From: Alphaproteobacteria bacterium
GTDB lineage: Bacteria > Pseudomonadota > Alphaproteobacteria > RS24
Length of the DNA: 47,511 bases
Direction of reading: 5' to 3'
Assembly (NCBI GenBank): GCA_029253645.1
Contig: JAQWZC010000012.1
Span: forward strand, 1-47,511
Made by a program: the position numbers and the translations under genes. Positions within the stretch are counted from its first letter, which is position 1. Every line of letters starts with the position of its first letter. The notes beneath the pieces were generated by a model. It saw nothing but the letters and a program-made list of their open reading frames with translations, was not told where the DNA came from and made no database searches. Positions 1 to 47,511 of the stretch are shown here, piece after piece.

Positions 1-8
1 TTTTTCAT
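1..8 (-). CDS. Start of a leftward gene running off the window (partial)
   Basis: On the minus strand a strong Shine-Dalgarno GGGAGG lies 5 nt before an ATG whose first base is position 8, followed by AAA and A-rich sequence up to the edge. This is the expected start of a gene divergent from the acyl-CoA dehydrogenase. Only two full codons are inside the window, so no product can be named. The call rests only on the ribosome binding site and spacing. Confidence 0.4.
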
Positions 9-141
9 CTTCGCCTCCCTTGCTGCTCCCGTTACTATATCGCAGCACATTTGAATGGGTAGAGGAATTGTCGCACCCGGGGAGGCCCGTCTTGGCAAGG
101 CGCGTGGTTTATCCCATAGTACCATCAAAGGGGAGTTTGCT
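9..141. other. Divergent intergenic region
   Basis: This 133 bp stretch separates the putative leftward start at position 8 from the acyl-CoA dehydrogenase start at 142. It holds the leftward ribosome binding site and, at 128-134, the rightward one (AAGGGGA). A TATAGT hexamer reads leftward at 34-39 but has no good -35 partner. I see no terminator or clear operator. Confidence 0.4.
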
Positions 142-1362
142 ATGGCTGATACACCACCAGATTTTGACCAACAGGAATTGCGCGACTTTACCGAGCAGGC
201 AAAGGCTTGGTTTCAAGAAAACACGCCGCGCGAGGTGGATTTCATGCTGCCGCTGACCTTTATGGAGGTTGGCACGGATCAGCAATTTGATTTTCTGCGC
301 GACTGGCAAAACAAGGTTTATGAGGCAGGCTATTTGGGCGCGCATTGGCCGAAAGAATATGGTGGCGGCGGCCATCACCGCGCCTTTCAAGATGCCGCGA
401 CCAAAATTATGGCGCAGGAACGCACGCCGATTATGCTCAATGCCATTGGCCTGAACTGGACCGGCCCGCTGCTGATTGACCGCGGCTCTAAGGCCGAAAA
501 ACAGGCATATATTAAAGGGATTTTATCGGCCGAGACGATTTGGTGTCAGGGCTTTTCCGAGCCTGAACATGGCTCTGATTTGGGCAATGCCCAAACCCGC
601 GCCGTGCGCGACGGCGATGAATATGTGATTAACGGCTCGAAAATTTGGACGACGCAGGGCAATTATGCCGATTATATGATTTTGCTGGCGCGCACCAATC
701 CGGATGCCGAAAATAAATATAAGGGGCTGAGCTTTTTCCTCGCGCCGATGAAAAATGACGGCGTTGAAACCGTGCCGATTAGAAAACTGACCGGCGAATA
801 TGGCTTCACCCAAACCTTTTTCACCGATGCCCGCATTCCGGCTGACTGCCTGATGGGGCAAGAGGGCGAGGGCTGGCTGATTGCCATGCAGACGCTGGAA
901 TATGAACGCGGCGCGCGCTCCGGCCAAGCCGGTGGTCATGTGATGATGATGGCCGACCCGACCGATATTTTGGGGCTGGCCCGCGAGGCCAAGCTGAACG
1001 GCAAACCGGCCATTGAAGACCCGGCCGTGCAGGAAGAACTGGTTGCGCTGATGACCGAAGCGCGCGCGCTGGGCCTGAACAGCCGCCGCGATAAAATTCA
1101 GCCCTTGGCGCAAGACCGGCCCATGTCGCTGGCGCTTGGCTCTAAATTGGCCAGCACGGATTTTTACCAACGCCTCAATGCATTTGCCATCAGCCTGCAA
1201 GGCACACGCGCCGCCTATTATGTCGGCGATGACAGCGCGCATGATAATGGCATTTGGCAGCGCGGTTATTTAAACTCTTTCTCGGCCACCATTGGCGGCG
1301 GCACGTCGCAAATTCAACGCAATATTATTGGCGAGCATGTGCTCGGCCTGCCGAAAAGCTAG
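142..1362 (+). CDS. Acyl-CoA dehydrogenase family protein (large-subunit-like)
   Basis: A 406-residue FAD-dependent acyl-CoA dehydrogenase, expected to oxidise an acyl-CoA thioester at the alpha-beta bond and pass electrons to ETF. The frame is open upstream to 55, but ATG 142 follows an AAGGGGA ribosome binding site at good spacing and gives the normal N-terminus. Visible family blocks are the flavin/substrate motif CQGFSEPEHGSDL, the following INGSKIWTTQG, and the C-terminal GGGTSQIQRNIIGEHVLGLP. The Glu that serves as catalytic base in MCAD-type enzymes (YEGT) is Gly here. It is 8 nt from a second dehydrogenase-like gene, resembling large/small pairs such as PimC/PimD, so a heteromeric enzyme is plausible. 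The substrate cannot be told from sequence. Confidence 0.9.
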   Translation: MADTPPDFDQQELRDFTEQAKAWFQENTPREVDFMLPLTFMEVGTDQQFDFLRDWQNKVYEAGYLGAHWPKEYGGGGHHRAFQDAATKIMAQERTPIMLNAIGLNWTGPLLIDRGSKAEKQAYIKGILSAETIWCQGFSEPEHGSDLGNAQTRAVRDGDEYVINGSKIWTTQGNYADYMILLARTNPDAENKYKGLSFFLAPMKNDGVETVPIRKLTGEYGFTQTFFTDARIPADCLMGQEGEGWLIAMQTLEYERGARSGQAGGHVMMMADPTDILGLAREAKLNGKPAIEDPAVQEELVALMTEARALGLNSRRDKIQPLAQDRPMSLALGSKLASTDFYQRLNAFAISLQGTRAAYYVGDDSAHDNGIWQRGYLNSFSATIGGGTSQIQRNIIGEHVLGLPKS

Positions 1363-1370
1363 GGGCGCAC

Positions 1371-2519
1371 ATGTCTGCAAGTAATGCCACATCAGATTGG
1401 GCACGCGCCACGCCGCGCATTGGCCTCAGCGAAGAACAAGCGCAACTTTTGGAAGTGGCGGAAGCCTTTTGCCGCGACAAGTCCCCGATAGATAAAGTCC
1501 GCGCCTTGATTGATGACGAGACCGGTTTTGACGCCGCCCTATGGCAAGAAATTGCTGAGCTTGGCTGGCTGGGAATTGGGGTGCCGGAAAATTATGGCGG
1601 CATCGGGCTGGGCATGGGCGAGCTGGTGCCCTTGGTTGAGCATATGGGACGCCATTTGATGAATACGCCCTTTATGGCGACGGTTTTGGCGACGCAAGCC
1701 TTGGTGCGCGGTGGCTCGGAAGCGCAAAAGGAAGAATATTTGCCGCAACTGGCCGCAGGTGCTGCCGCCAGTCTGGCTTTATACGAAGACCATGCGGATT
1801 GGAATCTGGAAAACCTCACCGCGACGGCATCTCGCGAAGATGGCAAGCTGGTGTTGAGCGGCAAGAAATATTTGGTGCTGCATGCCGCCAGTGCCGCCAT
1901 GGTGCTGGCTTCGGTCGCGCTGGACGGGCAGCCGGCTCTGGTCATCTTGCCCGCCGCCGCTTTGGCCGGACGTATGACGCGTGAGAAAATCATTGATGAT
2001 ACGCAGCGCGCCTATGCGCTTGATTTGGACGGGCTGACATTGGACGAAGCGCATATGCTGCCGGTGGATATGACCGCCGATGCGCTGGAGCATATTGAAC
2101 AAGCGGCATCGCTTTTGCTGGCCGCCGATATGTGCGGCGGGGCCTTTGCCTGTATTGATTACACGCTGGATTATCTCAAAACCCGCAAGCAATTCGGCAA
2201 GCTCATCGGCTCTTACCAATCGCTCAAGCACACAATGGTGGACGCGCATCAGGCTTATGAGAAAGCCCGCTCGCATCTTTATTCCGCCGCGCATGTGTTT
2301 GGCGAACAAGGTGAGGGCGAGATGGCTGTGCATATGGCCAAGGCCGAAGCGGCTGAGGCGTTTAGTTTTGCCGCCGACCGCGCCATTCAGTTTCATGGCG
2401 GTTTCGGTTTTACCTATGATTGCGACGCGCAGCTTTATCGCCGCCGCGCCATTATGGGCTGTGCGCTGCATGGCGATGCGCGTTATCACCGCCGCAAAAT
2501 CGCCGCGCTGATGTTTTAG
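1371..2519 (+). CDS. Acyl-CoA dehydrogenase family protein (small-subunit-like)
   Basis: A 382-residue protein of the acyl-CoA dehydrogenase fold: N-terminal helical domain with WQEIAELGWLGIGVPENYGG, a beta domain, and a C-terminal helical domain with TRKQFGKLIGSYQSLKH and IQFHGGFGFTYDCD. ATG 1371 lies 8 nt after the stop of the preceding dehydrogenase, so the two are probably co-translated. The region aligned to the usual YEGT catalytic Glu reads LHGD, and the canonical SEP motif is weak, suggesting a diverged partner subunit rather than a self-sufficient enzyme. In known alpha2-beta2 dehydrogenases (PimCD, actinobacterial steroid FadE pairs) the two subunits share one active site. That assignment is inference; the fold is clear. 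Confidence 0.85.
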   Translation: MSASNATSDWARATPRIGLSEEQAQLLEVAEAFCRDKSPIDKVRALIDDETGFDAALWQEIAELGWLGIGVPENYGGIGLGMGELVPLVEHMGRHLMNTPFMATVLATQALVRGGSEAQKEEYLPQLAAGAAASLALYEDHADWNLENLTATASREDGKLVLSGKKYLVLHAASAAMVLASVALDGQPALVILPAAALAGRMTREKIIDDTQRAYALDLDGLTLDEAHMLPVDMTADALEHIEQAASLLLAADMCGGAFACIDYTLDYLKTRKQFGKLIGSYQSLKHTMVDAHQAYEKARSHLYSAAHVFGEQGEGEMAVHMAKAEAAEAFSFAADRAIQFHGGFGFTYDCDAQLYRRRAIMGCALHGDARYHRRKIAALMF

Positions 2520-2521
2520 GG

Positions 2522-3106
2522 TTAGAACGAAAACCGTTTCACAAATTTAATTTTCAGCGCGGGCAGGGCAGCCATATTGCGCCGGTCTTCGCCGCGTTTT
2601 TGATAATCCAGCCACGCCATGCCGGTGCCGCAATGAAATTGCCGCCGAAACCGGTCATAGCAAGGCTGCTCTGACACGCCGCCGCCAAGGCGCAACATAT
2701 TCTCAGCCCGCACCGACACCATGGCCCGCCCGGGCAGTGCAATGGCCGCGCCCATGCCGAGGCTGAAGAGCGGCGCGGCTTGATAAAGCTGGGCGCGATG
2801 GCCGGTATCAAGGGCGATGGGCAAAAGCCAAGTAACGCCGCCCGTATCGGGTTTGGCGAAAATCGCCTTCAGCGAAAAGGGTTGATTGCGCGGGGCGTAA
2901 AAATCTGACGCATCATAATGGCGTCGGTTCGGCGCGGTGAAATGACCGCTCCAAACTTTCGATCCGGCATGTTCGGATTTCGCGCTGAGGCTCAAAACAT
3001 GCCAGCCATGATTGTCAGCCGCCCAAACCGGCATTGGCAAAGCGGCAAGGGCCGCGCTAAGGCCAAGCAGGATGAAAACAGCCGAGCGGGTGAAAAGAGC
3101 CATCAT
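2522..3106 (-). CDS. Exported small protein coupled to a subtilase
   Basis: A 194-residue protein of unknown function. The N-terminus MALFTRSAVFILLGLSAAL followed by PVWA/AD is a Sec signal peptide with a signal peptidase I site near residue 29. The mature part is rich in alternating aromatic and polar residues and ends in IKFVKRFSF with a terminal Phe, as in outer-membrane beta-barrels, although it is short for a barrel. One Cys pair (PCYDRFRRQFHC) could form a disulphide. The ATG directly abuts the TAG of the upstream subtilase gene, so translation is coupled. A partner, substrate or anchoring factor of the protease are all possible; none can be chosen from sequence alone. Confidence 0.75.
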   Translation of the reverse strand: MMALFTRSAVFILLGLSAALAALPMPVWAADNHGWHVLSLSAKSEHAGSKVWSGHFTAPNRRHYDASDFYAPRNQPFSLKAIFAKPDTGGVTWLLPIALDTGHRAQLYQAAPLFSLGMGAAIALPGRAMVSVRAENMLRLGGGVSEQPCYDRFRRQFHCGTGMAWLDYQKRGEDRRNMAALPALKIKFVKRFSF

Positions 3107-4267
3107 CTAATCCGCCGCCAACTGCCCTTGCGGGCTCAACGCATTATTAAGGTCCAGCTTGCCATGACCGAATATCGTATCAACCCCCGGCTCGCCCATA
3201 TCCTCCGCCGTGGACAGCAGCAAATCCTTAAGCTGCATGCCGCTAAGGCCGGGAAATTTATGGCGTATCAAAGCCGCCGCGCCGGTGACACGGGGCGCGG
3301 CATGGCTTGTGCCCGCGCCATCTCCGGCGGATAAAATATCATCATGGGCGACAATGAAATCACGGCCCATTTCACCGGCGGAATGGCTGTAACCCGCCAG
3401 TTCCGTGCCGTCATCGGTCAGTGCGCCGACCCATATATAGGCTTCTTGCTCTTGCCAACCGGCGGCCCGCTGGCGGTGCAAAACGGCGGGATAAAAGGAA
3501 CATTCATGTATCCGTTTATCGGGGCAATAAGCACCTGAATTACCGGCCGAAAAAACGAATAACATTTTCGCATCATAATCTGACGTGCCGGTAATCTTAT
3601 AGTCGAGCGATACCCAATTTGCGACATTGGCGTCAAAATCCGTATCTTCATCGCCGGTGACATGGCTGAAGCGCGCCGCCCCCCAACTATTATTGATGAT
3701 GAAAATCTCCTGCCGATTAAGCTCTTGAAACGCATCCTCGGCGGCTTGCTGGGTCAGCGTAAAATGATAATCGGTCAACACCGCTTCCGGCGCGACCGAA
3801 TTGACAATCAGCGACACCTTATCGCCATGCGTGTCGATAATCTCATTGGTATCAAACTCATCCAGCACACCGACTTTTACATCCTTGCCGGTCCAGCCCA
3901 AAGCCCATTGCGTGCGCGCATTGGTGTCGCGGCTGGCAATCGGCAAATTATGGCCGCTATTCAGCGCCGCATGGGCGTCTATCAAACTGTCATAAGCGCC
4001 ATAGGCATGGCCGCTTTTGGCCCCCAAAAACAAATTGGCAATGGCATCATCCTCACTGGAGGGGGTGCCGAGATAATATTCGGCACCAAACTCGTCCGTG
4101 AAGCCCTCATCATTGCTGCTGCTCAGACTGGAACTGGCCAGCGTCTCGACATCTTGGCTGAATTTTTTACACCCGCTCATGCCCAGGCTTATCGCCAGCA
4201 CGATGAGCAATCCCCATGAGCGGGGGGATGAGCGGCGGGCCGCCTGAGATGTAACCATATGATTCAT
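3107..4267 (-). CDS. S8 (subtilisin-like) serine peptidase, lipoprotein
   Basis: A 386-residue predicted lipoprotein. A hydrophobic segment, SWGLLIVLAISLGMSGC, ends in a lipobox, after which the chain would be acylated and held in the envelope. The catalytic triad of family S8 is visible: Asp in VGVLDEFDT, His in IIDTHGDKV, Ser in GTSHAAPRVTG, with the oxyanion Asn in INNSWGAA. There is no recognisable inhibitory prodomain; about 90 Ser/Asp-rich residues precede the catalytic domain. A TTG at 4282 and an ATG at 4258 are alternative starts; none has a good ribosome binding site, and 4267 is chosen because it leaves a normal signal peptide. It is divergent from phoR and coupled to the next gene downstream. 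Confidence 0.85.
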   Translation of the reverse strand: MNHMVTSQAARRSSPRSWGLLIVLAISLGMSGCKKFSQDVETLASSSLSSSNDEGFTDEFGAEYYLGTPSSEDDAIANLFLGAKSGHAYGAYDSLIDAHAALNSGHNLPIASRDTNARTQWALGWTGKDVKVGVLDEFDTNEIIDTHGDKVSLIVNSVAPEAVLTDYHFTLTQQAAEDAFQELNRQEIFIINNSWGAARFSHVTGDEDTDFDANVANWVSLDYKITGTSDYDAKMLFVFSAGNSGAYCPDKRIHECSFYPAVLHRQRAAGWQEQEAYIWVGALTDDGTELAGYSHSAGEMGRDFIVAHDDILSAGDGAGTSHAAPRVTGAAALIRHKFPGLSGMQLKDLLLSTAEDMGEPGVDTIFGHGKLDLNNALSPQGQLAAD

Positions 4268-4343
4268 AACGCAACGCAACAAAAACGTTAAAATACTATG
4301 CCATTATCCACTGATTTGATGGTAAACGACAAGTGGATGCGAA

Positions 4344-5429
4344 ATGAATCGCCGCGTGTGTGACACTATGGACGGATTGACCGAACGCTTTAAAAACATG
4401 GCTGAATTGTTTGGTGAAGCCTGTGTTTTGATGGATTCGCAAAACCATGTTGTGGCGGCCAATAAGGCCGCGCTGGATATTTTGGGCCAGCATATTATCG
4501 GCTATCCGCTCGACCGGTTTTTGCGCCATCCCGATTTTAACGATGCGGTGCGCCGTGCTTGCGATAAGGGTGTGCTGACCAGCCTTGATTATACGCGCAT
4601 GGATGAAATGCGCCGTTCCTTCACGCTGCGCCTCGCGCCTTTTGATGAAGCCCATATTTTACTGGTGATTGTGGACGCCACAATGGCCATGTCGGTTGAG
4701 CGTATCCGCTCGGATTTTGTGGCCAATGTGAGCCATGAATTGCGCTCGCCCCTCACCGCGCTGCGTGGATTTATCGAGACGCTGCAAGATGGCGCGGCGG
4801 ATGATGGGCCCGCGCGTAGACATTTTCTGACCATTATGCAAGATGAAGCGGCGCGCATGCAGCGACTGATTGATGATTTATTGCATTTGTCGCGGGTGGA
4901 AGCAGAGGAGCATCGCGCGCCCCAAGCGGCGGTTGAGCTGATGCCGATTTTGCAGGAACTGGCCGCCGCCATGCGCGACACGGCGCAAAAAACCGGCCAT
5001 AGCCTGAACGTTGATATTGCACCCGATGCCGCCGCTCTGGCAGCGCATGCCCCGCTTGCCGTGCCGGGCGCGCGCGATGAATTGCGCCAAGTGTTTCAAA
5101 ATCTCGTTGAGAATGCCCTGCGTTATGGCGCGCCCGATAGTGCGGTCACGCTGCGCGTCAGCGTGGGCCTTTTGGCGACGGGTGAAGCGCGTGATGATGG
5201 GGTGTGCGTCGAGGTGGAGAATCACGGCGAGACGATTGCGCCCGAGCATTTGGCGCGGCTGACCGAGCGATTTTATCGCATTGATAAGGGGCGGTCGCGC
5301 GATATGGGCGGCACCGGCCTCGGCCTGGCGATTGTCAAACATATTGTTAACCGCCATCGGGGACGCTTGAGGATTACCAGCCAAGACGAAGAAACCACGG
5401 TTTGCGTCACCCTCCCGCGCATTTGGTAA
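4344..5429 (+). CDS. phoR: Phosphate regulon sensor histidine kinase PhoR-like
   Basis: A 361-residue histidine kinase. A PAS domain covers about residues 15-115 (FGEACVLMDSQNHVVAANKA). The HisKA domain carries the phospho-acceptor His131 in FVANVSHELRSPLTALRG. The HATPase domain has the N box QNLVENALRYG and the G box MGGTGLGLAIVKHIVNRHRGR. It would phosphorylate PhoB, encoded at the end of the same gene run, under phosphate limitation. Unlike most PhoR proteins it shows no N-terminal transmembrane helices, so it would be cytosolic or tethered through PstSCAB-PhoU. A second ATG at 4368 would shorten it by 8 residues. Its place ahead of pst genes makes the PhoR assignment firm. Confidence 0.92.
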   Translation: MNRRVCDTMDGLTERFKNMAELFGEACVLMDSQNHVVAANKAALDILGQHIIGYPLDRFLRHPDFNDAVRRACDKGVLTSLDYTRMDEMRRSFTLRLAPFDEAHILLVIVDATMAMSVERIRSDFVANVSHELRSPLTALRGFIETLQDGAADDGPARRHFLTIMQDEAARMQRLIDDLLHLSRVEAEEHRAPQAAVELMPILQELAAAMRDTAQKTGHSLNVDIAPDAAALAAHAPLAVPGARDELRQVFQNLVENALRYGAPDSAVTLRVSVGLLATGEARDDGVCVEVENHGETIAPEHLARLTERFYRIDKGRSRDMGGTGLGLAIVKHIVNRHRGRLRITSQDEETTVCVTLPRIW

Positions 5430-5467
5430 GACCGTCCGCCACAGCTTGGGCCAGCCCAAATAAAACC

Positions 5468-5496
5468 GTGTCATAAAACCGTAATATTCCTGTCAC
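5468..5496 (+). promoter_or_regulatory. Pho box ahead of pstS
   Basis: Three heptamers recur with an exact 11 nt period: GTGTCAT at 5468, CCGTAAT at 5479 and CTGTCAC at 5490, separated by AT-rich tetramers. The first and third closely match the PhoB heptamer CTGTCAT. A weak fourth unit (ATTTTGC) falls at 5501. The array is about 90 bp before the pstS start, in the gap after phoR, so PhoB~P would activate pstSCAB-phoU-phoB from here. No convincing -10 hexamer is visible downstream. Confidence 0.75.
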
Positions 5497-5586
5497 ATAT
5501 ATTTTGCCAAAGCGGGTGAGATTGCGCGTATCGGGCGTCACCGGCGCTCGATATGTGTAACGCGCATCATGTGATTGGAGATGATG

Positions 5587-6636
5587 ATGACCAAAGTTAA
5601 AACCGCATTGGCTTTTTTAATCGGCCTGACCATGGCAAGCGGCGCGCAGGCGCGCGACCAAATCGAAATTGTCGGCTCGTCAACCGTGTTTCCGTTTTCC
5701 ACCGCCGTGGCCGAACAATTTGGCCGCTCATCGCCATTCAAAACACCGGTTGTCGAAGCTACCGGTTCGGGCGGCGGATTGAAATTATTCTGCGCCGGTA
5801 TCGGTCTCGAGCATCCAGACATCACCAATGCGTCGCGCCGCATCAAACCCAATGAATTTCAAAAATGCCAAGCTAATGGCATTGATATGACGGAAATCAT
5901 GATCGGCTTTGACGGCATTGTGCTGGCCAATGCCAAGGGCGCAGCGGCGCTGAAGCTGACACGCCAACAAATTTATTTGGCCACGGCGAAAATGGTGCCG
6001 ACCCCCGGCCAGCCCTGCCAATCCGAGGCATGTGTGATGGTGGCAAATCCGTATCGCAATTGGCGCGATATTGATGCGTCTCTGCCCGACAGCAAAATTG
6101 AAATTCTCGGGCCGCCGCCAACTTCGGGCACGCGTGATGCGTTTCAAGAATTGGCCATGTCCAAAGGCGCCAATCAATTTGCCTATCTGAAAAAACTCAA
6201 AAAGACCGATAAGAGCCGGTGGAAAAAATTGACCCGCACCATGCGCGAGGATGGCGCGTGGATTGACGCCGGTGAGAATGATAATTTGATGGTGCAAAAA
6301 TTATCCGCCAATCCAAATGCGGTTGGGGTGTTTGGTTTTAGCTTTTTGGACCAAAATTCCGACCGCTTAAAGGGCGCGTCGATTGAGGGTGTGCCTCCAA
6401 GTTTCGATAATATTGCCGACGGGGCCTATGGCATTTCCCGCTCGCTATATTTTTACGTCAAACAAGCCCATATCGGCACAGTGCCCGGCATAGCCGAATT
6501 TGTCGCGGAATTTACCGGCGCGCCAGCCTCCGGTGAGGAGGGCTATTTAATCGATAAGGGCCTCATTCCGCTGCCCTTTTCGGCACGGCAGAAATATCGC
6601 AATGACGCCAAGAACCTCACCAAATTATCAATGTAA
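5587..6636 (+). CDS. pstS: Phosphate ABC transporter, periplasmic phosphate-binding protein PstS
   Basis: A 349-residue exported binding protein that captures inorganic phosphate for PstCAB. Three consecutive ATGs lie at 5581, 5584 and 5587; the GGAG at 5577-5580 is best spaced for 5587. The signal peptide MTKVKTALAFLIGLTMASGAQA ends at an AxA site. Phosphate-site signatures are IVGSSTVFPFS near the mature N-terminus, ATGSGGGLKLFC, and PTSGTRDAF. Length and motifs fit the alphaproteobacterial PstS group. It lies downstream of the Pho box and is followed 57 nt later by pstC. Confidence 0.95.
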   Translation: MTKVKTALAFLIGLTMASGAQARDQIEIVGSSTVFPFSTAVAEQFGRSSPFKTPVVEATGSGGGLKLFCAGIGLEHPDITNASRRIKPNEFQKCQANGIDMTEIMIGFDGIVLANAKGAAALKLTRQQIYLATAKMVPTPGQPCQSEACVMVANPYRNWRDIDASLPDSKIEILGPPPTSGTRDAFQELAMSKGANQFAYLKKLKKTDKSRWKKLTRTMREDGAWIDAGENDNLMVQKLSANPNAVGVFGFSFLDQNSDRLKGASIEGVPPSFDNIADGAYGISRSLYFYVKQAHIGTVPGIAEFVAEFTGAPASGEEGYLIDKGLIPLPFSARQKYRNDAKNLTKLSM

Positions 6637-6693
6637 GTTTCACCATGCGGGGCGGTGCATCATACGCCGCTCCGCGCTTTTAAAGGCCCGTTC

Positions 6694-8076
6694 ATGAGCA
6701 CAAGCTTCCTCCTTATCTGTCTTTTCGGGCTGGGCGGGTTTTCCTATTTTTTCGGCCGTCGCCGCATTGGCGCGCTCACCCGAGCGGCGCGCGTCAAACA
6801 ACATTCGCGCGATGTCTATCATGGCAGTTTTGTCGCGCTCTGTGCGGTGGGCGTGCCGCTGATTGTGCTGCTGGCTTGGGCCGGTCTGTCGCCGCTTTTG
6901 CTTGATGCCATGCTGGAAGATTTTTTGCGCCGCCAATCGCCCGATTTATCTTTGGGCGAGATGGGCGTCGCGATGGCCAAGGTGAAGGCTTATTTTTCCG
7001 GCGCGCTGCCCGAGGCTTTTACCGGTGAGCTTATTCGCAGCGGCAGTGCTTATTTCGCCGAGTTGCGGAGCGCGTCCAATCAGGCGCGCAGCGTTGCGAT
7101 TACCTTGCTCGCATTGGGTGGCTTGGCTTTCGGCCTCAGTAAATTGGCCCCGCGCTTTACGGCACGACCGGCGGTTGAGCGCGTGTTTAACGCCGCCATG
7201 ATGATGGCTTCGGCGATTGCCATTTTGACAACCATCGGCATTGTGCTGTCGCTGATTTTCGAGACGCTGCGGTTTTTTGACAAAGTGCCGGTGATGGATT
7301 TTCTCTTTGGGCTGAGCTGGTCGCCGCAAATCGCCATGCGCGCAGACCAGATTGGCGGCGCGGGGGCGTTTGGCGCGATACCGCTTTTTGCCGGAACCAT
7401 GATGATTACCTTTATCGCCATGTTGGTCGCCGTGCCCATCGGCCTGATGTCGGCGATTTATCTGTCGGAATATGCCAATCCGAGATTGCGCGGTATCGCC
7501 AAGCCGGGCATTGAGATTTTGGCGGGCGTGCCGACAGTTGTTTACGGATTTTTTGCCGCCCTGATGGTCGCGCCTTTTTTGCGCGATAGCGGTGCCGATA
7601 TCGGCCTCGCCCTGTCGTCAGAATCGGCATTGGCCGCCGGTCTCGTTATGGGCATTATGATTATCCCCTTCATCTCGTCACTCTCCGATGATGTGATTAA
7701 CGCCGTGCCGCAAACCTTGCGCGATGGCGCGGCGGCATTGGGCGCAACACAATCTGAGACCATTCGCCAAGTGGTGCTGCCGGCCGCCTTGCCGGGCATT
7801 GTCAGCGCCATTTTATTGGCCATTTCAAGGGCCATTGGCGAGACCATGATTGTGGTGATGGCCGCCGGTGTGGCCGCCAATTTAACCGCCAATCCGTTTG
7901 AGAGTGTCACCACCGTGACCGTGCAAATTGTCATGTTATTGGTTGGCGACCAAGAGTTTGACAGCGCCAAAACCCTCGCCGCCTTTGCGCTGGGTTTGGT
8001 GTTGTTCCTCATCACGCTGATGTTGAATGTGGTGGCGCTTTATGTCGTCAATCGTTTCCGAGAGCAATATGACTGA
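6694..8076 (+). CDS. pstC: Phosphate ABC transporter permease PstC
   Basis: A 460-residue inner-membrane permease subunit. ATG 6694 follows AAAGG at 7 nt spacing; the frame is open further upstream, but that part has no ribosome binding site. The N-terminal third has two membrane segments flanking a long polar region, an extension typical of alphaproteobacterial PstC. The C-terminal half holds the BPD permease domain with IYLSEYANPRLRG, IEILAGVPTVVYG and the EAA-like loop LRDGAAALGATQSETIRQVV that docks on PstB. The stop overlaps the pstA start by 8 nt. Confidence 0.94.
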   Translation: MSTSFLLICLFGLGGFSYFFGRRRIGALTRAARVKQHSRDVYHGSFVALCAVGVPLIVLLAWAGLSPLLLDAMLEDFLRRQSPDLSLGEMGVAMAKVKAYFSGALPEAFTGELIRSGSAYFAELRSASNQARSVAITLLALGGLAFGLSKLAPRFTARPAVERVFNAAMMMASAIAILTTIGIVLSLIFETLRFFDKVPVMDFLFGLSWSPQIAMRADQIGGAGAFGAIPLFAGTMMITFIAMLVAVPIGLMSAIYLSEYANPRLRGIAKPGIEILAGVPTVVYGFFAALMVAPFLRDSGADIGLALSSESALAAGLVMGIMIIPFISSLSDDVINAVPQTLRDGAAALGATQSETIRQVVLPAALPGIVSAILLAISRAIGETMIVVMAAGVAANLTANPFESVTTVTVQIVMLLVGDQEFDSAKTLAAFALGLVLFLITLMLNVVALYVVNRFREQYD

Positions 8077-9358
8077 TAAAATCGATATCCGCTCAGCCAA
8101 CCCATTAGCGGCCCAAGCCTATCAGGCGCGGCTGAAAAAACGCTATCGGGCGGAGCGGCGTTTTCGCGCCTATGGTCTGGCGGCGATTATGACGGCAGGC
8201 ATGATTTTGCTGTTTTTGTTAAACGCCATTATCTTTGCCTCTTTGCCCGCTTTCTCGCATCACTATATGCGCCTCGATGTCGAGATATCGACGGATTATG
8301 TATCGGCACAGACGCCGCAAGAAGGCAATTATTTGGGGTTGGTGCGCGCCGCTTTGCGCGAGCAATTCCCCGATGTGACAGCGCGGCGCGACAAGCGCGC
8401 GCTGTATAAAATCCTCTCTCTCGGAGCGGCGGATGGGCTGCAAAAGCGGGTCATGGCGGCGCCGGATTTGGTCGGCACACGGGTGAGCCTTGATGTGCCT
8501 TTATCCGATGATATTGACCTGATGCTGAAAGGGCTGATTGACCGCAGCCTGCCCCAAAGTGACCGCATTGTTTCTGACCGCGATTTGGTTTGGGTAGATA
8601 AGCTGCTGGCGGAGGACCGCATCACCCGCAAATTTGCTTTTGCGCTATTTACCAATGGCGACAGTCGCGAGCCGGAAATGGCCGGTATTCGCGGCGCGCT
8701 GGTCGGCTCTTTATGGACGCTGCTGGTGACCTTAATTGTTAGCTTTCCGCTCGGCGTTTTGGCGGCGATTTATCTCGAAGAAGTCGCGCCGAAAAATCGC
8801 GCCACCGCCTTGATTGAGGTGAATATCAATAATCTCGCTGCCGTGCCGTCCATTGTCTATGGCTTGTTGGGCTTGGCGGTGTTTATCAATTTCTTCCATT
8901 TGCCGCGCTCGGCCCCGCTGGTTGGCGGCCTTGTGCTGGCGCTGATGACCTTGCCGCGCATCATTATTCCGACCCGCGCCGCCTTTGCCGCCATTCCGCC
9001 CTCCATTCGCGAGGCCGCTTTGGGGGTGGGCGCGTCGCGCACGCAAGTGATTATGCATCATGTTTTGCCGCTCGCCATGCCAGGCATTTTGACCGGCACA
9101 ATTATCGGACTGGCACAAGCGGCGGGCGAAACGGCACCGCTTTTAATGATTGGCATGATGGCATTTATTGTGGATGTGCCCGGCGATGTGACGGCTAAGG
9201 CGACCGTGCTTCCGGCACAGATTTATATGTGGGCCAATAATCCGGAGCGCGCCTTTGTGGCCCGCACAAGTGCCGGAATTGTGGTATTGTTAACCCTGCT
9301 TCTGGTGGTCAATGCAGCGGCCATTTATTTCCGCAGGCGATTTGAGAAGCGATGGTAA
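8069..9358 (+). CDS. pstA: Phosphate ABC transporter permease PstA
   Basis: A 429-residue second permease subunit. ATG 8069 overlaps the pstC stop (ATGACTGA), indicating coupled translation. One N-terminal membrane helix ([20 protein letters not shown]) is followed by about 150 residues of periplasmic sequence and then the BPD permease domain, with [30 protein letters not shown] and the EAA loop [20 protein letters not shown]. The large periplasmic insert matches the extended form in pstC, so the two probably pack together there. The pstB start follows one base after its stop. Confidence 0.94.
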
Positions 9359-9359
9359 A

Positions 9360-10136
9360 ATGACGAATATTGAGAACCCGAAAGTCAAAATAAAAGCGCG
9401 CAATATGACCGTGCATTATGGCGATGCGCAGGCCTTGCACGGCATTGACCTTGATTTAAATGCCAATGAAGTGACCGCGCTTATCGGCCCTTCGGGCTGT
9501 GGCAAGTCAACATTTTTACGCTGTATCAATCGCATGAATGATGTGATTGACGGATGCCGTGTCGGCGGCAGTTTGAGCATTGATGAGCAGGATGTTTATG
9601 ACGCCGCGGTTGATGTGGTGGAATTGCGCGCGCGGGTCGGCATGGTGTTTCAAAAGCCCAACCCGTTTCCAAAATCGATTTACGATAATGTCGCCTATGG
9701 CCCACGCATTCATGGCATGGCACAAGACCGCGCCAGTTTGGACGCGCTGGTGGAACGGAGCTTGAAGCGCGCCGGATTATGGCAAGAGGTGAAAGACCGT
9801 TTGAGCGCATCGGGTACCAGCCTGTCGGGCGGGCAGCAGCAGCGCCTATGCATTGCTCGCGCCATTGCGGTTAATCCCGATATTGTGTTGATGGATGAGC
9901 CATGCTCGGCCCTCGACCCGATTGCCACGGCGGTGATTGAGGAATTAATGGAAGAATTGCGCCGCGATTACACCATTGTCATTGTGACCCATTCCATGCA
10001 GCAGGCGGCGCGCATTTCGCAGCGCACGGCCTATTTTCATTTGGGTGATTTGGTCGAGCACGGACAGACCGAAACGATTTTCACCACGCCGCAACACCAG
10101 CAAACCGAAGCCTATATATCAGGGAAAATAGGATAA
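9360..10136 (+). CDS. pstB: Phosphate ABC transporter ATPase PstB
   Basis: A 258-residue cytosolic ATPase that powers phosphate import. Walker A is GPSGCGKST at residues 43-51, the PstB-typical [10 protein letters not shown] follows, the Q loop is [18 protein letters not shown], the ABC signature is [16 protein letters not shown], and Walker B is [16 protein letters not shown] with the H-loop His in [12 protein letters not shown] 9360 lies just after the pstA stop; the upstream open frame overlaps pstA and is not needed. Its TAA shares one base with the phoU ATG. Confidence 0.96.
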
Positions 10137-10846
10137 TGACCGATAGCCATATAGTCTCATCTTTTGACCGCGATCTGGCTGATTTGAACCGGCTTGTCGC
10201 CCGCTTGGGCGGCTTGGCCGAGCAGCAATTCGCCGCCGCCATTGACGCGTTGGAAAATCGCGACGTCTCGTCAATTGACGATATTATCGCCGGTGACAGC
10301 GCGCTGGACCGGCTTGAACAAGAATTAAATGACCGCGCCATTGAAGTGATTGCGACCCGCGCCCCTATGGCACGCGATTTGCGGAGCATTTTATCGGCCG
10401 TCAAAATCGCCTCAGTGCTGGAGCGCGTCGGTGACTATGCGAAAAATATCGCCAAGCGCAGCCGTGTGATTATTCAAGAAGAAACCAATCGCAGCGACAC
10501 GATAAGTCTGGCGCGCATTGCCGATATTGTGCAGGGCATGCTGCGCCAAGTGCTTGATGCCTATGCCACCGGCAATGCCGAACAGGCGATGGATGTTTGG
10601 GCGCGTGACCAAGAGGTTGACGCGCTTTATTCCAGTCTGCATGGCGATGTGCTGGCGGTGATTGCCAAAGGGGCGGAGCAGGCCAGTGTCAGTTCGCATT
10701 TTCTGTTCATTGCCAAAAATATTGAACGCATTGGTGACCATACGACGGCGGTTGCCGAGCAGGTTTATTTTCAGGTGCATGGCTCAATGCCGACGGATGA
10801 GCGTCCCAAGGCGGATTTGGCCAGCGGCCCAAGCGTCACGACATAG
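10136..10846 (+). CDS. phoU: Phosphate signalling complex protein PhoU
   Basis: A 236-residue all-helical protein with two three-helix PhoU repeats. Each carries the E/DxxxD-type metal-binding signature: VLERVGDYAKNIAKR in the first and NIERIGDHTTAVAEQ in the second. PhoU links PstSCAB to PhoR and holds PhoR in its inhibitory state when phosphate is plentiful. Because PhoR here lacks visible membrane helices, PhoU may be the main bridge bringing it to the transporter (inference). It starts in a TAATG overlap with pstB and is followed after 15 nt by phoB. Confidence 0.95.
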   Translation: MTDSHIVSSFDRDLADLNRLVARLGGLAEQQFAAAIDALENRDVSSIDDIIAGDSALDRLEQELNDRAIEVIATRAPMARDLRSILSAVKIASVLERVGDYAKNIAKRSRVIIQEETNRSDTISLARIADIVQGMLRQVLDAYATGNAEQAMDVWARDQEVDALYSSLHGDVLAVIAKGAEQASVSSHFLFIAKNIERIGDHTTAVAEQVYFQVHGSMPTDERPKADLASGPSVTT

Positions 10847-10861
10847 AAGAGAGGCGCGCGC

Positions 10862-11566
10862 ATGTCGGCCACCATATTGATTGTTGATGATGAACCGGCC
10901 CAGCTTGAATTGCTGCGCTATAATCTTGAAAAAGCGGGTTTTAATACCGTGCAAGCCGATAATGGGCAGCGCGCCCTTGAGCTTGTCGCGGAAGCCGACC
11001 CTGATTTGGTGGTGCTGGATTGGATGATGCCCGAAGCCTCGGGCATTGATGTCTGCCGCGAATTGCGCGCCCGGTCGGCGACGCGGCTTTTGCCGATTAT
11101 CCTCTTATCGGCACGCGGTGAAGAGGGCGACCGCGCTTTGGGGCTTGACACGGGCGCGGATGATTATATCACCAAGCCGTTTTCGCCACGTGAATTGGTG
11201 GCGCGGGTGAAAGCGCTTTTGCGCCGCGCCCGCCCGTCTTTGCTGCAAGATGTGATGCAATTTGAAGACCTTGTGCTCAATCCCGACACCATGCGGGTGA
11301 CGCGCAATGATGAGGCGATTGATTTGGGGCCGAAGGAATTTCGACTGCTTTGCGTTTTGATGGAGCGTCCTGAGCGCGTTTTCTCGCGTGCGCAATTGCT
11401 CGATAAAGTATGGGGTCACGGCGTTTATGTTGAGGAGCGCACGGTCGATGTGCATATGAGCCGCTTGCGTCGGGCATTGAATAAACCGTCCCTTGGCGGC
11501 GCGCCGCGGCGCGATATTATTCGCACGGTGCGCGGCACGGGCTATGCGCTGGCGCGGCTTAATTAA
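10862..11566 (+). CDS. phoB: Phosphate regulon response regulator PhoB
   Basis: A 234-residue OmpR/PhoB-family response regulator. The receiver domain (about 1-120) has the acidic pair Asp9-Asp10, phospho-acceptor Asp53 in VVLDWMMPEASG, and the conserved Lys in DDYITKPFSPRELVARV. The C-terminal winged helix (about 135-232) has LGPKEFRLLCVLMERPERVF and the recognition segment VDVHMSRLRRALNK. It would bind the Pho box at 5468-5496. A GAAGAGAGG ribosome binding site precedes ATG 10862. It is the last gene of the phosphate operon. Confidence 0.95.
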   Translation: MSATILIVDDEPAQLELLRYNLEKAGFNTVQADNGQRALELVAEADPDLVVLDWMMPEASGIDVCRELRARSATRLLPIILLSARGEEGDRALGLDTGADDYITKPFSPRELVARVKALLRRARPSLLQDVMQFEDLVLNPDTMRVTRNDEAIDLGPKEFRLLCVLMERPERVFSRAQLLDKVWGHGVYVEERTVDVHMSRLRRALNKPSLGGAPRRDIIRTVRGTGYALARLN

Positions 11567-11620
11567 GCGATTGGCAGGCACGGATTGCTGCTTTAGGGTT
11601 TCGCCAAAGGGAGATTTACC

Positions 11621-12220
11621 ATGAGCAAAACCGTTGATTTTATTTTTGATTTCGCCAGCCCCAATGCCTATTTGGTGCATAAGGTCGTGCCGGAAATCGA
11701 GGCGCGGACCGGCGCAAGTTTCAATTATATACCGTGTCTTTTGGGCGGTATTTTTAAGGCGACCGGCAATCAAGCGCCGATGATTGCCTTTGGCGATATT
11801 AAAAATAAACCCGATTATGACATGATTGAAATGCAACGTTTTATCGAGCGTCACGCGCTGACCGATTTTAAAATGAATCCGCATTTTCCGGTTAACTCGC
11901 TCATGCTGGTGCGCGGCGCTTTGGTGGCCGAGCGCGATGGCTATTTGGCAAAATATATTGACGCCATGGTCGATGCCATGTGGGCGCAAGGGCTGAAATT
12001 AGACGACCCTGAAGTGCTGCATAAAGCCTATGCCGATGCCGGTTTTGACGCCGATACGCTGATGAGCGATATGGGCGATGAGGCGATTAAGGCAAAGCTG
12101 ATGGAAAACACCTCCGCCGCCGTGGCGCGCGGTGCCTTCGGTATTCCGACTTTCTTTGTCGGCGATGAGATATTCTTCGGCAAAGAACGCCTCGGCCAAA
12201 TCGAGGAAATGCTCGCTTAA
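11621..12220 (+). CDS. DsbA-fold 2-hydroxychromene-2-carboxylate isomerase family protein
   Basis: A 199-residue member of the DsbA-like / kappa-class GST family. The N-terminal FIFDFASPNAYLVHKVVPEI is the family signature, followed by the helical insert (YIPCLLGGIFKATGNQAP) and the C-terminal AVARGAFGIPTFFVGDEIFFGKERL typical of HCCA isomerases. Family members isomerise 2-hydroxychromene-2-carboxylate with glutathione or act as kappa GSTs. With no naphthalene-pathway genes nearby, the true substrate is unknown. GGGAG precedes ATG 11621. Its TAA overlaps the stop of the convergent dioxygenase gene. Confidence 0.85.
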   Translation: MSKTVDFIFDFASPNAYLVHKVVPEIEARTGASFNYIPCLLGGIFKATGNQAPMIAFGDIKNKPDYDMIEMQRFIERHALTDFKMNPHFPVNSLMLVRGALVAERDGYLAKYIDAMVDAMWAQGLKLDDPEVLHKAYADAGFDADTLMSDMGDEAIKAKLMENTSAAVARGAFGIPTFFVGDEIFFGKERLGQIEEMLA

Positions 12221-13053
12221 CTCAGCGGCGACCCTTCCAGCGTGATGCGATGCATTTCGCGGCGCACGCCGTGATAATCATTCAGCGCATAATGCCAGGT
12301 GCAGCGATTGTCCCAAATGGCAATCGACCCGGACGCCCATTTAAAGCGCGTTGTGTGCTCCATTAAGGTTGCGTGCTGATAGAGATAATCCAAAAGCGGT
12401 TGGCTCTCTGCGGCGGTCCAGCCCTCAAAATGCAGGGTGAAAGCCGGATTGACATAAAGCGCTTTTTTGCCGCTTTCCGGATGGGTGATGATGACCGGAT
12501 GCACGGCGTCCTGCGTGGCTTTTTCGGCATTTTCAAACACATCATCCATTTCGGCGCGATAGGCGGATTGGTCACCGAAAATATGGCGGCTGGAATGCAC
12601 TGCATTGACATTTTCCAAAGTCGCTTTCAGGCCCGGGGACAGGCTGTCATAGGCTTTATACATGCAGGCAAACAGCGTATCGCCGCCGACAGGCGGGGTT
12701 TCGCGCGCCAGCAAAATCGACCCCATGGCCGGAATTTGGTCATAGCTATGGTCGGTATGCCAGCCGCCGCCAATATTCGTCACCTGATCTTTTTCCTTGG
12801 TGACTGAGGCTATTTTCTCATAGCCGTCAACTTTCGGGAAAAACCGGTTCACATTAATCTCGCCAAAACGTTCAGCGAATTCAATATGTTGCTCGGGCGT
12901 CATATCTTGGCCGTGCAAAAACACCAGCCCATGTTCGATAAAACTGTCTTGAATGGCGGCAAAATCAGCATCGCTCAAACCGCCGCCAATATCGACATTT
13001 GCCAGTTCAACGCCAACGCCACCCGATACGGGTCTAATCTCGACTGCGCTCAT
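12217..13053 (-). CDS. TauD/TfdA family Fe(II)/2-oxoglutarate dioxygenase
   Basis: A 278-residue dioxygenase. The iron-binding facial triad is visible as His99 and Asp101 (GGWHTDHSYDQIP) and a distal His254 (CTWHYALNDYHG), followed by Arg residues (VRREMHR) suited to 2-oxoglutarate. Family members hydroxylate taurine, 2,4-D, alkylsulphates and related compounds; the substrate here is not known. ATG 13053 follows a very strong GGGGGAG at 6 nt spacing; an ATG at 13059 sits too close to it. A good sigma-70 promoter lies 27 nt upstream. The 3' ends of this gene and the isomerase overlap by 4 nt. Confidence 0.9.
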   Translation of the reverse strand: MSAVEIRPVSGGVGVELANVDIGGGLSDADFAAIQDSFIEHGLVFLHGQDMTPEQHIEFAERFGEINVNRFFPKVDGYEKIASVTKEKDQVTNIGGGWHTDHSYDQIPAMGSILLARETPPVGGDTLFACMYKAYDSLSPGLKATLENVNAVHSSRHIFGDQSAYRAEMDDVFENAEKATQDAVHPVIITHPESGKKALYVNPAFTLHFEGWTAAESQPLLDYLYQHATLMEHTTRFKWASGSIAIWDNRCTWHYALNDYHGVRREMHRITLEGSPLS

Positions 13054-13079
13054 TATCATCTCCCCCAAAATTTTGATCA

Positions 13080-13108
13080 CTATAAGGCTGCTTTTGGGCG
13101 CGTGACAA
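13080..13108 (-). promoter_or_regulatory. Sigma-70-type promoter for the dioxygenase
   Basis: Reading leftward, TTGTCA (13108-13103) and TTATAG (13085-13080) are separated by exactly 17 nt. Transcription would start near 13073, giving a leader of about 20 nt with the GGGGGAG ribosome binding site. Both hexamers match the consensus at 5 of 6 or 4 of 6 positions. Confidence 0.65.
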
Positions 13109-13182
13109 GTCTGCGTCATGCACGTGAAAACAGTCTCTTGTGATAAATTTGTGCGGTTTTTTGTGGTAAAACTAAGAAATGA

Positions 13183-13250
13183 GCGGTGATTCGGAATAAT
13201 CGCCGCGAATCATGATGCCTGCCCAAGGGGCTTTTTAAAAAGCGTTTGGG
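13183..13250. promoter_or_regulatory. Nested inverted repeats ahead of the pilus operon
   Basis: Two dyads lie in the 229 bp divergent gap. The first, 13183-13206, pairs GCGGTGATT with AATCGCCGC around a 6 nt centre, with one mismatch. The second is a perfect 14 bp palindrome, GCTTTTTAAAAAGC at 13230-13243, flanked by CCCAA (13222-13226) and TTGGG (13246-13250). The second dyad ends 32 nt before the PilM-PilN start. They could be operators or a hairpin in the pilus operon leader. No clear -35/-10 pair is visible for the rightward operon. Confidence 0.4.
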
Positions 13251-13282
13251 TGTGAGGCGTCTGGTAAACGGGTGTTGACTGT

Positions 13283-14911
13283 ATGAGTAGAGCCGAAGCA
13301 TTTCTTGCCGGAGCCGTGCAAATTGCCGGACCGCTTTTGCGGCGGCAAGAGCGGATTGTGGCGGTTAAACTCCACCCTGATGCGGTTTCCGTAGTGCAGC
13401 TTCACCCAACCCTTGATGATTGGGATTTGGACCGATTGGTCAGCTGGTCATTGGAGAACGCCATTGGCCGCTCGCCGGTGCAGGATAATTTCAACTATCT
13501 TGCCGACCAAATTTCCGCCGCCGCCCAAGAGGCCGATATTGACGGCGTTGATGCGGGCATCTCCATTCCACATTCTTTGTTTGATGTGCGCATTTTGCAA
13601 CTCCCCTATATGGAAGAGGACGAGCTGGCAGACGAAGCCGCCGAGCCGGAATTTTGGGAGGAGTTTGACCCTGAGCTGAGTAATTTGGTCGGGCGCGTGG
13701 TGCGCCATCAAATTCTTTATGCCAATGAGGGCGAAGACCGCATTGATGTGATGATTGCCAGCCTGCCGGTCGGTGAGTTGGAACGCTATCGCTCGCTCAT
13801 GCTGGAGGCCAATCTCATTCCGGTATTTGTCGAGAATGAGCTGTTCTCTCTGGTTAATGGCATTTACGCCCGCATGAGCACGGATGAACGCTATAAGCCG
13901 TTTGTCGCCGTGCATTTATGCCCGGGCAATAATCAGATTGTCGCGCATTATCGCGGTCGGCTTTATATGCACAAAATCAATATCTCTGATTTTGATGAAG
14001 CCCTGCTGATGGAGCTTGAGCGCGTTGATGAGGTCGAGGGTGATTTCTGGGAGGAAGTGGCCATTCGCGTCAGCGAGCAGGTGAAGCAGGCCATTTCATT
14101 TTTGGTCGAGACCTATGATGTGCCGCGCCCCGATAAGGTGATTTTGGTTTCCGAATATCGCGAGATTGAAAATTTTTACTTCCTGCTGCATGAGCGGCTC
14201 GGCGCGGCGCGGGTGGTGATTTATGATGCGATGGACGATGTTGAGGTGCCCAATGAGCATCAAAAATATGTCGATTTTTTCGCCAATCCGTCAATTTTCA
14301 CAACGGCGATGGGGCTGGCCACTCAAGGTTTGAATGTTGAAGGGCGCAGCCATGCGCATATGCATAGCCGCCTCATCTCAATGAATTTCCTCGAAGACGC
14401 GCCGCGCATTCGCCGCAATCGGCAATTGGCGGCGGTCAATCGTATTTTGTCGCTGGCCATTGTTGCGGTGATTTTATTTTCCGGCACAGTGCTGGGGGTC
14501 AATACGGTGCCGGCTTATCTGCAAACGCGCGAGGCATCGACCCAATATAATGCGGCGGCCAGCGCGGCGCGGGCCGAGGCCTTGCGACGGCAGGTGAATG
14601 AGAAAAAGCTGACCGAGATAAATCAGGTCATTACCGATATTCGCGCCAATTCGGCCAATCGCGGCTATGGCGTATTTCTGTCGAAATTACCGGCGCTTTT
14701 GCCCGCCGGTGCGGAATTGCAGAAACTTGAAATTGACGCCAAGGACGGCGTCACATTGGCCGGTTTGGCAATGGAAAATGAGGATATTAATCGGCTGAAA
14801 CGCAATTTGCGTTCGGCGAAAATCCTGCGCCGCGACCCGACTGTGGAAACCGAAAAAGAGGGCGACTTTTGGCGCTTCTCCATGACACTCACCTTGTCGA
14901 GGATGCAGTAA
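13283..14911 (+). CDS. Fused PilM-PilN type IV pilus assembly protein
   Basis: A 542-residue protein joining two normally separate pilus parts. Residues 1 to about 355 resemble the actin-like cytoplasmic ATPase PilM/MshI (IVAVKLHPDAVSVVQLHP near the start, DAGISIPHSLFDVRILQLP, then VAVHLCPGNNQIVAHYRG). A single membrane helix follows at about 387-407 (ILSLAIVAVILFSGTVLGV), then a PilN-like periplasmic coiled coil and ferredoxin-like domain (YGVFLSKLPALLPAGAELQKL). Such a chain would transmit state across the inner membrane, like GspL in type II secretion. It opens the run of five genes ending with pilC and shares one base (TAATG) with the next gene. Domain boundaries are estimates. Confidence 0.85.
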   Translation: MSRAEAFLAGAVQIAGPLLRRQERIVAVKLHPDAVSVVQLHPTLDDWDLDRLVSWSLENAIGRSPVQDNFNYLADQISAAAQEADIDGVDAGISIPHSLFDVRILQLPYMEEDELADEAAEPEFWEEFDPELSNLVGRVVRHQILYANEGEDRIDVMIASLPVGELERYRSLMLEANLIPVFVENELFSLVNGIYARMSTDERYKPFVAVHLCPGNNQIVAHYRGRLYMHKINISDFDEALLMELERVDEVEGDFWEEVAIRVSEQVKQAISFLVETYDVPRPDKVILVSEYREIENFYFLLHERLGAARVVIYDAMDDVEVPNEHQKYVDFFANPSIFTTAMGLATQGLNVEGRSHAHMHSRLISMNFLEDAPRIRRNRQLAAVNRILSLAIVAVILFSGTVLGVNTVPAYLQTREASTQYNAAASAARAEALRRQVNEKKLTEINQVITDIRANSANRGYGVFLSKLPALLPAGAELQKLEIDAKDGVTLAGLAMENEDINRLKRNLRSAKILRRDPTVETEKEGDFWRFSMTLTLSRMQ

Positions 14912-16119
14912 TGTCTGATCCGACCCCTCATCCGCAATCCGAAGCGCCGCTTTCGGCGGATGCACGCAGGCTTTTGGCTGAAATCTCAGGCGCGATTGCG
15001 CCGTCCGAGGGCGCGCTTGATATGGCGCAGATGGGCGCAGAGCCCGCGTCCGTATTGCTGACGCCGCATGAGGATACCAAGGCGCGCGCCTTTGCCGATT
15101 TGCTCAATCATATTGAGGATAGCGACGGCACATTAATGGTGGATGAGGCGGCGGCGCTTGAGGTGGCGGAGAAATATCGCAGCGAGAAACAAGCCACCCA
15201 TATCAGCCTTGATAAGGATGATTTACTGGACGAGTTCGCCGCCCCGTTAATGCACGCATCAGGGGATGCGACAGAGGCGGCATCAGCAGACGGTTTTGGC
15301 GATGGCGCGGATGATGTGATGGATGGCGCCATATCCCTCACTGATGAAGAAATCGATGCGGCTTTGGGTGATGACCCATTTGGCGAAGATGGTTTTGAGG
15401 AGACGCCCAAAGCCAAGGGCCGCTTTGGCGGTTTGCTGTCGCGCTTTCGCGCCGGTGCAGGCGGGGTGACGCGGCTTATCGGCGTGCGTAATGCAGCAAC
15501 CGCCTATGACGCGCAATCGGGCGCATCGCTTTTGCCCTATACGATTATTCGTGCCGTTATTTTGGTGCTGGTGGCGGCCGTGCCACCGGCGGTCAATCTC
15601 GCCATTATCCAACCGCAAATTTCCGATAATGGGCGCAAGCTCACGCAAATTCGCGGCTTTGAGGCGCAAATGTCGGAAAATAAAAAACTGGCTGACAGCA
15701 TGGCAGTGCGGCTGTCGGCGCTTGAGCAAGACGCCAAGCGGCGCATTGACAAGCTGATGCCCAATGCGGATTTGGAAGTGTTGTTCAATCGCTATGTGTC
15801 GGCTTTGCAGAAATATGATATCGAATTGCAGGGTTATAATTTATCCTCCATGGATGACCGCAAAGTGGTTATCGGCAATCGCGTGCAGCAGACAAATCTG
15901 GTCGAGCTTAGTCTTGAAGGGCGCTATGATGTCTATGTCGATATTCGCAAAGTTTTTGTTGATGAGTTGAAAATTGCCAGTGTGCTGAAAGAGACAATGG
16001 ACCCGCAAACCGGAAGCCCGAACCTATCCATTAAGGCCAGCCTGATGGTGCCGACCAAGCGCGACTATGATGCGGAATTGGACGACCCGACCAGAAAACT
16101 GGCGGAGGCGAAGAAATAA
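14911..16119 (+). CDS. PilO-like inner-membrane alignment protein with acidic N-terminus
   Basis: A 402-residue bitopic protein. The first ~170 residues are acidic, low in aromatics and probably disordered. A basic stretch (KGRFGGLLSRFRAG) precedes the single membrane helix at about 210-233 (TIIRAVILVLVAAVPPAVNLAI). After it come a periplasmic coiled coil (IRGFEAQMSENKKLADSMA) and a ferredoxin-like C-terminal domain, the layout of PilO/MshJ. Usual PilO is about 200 residues, so the cytoplasmic half is a large addition that might contact PilB or PilM. ATG 14911 overlaps the previous stop by one base and ends in a TAATG with the next gene. The name rests on layout and position more than on strong sequence identity. 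Confidence 0.75.
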   Translation: MSDPTPHPQSEAPLSADARRLLAEISGAIAPSEGALDMAQMGAEPASVLLTPHEDTKARAFADLLNHIEDSDGTLMVDEAAALEVAEKYRSEKQATHISLDKDDLLDEFAAPLMHASGDATEAASADGFGDGADDVMDGAISLTDEEIDAALGDDPFGEDGFEETPKAKGRFGGLLSRFRAGAGGVTRLIGVRNAATAYDAQSGASLLPYTIIRAVILVLVAAVPPAVNLAIIQPQISDNGRKLTQIRGFEAQMSENKKLADSMAVRLSALEQDAKRRIDKLMPNADLEVLFNRYVSALQKYDIELQGYNLSSMDDRKVVIGNRVQQTNLVELSLEGRYDVYVDIRKVFVDELKIASVLKETMDPQTGSPNLSIKASLMVPTKRDYDAELDDPTRKLAEAKK

Positions 16120-17750
16120 TGCATGTGGTGATGAATTTCCCCCCCGGCCTTTTGCGGGTCGCGCTGCTCGCCTTGGCGATGGGCGGATATGGCACGGCCT
16201 TCGCGCAACCCGCCAAACCGGCTCAAATGACACCGGCGGCAGAGACCGCAATTCGCGAAAACCCGAGCGCGGCGACACAAAATATCGCGGCGGCCGACCC
16301 GCAAGACCCGTTTGTGCGCGGGCTGAAGCGCTTGGACGAGCGTCTGCGCCTGCAACGCGAGGCCGAGGAATTGGCGCGCAAAGCATTGGCATTGCAACAA
16401 GGCACGGGCGTCACATCAGCCGATGGCGAGGTGGTGAGCGAGGAAGAGATTATTATTCCGGCACCGATTTCTGACCCGGATTTCTTCACCGCTTTTGCGG
16501 CGCGTAAATATCGCCTTGACGGGCTGGTGCTGTCTAAGCCGCACAGCCAGCCGGTGATTCATGTTTTGCAAGAAGTTGAAAAACCGACATCCGGCCAGCT
16601 CTTTTGGTCGGGGCGCGAACGGCGTTGGGTGTATCAGCGCAACCAGGGCGAGACCCTGTCTGCCATTGCCCGCAAGCTGGTGATGCAAGTGGATGATATG
16701 CTGGCCATGAATAATGCGCTGCGGGAAAGCCAGCTTGCCGACCCGATGCGCTTTTATGTCAGCCCGCGCGATAATGGCCCGCTTACCCATATTTTATTGC
16801 GCAGCGACACGCTGGCCAAGCTGGCAAAAATTTATGATACGGATGTGCCCCGCTTGCGCGTGCGTAATGATTTGGGCGCAGATGATAAGCTGGTTTTGGG
16901 ACGGCGTTTTCTCATTCGCGAAAAAGCCATTAATGACCGGCTGGCTCGCATGGCCGTGCCCGCACCGGTTCAAATTGATGACAGCCATTTGACCAAGGCC
17001 CGCATGCCTTATGCGCGGCTTGGACAATTTGCCGATGAGAAAAAAGCTATGCGCGGCGCGCGCGAATTTTTTGCCAAATATTATGAGCTGATGGATAGCG
17101 ATATTTCACTGCGCCGCGAAAGCGACGATAAGGTGAAGGGCAAGATGTTCTATAATATGGATATCGGGCCGTTGCGATCCGAGCGGCATGGCGAGGCTTA
17201 TTGTGCGCTGTTTCGCAAAGATGATTTGCCCTGTCTTGTGGTCAATCGCGTGCCCGGGCCGGAACGCGCGCGCAATTTTGACAGCCACGCCATCATCTCG
17301 GTCAGTCCTTATGTTTATTTTGACGGCGATGATGAGCTGGATAGCGGGCGCACGGATATGGCGCGCCTGACCAAGCTCGAATATTTTCTGACCGAAGGCC
17401 AAGTGCTTGGCAATGCGGAAGGGACGATTGCCAAAATCACCAATGACCGCATTATGCTGACCGATGCCAATGGCTATTTATTGACCCTGCCGTTTAATCG
17501 CATACCGGAAATTGATCCGGAAGAAAAACGCCGCGCCGCCGAGGCTGCGCGCCAAGCCGCGCTCGATAAGGCGGCCAAAGCCGCAGGGGCGGCGGTAGAT
17601 GCGGCGGGTAATATTGACCCGGATGTGCCCGGCGCTGAGGATACGGCTTTGGGCCAAAGGCTGATGAAGGGCGAGGCCACGCGGCGCGAAGGCTCGCAAA
17701 ACTTCATTAAGCAATTGGCCGAAAAGCCCAAAAAGATTGATGAGAAATAG
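16119..17750 (+). CDS. LysM-containing periplasmic protein in the PilP position
   Basis: A 543-residue exported protein. The signal peptide runs to about residue 30 (LLALAMGGYGTAFA); an in-frame ATG at 16131 would shorten it by 4 residues. A LysM-like peptidoglycan-binding motif (YQRNQGETLSAIARKLVMQV) lies near residues 172-215, with a second weaker one after it (LLRSDTLAKLAKIYDTDVPR). An unrecognised central domain follows. Near the C-terminus, GTIAKITNDRIMLTDANGY looks like the beta strands of PilP/GspC that bind the secretin, before an Ala/Lys-rich tail. PilP normally lacks LysM. The sequence suggests a link between peptidoglycan, the PilMNO platform and the secretin; that role is inference. 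Confidence 0.7.
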   Translation: MHVVMNFPPGLLRVALLALAMGGYGTAFAQPAKPAQMTPAAETAIRENPSAATQNIAAADPQDPFVRGLKRLDERLRLQREAEELARKALALQQGTGVTSADGEVVSEEEIIIPAPISDPDFFTAFAARKYRLDGLVLSKPHSQPVIHVLQEVEKPTSGQLFWSGRERRWVYQRNQGETLSAIARKLVMQVDDMLAMNNALRESQLADPMRFYVSPRDNGPLTHILLRSDTLAKLAKIYDTDVPRLRVRNDLGADDKLVLGRRFLIREKAINDRLARMAVPAPVQIDDSHLTKARMPYARLGQFADEKKAMRGAREFFAKYYELMDSDISLRRESDDKVKGKMFYNMDIGPLRSERHGEAYCALFRKDDLPCLVVNRVPGPERARNFDSHAIISVSPYVYFDGDDELDSGRTDMARLTKLEYFLTEGQVLGNAEGTIAKITNDRIMLTDANGYLLTLPFNRIPEIDPEEKRRAAEAARQAALDKAAKAAGAAVDAAGNIDPDVPGAEDTALGQRLMKGEATRREGSQNFIKQLAEKPKKIDEK

Positions 17751-17768
17751 GGTTAAGGGCGCGTAAGA

Positions 17769-19523
17769 ATGACGGAATACACAAAAGATGTTGCGGATCG
17801 CGTATTGCGTATTCTTCAGGCCAGCGGTCAGGTCGATGAGGCCAAAATGACCGAGATTATGGTGCAGGCGGAATCGCGTTCTTCGCGCGCGCTGGCGCTT
17901 TTAATGGAAGCCAAGCCCGACCCTGATGACCCGAGCAAGCCCCCCGCCGCCGCGGTTGAAGAAGAATTAGTGGTCAATATTTTGTCGCGCGCTTATGCCT
18001 TGCGGCGCAAAAACCTCGCCCCCCATGAGGTGGCCAAAGACGCGTTGACCTCCGTACCCAAGGATATGATTGACCGCGAGCATATTTTGCCATTTGCCCG
18101 CGAAGGGCGGTTTTTGCGGGTGGCGACAGTGGACCCGACCAAAGCCACTTTGGCTAATCAAATTAAGGCGCTGAGCAATCAAAATGTTGAGTTTTTCCTC
18201 ATCAAGCCCAGCGAGTTTGCCGCCTGTATGGGCCATGAGGATGTGCAGGCCAGCTTGGGCCAAAAAAAGCAAGAAGCCGCCGCCGCGCCGGCTGCCGAGG
18301 CTTTGCGCCCGACACCGCGCCGCCGCTCGGCCTATGATATTGATGACCCGACCGTGGTGATTAAATTTGTCGATGATATTTTGGAGCAATCGGTCACCAC
18401 CGATACCAGCGATATTCATGTGGAGCCTTATCGCGAAACGGCGCGTATCAGATTTCGCATTAATGGCGTGCTGCAAGCGCAAGACCAGTTTTCCGATTTC
18501 CTGTTTCATAATTATCTCGCTGTCATTACCCGTTTCAAAATTTTGGCCGATTGCGATATTGCCGAAAAACGCCTGCCGCAAGATGGCGCGATTACCTTTA
18601 AGGCGCCCGATGGCGAGGATGTCGATACGCGGTTTAATGTGCTGCCGGGCAAAAATGGCGAGCGCATTTGTATCCGCCTGCTGAAAGGCGACCCGTCGCT
18701 CTCGATTGAGAAAATCGGTTTCAAAGAGGCGGATTTGAAAAAACTCATCGACGCCATTACCGCGCCGCAGGGCATGGTGCTGGTCACCGGCCCGACCGGC
18801 TCGGGCAAAACCACAACGCTTTATGGCGCGCTGCAACATATTAATGACCCGGGCACTAATATTATGACCGCCGAAGACCCGGTCGAATATTATTTGGAAG
18901 GCCTCGGGCAAACCCAAGCCAATGAAAAAATCGGTCTGTCCTTCTCCTCTATTTTGCGCGCCTTTTTGCGCCAAGACCCTGAGGTGATTTTGGTTGGTGA
19001 GATTCGCGACCAAGAGACGGTGGAGATTGCCGTTAAGGCGGCGCTGACCGGTCACTTGCTGCTCTCGACCCTGCACACAAATGACGCCATTTCGACGATT
19101 TCGCGGTTGCTCAATATGGGCGTGCCAAGCTTTATGATTTCTGCCGCTTTATCGCTTGTGGTGGCGCAGCGTCTGGCGCGTAAAAATTGCCCCGATTGTT
19201 TGGTGCCAGATGATAATGCGACGCCTGCCGCGCTTGAATATATCGGCTTTAGCGCCGAAGAAGTGCAAGCCATGCAGCCGCGCAGGGGCAGTGGCTGCGC
19301 CAGTTGCGACGGCACGGGCTATAAGGGCCGACAGGGTATTTATGAAGTTTTGCGGGTGACGCCGGAGGTTGAGGCGACGATTTTGAAGCAAGCGCAAGCG
19401 CCGGAAATTCTGGAAGCGGCGCGGGTCGATAATTTTATGACCATGCAAGAAGTCGGACGCGATTACATTAAAGATGGCGTTTTATGCCTTGAAGAGTTTA
19501 CACGCGTGCTGGTGGTCAGTTAG
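17769..19523 (+). CDS. pilB: Type IV pilus extension ATPase PilB / GspE family
   Basis: A 584-residue hexameric secretion ATPase driving pilin polymerisation. The N-terminal ~150 residues form a MshEN/GspE-N domain. The core has Walker A GPTGSGKTT at 341-349, the Asp box TAEDPVEYYLEGLGQTQ, Walker B ILVGEIRDQETVEIA and the His box LLSTLHTNDAISTI. A zinc-binding module follows with CPDC (Cys474, Cys477) and CASC (Cys510, Cys513). GspE and PilB cannot be separated by this gene alone, but the downstream PilT and pilin genes favour a pilus. It starts 18 nt after the LysM gene and precedes pilC by 8 nt. Confidence 0.93.
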   Translation: MTEYTKDVADRVLRILQASGQVDEAKMTEIMVQAESRSSRALALLMEAKPDPDDPSKPPAAAVEEELVVNILSRAYALRRKNLAPHEVAKDALTSVPKDMIDREHILPFAREGRFLRVATVDPTKATLANQIKALSNQNVEFFLIKPSEFAACMGHEDVQASLGQKKQEAAAAPAAEALRPTPRRRSAYDIDDPTVVIKFVDDILEQSVTTDTSDIHVEPYRETARIRFRINGVLQAQDQFSDFLFHNYLAVITRFKILADCDIAEKRLPQDGAITFKAPDGEDVDTRFNVLPGKNGERICIRLLKGDPSLSIEKIGFKEADLKKLIDAITAPQGMVLVTGPTGSGKTTTLYGALQHINDPGTNIMTAEDPVEYYLEGLGQTQANEKIGLSFSSILRAFLRQDPEVILVGEIRDQETVEIAVKAALTGHLLLSTLHTNDAISTISRLLNMGVPSFMISAALSLVVAQRLARKNCPDCLVPDDNATPAALEYIGFSAEEVQAMQPRRGSGCASCDGTGYKGRQGIYEVLRVTPEVEATILKQAQAPEILEAARVDNFMTMQEVGRDYIKDGVLCLEEFTRVLVVS

Positions 19524-19531
19524 GTTTTGTC

Positions 19532-20764
19532 ATGACATTTTATGCGTATGCCGGTCTGCAAGGCAAAAAAAAGGTAAAGGGGCAAGTCGAAGCCAATAGC
19601 ATGGCGCGGGCGCGCTCGGCTTTGCGCCAGCAACGCATTAAGGTCAAAAAAATTAAAGAGGTGAAGGATAAAAAATCCGGTGCGCTGGATATTCAAATCA
19701 CCTGGGGCCCTTTCGGCTCGATACCGTCAAAAGAAATTTTGATGTTCACCAAAAAACTATCCACCATGATACGCGCCGGATTGCCGATTTTGGACGGGCT
19801 GGTGATGGTGGCGGGGCAGACCAAAAACCCGAATATGAAGCGCGTCACCCAGCAAATGATTTCGACCCTCAATGATGGTAAGCCGCTCTCTGCCGCTTTT
19901 CGCGAGCATGAACGCCATTTTGATAATGTCTATCGCAATATGATTGAGGCCGGTGAAGTGTCGGGCATGTTGGATAAATTCATCGACAAGCTGGTGGAAA
20001 TTCTTGAAAAGCAGCAAAAGATTAAAGCCGGTATCAAATCGGCCATGTTCTATCCGGTGACATTGATTACCGTCTCGCTGGGCATCTCGCTTTTCATGCT
20101 GACCAATGTGGTGCCTACTTTCCAGGAAATGTATGAGGGCATGGGCATTGCGCTGCCCGGCCCGACACAGGCCATTGTTGATGCCAGTGAATGGATCGCC
20201 GATATTCGCAATGTGGCCGGGGTGTTTGCGGTTATTTTCGGCACGATTACGTTTCACAGCCTGATGACCAAATATGTTCATCCCTATCGTTATTTATGGC
20301 ACATGCTTTTGCTGAAATTGCCGCTCTTCGGCGGTATTATCATGATGGCTGTGGTGGCGCGCTCATCTTTGCTGATGGCCAATCTATTTGCCGCCGGGGT
20401 CAGCGTGTTGGAAACCCTGACCGTGGCCTCCACGGTTACGTCCAATACATTATTCATGAATGCGTTTGGGCGCGTGAAACGCGACGTCATGACCGGTGCG
20501 GAATTATCGTCGCTTTTTGCCAAGGAAAAAGTCTTCCCGATTGAGCTGTCGCAGCTCATCGCGGTCGGTGAGCGCACCGGTAATATGGAAGAAATGCTGA
20601 ACTCAATTGCCAATTATTATGAAGAAGAATTCGACGCGCTGGTTGAGGGGCTTTCAACCGTTATCGAACCGGTGATGATTGTGTTTGTCGGTGGCCTTAT
20701 CGGTATGATGGTGGTGGCGCTTTATCTGCCCATCTTCTCGGCCGGTGATTTGGCCGGCGGCTAA
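19532..20764 (+). CDS. pilC: Type IV pilus inner-membrane platform protein PilC / GspF family
   Basis: A 410-residue polytopic protein that couples the PilB and PilT motors to pilin. It begins with the small PilC N-terminal domain (FYAYAGLQGKKKVKGQVEA), then two T2SSF repeats. The first starts near FTKKLSTMIRAGLPILDGL and includes YRNMIEAGEVSGMLDKFIDK; the second includes LLMANLFAAGVSVLETL and QLIAVGERTGNMEEMLNSIA. Three membrane segments are evident, the last near the C-terminus (VMIVFVGGLIGMMVVALYLP). It ends the first pilus block. Its stop overlaps the end of the convergent small Cys-protein gene by 4 nt. Confidence 0.94.
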   Translation: MTFYAYAGLQGKKKVKGQVEANSMARARSALRQQRIKVKKIKEVKDKKSGALDIQITWGPFGSIPSKEILMFTKKLSTMIRAGLPILDGLVMVAGQTKNPNMKRVTQQMISTLNDGKPLSAAFREHERHFDNVYRNMIEAGEVSGMLDKFIDKLVEILEKQQKIKAGIKSAMFYPVTLITVSLGISLFMLTNVVPTFQEMYEGMGIALPGPTQAIVDASEWIADIRNVAGVFAVIFGTITFHSLMTKYVHPYRYLWHMLLLKLPLFGGIIMMAVVARSSLLMANLFAAGVSVLETLTVASTVTSNTLFMNAFGRVKRDVMTGAELSSLFAKEKVFPIELSQLIAVGERTGNMEEMLNSIANYYEEEFDALVEGLSTVIEPVMIVFVGGLIGMMVVALYLPIFSAGDLAGG

Positions 20765-21003
20765 AAACCGCTTGCTTCATTCGGCTCGCCATCGCCGCAC
20801 CAATCATCCTCAAATGTCTTTGGCCAGCTTGTGCCGGTATCGGCTTCATCGGCCAGCATGGCCGGGGCCGGTGCTTTGCGGCGGCACAGGCCCTCCGGTG
20901 TGCGGGTCGGGCGCGCCAACATATGGGCGTCCCAAAACCGGCAATGGCGGCAATGGACAATGGGCGTCGGCGCAACAGTCGGGGCAAAATCACTCTCACT
21001 CAT
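20761..21003 (-). CDS. Small Cys-rich protein (CxxCxFW ... CRR ... WP ... WCG type)
   Basis: An 80-residue protein on the opposite strand to its neighbours. It carries the pattern CRHCRFWDAH, then GLCRRKAP, then TSWPKTFEDDWCGD. I recognise this spacing (CxxC-FW, CRRxAP, WPxT, DWCG) as recurring in small uncharacterised proteins of proteobacteria and phages, which supports a real gene. The four Cys could bind zinc or an Fe-S cluster. It lies between pilC and the MoxR gene and overlaps the pilC stop by 4 nt. No ribosome binding site is obvious at ATG 21003. Function unknown. Confidence 0.7.
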   Translation of the reverse strand: MSESDFAPTVAPTPIVHCRHCRFWDAHMLARPTRTPEGLCRRKAPAPAMLADEADTGTSWPKTFEDDWCGDGEPNEASGF

Positions 21004-21102
21004 AGGCAGAAACTGGGTTATCAGAGGAAAAAAAGCAAGTTTGATTATGGATTTTCCCTCTTTAGACTATATTGTGCGTGTCGTTTTAATTGTGAGTTGC
21101 TT

Positions 21103-22044
21103 ATGAGTGCTGCTGAAAAAAAGCCCGATGAGGGCGCGCCTGACCTGAGTTGTCTGGCCGATGTCGTATCCGCCATTTTGGTGACGGTGCGCGATAAAGA
21201 AGAGCAAGTGCGTTTGGCGCTGGCGGCCATGCTGTCGGGCGGACATTTGCTGATTGAAGATGCCCCGGGCATGGGCAAGACCAGTCTGGCGCGCGCATTG
21301 GGCCATCATTTGCAGCTCGATTGGAGCCGCCTGCAATGCACCAATGACACGACACCTTCGGATATTGTCGGGGTGAATATATTTGACCCGAAAAGCGGTG
21401 ACTTTGATTTTCGCCAAGGGCCGGTTTTCACCCAGCTTTTGCTGGCCGATGAATTAAACCGCGCGCCGTCGAAAAGCCAGTCGGCATTATTGGAGGCGAT
21501 GGCCGAGCGGCAAGTGACAGTTGACGGGGCGAGCTTCACATTGCCCGAGCCGTTTATCGTGATTGCGACGCAAAACCCGACCGAGCAAATCGGCGTCTCG
21601 CCCTTGCCGGAAAGCCAGCTTGACCGCTTTGCCGTCTCCTTCAGCCTCGGCCTGCCCTCCAATGCGGTAGAGGCGGATATTTTGCGCGATGCCGTTTCAG
21701 GCGAGGAAAATTTCGAGCAAGGCGCGCCGGTTCTCTCGGCGGGTGATTTTAATAAGCTGCGCCGTCAGTGCGCGCAGATTATTTTTAATGATGCGATTAT
21801 CGGCTATGTGCAAAATCTTGCGACGCGTCTGCGTGCGGCCAGCCTGCCCAATTTATCAGTGCGTGCGCTGATACAGATAAAGGGTTTGGCACAAGCCCAT
21901 GCCATGATTGACGGGCGCGATTATTGCCAGCCCGAGGATGTGCAGGCCGTGTTTGTGCCAGCTTTGCAGCATCGTATGGGCGGGCTTACCAATGCCGGTG
22001 GCGCATTGCTGGCAGATGTTTTGCAACAAGTGGACGTGCCTTAG
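21103..22044 (+). CDS. MoxR-family AAA+ ATPase
   Basis: A 313-residue MoxR AAA+ ATPase. Walker A is GMGKTS at residues 56-61 (EDAPGMGKTSLARALG), Walker B is LLLADELNRAPSKSQSALLE, sensor 1 is FIVIATQNPTEQIG, and the family-specific LPESQLDRFAVSFSLGLP follows. MoxR proteins act as chaperone-like factors, typically encoded beside DUF58 proteins as here. The frame is open to 20923, but ATG 21103 gives the standard N-terminus and leaves a 99 bp AT-rich gap as the promoter region. The next gene starts 12 nt after its stop. Confidence 0.92.
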   Translation: MSAAEKKPDEGAPDLSCLADVVSAILVTVRDKEEQVRLALAAMLSGGHLLIEDAPGMGKTSLARALGHHLQLDWSRLQCTNDTTPSDIVGVNIFDPKSGDFDFRQGPVFTQLLLADELNRAPSKSQSALLEAMAERQVTVDGASFTLPEPFIVIATQNPTEQIGVSPLPESQLDRFAVSFSLGLPSNAVEADILRDAVSGEENFEQGAPVLSAGDFNKLRRQCAQIIFNDAIIGYVQNLATRLRAASLPNLSVRALIQIKGLAQAHAMIDGRDYCQPEDVQAVFVPALQHRMGGLTNAGGALLADVLQQVDVP

Positions 22045-22056
22045 GGGCGGGTAAAA

Positions 22057-23058
22057 ATGGTCACCATGTCGGATGCCGCATTACATAAAGACACATTGCC
22101 CGCTCAGAAATCGCTGTCTTTTTCTGAGCGCCTGACGCAAAAACTGATCATGCGGCGGCGCAAATGGACGGGCGGCACATGGTTGATTAAGCAAAGCCAG
22201 ATTTTTATTCTGCCCAATCGTTACGGGATTTATGCCGGATTTCTGGTGCTGGCCAGTTTTGCCATGGGCTATAAAGTGCAGAATAATTTCATCCTGCTCG
22301 GGGTGATTTTTCTGTTTCTGGTATTCATGCTGTCGCTGATTGCCAGTGTGCGCAACATTCAAGGCCTGCGGGTCGATATTCATTTAGAGCCTTATTATTT
22401 TGCCGATGGCATGACGCATATTCGCTTGGCGCTGCGTAAAGACCAGCCCGCTTTTAATCTGACCTTATCCGGCCCGATGGGCGATATGCCGCTCGATTTA
22501 TCCGGCGGCGCGACCAGCATTCTCGTGCCGGTCGGGGCGTTGGCGCGCGGGGTTTATCAGGTTCCGCCATTGAAAATTCAAACGCTGTTTCCGTTTGGTA
22601 TTGCGCGGGCGTGGAGTTGGCTGCGCCCGCCCGGCGATATTGTGATGGCGCCCGCACCCGCTCAACAAGCGGCGCAGGCCTATCCGCGTGGCCATCCGGC
22701 GGCGGCGCATCAGGCGCAAGCGGCGGCGCAAAAGCGGCAGCAAAATAATTTTGCCGATGAGCTGGGTGATTTGCGCGATTATGGCCCGTCTGACCCACCG
22801 GCGCGGATTGACTGGAAGCGTTATGCGGCGACGCGCGAAACCATGGTGCGCGATCACGGGCTGGACACGCAAGGCGAGATGATATTGCGCCAACCGACGG
22901 GCGATTTGGAAACCGGCCTGTCTTATTTATCGGGCGGGTTACTGGTGGCCGAGCGCATTGGCGCGCCGGTGCGTATGCGCTTGGATGGCGCGGATTATCA
23001 GATTTATGACAAACCGGCGCGGGAGAAGGCGTTTTATGCTTTGGCGCGGACAAAATAG
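22057..23058 (+). CDS. DUF58 domain protein
   Basis: A 333-residue membrane-associated protein. Two adjacent hydrophobic helices lie near residues 55-95 (YGIYAGFLVLASFAMGYKV and FILLGVIFLFLVFMLSLIA). A beta-rich region follows, then the DUF58 signature near residues 235-270: FADELGDLRDYGPSDPPARI, then DWKRYAATRE. DUF58 proteins pair with MoxR ATPases and contain a von Willebrand A-like fold. An alternative ATG lies at 22069. The last 23 nt overlap the transglutaminase gene, so the three genes form one unit. Confidence 0.88.
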   Translation: MVTMSDAALHKDTLPAQKSLSFSERLTQKLIMRRRKWTGGTWLIKQSQIFILPNRYGIYAGFLVLASFAMGYKVQNNFILLGVIFLFLVFMLSLIASVRNIQGLRVDIHLEPYYFADGMTHIRLALRKDQPAFNLTLSGPMGDMPLDLSGGATSILVPVGALARGVYQVPPLKIQTLFPFGIARAWSWLRPPGDIVMAPAPAQQAAQAYPRGHPAAAHQAQAAAQKRQQNNFADELGDLRDYGPSDPPARIDWKRYAATRETMVRDHGLDTQGEMILRQPTGDLETGLSYLSGGLLVAERIGAPVRMRLDGADYQIYDKPAREKAFYALARTK

Positions 23059-25027
23059 GCTGGGCTTTTTGCCCGGTTCGGCAAAGGCGCAATTAACTGC
23101 GCTGCTGCTGGGTTTGGCGGCGGCGCCGGTGGCGCTGATGATGGCGCTGTTCACCGATATACGCGCCTTGTTTTTATGGCTGCTTATGTGGCCGGTCACG
23201 CTGATGCCGCGCCGCTGGTGGCGCACGGTTTTTTTGCTGGCCTTGATACCGACCATGCTGACGCTTCTGGCGCAATTGGCGCGCCCGCCGCAAGCGCCAT
23301 ATTTTATGCTGGTGGTGTTGGTCTTGTCGGTTTGCGAGCAAGTTACGGAAGACGGCCGCCCGGGGGCGTTTAACCTTATCGGGGTTATTTTTCCGGCGCT
23401 TTGCGTCATGGTGCTGTCAACCAATGTGTTTGTGTTTTTGCTGCTCTTGGTGGCGGTGATTTTTTACGCCGGTGTTTACACGCTGCGGATAAATGACATG
23501 CCGCTATCGGGTCTGCGGATTCGCTTATTGCCGATTGTGCTGGCCTTATCGGGCTCTTTATTCTTCGCCATTGCCGCTTTTCTTCTCATGCCGCGCATTA
23601 ATCCGGCGGCGATTCCCGGTCTGGTTGCGCCGCAAGCCTCGAGCGGGGTGGGCGACCGGCTTGATATGGGGCGATTTTCCGACGTGATATTGAACGGCGA
23701 TGATGCGTTTCGCGCTTTTGTTGAAAAGCCGCTGCCGCAAAAGGATTTATATTGGCGGGTGCATGTGCTGGGACTGATGGATGGCGCAAGCTGGACGCGT
23801 GACCCGCGCCGTGACGCGCAAATCGGGGCGCTGGCTTTTGATAAAACCGTCGGGCCGGTTGATAAGACCGTGCGCTATGCCATTCGCCATGCCCGCCAAG
23901 CGCCGGATTGGCATCCGGTTTTGGGCATCGCGCTGGCGGCGCGCATTGATGATAATGCGCGGCTCAATCGCTATGGCGAATATGTCAAACGCACGCCCAA
24001 TAGTGTGCTTGACCAGCAAGTGCTGGTGACTTCAAGTCTTGATGACCCGTATCGCGCCAGCGTGCCGACGGGTTTACAAATTTCAGGACAGCCCAAATTG
24101 GCGGCTTGGGCGCGAGAGAATTTTGCGCAAGCCGGAACGCGCCAAAAATTTATCGACCGACTTTTGCTGCATTTCGCATCCGGTGATTATCAATATACAT
24201 TGCGGCCCGACACGCTGCGCGGTGCGCCGTCAGGGCGTTTGGACCGGTTCTTTTTCGATACGAAAAACGGCTATTGCAGCCATTATGCTATGGCCATGGC
24301 GACGGCTTTGCGCGCCGCGGGCATCCCCGCCCATGTGGTGGTCGGCTATCATGGCGGCGAGTGGAACGGCTTTGGACAATATTATCGCATCCGCCAATCT
24401 GACGCCCATGCTTGGGTTGAAGCGGAGGTCAGGCCGGGTGAATGGCTGCGCCTAGACCCGACGCAAGTTGTGCCCAGTGCGGCAAGCCGCTTTCGGGCGC
24501 GGCAATTTGAGGCGCGCAATATTGAGACATTGGCCGGTTGGCGCGGTGTCATGGGGCGCAGCTTGCAGCGCGTTGACGCTTTTGTCGTGCGGTTGAACAG
24601 CGATATTGTGCTGTATGATGAGCAGGCGCGGCGCGAATTATTATCCGGCACAGTGCTGGGGCGGCTGGTTTCTTTTGTCAGCTTTTGGCTCTTGGCCAGT
24701 CTGGCTTTTATTGTGCCGCTGTTTTTATGGCGCTGGTGGGTGCGGCGCGACCCGATGCTGCGCTTGGACCAAGAATTTTTGGCTTTGGCACGCAAAGACG
24801 GGCTGGCGCGCGCCTCTTATGAAGGGCGCATGAATTTTGCGCGGCGATGGGCTGAGGAAATGCCCGTCTTGGCTGAGCCGGTGGCGCAATTTGCCGAGCT
24901 TTTTTGCCGCCTGACCTATGGGGCGTCTCATGATGCGGATAGGGATATGGCGCGGCGGGAATTAAAAAACCGCCTCACGCTTATTAAAAAATTGCGCCGT
25001 AATATGACGCTAAAGCGTAAAGGTTAA
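23036..25027 (+). CDS. TgpA-like transmembrane transglutaminase-family protein (DUF3488)
   Basis: A 663-residue inner-membrane protein. About six helices occupy the first ~190 residues, then a periplasmic region with a transglutaminase-like core whose triad is visible: Cys414 in NGYCSHYAMAMATALR, His458 in SDAHAWVEAEV and Asp474 in LRLDPTQ. A final helix near residue 550 (LVSFVSFWLLASLAFIVPLF) leads to a cytoplasmic tail. ATG 23036 is chosen because GGAGAAGG lies just upstream and it overlaps the DUF58 gene. MoxR-DUF58-TgpA clusters are common in proteobacteria; TgpA is essential in Pseudomonas aeruginosa, with its substrate unclear. The 3' end overlaps the convergent gene by 18 nt. Confidence 0.88.
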   Translation: MLWRGQNRLGFLPGSAKAQLTALLLGLAAAPVALMMALFTDIRALFLWLLMWPVTLMPRRWWRTVFLLALIPTMLTLLAQLARPPQAPYFMLVVLVLSVCEQVTEDGRPGAFNLIGVIFPALCVMVLSTNVFVFLLLLVAVIFYAGVYTLRINDMPLSGLRIRLLPIVLALSGSLFFAIAAFLLMPRINPAAIPGLVAPQASSGVGDRLDMGRFSDVILNGDDAFRAFVEKPLPQKDLYWRVHVLGLMDGASWTRDPRRDAQIGALAFDKTVGPVDKTVRYAIRHARQAPDWHPVLGIALAARIDDNARLNRYGEYVKRTPNSVLDQQVLVTSSLDDPYRASVPTGLQISGQPKLAAWARENFAQAGTRQKFIDRLLLHFASGDYQYTLRPDTLRGAPSGRLDRFFFDTKNGYCSHYAMAMATALRAAGIPAHVVVGYHGGEWNGFGQYYRIRQSDAHAWVEAEVRPGEWLRLDPTQVVPSAASRFRARQFEARNIETLAGWRGVMGRSLQRVDAFVVRLNSDIVLYDEQARRELLSGTVLGRLVSFVSFWLLASLAFIVPLFLWRWWVRRDPMLRLDQEFLALARKDGLARASYEGRMNFARRWAEEMPVLAEPVAQFAELFCRLTYGASHDADRDMARRELKNRLTLIKKLRRNMTLKRKG

Positions 25028-26689
25028 ATCGAGGCGATTGCGCCCGTCATCATGCCACCAATGCGCCGTATCGGCGATTTCCTGAATTAAATGCGTGCCG
25101 AGGCCGCCTTCGCGAATATCGTCAAGGTCGCGCGGTTTCACCTTATCAAGGTCAATGAGCGGTGCCGTGTCGGTAATGCTGACATGCAGTTTTTCTGCCG
25201 CAATATAACCGCCGATTTCAATGCGCCCGCTCATATTTTCGGGGAAGGCATGGCGAATGATGTTTTGCGTCGCCTCATCAACGGCGAGACATACATTCGT
25301 CACAATGCCCTGCGCCGATGTCGCGCCGAGCTGGGTTTCAATTTCGCGACGCAGCCGCCGCAATTCCGGCACTTCATTGGTAACCGAGATATTAAATAAA
25401 AATTCTTCCCCCGCCAGGGCGGGTTCCATAATGGCGGTTTGCAGCGTGCTGGCGGCTTGCTTTTGCGGCGCGCAACCCAGTCCCAAAAGGGTCAAATCAT
25501 CGGATAGGCGGTCGGCTTTTTGGCGCACCACATCAACCGTATGGATAATTTGGTCGGCAATGGTGAAGCCCATTTGCGCCGATAGAATGGCCGCCAATTT
25601 GGCCGCGCCCAACATGGCGCCGTTCACCTCGGCCTCGGTAATGCCGTCGGAATAACAAAACAGCCGCGCTGCGCTGAGGTCGTGATGTTCGACAGTGATA
25701 TCTGCCGCCTCAAAATCCAGAATGCCCAGCGGCTGAATACTGGCCTCGACATAGGAAAACTGGCCGCTTGCGCCGACAATCAGCCCCGGCTCGTGACCGG
25801 CATTGCAGCATTGCACAGCCCCATTATCGGGTGCATAGCAGCCAATAATGGCGGTGACGAACATGCCGTTAAATGCGGTTTCCACCAGTTCGGCATTCAT
25901 CCGCGCCGCCAAATCATTGACCGGCGGATTATTGCGGCTGAGGGTGCGAAACAGGCTGTGGGTTTTGGCCATGACCAAAGCGGCATCCGTGCCTTTACCC
26001 GAAACATCGGCCATGCAGAAATAAATCTGTCCGTCGCGCGAGACATAATCATAAAGGTCGCCGGAGACGCCTTTTTTCGGCACATTGACGCCGTGAATAA
26101 AGTCAAAATCGGCATTGGGAAACAGGCTTTCCTGCACGCGCGAGGCCATATGCAAATCGCGCTGAAAATTATCGGCCTCAACCATGCGCGTGGCCATTTG
26201 CGAATTGGCCAAGGCCAGAGCGGCGTTTTTGCCATAAACCGAAACCAAGGCGGCGTCATCATCGCTGAACAGCGCGCCATCGCGGCGGTTAATCAGCTGA
26301 ATAGCGCCAAAGCGTTTGCCGTGACCGGAGACCGGCACACAAATCATTGATTTTGTTTCAAAGCCGGTTTTGGCATCAACCGCGCCGGTGAAATCAGGGT
26401 CATCAGCCGTGTCGCGCACATAGCGCATTTCATCGCTTTGGGTCACCGCGCCGACAATCCCCTGATCGGCGGGCAGGGTGAGGCCGGTAATATCAATCGG
26501 GCCAATACAGGCGGCGCAGCGCAGGCTGTGGTCATCTTCATGCAGCATGAAAAAGCTCGCCGCCTCGGCACCGATTTCTTCGCAAATATAATCAAGGCCT
26601 TCATAAATTGTTTGCGTCATGTCAGAGCTGGACGCAAAGGCCGACATCATGCGGTAAACAATATCAAGCTGGCTTTGGCTTTCCGGCAT
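25010..26689 (-). CDS. GAF-PP2C-HATPase partner-switch regulator (RsbU/RsbW-like fusion)
   Basis: A 559-residue cytosolic regulator with three modules. A GAF sensor domain occupies about 15-170. A SpoIIE/RsbU-type PP2C phosphatase occupies about 190-400, with metal-site Asp residues in CMADVSGKGTDAALVMAK and CYSDGITEAEVNG. An RsbW-like GHKL kinase domain lies at the end, with N box CLAVDEATQNIIRHAFPE and G box EGGLGTHLIQEIAD. Having phosphatase and kinase in one chain recalls HsbR of Pseudomonas, with GAF in place of a receiver domain. The likely target is the STAS protein encoded just upstream. ATG 26689 lies 4 nt after the STAS stop; upstream in-frame ATGs inside the STAS tail are less likely but cannot be excluded. 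Confidence 0.88.
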   Translation of the reverse strand: MPESQSQLDIVYRMMSAFASSSDMTQTIYEGLDYICEEIGAEAASFFMLHEDDHSLRCAACIGPIDITGLTLPADQGIVGAVTQSDEMRYVRDTADDPDFTGAVDAKTGFETKSMICVPVSGHGKRFGAIQLINRRDGALFSDDDAALVSVYGKNAALALANSQMATRMVEADNFQRDLHMASRVQESLFPNADFDFIHGVNVPKKGVSGDLYDYVSRDGQIYFCMADVSGKGTDAALVMAKTHSLFRTLSRNNPPVNDLAARMNAELVETAFNGMFVTAIIGCYAPDNGAVQCCNAGHEPGLIVGASGQFSYVEASIQPLGILDFEAADITVEHHDLSAARLFCYSDGITEAEVNGAMLGAAKLAAILSAQMGFTIADQIIHTVDVVRQKADRLSDDLTLLGLGCAPQKQAASTLQTAIMEPALAGEEFLFNISVTNEVPELRRLRREIETQLGATSAQGIVTNVCLAVDEATQNIIRHAFPENMSGRIEIGGYIAAEKLHVSITDTAPLIDLDKVKPRDLDDIREGGLGTHLIQEIADTAHWWHDDGRNRLDLTFTL

Positions 26690-26693
26690 TTTA

Positions 26694-27407
26694 TCAGCCA
26701 AATGTGCCCGGGGTGAAGCCGCCGCCGCTTCCCGATGCGCCGCCGCTTCCTGATGCGCCATTTGAGCCATCTTCAGGCTCGTCAGGGGCTGGGGTAGGCG
26801 CAGGCGCGGGTTTCGGCGCGGGTTCCGGTTCCGGCGCGGGTTCCGGTGCGGGTGCGGGTTCAGGTTCAGGCGCGGGTTCGGATTTAGGTTCGGTTGCGGG
26901 CGCGCTGGCCATATCGCCGCTGGCGATGGCGGCGATTAAATCATCATCGGCTGAGGATGCCGCCGATGGTGTCATGGGCGGCGCTTCTTTTGGCGCGCTA
27001 TCGGCTGGGCTATTTGGTTGCGCAATCTCGCTGGCAATTGCCGTGTCGCCATCGCCGGTTTTTGAAAACACATCGACATCAACCAAATCGGCGGGGCCGG
27101 ATAGGGCGGTAATCGGCAAAATTTTGTCGAGCTTGGCCAATTGCAAAACCCGCATGGCTTCGTCGCTAATGGCGCTGATGGTGAAGCTAATCTTCTTTTG
27201 TTTACAGGTCTGCATGGCGATAATCAGAATGGAGACGCCTGAACTGTCCAAATAGCTGATATTGGTCGCATCAATCGTCAATGAAGCGGCGTCTTCTGTC
27301 TGGCTGGCAATTTGGGTTTTTATCTCCGGCGTCACCTCTAAATCTATGTCGCCGGCAAGTAAAAGTGTTATATTTTCGCCACGGTCGCGTTTGAATTGAA
27401 AAGCCAT
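26694..27407 (-). CDS. STAS-domain anti-sigma-factor antagonist with Pro/Ala/Glu and Gly/Ser tail
   Basis: A 237-residue protein. The first ~105 residues form a STAS domain of the RsbV/SpoIIAA type, with the phosphorylatable Ser in YLDSSGVSILI. The rest is low complexity: an Ala/Ser/Asp linker, then EP/AP repeats of about 40 residues, then a Gly/Ser tail ending in TPGTFG. Usual STAS antagonists stop near 110 residues, so the tail is unusual and may be a spacer or docking arm. It would be phosphorylated and dephosphorylated by the next gene's product and release a partner. No anti-sigma or sigma factor gene is nearby. Its ribosome binding site lies in an inverted repeat. Confidence 0.88.
   Translation of the reverse strand: MAFQFKRDRGENITLLLAGDIDLEVTPEIKTQIASQTEDAASLTIDATNISYLDSSGVSILIIAMQTCKQKKISFTISAISDEAMRVLQLAKLDKILPITALSGPADLVDVDVFSKTGDGDTAIASEIAQPNSPADSAPKEAPPMTPSAASSADDDLIAAIASGDMASAPATEPKSEPAPEPEPAPAPEPAPEPEPAPKPAPAPTPAPDEPEDGSNGASGSGGASGSGGGFTPGTFG
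26806..26900. repeat. Low-complexity GGTTC/GCG repeat inside the STAS gene
   Basis: Short units such as GCGGGTTCCGGTTCCG and GCGGGTTCAGGTTCAG recur in tandem with a 6 nt period. Read on the minus strand they encode the Glu-Pro/Ala-Pro repeats of the STAS protein tail. The region is likely to change length by slippage in multiples of 6 nt. Confidence 0.7.
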
Positions 27408-27411
27408 ACTG

Positions 27412-27446
27412 AAACCCCTAATAACTGCATGTAATAGTAGGGGTTT
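27412..27446 (-). promoter_or_regulatory. Inverted repeat that hides the STAS gene ribosome binding site
   Basis: AAACCCCTA (27412-27420) and TAGGGGTTT (27438-27446) are perfect 9 bp complements separated by 17 nt. On the minus-strand transcript the arm nearest the gene contains AGGGG, which is the Shine-Dalgarno of the STAS gene, 7 nt before ATG 27407. Folding would close the ribosome binding site, suggesting translational control by temperature, a protein or a small RNA. The dyad might instead be a DNA operator between the STAS and pilin genes. Confidence 0.5.
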
Positions 27447-27564
27447 TAAGGATACACCGCATCAAAAAACTTTAGAAAAGCGGTTGCAAACCGCATGAAT
27501 TTGAAGTCTATTCATTTTGTTGGGTATCGCGCTTAGGCGCGTCTGTAAGTAGAGGAGAGTTCCC

Positions 27565-28134
27565 ATGGACATTCGCGCAAAAAGCGAACGAGGCTTTAGC
27601 CTTATTGAACTATTGGTTGTTGTTGCAATTATTGGTGTATTGGCCGCCGTTGGCGTTGTCGGTTACCAAGGTTATATCGACAGCACTAAAAAATCCGTCA
27701 CCGATGCAAACGCTAAAGCGGTTCATCAGTGGTTGGTTAACACAAAAACCGTCCGCGCTGCGGGCATCGACACCGATCCGGTGGCGTGTAAATCAGCAAC
27801 ACTGACATCAGCCACCACGGCTGCTGCAGCGGTTGCGACAACCGGTTGCTTCGGTCAATTGGGCGCTGCAGGCGGTCCTTTCGAAAGCTTCAAAAACCCG
27901 TATTCGACTTCGCGCACCGGCTCAACAGCCATTCGCGCAATTGCCAGCTCAACTGCTGTTGTTGGCGACGGTACGGCTGATTGCACAACCCTCGATGCGT
28001 CATCAGAAAATGGTGACATTATCGTCCGCGTAAGCGGTGCAGGCGCAAGCCACATTGACGTGTATTTCTGCGCCAAAGAAGGCGACAGCGACGGTAAACT
28101 CACCAAGCGTGACACCACCATCGCTAACTTCTAG
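27565..28134 (+). CDS. Type IV major prepilin (PilA-like)
   Basis: A 189-residue prepilin. The 10-residue basic leader ends in Gly before the class III site G|FSLIELLVVVAIIGVL, with Glu at mature position 5 as required for assembly. The rest is small, Ala/Thr/Ser-rich, with Cys at four positions (VACK, GCFG, DCTT, YFCAK) that could form two disulphides including the C-terminal D-region loop. AGAGGAGAG lies just before ATG 27565. A short dyad, CGCGC-TTAG-GCGCG at 27528-27541, is in the leader. A terminator follows directly, so the pilin can be transcribed alone at high level. The Ser/Thr-rich body suits glycosylation by the next gene's product. Confidence 0.92.
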   Translation: MDIRAKSERGFSLIELLVVVAIIGVLAAVGVVGYQGYIDSTKKSVTDANAKAVHQWLVNTKTVRAAGIDTDPVACKSATLTSATTAAAAVATTGCFGQLGAAGGPFESFKNPYSTSRTGSTAIRAIASSTAVVGDGTADCTTLDASSENGDIIVRVSGAGASHIDVYFCAKEGDSDGKLTKRDTTIANF

Positions 28135-28157
28135 TCGCGATTTCATGTTTGAAATTG

Positions 28158-28189
28158 AGAGCGCTGTGCTTGCACGGCGCTCTTTTTTT
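28158..28189 (+). terminator. Rho-independent terminator after the major pilin gene
   Basis: AGAGCGCTGTGC (28158-28169) pairs with GCACGGCGCTCT (28172-28183) with a single wobble, and the tight 2 nt centre would open to a small loop. Seven T residues follow from 28183. It lies 24 nt after the pilin stop and 18 nt before the next gene, so pilin mRNA would mostly end here. Confidence 0.85.
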
Positions 28190-28206
28190 GTTTTGAGAGT
28201 TCCACC

Positions 28207-30027
28207 ATGCGCCTGCCGCATTTTCTAAAATCCCCGCTCAGTTGGAGCGCCATATTATTGTTTGGCGTGGCATTTAATCTGCATGTTGCGGATATGGGTG
28301 AGACTTATGTGGCGCGCAATTTAAGCGCCTGGGCGGTTATCGGCGTCAGCTTGATGGCCTTATGGGGGCCAAAGCTGCGGCGCGGGGTGCTGGCTTGGTC
28401 GCCGCTTTGGCTCGGCGGCCTCTTACTGCCGCCTATTGGCGCGGTTTTTGTGCTTTTGGTCAATATTCTCGGCGGCTTTGATGGCTTGCATATGGGACAT
28501 TATTTTCTGCCCGTCATCTTGCTGGCTTTCGGGCTTTTGGTCTTGGGATTGTTGAACCATATTGAGGGCGATAAAGCGCCCGATATGGCGGTGCTGTTCA
28601 TGCTTATCGGGCTGGCATTGATGCCGCAATATGCGCTTTATCTCGTGCAAGAAAACCCGCTTTTCGCGCAAAGCGCATCTGTGGTGGGCGGGGTGCCATA
28701 TTGGCTGAGCAAGCCGTCGGCGGGTTTTGGGCAATATAATTTGCTTGGTTCGATGATAGCCAGCCTGCTGGTTTTGGGCGTGGCGGCATTCACCCTTATC
28801 CCAATGCGCCGCGGGCAGCGCCTCATAATCGCCGGATTGCTGGTTTTTTACGGGCTTGATTTACCCTTTGTGCCTAGCAAAACCGCGCTTTTGGGCGTGA
28901 GCATCGGCCTCGGCCTTTTGGCAATTTATGTGTTTTCAGTTGCGCGCGCCCCCGCCGCCAAGCGCAATTTTGTAAAATCTGTGGCCCTGCTTTTGGTCAC
29001 TTATGCGGCAGCCTATGGCTTGGCTTCGGTTTTGGGGCTGGACGCAGAATTGGCCGACCGGTCGCTTGACGCCAATCAAAACTCGTTTCAAACGCGCTTC
29101 ACCATGTGGGTGCTGGGCTTTTGGGGGTTTATCGAAGCGCCGGTTTTCGGTCATGGGCTGGGCAGTTATTTGTCGGTCTATATGGCGCAATTCGCGCAAA
29201 ATAGCGGCACCGCAGATTTATATTTCTTCCCGCTGGTCACCGTGCCGCATAATTTGTTCATTCATATTCTGTCTGAAACCGGCCTGTTTGGGCTGGCGGT
29301 CATTATGGGGCCGTTTATCTGGCTGGGCATTCGGGTTTTTCAAACCCATAAAAACCGCTGGTTGATTGCCGCTTTGGTGTTTCCCATTTTGCTGCATACG
29401 CAATTTGAATATCCCTATATGGCGTCGGGCGCGCATTATTGGATGTTTGCCATTGCCCTGGTGATGGGGCTGAGTTTCATACCCGAAACGGATAGACAAG
29501 CCACTGATGACGAAGCGACCCTGCCGCGCCATGCCGTTTTGACAAATAAAACAGCGCGGCGCGCGGCCCTCACTTTGCTGAGTGCGGCTTGTGGTGTCGG
29601 CATTTTTACTATGGGCGCGCTGATGGCGGATGTGCACCAAGCCAGAATGTCTTATAGCCGCGCCACCCAAATGTCGTTGGAACCCTATATAAAAGACCGC
29701 GCCAATGCGGCGGCATTACGCCATCCGATTTTGGGCGAGCGTGTGCGCGCTTTGAGCAATATTTATTTGATAAATCTTATATATAAAGAGCAGCGATTTG
29801 AGCTGCTGCGCCCGCTCGCGCTGCCCTATTTTGAGGCGCATGTTTTGCCGCAATATCCTGCGCCGCGCATATGGCGATTGGCGTTGCAAGTCTATGTGAC
29901 GCTTGGCGAGTTTGATAAAGCGCGCGGGCTGATTGATGAGATAGAGCGTTATATGCCGGAAAAAGCCGCCTCATATCGCGCCGGATTGGCACAATATTTG
30001 GCGCAAATGCCTAATCGTCCTCAATAA
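28207..30027 (+). CDS. PglL/TfpO-like O-oligosaccharyltransferase (Wzy_C family)
   Basis: A 606-residue inner-membrane protein with about ten to twelve hydrophobic segments in residues 1-470. A periplasmic-loop motif, VPHNLFIHILSETGLFG near 348-364, is the H-N-x-x-x-x-x-x-x-E-x-G-x-x-G pattern of Wzy_C/PglL enzymes, whose His is needed for transfer. The C-terminal ~130 residues are soluble and resemble Wzy_C_2. Such enzymes move lipid-linked glycan onto Ser/Thr of pilins, or polymerise or ligate O-antigen; the position straight after the pilin favours pilin glycosylation. It sits behind the pilin terminator. The last 17 nt overlap the convergent pilT gene. Confidence 0.82.
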   Translation: MRLPHFLKSPLSWSAILLFGVAFNLHVADMGETYVARNLSAWAVIGVSLMALWGPKLRRGVLAWSPLWLGGLLLPPIGAVFVLLVNILGGFDGLHMGHYFLPVILLAFGLLVLGLLNHIEGDKAPDMAVLFMLIGLALMPQYALYLVQENPLFAQSASVVGGVPYWLSKPSAGFGQYNLLGSMIASLLVLGVAAFTLIPMRRGQRLIIAGLLVFYGLDLPFVPSKTALLGVSIGLGLLAIYVFSVARAPAAKRNFVKSVALLLVTYAAAYGLASVLGLDAELADRSLDANQNSFQTRFTMWVLGFWGFIEAPVFGHGLGSYLSVYMAQFAQNSGTADLYFFPLVTVPHNLFIHILSETGLFGLAVIMGPFIWLGIRVFQTHKNRWLIAALVFPILLHTQFEYPYMASGAHYWMFAIALVMGLSFIPETDRQATDDEATLPRHAVLTNKTARRAALTLLSAACGVGIFTMGALMADVHQARMSYSRATQMSLEPYIKDRANAAALRHPILGERVRALSNIYLINLIYKEQRFELLRPLALPYFEAHVLPQYPAPRIWRLALQVYVTLGEFDKARGLIDEIERYMPEKAASYRAGLAQYLAQMPNRPQ

Positions 30028-31048
30028 CGATAAGCCCCTGTTTTTCCAACTCATCGACATATTTTTCCATCGTCATCATGCCGTATTGCGCGCCGGTTTG
30101 CATGACGGTGGCGATTTGCGGAATCTTATCTTCGCGAATGAGGTTTTTAATCGCCGGCACGCAGACCATCACCTCAAACGCACCGATACGCCCGCCGCTT
30201 TTGCGCTTCATTAACTGCTGCGTCATCACCAATTGCAAAGATGACGCGACCATAGAGCGCGCTTGGGGTTGTTCCTCAGCCGGAAACGCATCAATGATGC
30301 GGTTAATGGTTTCGGCCGCGCCTGATGTATGCAATGTGCCAAACACCAAATGGCCGGTCTCGGCGGCGGTCAAAGCCAAGGAGATGGTTTCATAATCGCG
30401 CATCTCACCAAGCAGCAAAATATCGGGATCTTCGCGCAACGCGCCTTTCAACGCCGAGGCAAAGCTCATCGTATCGCGGCCCACTTCGCGCTGCGAGATA
30501 ATCGACTTAATCTCCGAATGCACAAATTCCACCGGGTCCTCAATGGTGATGATGTGCTCGGCGCGCTCGCGATTGATTTTATTAATCATTGAGGCCAGCG
30601 ATGTGGATTTACCCGAACCTGTCGGGCCGGTGACCAGCACCAGACCTTTCTTTTCGACCAGCACATTATGCACGGCGGCGGGCAGACCAAGCTGGTCAAT
30701 ATTCGGCACTTCAGTGACAATGGTGCGGCAAATCAAGCCCCAGCCATTCAGCGTGTGATAGCCATTGGCCCGAAAGCGCGCGCCATTTACCGTCACCGCA
30801 AAGTCAATATCTTTGGTGTCAACAAAATCGTCATAAAGCTCTTGGTCCAATTCGTGCTGAAAAACGCCGTCCAGCATCTCATGGGTAATCGGGCAGTCCT
30901 GCATAATCTGAATTTCGCCATTGACCCGAATGGCCAACGGGCTGCCCGAGCGCATATGGAAATCCGATATACGATATTCCTTCGGCAATTCGTCAAGATA
31001 ACGATAAACCGGATTATCTGCGGGGATGGGTTTTTCGGATTGTGACAT
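30011..31048 (-). CDS. pilT: Type IV pilus retraction ATPase PilT
   Basis: A 345-residue PilT/PilU-family ATPase that depolymerises the pilus. The N-terminal PAS-like domain has DFHMRSGSPLAIRVNGEI. Walker A is GPTGSGKST at 141-149, the Asp box IITIEDPVEFVH, Walker B ILLLGEMRDYETISLALTAA, and the His box VFGTLHTSGAAETINRIID. A C-terminal zinc module is absent, as expected for PilT. PilU is the main alternative, as AIRNLI is replaced by AIKNLI and only one copy is seen. Its presence shows the system is a retractile pilus rather than type II secretion. It is divergent from pilD. Confidence 0.92.
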   Translation of the reverse strand: MSQSEKPIPADNPVYRYLDELPKEYRISDFHMRSGSPLAIRVNGEIQIMQDCPITHEMLDGVFQHELDQELYDDFVDTKDIDFAVTVNGARFRANGYHTLNGWGLICRTIVTEVPNIDQLGLPAAVHNVLVEKKGLVLVTGPTGSGKSTSLASMINKINRERAEHIITIEDPVEFVHSEIKSIISQREVGRDTMSFASALKGALREDPDILLLGEMRDYETISLALTAAETGHLVFGTLHTSGAAETINRIIDAFPAEEQPQARSMVASSLQLVMTQQLMKRKSGGRIGAFEVMVCVPAIKNLIREDKIPQIATVMQTGAQYGMMTMEKYVDELEKQGLIVIEDD

Positions 31049-31084
31049 TTTCAGCTTTGACTCTACACGACTACTCGTAACCTG

Positions 31085-31113
31085 TTTATACTGGGGCTTC
31101 CAAAATTTGGCCA
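31085..31113 (-). promoter_or_regulatory. Possible sigma-70 promoter for pilT
   Basis: Reading leftward, TGGCCA (31113-31108) and TATAAA (31090-31085) are 17 nt apart. This predicts a start near 31078 and a leader of about 30 nt before ATG 31048. The -35 matches the consensus at only 4 of 6 positions. The same site read rightward contains TATACT (31087-31092), which could serve pilD but lacks a good -35. Confidence 0.4.
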
Positions 31114-31156
31114 GAGGCGATGTGCTGTCCGGCCGTCACTGTTGCGGGTAAACTTC

Positions 31157-31945
31157 ATGGCCAATGGTCTATATTTAGCGGCATTTATCGCGCTTATGGG
31201 TGCCTGTCTCGGCAGTTTTGCCAATGTGGCGGCGTTGCGGACATTGCGCGGCGAGGATTGGGTGCGCCAGCCCTCAGCCTGTTTTCATTGCGGCAAAAGG
31301 CTCGGTTTCCTCGCCAATCTGCCGATTTTCGGCTATGTGCGCCATGGCGGACACAGTGCCTGTTGCGGCCAAAAATTGCCGCGCCGTTATGTGCTGGTTG
31401 AAGTGGCCTTTGCCGCGCTGCTGGTGCTGGCCTTCCGGCAACTCGAGCTGCCGGTGTTTTTAGTCTTTGTGCCCTTTCTCATTCTGATGGTGGTGATTTT
31501 TCTTACCGATATGGACGCCTTTATCATTCCCGATTGGGCCAGTTTGGGCGGTTTGGCTTTGGGGCTGGGACTGGCGCTGTTTGGCGCGCCCGGCTTGCCC
31601 GTGCTCGCTGATGCATTGCTGGGCGGGGCAGGCGGCTTTGCGCTGATTTATGGCATTAATACCGCGTATAAATTATGGCGCGGCCATGACGGTATGGGCT
31701 TTGGCGATGTCAAGCTGATGGCCATGCTGGGGGTCTGGCTGGGGCCGTGGGCGCTCCTGCCGATTCTGTTTGCCGCCAGCATGAGCGGCGCGGTTTTTGG
31801 CCTTATGGCGATTTTGGCTACGCGGCTGCAAAAGGCTGAAAATCGGCCTGATCAACCGGCACAAGTGCCTTTTGGCTGTTTTTTGACCCCGATGGCGCTG
31901 GTCTGGCTGTTGTTTGCGCCACAATTACTGTCTGCCGCGCAATAA
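31157..31945 (+). CDS. pilD: Prepilin peptidase PilD (A24 family)
   Basis: A 262-residue polytopic aspartic peptidase that cleaves prepilin leaders and N-methylates the new Phe. The two catalytic Asp are Asp118 in FLTDMDAFIIPDW and Asp183 in the GxGD motif MGFGDVKLM. The N-terminal cytoplasmic loop has the first Cys pair CFHC (42, 45), but the second CxxC is degenerate, reading SACCG with Cys69-Cys70 adjacent. A TTG at 31142 could start 5 residues earlier; ATG 31157 gives the usual short N-terminus (YLAAFIALMGACLGSF). It should process the four prepilin-like proteins in this window. Confidence 0.9.
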   Translation: MANGLYLAAFIALMGACLGSFANVAALRTLRGEDWVRQPSACFHCGKRLGFLANLPIFGYVRHGGHSACCGQKLPRRYVLVEVAFAALLVLAFRQLELPVFLVFVPFLILMVVIFLTDMDAFIIPDWASLGGLALGLGLALFGAPGLPVLADALLGGAGGFALIYGINTAYKLWRGHDGMGFGDVKLMAMLGVWLGPWALLPILFAASMSGAVFGLMAILATRLQKAENRPDQPAQVPFGCFLTPMALVWLLFAPQLLSAAQ

Positions 31946-31964
31946 TCCACCGATTTTGCATCAC

Positions 31965-31979
31965 CTGTTACTCAAACAG
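31965..31979. promoter_or_regulatory. Small dyad and possible promoter ahead of the PopZ-like gene
   Basis: CTGTT (31965-31969) and AACAG (31975-31979) form a short inverted repeat, immediately followed by TTTATACT, a good -10-like sequence (31983-31988). The gap between pilD and the PopZ-like gene (31946-32029) is therefore probably a promoter with an operator-like dyad, but no standard -35 is visible at 17 nt. Confidence 0.3.
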
Positions 31980-32029
31980 CTTTATACTCAAGACAGCGAA
32001 AGAGATTCGTTTTTTAACGAGGATAAAGC

Positions 32030-32428
32030 ATGAACACGTTGCGGACCGAAGATGATTACAAGCGCGCCATTAAAGAATTATTGGGGCAGGCGGAAACCAG
32101 TCTTGAGGCAGATTTAGAAACCCGCGACGGCGCGCAAAAAGCCGCCATGTCCGAAAATGACATTCAGCATTTTATGCGCGGCCTTGATTTGGCGATTACC
32201 GAGGAAGCGACGATTGCGCTGCGCGCCGAGTTTTTGCGTTATTCCAGCGTGTTTGACACCAAGCGCTCGCAAGACACGATTAAGCTGGCGGTCGCGCAAG
32301 TCATTCGTCCGATGATGGAAGAATGGATTAACCGCTATATGGCCGATATTGCCCGCGAGGTGATTACCGAGGCGATTGGCAAGATTACTGAGGTGCGGGC
32401 CACCGGAAATTTACGGCGTCCTAAATAG
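32030..32428 (+). CDS. PopZ-like (DUF2497 C-terminus) small protein
   Basis: A 132-residue, mostly helical, charged protein with no membrane helix. The C-terminal part IRPMMEEWINRYMADIAREV (about residues 94-113) matches the DUF2497 helix of the alphaproteobacterial polar organiser PopZ, where LRPML-WLD-NLP--VE--V is the self-assembly region. The first ~60 residues (acidic, Glu/Asp-rich) could be the partner-binding region. PopZ marks cell poles and gathers client proteins. The position 34 nt upstream of the secretin suggests it places the pilus at the pole, which is inference. GAGGATAAAG precedes ATG 32030. It is shorter than Caulobacter PopZ and could instead be an uncharacterised relative. 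Confidence 0.65.
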   Translation: MNTLRTEDDYKRAIKELLGQAETSLEADLETRDGAQKAAMSENDIQHFMRGLDLAITEEATIALRAEFLRYSSVFDTKRSQDTIKLAVAQVIRPMMEEWINRYMADIAREVITEAIGKITEVRATGNLRRPK

Positions 32429-32462
32429 TCAGGCCGGATTGGCCACTGACGGAGAAAAGTTT

Positions 32463-35400
32463 TTGCGTAGAGTTACAGTCCCTGAAAAAGTCATAAGGCT
32501 CGCTATTGTGGGGGCGCTATGCGTCAATGTTTATGGCTGTGGCGCACGTACCGGTCGCGATTTAAGCATTTCGGGGGCGGTGCAACGTTTTGACGACCGC
32601 CGCGCCGCCGTGCGCGCCGAACAAGCCGCGCTTGACGGTATTGACAGTTCGCGCGTCTCGCAATTAAAACCCCTACCGCCGCGCCGCGAATTATTGCAAG
32701 TGCGGGTGCCGGGTAAAATCGAAATTGACGAGATTGCCGATGGCGTCGTCGCGCAATCCATGACGGAAATGTCATTACAGGGGCTGAAGCTGTCGCGCGC
32801 GGGCACAAGCAATGGCGCGCTGACCTCCAGCCGACGGTCTTTGCAGAGCCAGCTTAAGGCGATTGATAAACGTGCCGAAACCATTCGCCGCCAAAGACGC
32901 GGCGTGCTGGCCGGTTACAATACGGAAAAATTATTGCTCGACCAGATGGATATGCGCCATTCAAAATCGCGCGACCTGACCTTGCAGGGTTTTAAAATCG
33001 CCAATGAGAAATTATTGCAGGGCTTTATCGCCGATTTGGAAGCGCAATATGCCCAAGCCGAGCCGACGACGATTATTGGCCTGAGTGATAATAATGAGCT
33101 GGGCGCATTGGCCCTGTTCGGGCGCAATGAATTGGCGCGCAAGGATGAATATGTCTCGCTCGAGAAAAGTTTTCTGTTTGTCGGCAATGATGTCACCACT
33201 GGCGTTTCTTTGGGGCGCATGGATGATTTATCCGATGAGGTCGGCTCGCGCAGTCTGAGCGTCAATCTATCGGGTCTGCGATTGCCGACCGCGCTGAAAT
33301 CTTTGGCGCGCTCCATTAATATGCAGGTTTATTTGTCACCCGCCGTCAATGCCGCGCCGCAAAAAGTCAGCCTCGATATTTCGCGCGCCGATGCGCTCGA
33401 TATTTTCGATATTCTGATTGATAATTACGGGCTGGCTATGGCCTATGACCGCAAAATGGGCGTGGCGCGTTTTTATACACGCGCCGAATTTAACGAGCGC
33501 GTTGATGATGCGGTGGCGGCGGCTGAATTGCATAATCGGCGCGCTCGCAATTTACGCAAAATAAGCTCGCTGGAAAATGACACGGCGGCCTTGCGGCAGA
33601 TTTATCAGAATTATTTTCAACATCCCGACGAAGCCGGACGGGTGCGCTCCTTGACCAATGACGCGATTATTGAGGACGACCATTCCCCGGCTGTGGCCAG
33701 CGCGATCGTGGCATTTAAGGAAGCCGCGCTGGAAAATGAGCGCGCCCTTGACGCGCTCGACCTCGAGGCCAGCACAAAACGCCAAGAGCAGGCGCGCAAA
33801 ACCCAGACCGCCAAATTTGCGCTGGAGGATGTCGATCAGGCATTGGCCATGATGACGACTGAGCGCGGCAGCAAGCAAAAATTACTCGATGATATTGCCG
33901 CGCGCCTCACCGCTGCCCAAATGGCCAATGCGCCGGTTGATGCGGCGGGCAATGCCGTGCCGCAAATCGGCGGCGGGGTTGATGAGGCGACCAATCAAGC
34001 GGGTTTCCTCAATATGCCCGATGCTGATGAATTGCGCGGTCGCGTGGTGCGCGACGCGAATTTGCAAACCACCGAGCCGATTTATACGGAAAAATTCACC
34101 ATTTATAATAGCGAAGGCGCGGCCAGTTGCAGCGGCGACAGCGCCGACCGCGTGAGCGAAATTCAAGCCGAATTGGCCAGCTATTTTGAGCAGCTTTATC
34201 CCGATGAGATGATTGCCGCAGAAAAAGCCTCTGAGCAGCGCGCCGAGACGGCGCGTTTGGCGCGCGAAAAACAAGAGCGCGACGCCGAGGCGCGGTCGCG
34301 TTTGGTGAACGCGCAAGGCCTGCCGCTTTTCGACCCGTTGCAAGAAGCCCTGGCCAGCGCCAATGTCGCCGATATTACCAGCGATATTGCCGGTGATGTT
34401 GCCGCCAGCCCGCAAGCGGCTGACCCGGCCGAGGCGAGTGAAGCCGGAGAGACGACAAATGGCGCGACCCCGCAAGCGGGCGCAGCGCAAGAGGATGCGG
34501 CGGCACCAGCTGAGCCGCCATCAACCATATTCTTGACCGACTCGGCGTTTCGCCGTCCTGCCGTTACCGCGGTGGGCGACACGATTATTATTTCCGGTTT
34601 CCGCCATGATATTGAATTGGTATCGGAGCTGATGGAAAGTTTCGACAAGCCGGATAAGCAGGTTTTGGTTGAAGTATTTATGGTGAATGTTGCGAAAAAC
34701 TGGCAGCGTCAATTACAAAGCAAGCTTGAAAATGCGGTGCGGACAACGGCCAAAACCGATGCCGATATCTCGGCCTTGCCGGGCGCGACGCTGGGCGAAT
34801 TGCCGGGCTTGGTTGAGGTGCGCGACAATGCGCTTATCGGTGTGCAGGGCGCGCTGAAATTTGCTGACCGCGCCGTGGCGGCCAATAGCTTCACCTTAAA
34901 TAATTTCCGCCTCGGTCTGGCCTGGACGATTGATTTCATGGAAAGCAATAGTCTGGGGCGCAAGATTTCAAGCCCGACCATTTTGGCGCTTGATGGCTGT
35001 GAGGCGCAGATTGAAAAATCAGAAACACGCTATCTGCCGGTCATCGCAACTTCCGCGCCGATTGTGACGCCGGGCGGGCAAACCGTGCCGGGCGAAACCA
35101 CCACAACTTATGAGCCGCGCCAAGCCACATTGAGCCTGAATGTGACGCCGGTCATTAACCCGCTTAACGACCATGTGCGGCTGAAGATTACCTTTAATGA
35201 TGACTTCTTTGTCACCATGGACGCCAATTCCGATAAAATTCAAAGCCGCATAAATACCGAGTTTATCGCCGCGCCGGGTGATGTGATTGTGCTGGCCGGG
35301 CTTTATACGGAAGATAATTCGAAAACCCGCAACGGCCTGCCGGGCCTTACCGGCATTCCGATTTTGGGCAGTTTCCTCGGCACCAGTTCAGACGGCAAAG

Positions 35401-35498
35401 CCTCGCAAGAAATGGTGATATTCTTGGCACCCGAAGTCATCACGCCTAAGGCCGGTGAAATGCCGGTCAATTCAGCCCGCTATTATGACCTCAATTAG
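32463..35498 (+). CDS. Outer-membrane secretin, MshL/PilQ-like lipoprotein, unusually long
   Basis: A 1011-residue protein starting at TTG 32463: GGAGAAAAG lies 8 nt upstream, no ATG occurs near, and this start yields a lipoprotein signal ending in NVYGC. Residues about 265-345 form an STN/N0-like domain (SVNLSGLRLPTALKSLARS). Residues about 345-690 are helical, Ala/Glu/Arg-rich and partly low complexity. The C-terminal ~300 residues are the secretin pore: KQVLVEVFMVNVAKNW, NLGRK-type ISSPTILALDGCEAQI, ATLSLNVTPVINP, and the final IPILGSFLGTSSDGKASQEM-LAPEVITP. MshL is about 550 residues, so the middle insert is a large addition. The pilV-like start lies inside its last codons. Confidence 0.9.
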   Translation: MRRVTVPEKVIRLAIVGALCVNVYGCGARTGRDLSISGAVQRFDDRRAAVRAEQAALDGIDSSRVSQLKPLPPRRELLQVRVPGKIEIDEIADGVVAQSMTEMSLQGLKLSRAGTSNGALTSSRRSLQSQLKAIDKRAETIRRQRRGVLAGYNTEKLLLDQMDMRHSKSRDLTLQGFKIANEKLLQGFIADLEAQYAQAEPTTIIGLSDNNELGALALFGRNELARKDEYVSLEKSFLFVGNDVTTGVSLGRMDDLSDEVGSRSLSVNLSGLRLPTALKSLARSINMQVYLSPAVNAAPQKVSLDISRADALDIFDILIDNYGLAMAYDRKMGVARFYTRAEFNERVDDAVAAAELHNRRARNLRKISSLENDTAALRQIYQNYFQHPDEAGRVRSLTNDAIIEDDHSPAVASAIVAFKEAALENERALDALDLEASTKRQEQARKTQTAKFALEDVDQALAMMTTERGSKQKLLDDIAARLTAAQMANAPVDAAGNAVPQIGGGVDEATNQAGFLNMPDADELRGRVVRDANLQTTEPIYTEKFTIYNSEGAASCSGDSADRVSEIQAELASYFEQLYPDEMIAAEKASEQRAETARLAREKQERDAEARSRLVNAQGLPLFDPLQEALASANVADITSDIAGDVAASPQAADPAEASEAGETTNGATPQAGAAQEDAAAPAEPPSTIFLTDSAFRRPAVTAVGDTIIISGFRHDIELVSELMESFDKPDKQVLVEVFMVNVAKNWQRQLQSKLENAVRTTAKTDADISALPGATLGELPGLVEVRDNALIGVQGALKFADRAVAANSFTLNNFRLGLAWTIDFMESNSLGRKISSPTILALDGCEAQIEKSETRYLPVIATSAPIVTPGGQTVPGETTTTYEPRQATLSLNVTPVINPLNDHVRLKITFNDDFFVTMDANSDKIQSRINTEFIAAPGDVIVLAGLYTEDNSKTRNGLPGLTGIPILGSFLGTSSDGKASQEMVIFLAPEVITPKAGEMPVNSARYYDLN

Positions 35499-35913
35499 AC
35501 GCAGTGAAAGCGGCTTTTCTTTGGTCGAGGTGATGGTCGCGCTGACTATTATCACCACCGGCATTATCGGCACGATTTCAATGGTCAGTGCCAATCGCGC
35601 CATTATGGAATCAAGCTGGGCGCAGGCCCGCATGGGCATGATTGCCGATGGCGTGATGAATGAATTGGCGGTGCAGTTTCAGCGCGATGGCGTCTTGCCG
35701 GTCACCGCATCTTATGATTTTGACGCCGACCCTGACGCTTTGGGGTTGGCGGTTTTATTCAACGATAATGGTTACAACCCATCGGCCTCAACATTGGCGC
35801 TCAGTGCCGGTGCCAGCCCGATTAGCTATATTGCGACCTTGACCGTGCTCAGCCCAAGCGGGCGGCGCATGACGCGGTCGCGCAATTTTTATAAAAAACT
35901 GAAAACGCCGTAA
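35485..35913 (+). CDS. PilV-like minor prepilin
   Basis: A 142-residue prepilin. The leader MTSIRRSESG is followed by the cleavage and N-helix sequence FSLVEVMVALTIITTGIIG, with Glu at mature position 5. The shape (FSLVEVMVAL, no Cys, short) is that of PilV/MshO-type minor pilins, which prime assembly at the pilus tip. ATG 35485 overlaps the last 14 nt of the secretin gene, so the two are translationally coupled. It converges on the PilX/PilW-like pair, and its TAA lies in a hairpin shared with that pair. Confidence 0.85.
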   Translation: MTSIRRSESGFSLVEVMVALTIITTGIIGTISMVSANRAIMESSWAQARMGMIADGVMNELAVQFQRDGVLPVTASYDFDADPDALGLAVLFNDNGYNPSASTLALSAGASPISYIATLTVLSPSGRRMTRSRNFYKKLKTP

Positions 35914-35928
35914 GCCCGAACAGGCTTA
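35911..35928. terminator. Hairpin between convergent minor-pilin genes
   Basis: TAAGCC (35911-35916) and GGCTTA (35923-35928) form a perfect 6 bp stem around CGAACA. The left arm begins with the PilV-like TAA, and the right arm ends with the PilX-like TAA read from the other strand. CGCCG (35906-35910) and CGGCG (35933-35937) could lengthen it after a bulge. No T-tract follows on either strand, so a bidirectional terminator is only possible. Confidence 0.35.
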
Positions 35929-36429
35929 ATAGCGGCGGGTGCGGCTCAGTGTCAGCACGCTGCCGCTCACTTCGTAAAGTGCGAAGGCGGCCCGTGTGCC
36001 CTTATCATCATAGCCGCAGCCATAAAGCCGATAGCTCGTGCCGTCGCGTTTGACGAAAAAACGCCGCGCGCGGTCGCCGACACTGGCACGCTCTGAGGCG
36101 AAAAAACCATTGGGCGCGGCTTCATGCGAGCCGACGCATTTATCGCGGTCACCGGTGACATTGGCATCGCTGGCCGAACTGGCGGCGGCGGGCCATGTAT
36201 CATCAAGCGCAAATTCTTGTGCCAAAGTTTGCCAAGCCAAACCCAAGGCCGCCTCGGCATCATTTAAGGCGGCGCGGCGGTCGGTTTGGCGCGCTTCGCT
36301 AATGGCGGCGATGTTCAGCTTGGTGCCGACAGATCCGGCCAAGATGGAAATCAGCACAATAAAGCCAATGGCGAGATATAGCGCGAAGCCCTGCTCACCG
36401 GCGGCGGATATGTGCTTATCTCGGGTCAT
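35926..36429 (-). CDS. PilX-like minor pilin
   Basis: A 167-residue protein with an N-terminal pilin-like helix, GEQGFALYLAIGFIVLISIL, following a polar leader. Gly then Phe fits prepilin peptidase, but mature position 5 is Leu or Tyr rather than Glu, as in PilX/GspK-like pseudopilins. The body has Cys residues (KCVG, YGCGYD) that could pair. ATG 36429 is chosen because GGAGGGCGAG lies just upstream; an ATG at 36444 overlaps this ribosome binding site. It starts shortly after the PilW-like gene. Such proteins cap the tip complex with PilV and PilW. Confidence 0.72.
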   Translation of the reverse strand: MTRDKHISAAGEQGFALYLAIGFIVLISILAGSVGTKLNIAAISEARQTDRRAALNDAEAALGLAWQTLAQEFALDDTWPAAASSASDANVTGDRDKCVGSHEAAPNGFFASERASVGDRARRFFVKRDGTSYRLYGCGYDDKGTRAAFALYEVSGSVLTLSRTRRY

Positions 36430-36447
36430 ATGCTCGCCCTCCATGGC

Positions 36448-37008
36448 CTAATATAATGTCATCGCAAACAGGTTGAAGCGGCGGCGCATGGTGGTTGCGG
36501 TAATCTCATCCGTGCCGGGCACCAGCTTTTCAAGCTCCAGCCGCATATCCAGCGAATAGGCGCTGCCATCATTTTCGGAAAACTGCAAAGCGCGAATAAG
36601 CGGCGCGCTCATATCGACCCAGCCTGTTTCATTCGGCGCGACCGTGCAGCCAAAATTATTCTCTACCCGCTCCTGCAATTTTTTATCGTGCAGCCGAAAC
36701 TCTCTCTGCTGGCGGGTGGCGGCGTCGAGGTCGTAACAAAATTTAATATGCGACGCGCTGACAATCTCATAGGCCTTGTTTTGCGGCAAGGCGGGGGTGG
36801 CTTGTTTATGTCCGGCCAAGGCGGCCCATGGTTCAATGAAGTTGAATAATTGTTTGCTGGCAACCAAAAGCTCGGTCTGCGAATTCATCCGCTCGCTTTG
36901 CGTGTTGAGATTGGTCATAACCGCCATCAGCGCGGCGGAAATCACCCCGATAAGGGCCAATGTCGTGGTTAATTCAACAAGCGTGAAACCGCTTTGCGCA
37001 CGCCGCAT
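36448..37008 (-). CDS. PilW-like minor prepilin
   Basis: A 186-residue prepilin: the leader MRRAQSG is followed by FTLVELTTTLALIGVISAAL, with Glu at mature position 5. The long helix and a mostly beta C-terminal domain fit PilW/MshD/GspJ-type minor pilins. Cys residues in IKFCYDLD and NFGCTV may form a disulphide. The stop lies just before the PilX-like start and the gene begins 3 nt after the SHOCT-like gene's stop, so the three form one operon transcribed toward the PilV-like gene. Confidence 0.85.
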   Translation of the reverse strand: MRRAQSGFTLVELTTTLALIGVISAALMAVMTNLNTQSERMNSQTELLVASKQLFNFIEPWAALAGHKQATPALPQNKAYEIVSASHIKFCYDLDAATRQQREFRLHDKKLQERVENNFGCTVAPNETGWVDMSAPLIRALQFSENDGSAYSLDMRLELEKLVPGTDEITATTMRRRFNLFAMTLY

Positions 37009-37011
37009 GGC

Positions 37012-37641
37012 TTAGGCCGCTTGTGCCGCGAATTCGCGCGCTTTCAGCACATAGACTTCCGGCGCGATAAGACCCGCCTCATAAAGCTCGCGCAAGGCCA
37101 GCATATTGCGCTCAATCTCGGCCAGACGCGCACATTCACCGGCATTTTTCATGGTGCGCGCATCGGGCGCTTCAAAGCTATCGGCAATAATGGCAGGCTC
37201 TTCGGCCTTGTCGCGATGCAGCCATGAGGCGCTGAAAAATTTCGATTTGCGGGGCGGCGGCGCTTGCCCGACTTTCGGAATGGTCAGGTCGTCAATATCG
37301 TCCATCACATCATCATCCATGTCGAATTGATGCGCGCCATTATTATCCAACGGGTCGCCCAATGGCGTCTCGGTCTGCTCCGGCACGCCATCGGCTTCAA
37401 AGACCAGCGTCTCGCCTTGCGCGCCGGCATCATCGGCCATATCCAACTCAATATCATCAGGCTCCATATCGTTAGGTAAGGGCGCGTTGACCATGCCGGC
37501 CGCGTTATCGCTTGCGACGGCGGTGTTTTTACGGCGCATGCGGCGCGATAGAATGACCAGCAACATCAGCACAAGCACGGCAATACCGGCACCGATAAAC
37601 AGTGTGCCATTTTGCTCAAACATGCGAGCCAGAATGCGCAT
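37012..37641 (-). CDS. Single-pass membrane protein with acidic linker and SHOCT-like C-terminus
   Basis: A 209-residue protein of unknown function. One membrane helix near residues 14-32 (LFIGAGIAVLVLMLLVILS) is followed by a basic stop-transfer stretch (RRMRRK). An Asp/Glu-rich linker of about 100 residues (EPDDIELDMADDAG, DMDDDVMDDIDDL) comes next. The C-terminal motif LRELYEAGLIAPEVYVLKA resembles SHOCT, a short oligomerisation helix. ATG 37653 is an alternative start; 37641 has GGAAAG just upstream. It opens the operon with the PilW- and PilX-like genes, which suggests a pilus-related role such as a cytoplasmic adaptor. That is inference. Confidence 0.7.
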   Translation of the reverse strand: MRILARMFEQNGTLFIGAGIAVLVLMLLVILSRRMRRKNTAVASDNAAGMVNAPLPNDMEPDDIELDMADDAGAQGETLVFEADGVPEQTETPLGDPLDNNGAHQFDMDDDVMDDIDDLTIPKVGQAPPPRKSKFFSASWLHRDKAEEPAIIADSFEAPDARTMKNAGECARLAEIERNMLALRELYEAGLIAPEVYVLKAREFAAQAA

Positions 37642-37707
37642 GGTTCTTTCCATAGATTAGACTTTAAGCCAAAAAAAGATGATTCTCACGCGAAATATCG
37701 GCGCGGG

Positions 37708-38514
37708 TCACAATTCAATCCGCATATAATCGCGGGTTACGAAACTCTGCGGCATCATGTCTTGGGCTTGCGCCTCAATCGCCAGCAACATGTCATCGCT
37801 GCGCTCCGGCTCATGGTGGAAAATGCCGAATTGCCCCACTTGCGCCGCCAAGGCCAAGCGCACCCCTTCTTGCCAGGTCGAATGTCCCCAGCCGCGCCTT
37901 GTGTCAAACTCGCCATCATCATAAGTGCAATCATAGACGGCCATATCGGCCCCGCGCATAAAGTCAATCAGGCTTTGATTAACGCCCTGCGGGTCGTGCT
38001 CAGTATCGGTCGCATAGACGAAACTTTTTTCACTCGCCGCTTTCAGCGCATGCGCGCCGCCGGGGTGGGGAATGGCGCATGCGCTGACATTCAGCGCGCC
38101 AATGGTCACGCGTGCATCGGCGTCATGCTCGACAAATTCAATATTGGCTTTGAAATCATCGAGCCCGATGGGAAAAATCGGACTGCTCAAATAGCTGCCC
38201 ATAGCTTCTGAAAGCGTCGCATCATTAGTGCCGAAACTGTGCAGACGGACGCTAAAGGCGCTGTCGAAAAGCGGTTTAAAAAACGGCAGGCCACAAATAT
38301 GGTCGGAATGAAAATGCGAGAAACAAATATCAATATCCGTGCGGTCGCCTTGCATCATCTCAGAACCCAAATGTATCAGGCCCGAGCCGCCGTCAAACAC
38401 CACCATATCATCGCCCTCATGCACACCAATGCATGAGGTATTGCCGCCAAACAGGCGGTGGTTCGGCGTGTTCATCGGCAAAGAGCCGCGCGTTCCCCAA
38501 AAAACCAATTGCAT
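37708..38514 (-). CDS. MBL-fold metallo-hydrolase
   Basis: A 268-residue metallo-beta-lactamase-fold protein. The start MQLVFWGTRGSLP is typical of a subgroup of MBL-fold hydrolases that act on phosphodiesters or thioesters. The metal motif is FSHFHSDHICGLPFF (HxHxDH), with further ligands in AIPHPGG, YATDTEHD and FHHEPERSDD. Activity is not predictable; cyclic-nucleotide phosphodiesterases occur in the fold, which is notable beside a cyclase gene. ATG 38514 gives the usual N-terminus. An upstream GTG at 38535 would add 7 residues and overlaps a GGAGG. It lies 28 nt after the cyclase gene and is probably co-transcribed. Confidence 0.85.
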   Translation of the reverse strand: MQLVFWGTRGSLPMNTPNHRLFGGNTSCIGVHEGDDMVVFDGGSGLIHLGSEMMQGDRTDIDICFSHFHSDHICGLPFFKPLFDSAFSVRLHSFGTNDATLSEAMGSYLSSPIFPIGLDDFKANIEFVEHDADARVTIGALNVSACAIPHPGGAHALKAASEKSFVYATDTEHDPQGVNQSLIDFMRGADMAVYDCTYDDGEFDTRRGWGHSTWQEGVRLALAAQVGQFGIFHHEPERSDDMLLAIEAQAQDMMPQSFVTRDYMRIEL

Positions 38515-38542
38515 GAGTGAGCCAAAAGCCTCCACGTTAAAT

Positions 38543-40900
38543 TTATTTGGTCAGGGCGATAAAATGCCCGTCCCAATCCGCGCCGGGCGGGTTGTGTCGA
38601 TAGGCATTTATACGCGCAATCAACATTTGATAATAGGCTTCAAGCGCCGGATGGGACACGCAAAGCGCGCGGGCTGTCTTTTCAGCAACATCCCAATCTT
38701 GCGCCCGATAAGCCGCCAAAAGCGCCGTTTGGTCGGCCTTTAGAGCCTGATAATCTGCACTTTCGGCCATGTCGGCGCCGCCCAAAAGGGCATAAATGCG
38801 CTGCGGCAGAGCCTTGCCCTTCAGCGCAATCAGGTCGAGTTCCAAAAAGGCCATAGGCGGTTGCCCGTCTTGAATGGCGGCCATCGCATCGCCATAAGTG
38901 CTTTCACCGATTAAAATGGTTTGCGCGTAATCCTTGGTTTGGCCTTCCAGCCGTGCCGCGACATTTACCGTGTCGCCCATGACGGAATAATTAAACCGTT
39001 GGTCTGAGCCGACATTGCCGACCAAAGTCGCGCCGGAATTCAGCCCAATGCCAATACAAATTTCCTGCTCAAAACCGCCGAGAAACGGGTCATGGCGCAG
39101 GCTTTCATTAACCTCGACCAGCGCGTCCACCATTTCCAACGTGGCGCGGCAGGCTTGATAGCCATGCTGCGCGACATCGGTCGGGGCATTCCAAAACGCC
39201 ATAATATTATCGCCGATATATTTATCAATCGTGCCGCTGCGGGTTTGAATGACGCGCGACAGGCCGGTAAGAAATATATTTATGATATGGGTCAGCTTTT
39301 CCGGCGCATCGGCAAAGGCTTCAGAAATCGTGGTAAAGCCGCGAATATCGCAAAATAAAATCGTCAAATCGCGGGTCTCGCCGCCCAGCTTTAACTTATC
39401 GGGGTCGCTGGCGACTTGCTCGACCATATCGGGGGCAAGATAATATTGAAACGCATTGCGCACTTCGCGCCGCTCGCGGGCGGTTTCCAAAAAGTGCAAA
39501 AACGCCGCCGTTAAAAAGGTTAGGAAGACCGACAGGCCCGGCATGGCGGGGTCAATCAGCACGAGATGGGTTGAAAATTGATACCATGACACGGCCGCAC
39601 CGCCGCCCAGCGCCAGCATCATAAAGGCAATGCTGGGCACGAGCGAGAAGCGATAGACCATCATCACCAAACTCAGCCCGATAAGAATGGTCGCTAAGGC
39701 CTCGGCCATTTGCACCCAAATCGGGCGTGTTAGATAAGTGCCGGCCAGCATTTGCTGCACGGTCTGAATATGCACTTCAACGCCCGGTGTGGCGGGGTTT
39801 ATCGGCGTTGCCCGAATATCCTTCAGCCCCGCCGCGCTGGTGCCGATAAAGGCAATTTTTCCGACCAGTCGCGTCATATCAAAATCCGCTTGCAGAATCT
39901 CATAAGCCGAGACGGTTTGAATATCCGCGCTTTCGGCAAAATACAGCCGCATGCTGCCATCAGGCTCAATCGGCGCAATCACCCGCCCGACTTTGAGGCG
40001 CGACAGGCCAAAGCCCGAACTATAGGCCCCTTCGCCGCGCACATCCGAGGCGCGCACGACAATCGACCCGGCCCCTTGCGCCACCCGCAAGCTCTCCAAA
40101 GCAAGGCTCGGGTAAATATGCTCACCGGCGCGATAAAGCAGCGAGGCGCGGCGGATAATGCCATCGCCATCAATACGCGCATTTATCGAACCGAGACCCA
40201 GCGCCTTATCATTCAGCACAGCGCGGTTTGACAGGGCAAAGCTGCTGCTCGGCACTTGCCGCATCGGATCGAGGGCATCATTCTCGCCATCGCTTTGATT
40301 GGGAAAACCTTGGGTGCGCACGGCAATACCAGCTTTCGGCGCTGGCAGGCGCGCCGCCTCATCACTCATCATGGTCGCCATAATCACCGGCGCATCGGCC
40401 ATGGCGCGGGCAAACGCATCATCGGGGCTGGTGACTTGCGCGGTGATGGCGGCGCGCAAGGCTTGCCAATCCGCCGCATTTTCATCCAGCCGCAAGCCCT
40501 CCCAAATCGGCAGAATTTCCGTCGGCGCCGTGCGGTCAGCTTCGGTGAATAAAATATCAAAGGCGATGGCGGCGCTGCCATATCCGGTCATTTTTTCAAC
40601 CAGTTCGGCAAATATACTGCGCGGCCACGGAAATTGGCCAAGCCGCTCGAGACTGGCTTCATCAATATCGATAAACACCACGGGGCTGTCTTGTTCTTGG
40701 CGCGGCAGCCAGCGATTATATTGGTCAAACACCAAATTGCGGGCGACCTCAATCGGATAGGGTTGCCATAATTGCAAGGCCACTGCCGTCAGCAGAACCA
40801 CCATGGGCGCGACAAATGGCAGAATAAATTTTTGCAAACGCAGACCGATACGCTTCAGATAAGACAAGAAAACCCCCAAAACAGGCTTCCAGTCTATCAA
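38543..40900 (-). CDS. CHASE2-domain class III adenylate/guanylate cyclase
   Basis: A 785-residue membrane cyclase. One N-terminal helix (near 25-45) leads to an extracytoplasmic CHASE2 sensor of about residues 48-390 (PVVFIDIDEASLERLGQFPW, AFDILFTEAD, FIGTSAAGLKDIR). Three helices follow (about 398-473), then the cyclase catalytic domain from about 508. Metal-binding Asp lie in ILFCDIRGFTTIS (516-523 region) and KYIGDNIMAFWNAP, and the transition-state Asn and Arg in GDTVNVAARLEG, so it looks active. The substrate-selecting residues cannot be assigned with certainty, so the product is probably cAMP. The ligand of CHASE2 is unknown. Confidence 0.92.
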   Translation of the reverse strand: MIDWKPVLGVFLSYLKRIGLRLQKFILPFVAPMVVLLTAVALQLWQPYPIEVARNLVFDQYNRWLPRQEQDSPVVFIDIDEASLERLGQFPWPRSIFAELVEKMTGYGSAAIAFDILFTEADRTAPTEILPIWEGLRLDENAADWQALRAAITAQVTSPDDAFARAMADAPVIMATMMSDEAARLPAPKAGIAVRTQGFPNQSDGENDALDPMRQVPSSSFALSNRAVLNDKALGLGSINARIDGDGIIRRASLLYRAGEHIYPSLALESLRVAQGAGSIVVRASDVRGEGAYSSGFGLSRLKVGRVIAPIEPDGSMRLYFAESADIQTVSAYEILQADFDMTRLVGKIAFIGTSAAGLKDIRATPINPATPGVEVHIQTVQQMLAGTYLTRPIWVQMAEALATILIGLSLVMMVYRFSLVPSIAFMMLALGGGAAVSWYQFSTHLVLIDPAMPGLSVFLTFLTAAFLHFLETARERREVRNAFQYYLAPDMVEQVASDPDKLKLGGETRDLTILFCDIRGFTTISEAFADAPEKLTHIINIFLTGLSRVIQTRSGTIDKYIGDNIMAFWNAPTDVAQHGYQACRATLEMVDALVEVNESLRHDPFLGGFEQEICIGIGLNSGATLVGNVGSDQRFNYSVMGDTVNVAARLEGQTKDYAQTILIGESTYGDAMAAIQDGQPPMAFLELDLIALKGKALPQRIYALLGGADMAESADYQALKADQTALLAAYRAQDWDVAEKTARALCVSHPALEAYYQMLIARINAYRHNPPGADWDGHFIALTK

Positions 40901-40930
40901 ATTGCGAGGGAAATATCACTCATCTTGCTT

Positions 40931-41740
40931 CTATTCATCGCGATTCCACGGGTTTTTTCCGTCATTCGGGTCAATTTGGCGACGCGGGCGTGGTTTTTGA
41001 ACACCAACGCTTGGCACATGGGTCGGTCCGTCGCCGCGACTAAAGGCGCGACTGACCGGTTTTTGAAAGAATTTAACATGCGGGCGTTTGAAAAACGGTA
41101 TCAGCACCATGCCTGCAATCATCGAATAAATATGCACATCATAGGCGACATTGCCCTGCGGGTTTAAAAACCCGCCCAATTGCCCGAACAGCCAAAAGGC
41201 AAAAATCAGCACGGCGGGGATATTAAACGTGCGGAAGAAAATGAAAAAACCGATAAGGGTTTTGATATTGGCGCGCGGCCAAAGCAGAATATACGCGCCT
41301 ATCATGGCCGAGCAGACGCCGCTCAGCCCGACCAAGGGTGTGGTGCTTTCAGGATTGGCCAGCCCATGTCCCAGCGTGCCAATCGTGCCGGTGATGATGG
41401 CAAAGGCGATGAATTTAGGGCCGTGGCCAATCGCATCTTCAATATTATCGGCTAGCAAATACATGACATAGAGATTGCCGAAAATATGCATAAAGCCGCC
41501 ATGGCTTATCATGGTGGTTAAAAAGGTAAGCGTCACCGGCAGCGGGCTGACGCCATAGTCAAAGGCCGGGTCATAGCCGCTAAACAGGCGCGCCGGAATA
41601 AAGCCATATTCCAAAATCGCTTGCGGGGCTTGCGCCGCTTGATAGCCGAAATACCACACCACACATAGCGCCATAATGGCATAGGTCAGATACGGCTTTC
41701 GAAAGCTCGGATTTTCATCATAAAGGGGTAGAAACCACAT
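40931..41740 (-). CDS. Rhomboid-family intramembrane serine protease
   Basis: A 269-residue polytopic protease. Catalytic Ser140 lies in VGLSGVCSAMIGAY and catalytic His203 in AYDVHIYSMIAG. The loop-1 motif GFMHIFGNLYVMYLLADNIE is the family's His/Asn region. Six helices are evident, followed by a basic, Pro-rich cytoplasmic tail of about 50 residues. Rhomboids cleave membrane proteins within the bilayer; no substrate is evident. A 30 bp gap separates it from the cyclase gene, and it may share that transcript. Confidence 0.92.
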   Translation of the reverse strand: MWFLPLYDENPSFRKPYLTYAIMALCVVWYFGYQAAQAPQAILEYGFIPARLFSGYDPAFDYGVSPLPVTLTFLTTMISHGGFMHIFGNLYVMYLLADNIEDAIGHGPKFIAFAIITGTIGTLGHGLANPESTTPLVGLSGVCSAMIGAYILLWPRANIKTLIGFFIFFRTFNIPAVLIFAFWLFGQLGGFLNPQGNVAYDVHIYSMIAGMVLIPFFKRPHVKFFQKPVSRAFSRGDGPTHVPSVGVQKPRPRRQIDPNDGKNPWNRDE

Positions 41741-41786
41741 AGGCTCACCCTATAGGGCAGGCGGCTGCGCTGCAATCGGTCTTGTC

Positions 41787-43118
41787 CTAATCCAGCGTAA
41801 TGGCCGTGCCGCCCACCGACACCAGCAATAATCGGTCGGGGGTCAATAATTTGGCGGCGCGCTGCACATCGGCTTGGCTCACCGCGTTAATCTTGTCATT
41901 GCGCGTCTTGAAATAGCTTATCGGCCAGCCATTTAATTGCACACCCAAAAGCTGTCCGGCAATCTTCGCGCCGCTGTCAAAACGCAGCGCATAATTGCCG
42001 GTCAGATAGGTTTTCGCCGCCGCCAATCTTTCTGCGCTCACCGGCTCTTGCGCGATGCGGCGCATTTCGGCGCGAATGACATTGACGGCTTCTTGCGCCG
42101 TGGCATTATCGCTGGCCACTGAGCCGTTCCACATGGCGGCTTTTTGAAAATTCGAGGTGCCGCTATAGACGCCATAAGCGAGGCCGCGGGCTTCGCGCAC
42201 TTGCGCGGTCAGGCGTGAAGAAAAACCGCTGCCGCCCAAAATCGAATTCATCACGAAATCGGCAAAAAACATCGGGTGATGATGGCCCAATCCGGCTTGG
42301 GCAAAGACAATGCTGGTTTGCGGCCCGGCGCGCTCAATATGGCGCGTTTGTGGCCCTTGCTGCACCTCAATGGCCGGAATTTGCGGCATGTTATGATGCG
42401 CGGGCAGGGGGGCAAACACATCGCGCATCACGCGGCGCAATTCAGCCCGTCCAATATCGCCAACCACGGCGAGATGCAGATTATCGCGCGCCAGCATGGC
42501 CTGATAATGGGCGCGAATATCGCTCGTTTCTAAGGCAGCAAGGCTGTCTTGCGTGCCATTGCCGATACGCCCATAGGCATGAGTGCCAAAGGCCAGTCGC
42601 ATCAGTTCCTGATTGGCAATGCTGCGCGGGTTTTGTTGGCTGCGCAAAATCGCGGTGGCCTGCTCACGCTTCATGCGGGTCACGGCCTCGGCATCAAATC
42701 GCGGCGCGGTAACGGCAAGGCGGAGTAATTTAAAACACATGGCACGATAGCGGCTGAGGCAGCGCAATGTGCCGGTCATCTCATCGCGGCTGGCCGAAAA
42801 GGAAAGCGAGATGGCATTATCGGCCATGGCTTGTTGAAAAGCACGGGACGGCAAATCGCCCGCGCCCTCATTCATCAGCCGCGACATCAGCATGGTCAGG
42901 CCCGATTTGTCCGACGGGTCGCTGGCCGTGCCACCGCGCCAAGCCATTTTCATGGTGATGAGCGGCAGGCTGTTATCGCTGACCAGCCAAGCCTCCATAT
43001 CGCGCCATTTGACCGACTGCACGGGCGGTGCGGCCTGTGCGCCGACACTCATCATCATGCATAGGCAAAAGCCGATGAGACCGTGAATAAAATAAGGGGA
43101 GCGAAAACGGCGCAACAT
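41787..43118 (-). CDS. M16 peptidase family protein, inactive-type subunit
   Basis: A 443-residue exported protein with a signal peptide (FIHGLIGFCLCMMMSVGAQA). The M16 fold is clear (SDKSGLTMLMSRLMNEG, DNLHLAVVGDIGRAELRRVM), but the position of the HxxEH zinc motif reads LTMLMSRLMNEGA, with no His pair or Glu. The C-terminal half keeps the substrate-binding Arg-Tyr pair in REARGLAYGVYS. This is the normal division in two-gene M16B systems, where one subunit carries zinc and the other the R/Y pair. Its ATG shares one base (TAATG) with the stop of the active subunit, so the two should form a heterodimer. Confidence 0.9.
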   Translation of the reverse strand: MLRRFRSPYFIHGLIGFCLCMMMSVGAQAAPPVQSVKWRDMEAWLVSDNSLPLITMKMAWRGGTASDPSDKSGLTMLMSRLMNEGAGDLPSRAFQQAMADNAISLSFSASRDEMTGTLRCLSRYRAMCFKLLRLAVTAPRFDAEAVTRMKREQATAILRSQQNPRSIANQELMRLAFGTHAYGRIGNGTQDSLAALETSDIRAHYQAMLARDNLHLAVVGDIGRAELRRVMRDVFAPLPAHHNMPQIPAIEVQQGPQTRHIERAGPQTSIVFAQAGLGHHHPMFFADFVMNSILGGSGFSSRLTAQVREARGLAYGVYSGTSNFQKAAMWNGSVASDNATAQEAVNVIRAEMRRIAQEPVSAERLAAAKTYLTGNYALRFDSGAKIAGQLLGVQLNGWPISYFKTRNDKINAVSQADVQRAAKLLTPDRLLLVSVGGTAITLD

Positions 43119-44470
43119 TAGGGCGTATCCCCCATTTTTAAATGACCGGTAACCGCATGGGCGGGCACCAGAAAGTTTTGCGCGGCGCGCTGCACATCCT
43201 CGGCGCGCACGGCGTCAATCTCATCAACCCATGCCAGCACATCTTCGGGGCTGAGGCCTATCATGGCGGCGCTGCCGAAAATATTGGCCATGCTTTGTTG
43301 GCTGTCGCGGGCAAAAACCAGCTCAGACACAAGCTGTCTTTTGGCGCGGCGCAAAGCATCGGCATCGGGTATCGCGTTTTGCAGCTTGGCGATTTCATCA
43401 TCAATGGCGGCGGCCAATCGGGCTAAATCAACCTGCGGGGCGGGCACGGCATAAATCATAAACTCGCCATTATCGAGACGGCTTGAATCGCTATAGGCGC
43501 CGATATTCACGGCGAGTTTTTGGGTTACCACCAATTCTTGATAAAGCCGCGCCGTCAGCCCGCCGCCTAAAATTTCAGCCAGCACATCGGCGGCGGCAAA
43601 TTGGCGCTTATTGGCGGGTTGATATTGCGGCAGGCGATAAAGACGCTGCCAGCTTGGCTGGCGCACACGCGCATCGGCCAGCACTTCGGCTTGCTCATAT
43701 TGCGCCACGGTCAAATCGGTGGCGACTTGGCGCGGCGCGCGCGGTCGCCCGCTCGCTTGCAGCGCGCCATAATGGGTTTGCGCCAAAGCCAAAACCTCAT
43801 CCAGCGTCACCGCGCCGGCGACCACCAAAACGGCATTATCCGGCGCATAATAACGGCGGTAAAACGCTGTCGCATCGGCGGCGTTTAATTTTTCAATCTC
43901 GGCGCGCCAGCCAATCACCGGCACTTCATAGGCCGTGCCCTTGTGCAGGCGATGGCGCATTTTCTCACTCAGCAAGGACGCCGGTCGGCCGTCAACGCGC
44001 ATGGAGCGTTCTTCTAAAATCACATCGCGCTCAATCGCCACAATATCATCTTTGATAATCAGTTTTTGCATGCGCTCGGCTTCCATCGCCATCATTTGCG
44101 CCAGCTTATCCTTGGCGATGCGTTGGAAATAGGCCGTGTAATCATAGGAGGTAAAGGCATTATCTTGGCCGCCCAAACGCGCCACGGTTTTGGAAAATTC
44201 GCCAGGCGGGATATTTTCCGTGCCGCGAAACATGAGATGCTCAAAAAAATGGGCAATGCCCGATTTGCCCTTTGGCTCATCGGCTGAGCCGACGCGATAC
44301 CACAACATATGGGTCATCACATCGGCGCGGAAATCGGGAATGACGATTATCTCAAGGCCGTTTGCCAAGCGCGCCGTGCCGACCTTTGGCCCGTCCGGCG
44401 CGGGCGTGCAGGCAGTCAATAAACATACGCAAATCAGCGCGGCATAAAAGGATTTTGCAGATGAAATCAT
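43118..44470 (-). CDS. M16 zinc peptidase, active subunit, lipoprotein
   Basis: A 450-residue predicted lipoprotein: the signal LICVCLLTAC ends in a lipobox Cys at residue 21. The zinc and catalytic motif HFFEH lies at 74-78 within SGIAHFFEHLMFRGTEN, with the third ligand Glu about 75 residues later in RDVILEERSMRVDGRP. It is the active half of an envelope M16B heterodimer with the next gene. Such pairs degrade peptides in the periplasm. The start at 44470 lies 16 nt after the DUF3035 lipoprotein stop. Confidence 0.93.
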   Translation of the reverse strand: MISSAKSFYAALICVCLLTACTPAPDGPKVGTARLANGLEIIVIPDFRADVMTHMLWYRVGSADEPKGKSGIAHFFEHLMFRGTENIPPGEFSKTVARLGGQDNAFTSYDYTAYFQRIAKDKLAQMMAMEAERMQKLIIKDDIVAIERDVILEERSMRVDGRPASLLSEKMRHRLHKGTAYEVPVIGWRAEIEKLNAADATAFYRRYYAPDNAVLVVAGAVTLDEVLALAQTHYGALQASGRPRAPRQVATDLTVAQYEQAEVLADARVRQPSWQRLYRLPQYQPANKRQFAAADVLAEILGGGLTARLYQELVVTQKLAVNIGAYSDSSRLDNGEFMIYAVPAPQVDLARLAAAIDDEIAKLQNAIPDADALRRAKRQLVSELVFARDSQQSMANIFGSAAMIGLSPEDVLAWVDEIDAVRAEDVQRAAQNFLVPAHAVTGHLKMGDTP

Positions 44471-44486
44471 GGGCGCATGCGCCTAA

Positions 44487-44921
44487 TTATTCGGCGGTGG
44501 CGGGGGGCTGATCGCGCGTCAGATTTTCGACCAAATCAGCATTAATGCTGACCTTGCCGGAGCGGTCATTTTGCAGAGCGTCCCGCACGCCATCGCCATA
44601 AACGCCGTCTTTGGCGGCTTTGTCGAGCAGACGCTGCTCAACCGCATCGGGTTGTTTTTCGCGCTTCGGTGCGCGCAAGACCACAAGCCGTGCCAATTCT
44701 GCGCCCGATGCGACCGCCGGGGCAGCTTGCCCATTGGCGGGTGGGCGCAACTCAAATTCCGGCGGCAAAATCAACGGCGCGCGGCGCACGACATTAAATT
44801 CATTTGGCGGGGTTTTATTATAGCCCAAGCCACACGCCGCCAGCACCGGAGCCAGCGCGGCAATGAGGGAGAGCGATAGGAGTGTTTTGCTTTTCATGGC
44901 CATTGGTATAGCGGAAATCAT
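44487..44921 (-). CDS. DUF3035 lipoprotein (BamF-like)
   Basis: A 144-residue lipoprotein, or 136 residues from ATG 44897. The signal SLIAALAPVLAACG ends at a lipobox Cys. The mature N-terminus has the family motif PPNEFNVVRRAPLILPPEFE, then LRPP, diagnostic of the alphaproteobacterial DUF3035 family. Members of this family have been described as BamF, a small accessory of the outer-membrane beta-barrel assembly complex; I recall this link but cannot verify it here. ATG 44921 overlaps the lspA stop (TGATG), so translation is coupled to the lipoprotein signal peptidase. Ahead of the M16 lipoprotein it is part of an envelope cluster. Confidence 0.85.
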   Translation of the reverse strand: MISAIPMAMKSKTLLSLSLIAALAPVLAACGLGYNKTPPNEFNVVRRAPLILPPEFELRPPANGQAAPAVASGAELARLVVLRAPKREKQPDAVEQRLLDKAAKDGVYGDGVRDALQNDRSGKVSINADLVENLTRDQPPATAE

Positions 44922-45397
44922 CAGTCGCGCAAAGCGTCATAAATAAGAATAATCACCGCGGCGCTAATCCATATATCGGCCAGATTAAAGACATACCAAT
45001 AATAGCCCGCCGCATGCAGCGAAATGAAATCCACGACAGCGCCATGCCATAGCCGGTCGATGAGATTGCCCAATGCGCCACCGGCAATCAGCGCATAGGC
45101 CGCTGACAGGCGCAAATTTTCCGCCCCGCGCATCAGATAAATGAAAACGCCAATGGCCAGAACCGACAGGATAATCAGCGCATAGCGTCCGGCATCACCG
45201 CCCTCGTCAAATAGCCCATAGCTAATGCCATAATTCCAAATCAGGGTGAAATCGAGAAACGGCAACACCGCCATTGTCTCATGTGTGGCGAAACCGGCCC
45301 AATCGACAATGGCGATTTTGCTGAGCTGGTCGAGCGCAGCCAGCAGCAGCGTCAGCACCAGCGCGTGGCGCAGTGATAGGGGTTTAGCTGGCGTCAT
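44921..45397 (-). CDS. lspA: Lipoprotein signal peptidase (signal peptidase II)
   Basis: A 158-residue, four-helix aspartic peptidase that removes signal peptides from diacylglyceryl-modified prolipoproteins. The conserved LDQLSK lies in helix 1, and the two catalytic Asp are Asp123 (GAVVDFISLH) and Asp141 (YVFNLADIWI), with GGALGNLIDRLWHG between. An ATG at 45418 would add 7 residues; both starts lie within the end of ileS, and neither has a clear ribosome binding site. At least four lipoproteins in this window (subtilase, secretin, M16, DUF3035) are likely substrates. ileS-lspA is a common bacterial gene order. Confidence 0.93.
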   Translation of the reverse strand: MTPAKPLSLRHALVLTLLLAALDQLSKIAIVDWAGFATHETMAVLPFLDFTLIWNYGISYGLFDEGGDAGRYALIILSVLAIGVFIYLMRGAENLRLSAAYALIAGGALGNLIDRLWHGAVVDFISLHAAGYYWYVFNLADIWISAAVIILIYDALRD

Positions 45398-47511
45398 ATT
45401 CTGCCACTGCGGCGGCATCGCGCGGGGTTAAATCAGGATAGCCCTCAACCGAGCCGACCTCGGGTAGGATTTTCCAAGACCGCTGGCATTTTTTGCCCTC
45501 GGCCATTTGCGGCATGACAGCCACACCGGCAATATCATCAAGGGTGAAGGCACCATCAGGCGCGGCGGCATCGGTCAGTTCAATTTGCGAGGTGATGCAA
45601 ATATCAGCCATGTTTTGGCCGTCCAAGGCGGCGCGCAATTCAGCGTCACTAATATGAACAATCGGCGCGGCCTCTAGGCTGGAGCCGATGCGCTTTTCGC
45701 GCCGCTCGACTTCCAAAGCGCCGGTGACGACGCGGCGGACTTTGCGAATTTTGTCCCATTTGGCGGCCAGTGCATCATCTTGCCAAGCCGCATCCATATC
45801 GACAAATTGCTGCAAATGCACACTGTCACCGGAAACGCCAAAGCGCGATTGCCAGACTTCTTCTGTGGTGAAACATAAAACCGGCGCGAACCAGCGCGTC
45901 AGACAATGAAAGGCAATATCCATCACCGTGCGGCAAGCGCGCCGCTCAAGGCTGGAATCGGCATCGCAATAAAGCGTGTCTTTGCGAATGTCGAAATAAA
46001 AGGCCGATAAATCCACCGTCATGAAATTGAACAAGGCCTGAAAGATTTTGCGGAAATCAAAATGGCTGTAATTGTCGCGCACCAGCGCGTCCAAAGCGGC
46101 CAGACGATGCAACATATAGCGTTCCAATTCCGGCATATCAGCGAGGGCGACTTTTTCAGCATCGTCAAATCCGTCAAGATTGCCCAATAAAAAGCGAAAG
46201 CCATTGCGGATTTTGCGATAAGCGTCGGTATTGGCTTTAATGATTTCAGGCCCAATGCGCTGGTCTTCCGAATAATCGCAGCTCATCGTCCACAGCCGTA
46301 TAATCTCGGCGCCGGATTGCTGAATGACCTTGAGCGGGTCCACCGCATTGCCTAGCGATTTCGACATTTTTTTGCCCTGCTCGGTCATGGTGAAGCCATG
46401 CGTCACGACATTTTTATAGGGCGCTTGCCCGCGCGTCGCGCAGGCCTCCAACAGCGAGGAATGAAACCAGCCGCGATGCTGGTCAGAGCCTTCCAGATAA
46501 ACATCGGCTGGCCAGTGCAAATCATCACGCGCTTCCATCACAAAGGCATGGGTCACGCCGCTATCAAACCAGACATCGAGAATATCGGTGACTTGCTCAT
46601 AATCATTGGCGGCATAATCGCTGCCGAGAAATTCTTGCGGGTCAGTGTCAAACCACGCATCCGCGCCCTTGGCTTTCACCGCGTCGAAAATGCGGGTATT
46701 GACCGCATCATCGCGCAATGGCTCGCCGGTTTTTTTATCGACAAAAATCGTCAGCGGCACACCCCAAGCGCGTTGGCGCGAGACCACCCAATCGGGGCGG
46801 TTTTCAATCATCGCATGAATGCGGTTTTTGCCGCTCGCCGGATACCAATTGACCTTATCGATTTCTTTTAACGCCGTGTCGCGCAGGCCGGTTTTCTCCA
46901 TTGAGATAAACCATTGCGGCGTATTGCGGAAAATCAGCGGCGCTTTTGACCGCCAGCTATGGGGATATTGATGGCGCAATTTGCCCTTGGCCAAAAGGCG
47001 ACTGGCCTCTACCAGCGCGCCGATAACCGCGCCATTGGCGTCGCCATCTTTGCCCTTATCATCAAGCACGCGCTTGCCGGCAAACACCGGAACGCTGTCG
47101 AGATAAACCCCGCCTTCATCAACCGTAAACGGCACGTCAATATTGTGCTGCATGCCCAATTCAAAGTCATCTTGACCGTGGCCCGGCGCAATATGCACCA
47201 GCCCGGTGCCGGTCTCATCGGTCACAAAATCACCGGCCAGCACGGGCACATCAAAATCATAACCTTGCGCGGCCAGCGGGTGGTGGCAGATCAGCGCGCC
47301 CGGGTCAATATCGCTCACGCGCTCATAATCTTCAATTTGCGCGGCTTGCATGACTTGCGCGGCGAGATTATCGCATAAGACAAGTTGCTCGCCATTGGCG
47401 GCATAAAGCCCATAGATCAGCCCTTTAGCATAGGCCATGGCGCGATTTCCCGGAATGGTCCAGGGCGTCGTCGTCCAAATAACAGCATAAGTATTGTCCA
47501 TGCCCTGCACC
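45384..47511 (-). CDS. ileS: Isoleucyl-tRNA synthetase, 3' part (gene extends beyond window)
   Basis: The final 708 or so codons of a class I synthetase that charges tRNA-Ile. The window cuts the gene in the catalytic/editing region, so the HIGH motif is outside. Visible parts are the CP1 editing domain (TTPWTIPGNRAMAYA, TGLVHIAPGHGQDDFELG), the WFDSGVTHAFV and GSDQHRGWFHSSLL blocks, the KMSKS loop in GKKMSKSLGNAVDP, and the anticodon-binding domain. The C-terminal zinc site is degenerate: KCQRSWKILPEVG then PDLTPRDAAAV, with Ser for the second Cys and the last pair absent, which I believe is usual in alphaproteobacteria. Confidence 0.96.
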   Translation of the reverse strand, partial: VQGMDNTYAVIWTTTPWTIPGNRAMAYAKGLIYGLYAANGEQLVLCDNLAAQVMQAAQIEDYERVSDIDPGALICHHPLAAQGYDFDVPVLAGDFVTDETGTGLVHIAPGHGQDDFELGMQHNIDVPFTVDEGGVYLDSVPVFAGKRVLDDKGKDGDANGAVIGALVEASRLLAKGKLRHQYPHSWRSKAPLIFRNTPQWFISMEKTGLRDTALKEIDKVNWYPASGKNRIHAMIENRPDWVVSRQRAWGVPLTIFVDKKTGEPLRDDAVNTRIFDAVKAKGADAWFDTDPQEFLGSDYAANDYEQVTDILDVWFDSGVTHAFVMEARDDLHWPADVYLEGSDQHRGWFHSSLLEACATRGQAPYKNVVTHGFTMTEQGKKMSKSLGNAVDPLKVIQQSGAEIIRLWTMSCDYSEDQRIGPEIIKANTDAYRKIRNGFRFLLGNLDGFDDAEKVALADMPELERYMLHRLAALDALVRDNYSHFDFRKIFQALFNFMTVDLSAFYFDIRKDTLYCDADSSLERRACRTVMDIAFHCLTRWFAPVLCFTTEEVWQSRFGVSGDSVHLQQFVDMDAAWQDDALAAKWDKIRKVRRVVTGALEVERREKRIGSSLEAAPIVHISDAELRAALDGQNMADICITSQIELTDAAAPDGAFTLDDIAGVAVMPQMAEGKKCQRSWKILPEVGSVEGYPDLTPRDAAAVAEYDAS

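Follow-up and report, generated by a model that had tools for sequence, protein, structure and literature searches.

A probable PilP with predicted LysM and SPOR wall-binding modules in an alphaproteobacterial type IV pilus operon

The type IV pilus locus and the gene in the pilP slot

The window, i.e., the whole analyzed stretch of 47,511 nucleotides, contains genes of a type IV pilus machine, which include a cluster with the order pilMN-pilO-X-pilB-pilC, X being the gene at 16119-17750 (hereafter, the pilP-slot gene). The following genes were recognized:

13283..14911, + strand, fused PilM-PilN protein (PilN with E 1.6e-7 in Pfam; pilM with E 7e-4, below the cut-off)
14869..16119 (ORF as listed), + strand, PilO-like protein (position and a weak PilO profile match)
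16119..17750, + strand, pilP-slot gene, 543 aa (sequence and profile searches)
17769..19523, + strand, PilB extension ATPase (Pfam)
19532..20764, + strand, PilC platform protein (Pfam)
27565..28134, + strand, prepilin (profile search)
30011..31048, - strand, PilT-type ATPase (T2SSE family; PilT type from sequence and length)
31142..31945, + strand, PilD prepilin peptidase (profile search)
32376..35498, + strand, secretin of 1040 aa (N0-like region at residues 292-375)

The pilP-slot gene directly follows pilO in the pilMNO operon, the identity of PilO itself being weak: the PilO profile was aligned with the ORF over 96 columns with a probability of 2.6% (P 0.018), and a Pfam search with this ORF, which probably starts at 14911, gave no match. 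The start of the pilP-slot gene lies inside the stop of the PilO-like gene (...AAATAATGCATG...), and pilB (17769) begins 18 nt after its end; the ORF positions and the overlap thus agree with the original prediction made for this DNA, which had placed the gene between the PilO-like and PilB genes with TAATG coupling. Within its own family of genomes, the gene was found in 16 of the 17 that possess pilMN and in none of the 11 that do not (genomes G011, G458 and G531, carrying short pilM remnants only, were not counted as pilMN genomes). In the seventeenth pilMN genome, G018, pilMN lies 416 bases from a contig end.

Layout of the pilP-slot protein and its LysM and SPOR modules

The predicted protein consists of the following features and ends with an Ala/Lys-rich tail:

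16119..16205, + strand, putative Sec signal peptide, residues 1-29 (sequence; lipobox checked by regex)
16299..16334, + strand, PQDPFVRGLKRL motif, residues 61-72 (alignment of homologs, comparison with PilP)
16482..16568, + strand, predicted HR strands 1-2, residues ~122-150 (...KYRLDGLVLSKPHSQPVIHVLQ; profile tests)
16623..16736, + strand, LysM 1, residues ~169-206 (second Pfam stretch; 169-206 matched MltD with E 0.0078)
16806..16916, + strand, LysM 2, residues 230-266 (Pfam)
17007..17243, + strand, SPOR domain, residues ~297-375 (profile comparison, fold similarity of the model)
17358..17516, + strand, predicted HR strands 3-6, residues ~414-466 (profile comparison)

The N-terminus is hydrophobic with an end of the AFA|Q type, as expected from the signal peptide proposed earlier, which is putatively of the Sec type. 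According to regex searches, a lipobox is absent from this protein and from all 21 slot proteins (15 of its own family and 6 of other families), whereas it was found in 18 of 30 classical PilPs; a lipoprotein signal is, therefore, not universal among PilPs. Ahead of the linker and HR strands lies a DPF-type motif, the DPFVRGL part of which is invariant across 15 homologs (the alignment did not include G007, where two ORFs lie on a contig with undetermined bases). A DPF/NPF motif also occurs in 12 comparison PilPs, and PQDPFVRGLKRL is likely the counterpart of the RDPFxSYL-type motif in non-lipoprotein PilPs.

LysM (PF01476), the only Pfam family listed for the protein, was detected in two stretches with E 6e-8 and 33 bits at a cut-off of 20.9, and was matched in 15 of 15 aligned homologs. 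The LysM-like motifs of the original prediction were thereby borne out by the profile search it had suggested. At E 0.001, the genome encodes only one other LysM protein, NlpD/DipM-like in appearance. When the PDB was searched by sequence using the profile of the full family (E up to 10), mainly LysM proteins and two unrelated entries were retrieved, with no PilP among the matches.

A SPOR domain, which had gone unnoticed in the original prediction, follows the LysM modules. Comparison with 28 alphaproteobacterial SPOR domains gave an hhalign probability of 96% and E 1e-9; all 15 homologs could be aligned over the region, and neither Cys362 nor Cys372 varies among them. In an AlphaFold2 run on residues 289-472, the SPOR region adopted a beta-alpha-beta-beta-alpha-beta arrangement with modest confidence (block pLDDT 52-64). 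A Foldseek search with this model ranked the CwlC SPOR first (E 0.009) and the RlpA SPOR third (E 0.016), with a probability of 1.00 and no matches at E 0.001. VIA-align superimposed the model (pLDDT ~60) on the Pseudomonas aeruginosa RlpA SPOR solved with denuded glycan (Z 9.1, rmsd 1.8, 76 residues); one VIA row with Z 8.4 (6ozd) carries no SPOR name. The SPOR model of Pfam does not include the gene among its matches, and nothing relevant was retrieved when the PDB was searched with the sequence of the SPOR-HR part. The SPOR identity is thus supported by the profile and by the fold of a modest-confidence model.

Similarity to PilP and the predicted split of the HR domain

Residues ~418-448 were matched to the latter half of the HR domain of PilP, with an hhalign probability of 63% for the full-length profile and 80-90% for C-terminal profiles, and this is the sole PilP-like place found in the genome. 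The Pfam PilP cut-off (PF04351) was not reached by any of the 15 homologs, three of which were listed (best E 0.14), nor by the module-free slot protein of G317. PF04351 gave no match in the own genome, while the same search was positive in 91 of 150 Pseudomonadota and in 0 of its 14 controls. Another PilP profile, run over the whole genome with E up to 10, found one place only, residues 422-449 of the pilP-slot protein (E 0.003). The same profile matched relatives more strongly (G013, 1.2e-4; G264, 3.5e-9; also the slot protein of G452), though two further slot proteins from Alphaproteobacteria escape it. Neither of the two PilP profile searches found a separate pilP elsewhere in the genome.

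The original prediction had described the C-terminal segment as resembling PilP/GspC strands. Of this, the likeness to PilP stands for the latter half of its HR domain, below the Pfam cut-off. The identity of the C-terminus as GspC/T2SSC was rejected, the hhalign probability being below 4%; T2SSC (PF11356) gave no match in the genome, the same search being positive in 51 of 100 Pseudomonadota. The C-terminal structure prediction, proposed earlier as a check, was usable for the SPOR domain, while the HR part reached a block pLDDT of only 23-42. Since AlphaFold2 was of low confidence both on the HR part and on the whole protein (six sequences, mean pLDDT 36, pTM 0.22), the HR domain is assigned at the sequence level only.

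The HR likeness is probably not confined to one C-terminal block: profile comparisons point to its first two strands lying ~265 residues upstream, within PilP-like N-terminal segments at ~61-150 that the original prediction had missed. When the uncut protein family was compared with the 12 DPF-type PilPs, the best match joined residues 414-447 to profile positions 66-99 (probability 73%), and the second best joined residues 63-143 to positions 9-62 (probability 1.3%, P 0.04), the two being colinear and adjacent on the profile. In a sliding test against the same PilPs, in which 346 windows of 36 residues were combined with the C half, the top 15 were all among the 28 windows covering YRLDGLVLS; in the run against 30 other PilPs, the start positions of 13 among the 15 best windows lie at 105-122. 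A similar picture was obtained for family f136, where, among 244 windows, all top 15 against the 30 other PilPs start at 73-95, around YTLKG at 104, and ranks 1 and 3-11 against the DPF-type PilPs cover YTLKG. The joined halves matched PilP over 116 columns with E 1.2e-8, the best uncut match having E 3e-5. The first half alone was not significant (hhalign probability 0.2-1%). Upon joining the halves against the 30 classical PilPs, the local hhalign probability was not raised (C half alone 89.6%, joined 86%), while the global score rose from 43% to 70%; the other gain from joining was in the comparison with the DPF-type PilPs. For a complete six-strand HR domain, then, most profile tests favor the split, the uncut comparison with classical PilPs being weaker.

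Proposed function and alternative explanations

With the DPF motif and probable HR strands 1-2 at ~61-150 and strands 3-6 at ~414-466, a PilP opened between strands 2 and 3 is the best reading, in which the LysM and SPOR modules would lie inside the HR domain. We consider it probable that this is the pilP gene belonging to a PilMN-O-P-B-C type IV pilus, and that a LysM-LysM-SPOR cassette of ~265 residues, inserted between HR strands 2 and 3, is its predicted wall anchor. The secretin-binding domain itself would then bear glycan-binding arms: LysM may hold the glycan backbone and SPOR may sense denuded glycan, septal or polar, so that together they would position both the secretin and the inner-membrane alignment complex and hold them mechanically at one point of the wall. 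Binding to N0, PilNO and peptidoglycan, as well as the anchoring role, are inferred.

The same mechanism without an insertion would result if a contiguous C-terminal HR domain were merely preceded by the modules, with HAIISVSP at ~390-396 serving as strand 2 and YRLDGLVLS being unrelated or a duplicate. We regard this arrangement as rather unlikely, although several observations fit it. The N-terminal segment ranks low in the uncut comparison with the 30 classical PilPs (residues 114-137 gave only the fifth match, P 0.73, and the fourth, P 0.41, after two alphaproteobacterial PilPs were added); AlphaFold2 places a low-confidence strand at 390-394; and the C-terminal match of family f136 already takes in strand 2 (positions 56-117). 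In G373, represented by a single sequence, the best PilP match is unbroken (207-271 to positions 40-100) and a split is unsupported by the sliding test, the expected windows ranking 15 of 171 at best with the DPF-type PilPs and being absent from the top 15 with the 30 other PilPs. Against the contiguous arrangement in the own family stand the uncut match of residues 63-143 to the DPF-type PilPs, the exclusive occupation of the top ranks by windows over YRLDGLVLS, and the lack, by eye, of any stretch resembling HR strand 1 between SPOR and residue 414.

That the modules are structural spacers without glycan binding, and the protein merely a long PilP, seems improbable to us: their variation between lineages would suit such a role, but both LysM and the SPOR region are retained in all own-family homologs, and the SPOR model is nearest to an RlpA domain solved with its glycan ligand. 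Least credible is a FimV/TsaP-like accessory protein occupying the slot, with the true PilP lost or undetectable and the C-terminal likeness due to chance. LysM alone among Pfam families is listed for the protein, and pilus machines do have LysM proteins, namely FimV and TapV (PMC5285504, PMC7214476; excerpts), which would agree with an accessory. No FimV family match was obtained, however, in Pfam or NCBIfam at E up to 10, the DPF motif is present together with the matched HR half, and the PilP profile that singles out this gene in the genome recognizes the slot proteins of G013, G264 and G452 even better. The split PilP with its own modules remains the preferred reading.

Comparison with known systems and other alphaproteobacterial lineages

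Wall anchoring and placement of classical type IV pili are provided by the AMIN domains of PilQ, by FimV or by TsaP. The latter is a LysM protein of type IV pilus machines that combines LysM with a FlgT-like C-terminal part, and for the pilP-slot protein no match of this TsaP type was found in Pfam or NCBIfam. FimV and TapV resemble the pilP-slot protein in bearing LysM but are separate proteins with TPR parts, and no HR strands are reported for them in the consulted excerpts (PMC5285504, PMC7214476). PilQ, similarly to the protein described here, holds peptidoglycan recognition within a structural part of the machine, but on the secretin; in P. aeruginosa, midcell and polar placement depend on AMIN, as the excerpted source states (PMC5285504). 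PilP itself, known from the type IVa structures 2ivw, 2lc4 and 3jc8, shares with the pilP-slot protein the position after pilO, the DPF-type motif followed by HR strands and the expected partner, secretin N0, which PilP binds (PMC5285504, excerpt). In contrast to the pilP-slot gene, 30 classical PilP loci show a contiguous PilP match without an insert, and their frames, counted from the first Met, are 147-208 aa long. The nearest precedent is offered by GspB/OutB and GspAB of T2SS, in which an N0-binding HR and peptidoglycan attachment are united in one protein (PMC9239104): OutB relies on a transmembrane helix together with a C-terminal extension of polyampholyte type, and GspA has a separate periplasmic PG-binding domain. 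The excerpt of this source describes no LysM or SPOR inside the HR domain, and the GspC-type likeness is weak here. In the open-licence literature searched, including parts of PMC9239104, PMC5285504, PMC7214476 and PMC6060248, we found no description of LysM or SPOR modules inside PilP.

No AMIN domain was found in the own secretin (Pfam, E up to 10), just as the original prediction had it. Of the 7 secretins of these operons scanned, that of G525 being left out, 0 showed an AMIN domain, while all 3 classical PilQ controls were positive. The N0-like match of the own secretin is modest (9.1 bits; G013, 3.7 and G373, 3.2 bits; best of 80 shuffles, 1.0). Judging from its slot, the LysM, SPOR and PilP-like strands, the sole PilP-like place found, the lack of a detected secretin AMIN and of other LysM proteins except the NlpD/DipM-like one, it is well supported that the PilP equivalent carries putative peptidoglycan-binding modules. 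The earlier reading that the anchor may have moved into the PilP equivalent holds in this part but not as a strict swap, because in G049 and G317 both the slot modules and the secretin AMIN are missing.

Threading a pilus machine through peptidoglycan and holding it there under large pulling forces has so far been explained by separate proteins or by the secretin AMIN; a PilP with its own LysM/SPOR is likely a different mode of wall anchoring for such a pilus. If true, glycan-binding modules in the secretin-binding domain of PilP would put the anchor at the joint of the inner and outer membranes, it would be suggested that denuded glycan recruits the machine to sites of division, and the apparent absence of pilP from the genome according to Pfam would be explained. 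A broader proposal, whose chances we see as evenly balanced, is that the site between HR strands 2 and 3 accepts interchangeable cassettes in alphaproteobacterial pili (LysM-LysM-SPOR, SPOR, two-three LysM, or none), replacing PilQ AMIN, FimV and TsaP; the joint of the inner-membrane complex and the secretin would thus be the wall anchor and the pole or septum sensor. Because the lineages differ in their cassettes at the same slot, the idea is open to tests on small recombinant proteins. In our survey, the slot proteins of G264, G525 and G452 carry LysM only (two to three), those of G049 and G317 carry no module, and that of G373 has a SPOR-like region only, which scores 0.4 bits with the SPOR profile alone and was found only through the own family's profile. 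The G373 slot protein also shows a sub-threshold T2SSB match (E 0.044).

The pilP-slot gene and its operon

The original prediction placed a LysM protein at the pilP position, coupled by TAATG between a PilO-like gene and pilB, and the frame recovered agrees with it: the gene starts within the stop of the PilO-like gene (TAATG) and ends 18 nt before pilB. The PilO label derives from position and a profile match (P 0.018, 96 columns), which weakly suggest that the PilO-like gene is PilO.

Features of the pilus cluster in the window
16119-17750, +, pilP-slot gene, open frame of 543 codons
Upstream of the pilP-slot gene, fused PilM-PilN protein (PilN E 1.6e-7; pilM E 7e-4, under its cut-off)
Downstream of the pilP-slot gene, PilB and PilC (Pfam)
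27565, prepilin
30011, -, PilT-type ATPase
31142, PilD
32376, secretin

LysM and SPOR domains

The anticipated LysM-like motifs were borne out by the profile search that had been proposed, with two LysM stretches in the slot protein (Pfam, 33 bits at a cut-off of 20.9) and LysM matched in all 15 aligned homologs. The original prediction did not name the region at residues ~297-375, which lies beyond the second LysM on the C-terminal side and matched, with an hhalign probability of 96% (E 1e-9), a profile built from 28 SPOR domains, 18 of the same genus and 10 of four further alphaproteobacteria; in this region Cys362 and Cys372 are invariant in the 15 homologs; the gene was absent from the matches of the Pfam SPOR model. 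Structure prediction of the C-terminal part by AlphaFold2 (residues 289-472) returned a beta-alpha-beta-beta-alpha-beta domain at this region (block pLDDT 52-64) and no usable model of the HR domain, the secretin-binding domain of PilP. Foldseek with the SPOR-region model placed the SPOR domains of CwlC and RlpA at ranks 1 and 3 (E 0.009 and 0.016, both with probability 1.00), with no match reaching E 0.001. In VIA-align the RlpA SPOR domain with denuded glycan scored highest (Z 9.1, rmsd 1.8, 76 residues), followed by an exported protein not named as SPOR (Z 8.4), CwlC (7.8) and the rest (up to 6.7). Sequence and fold concur that residues ~297-375 are probably a SPOR domain, at modest model confidence.

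The pilP slot in other genomes

The pilP-slot gene was found in 16 of the 80 genomes searched, all belonging to the family of the genome from which the window derives (own family and own genome hereafter). Within this family, 17 of 28 genomes carry pilMN (a short pilM remnant in G011 being left out), and 16 of these 17 carry the slot gene; in the exception, G018, pilMN lies 416 bases from a contig end. None of the 11 family genomes lacking pilMN, several of them incomplete, had the gene. Among 385 Alphaproteobacteria, a pilMN profile was positive in 11, of which three matched as short remnants, and the slot was examined in the remaining eight.

Proteins at the pilP slot
G000, G013 (own family): LysM-LysM-SPOR
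G373: SPOR-like region without LysM (E 3.3e-24 with the own family's profile; undetected by the SPOR profile alone)
G264, G525: three LysM stretches, no SPOR seen
G452: two LysM stretches, no SPOR seen
G049: contiguous PilP (Pfam E 6e-14)
G317: short protein, PilP-like by eye, no Pfam hit

A probably split HR domain

The C-terminal strands expected to resemble PilP/GspC were recovered in part. Residues ~418-448 aligned with HR positions of PilP in hhalign (probability 63% with the full-length profile, 80-90% over 31 columns with C-terminal profiles), and an HMM of 30 classical PilPs used for comparison matched the protein at E 2e-4 in a 21-sequence set; only the later HR strands were covered, and matches to the Pfam PilP model stayed under cut-off, with 3 of 15 homologs listed and E 0.14 at best. 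When a profile made from eight PilPs that carry a DPF-type motif was run against the whole own genome at E up to 10, it gave one match, residues 422-449 of the slot protein (E 0.003). It detected the slot genes of G013 (1.2e-4), G264 (3.5e-9) and G452 (2.8e-6) and was positive in G132 and G096, both classical genomes, as well as in G049 (7.8e-33) and G157 (2.6e-48), which are members of the profile; it is not exhaustive, since the G373 and G317 slot proteins went undetected. PF04351 and T2SSC had no match in the own genome, although the PF04351 search was positive in 91 of 150 Pseudomonadota and the T2SSC search in 51 of 100; no separate pilP was found elsewhere by the two PilP profiles.

The HR domain comprises six strands in two sheets of three (PMC9239104). 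When the uncut family alignment was compared with 12 DPF-type PilPs, the best match joined residues 414-447 to profile positions 66-99 (probability 73%) and the second joined residues 63-143 to positions 9-62 (probability 1.3%, P 0.04); the two are colinear and adjoin on the profile, although ~270 residues of the protein separate them. The uncut signal was weaker with the 30 classical PilPs, where the DPF motif came third (P 0.42) and residues 114-137 only fifth (P 0.73). In a sliding test, the C-terminal part was joined in turn to each 36-residue segment (starts 28-373, 346 segments). All of the 15 best-ranked segments with the 12-member profile covered YRLDGLVLS, which 28 segments cover; with the classical PilPs, 13 of the 15 best started at 105-122. 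In f136, the second slot-protein family, all top 15 of 244 segments started at 73-95, around YTLKG, which was covered by ranks 1 and 3-11 with the other profile. The test failed for the single sequence of G373 (best rank 15 of 171 with one profile, none in the top 15 with the other), where a contiguous match was preferred. As neighbouring segments are not independent, all these ranks are read as support and not as a P value. The joined halves aligned with PilP over 116 columns (E 1.2e-8), and, judged from these alignments, the HR domain of the slot protein looks split. PilPs of 30 loci from the PF04351 search match contiguously, with frames of 147-208 aa from the first Met; nine stretches read for longer PilP frames of that search (two among the 30) revealed no comparable insert.

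Secretin and proposed wall anchoring

In P. aeruginosa, the N-terminus of PilP joins PilNO and its HR joins the secretin region N0, while peptidoglycan recognition by the PilQ AMIN domains and FimV LysM places the pilus machine (PMC5285504). Pfam detected no AMIN in the secretins of these operons (0 of 7 scanned, the G525 secretin lying outside the scan) and detected it in 3 of 3 classical PilQ N-termini. At E 0.001 the own genome contains AMIN once, in an AmiC-amidase-like protein, and LysM in one further protein, NlpD/DipM-like (both by eye), so that no FimV- or TsaP-like LysM protein was seen. The AMIN job appears to be carried by PilP in this system. The proposed shift of the anchor into the PilP equivalent accords with the modules at the slot, but G049 and G317 lack both secretin AMIN and LysM/SPOR modules, which counts against a simple swap.

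Architecture and slot are seen directly, and we infer every binding event of the following scheme: carried on the HR domain, the LysM-LysM-SPOR cassette would serve as a glycan anchor for the joint, and it could direct assembly to division sites. An N0-like region was detected at residues 292-375 of the window secretin (9.1 bits, against 1.0 for the best of 80 shuffled controls). No account of such a PilP architecture was found in the accessible parts of the literature searched; the nearest precedents there are GspB/OutB, which binds N0 through its HR and peptidoglycan through a C-terminal extension, and GspAB fusions (PMC9239104).

At 1040 aa the secretin (32376-35498, +) is a long protein; ~290 residues (32376-33250) stand ahead of the N0-like region and another long stretch lies between it and the secretin core at 855.

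Other genes of the pilus cluster

Directly after the prepilin lies a Wzy_C O-antigen-ligase-type gene (the two together at 27565-30027, +), an arrangement that suggests O-glycosylation of the pilin by a PglL/TfpO-like enzyme. Between pilD and the secretin gene is a DUF2497 gene (32030-32428, +; L153:11638-12030 and L151:9648-10058 at further loci), matched at E 2.1e-5 in the window (under cut-off) and 1.4e-6 in G013 (over cut-off), the G011 copy being assigned from position and look only. As we take DUF2497 to be the PopZ polar-hub family, a pole organiser may travel with the pilus cluster. At L151 (G011:C2:14000-26000), in a same-genus genome that is nearly complete, there is no pilMNO-P-B-C block, only the ~52-residue pilM remnant; prepilin, ligase, PilT, PilD and DUF2497 genes are retained, judged by look. 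A small membrane protein accompanies pil genes in two families (window 37012-37653, -; L133:11889-12485; L152:3934-4419); the window and L152 copies, which were scanned, had no Pfam family over cut-off, and the copies share, by eye, a C-terminal motif of ~35 residues.
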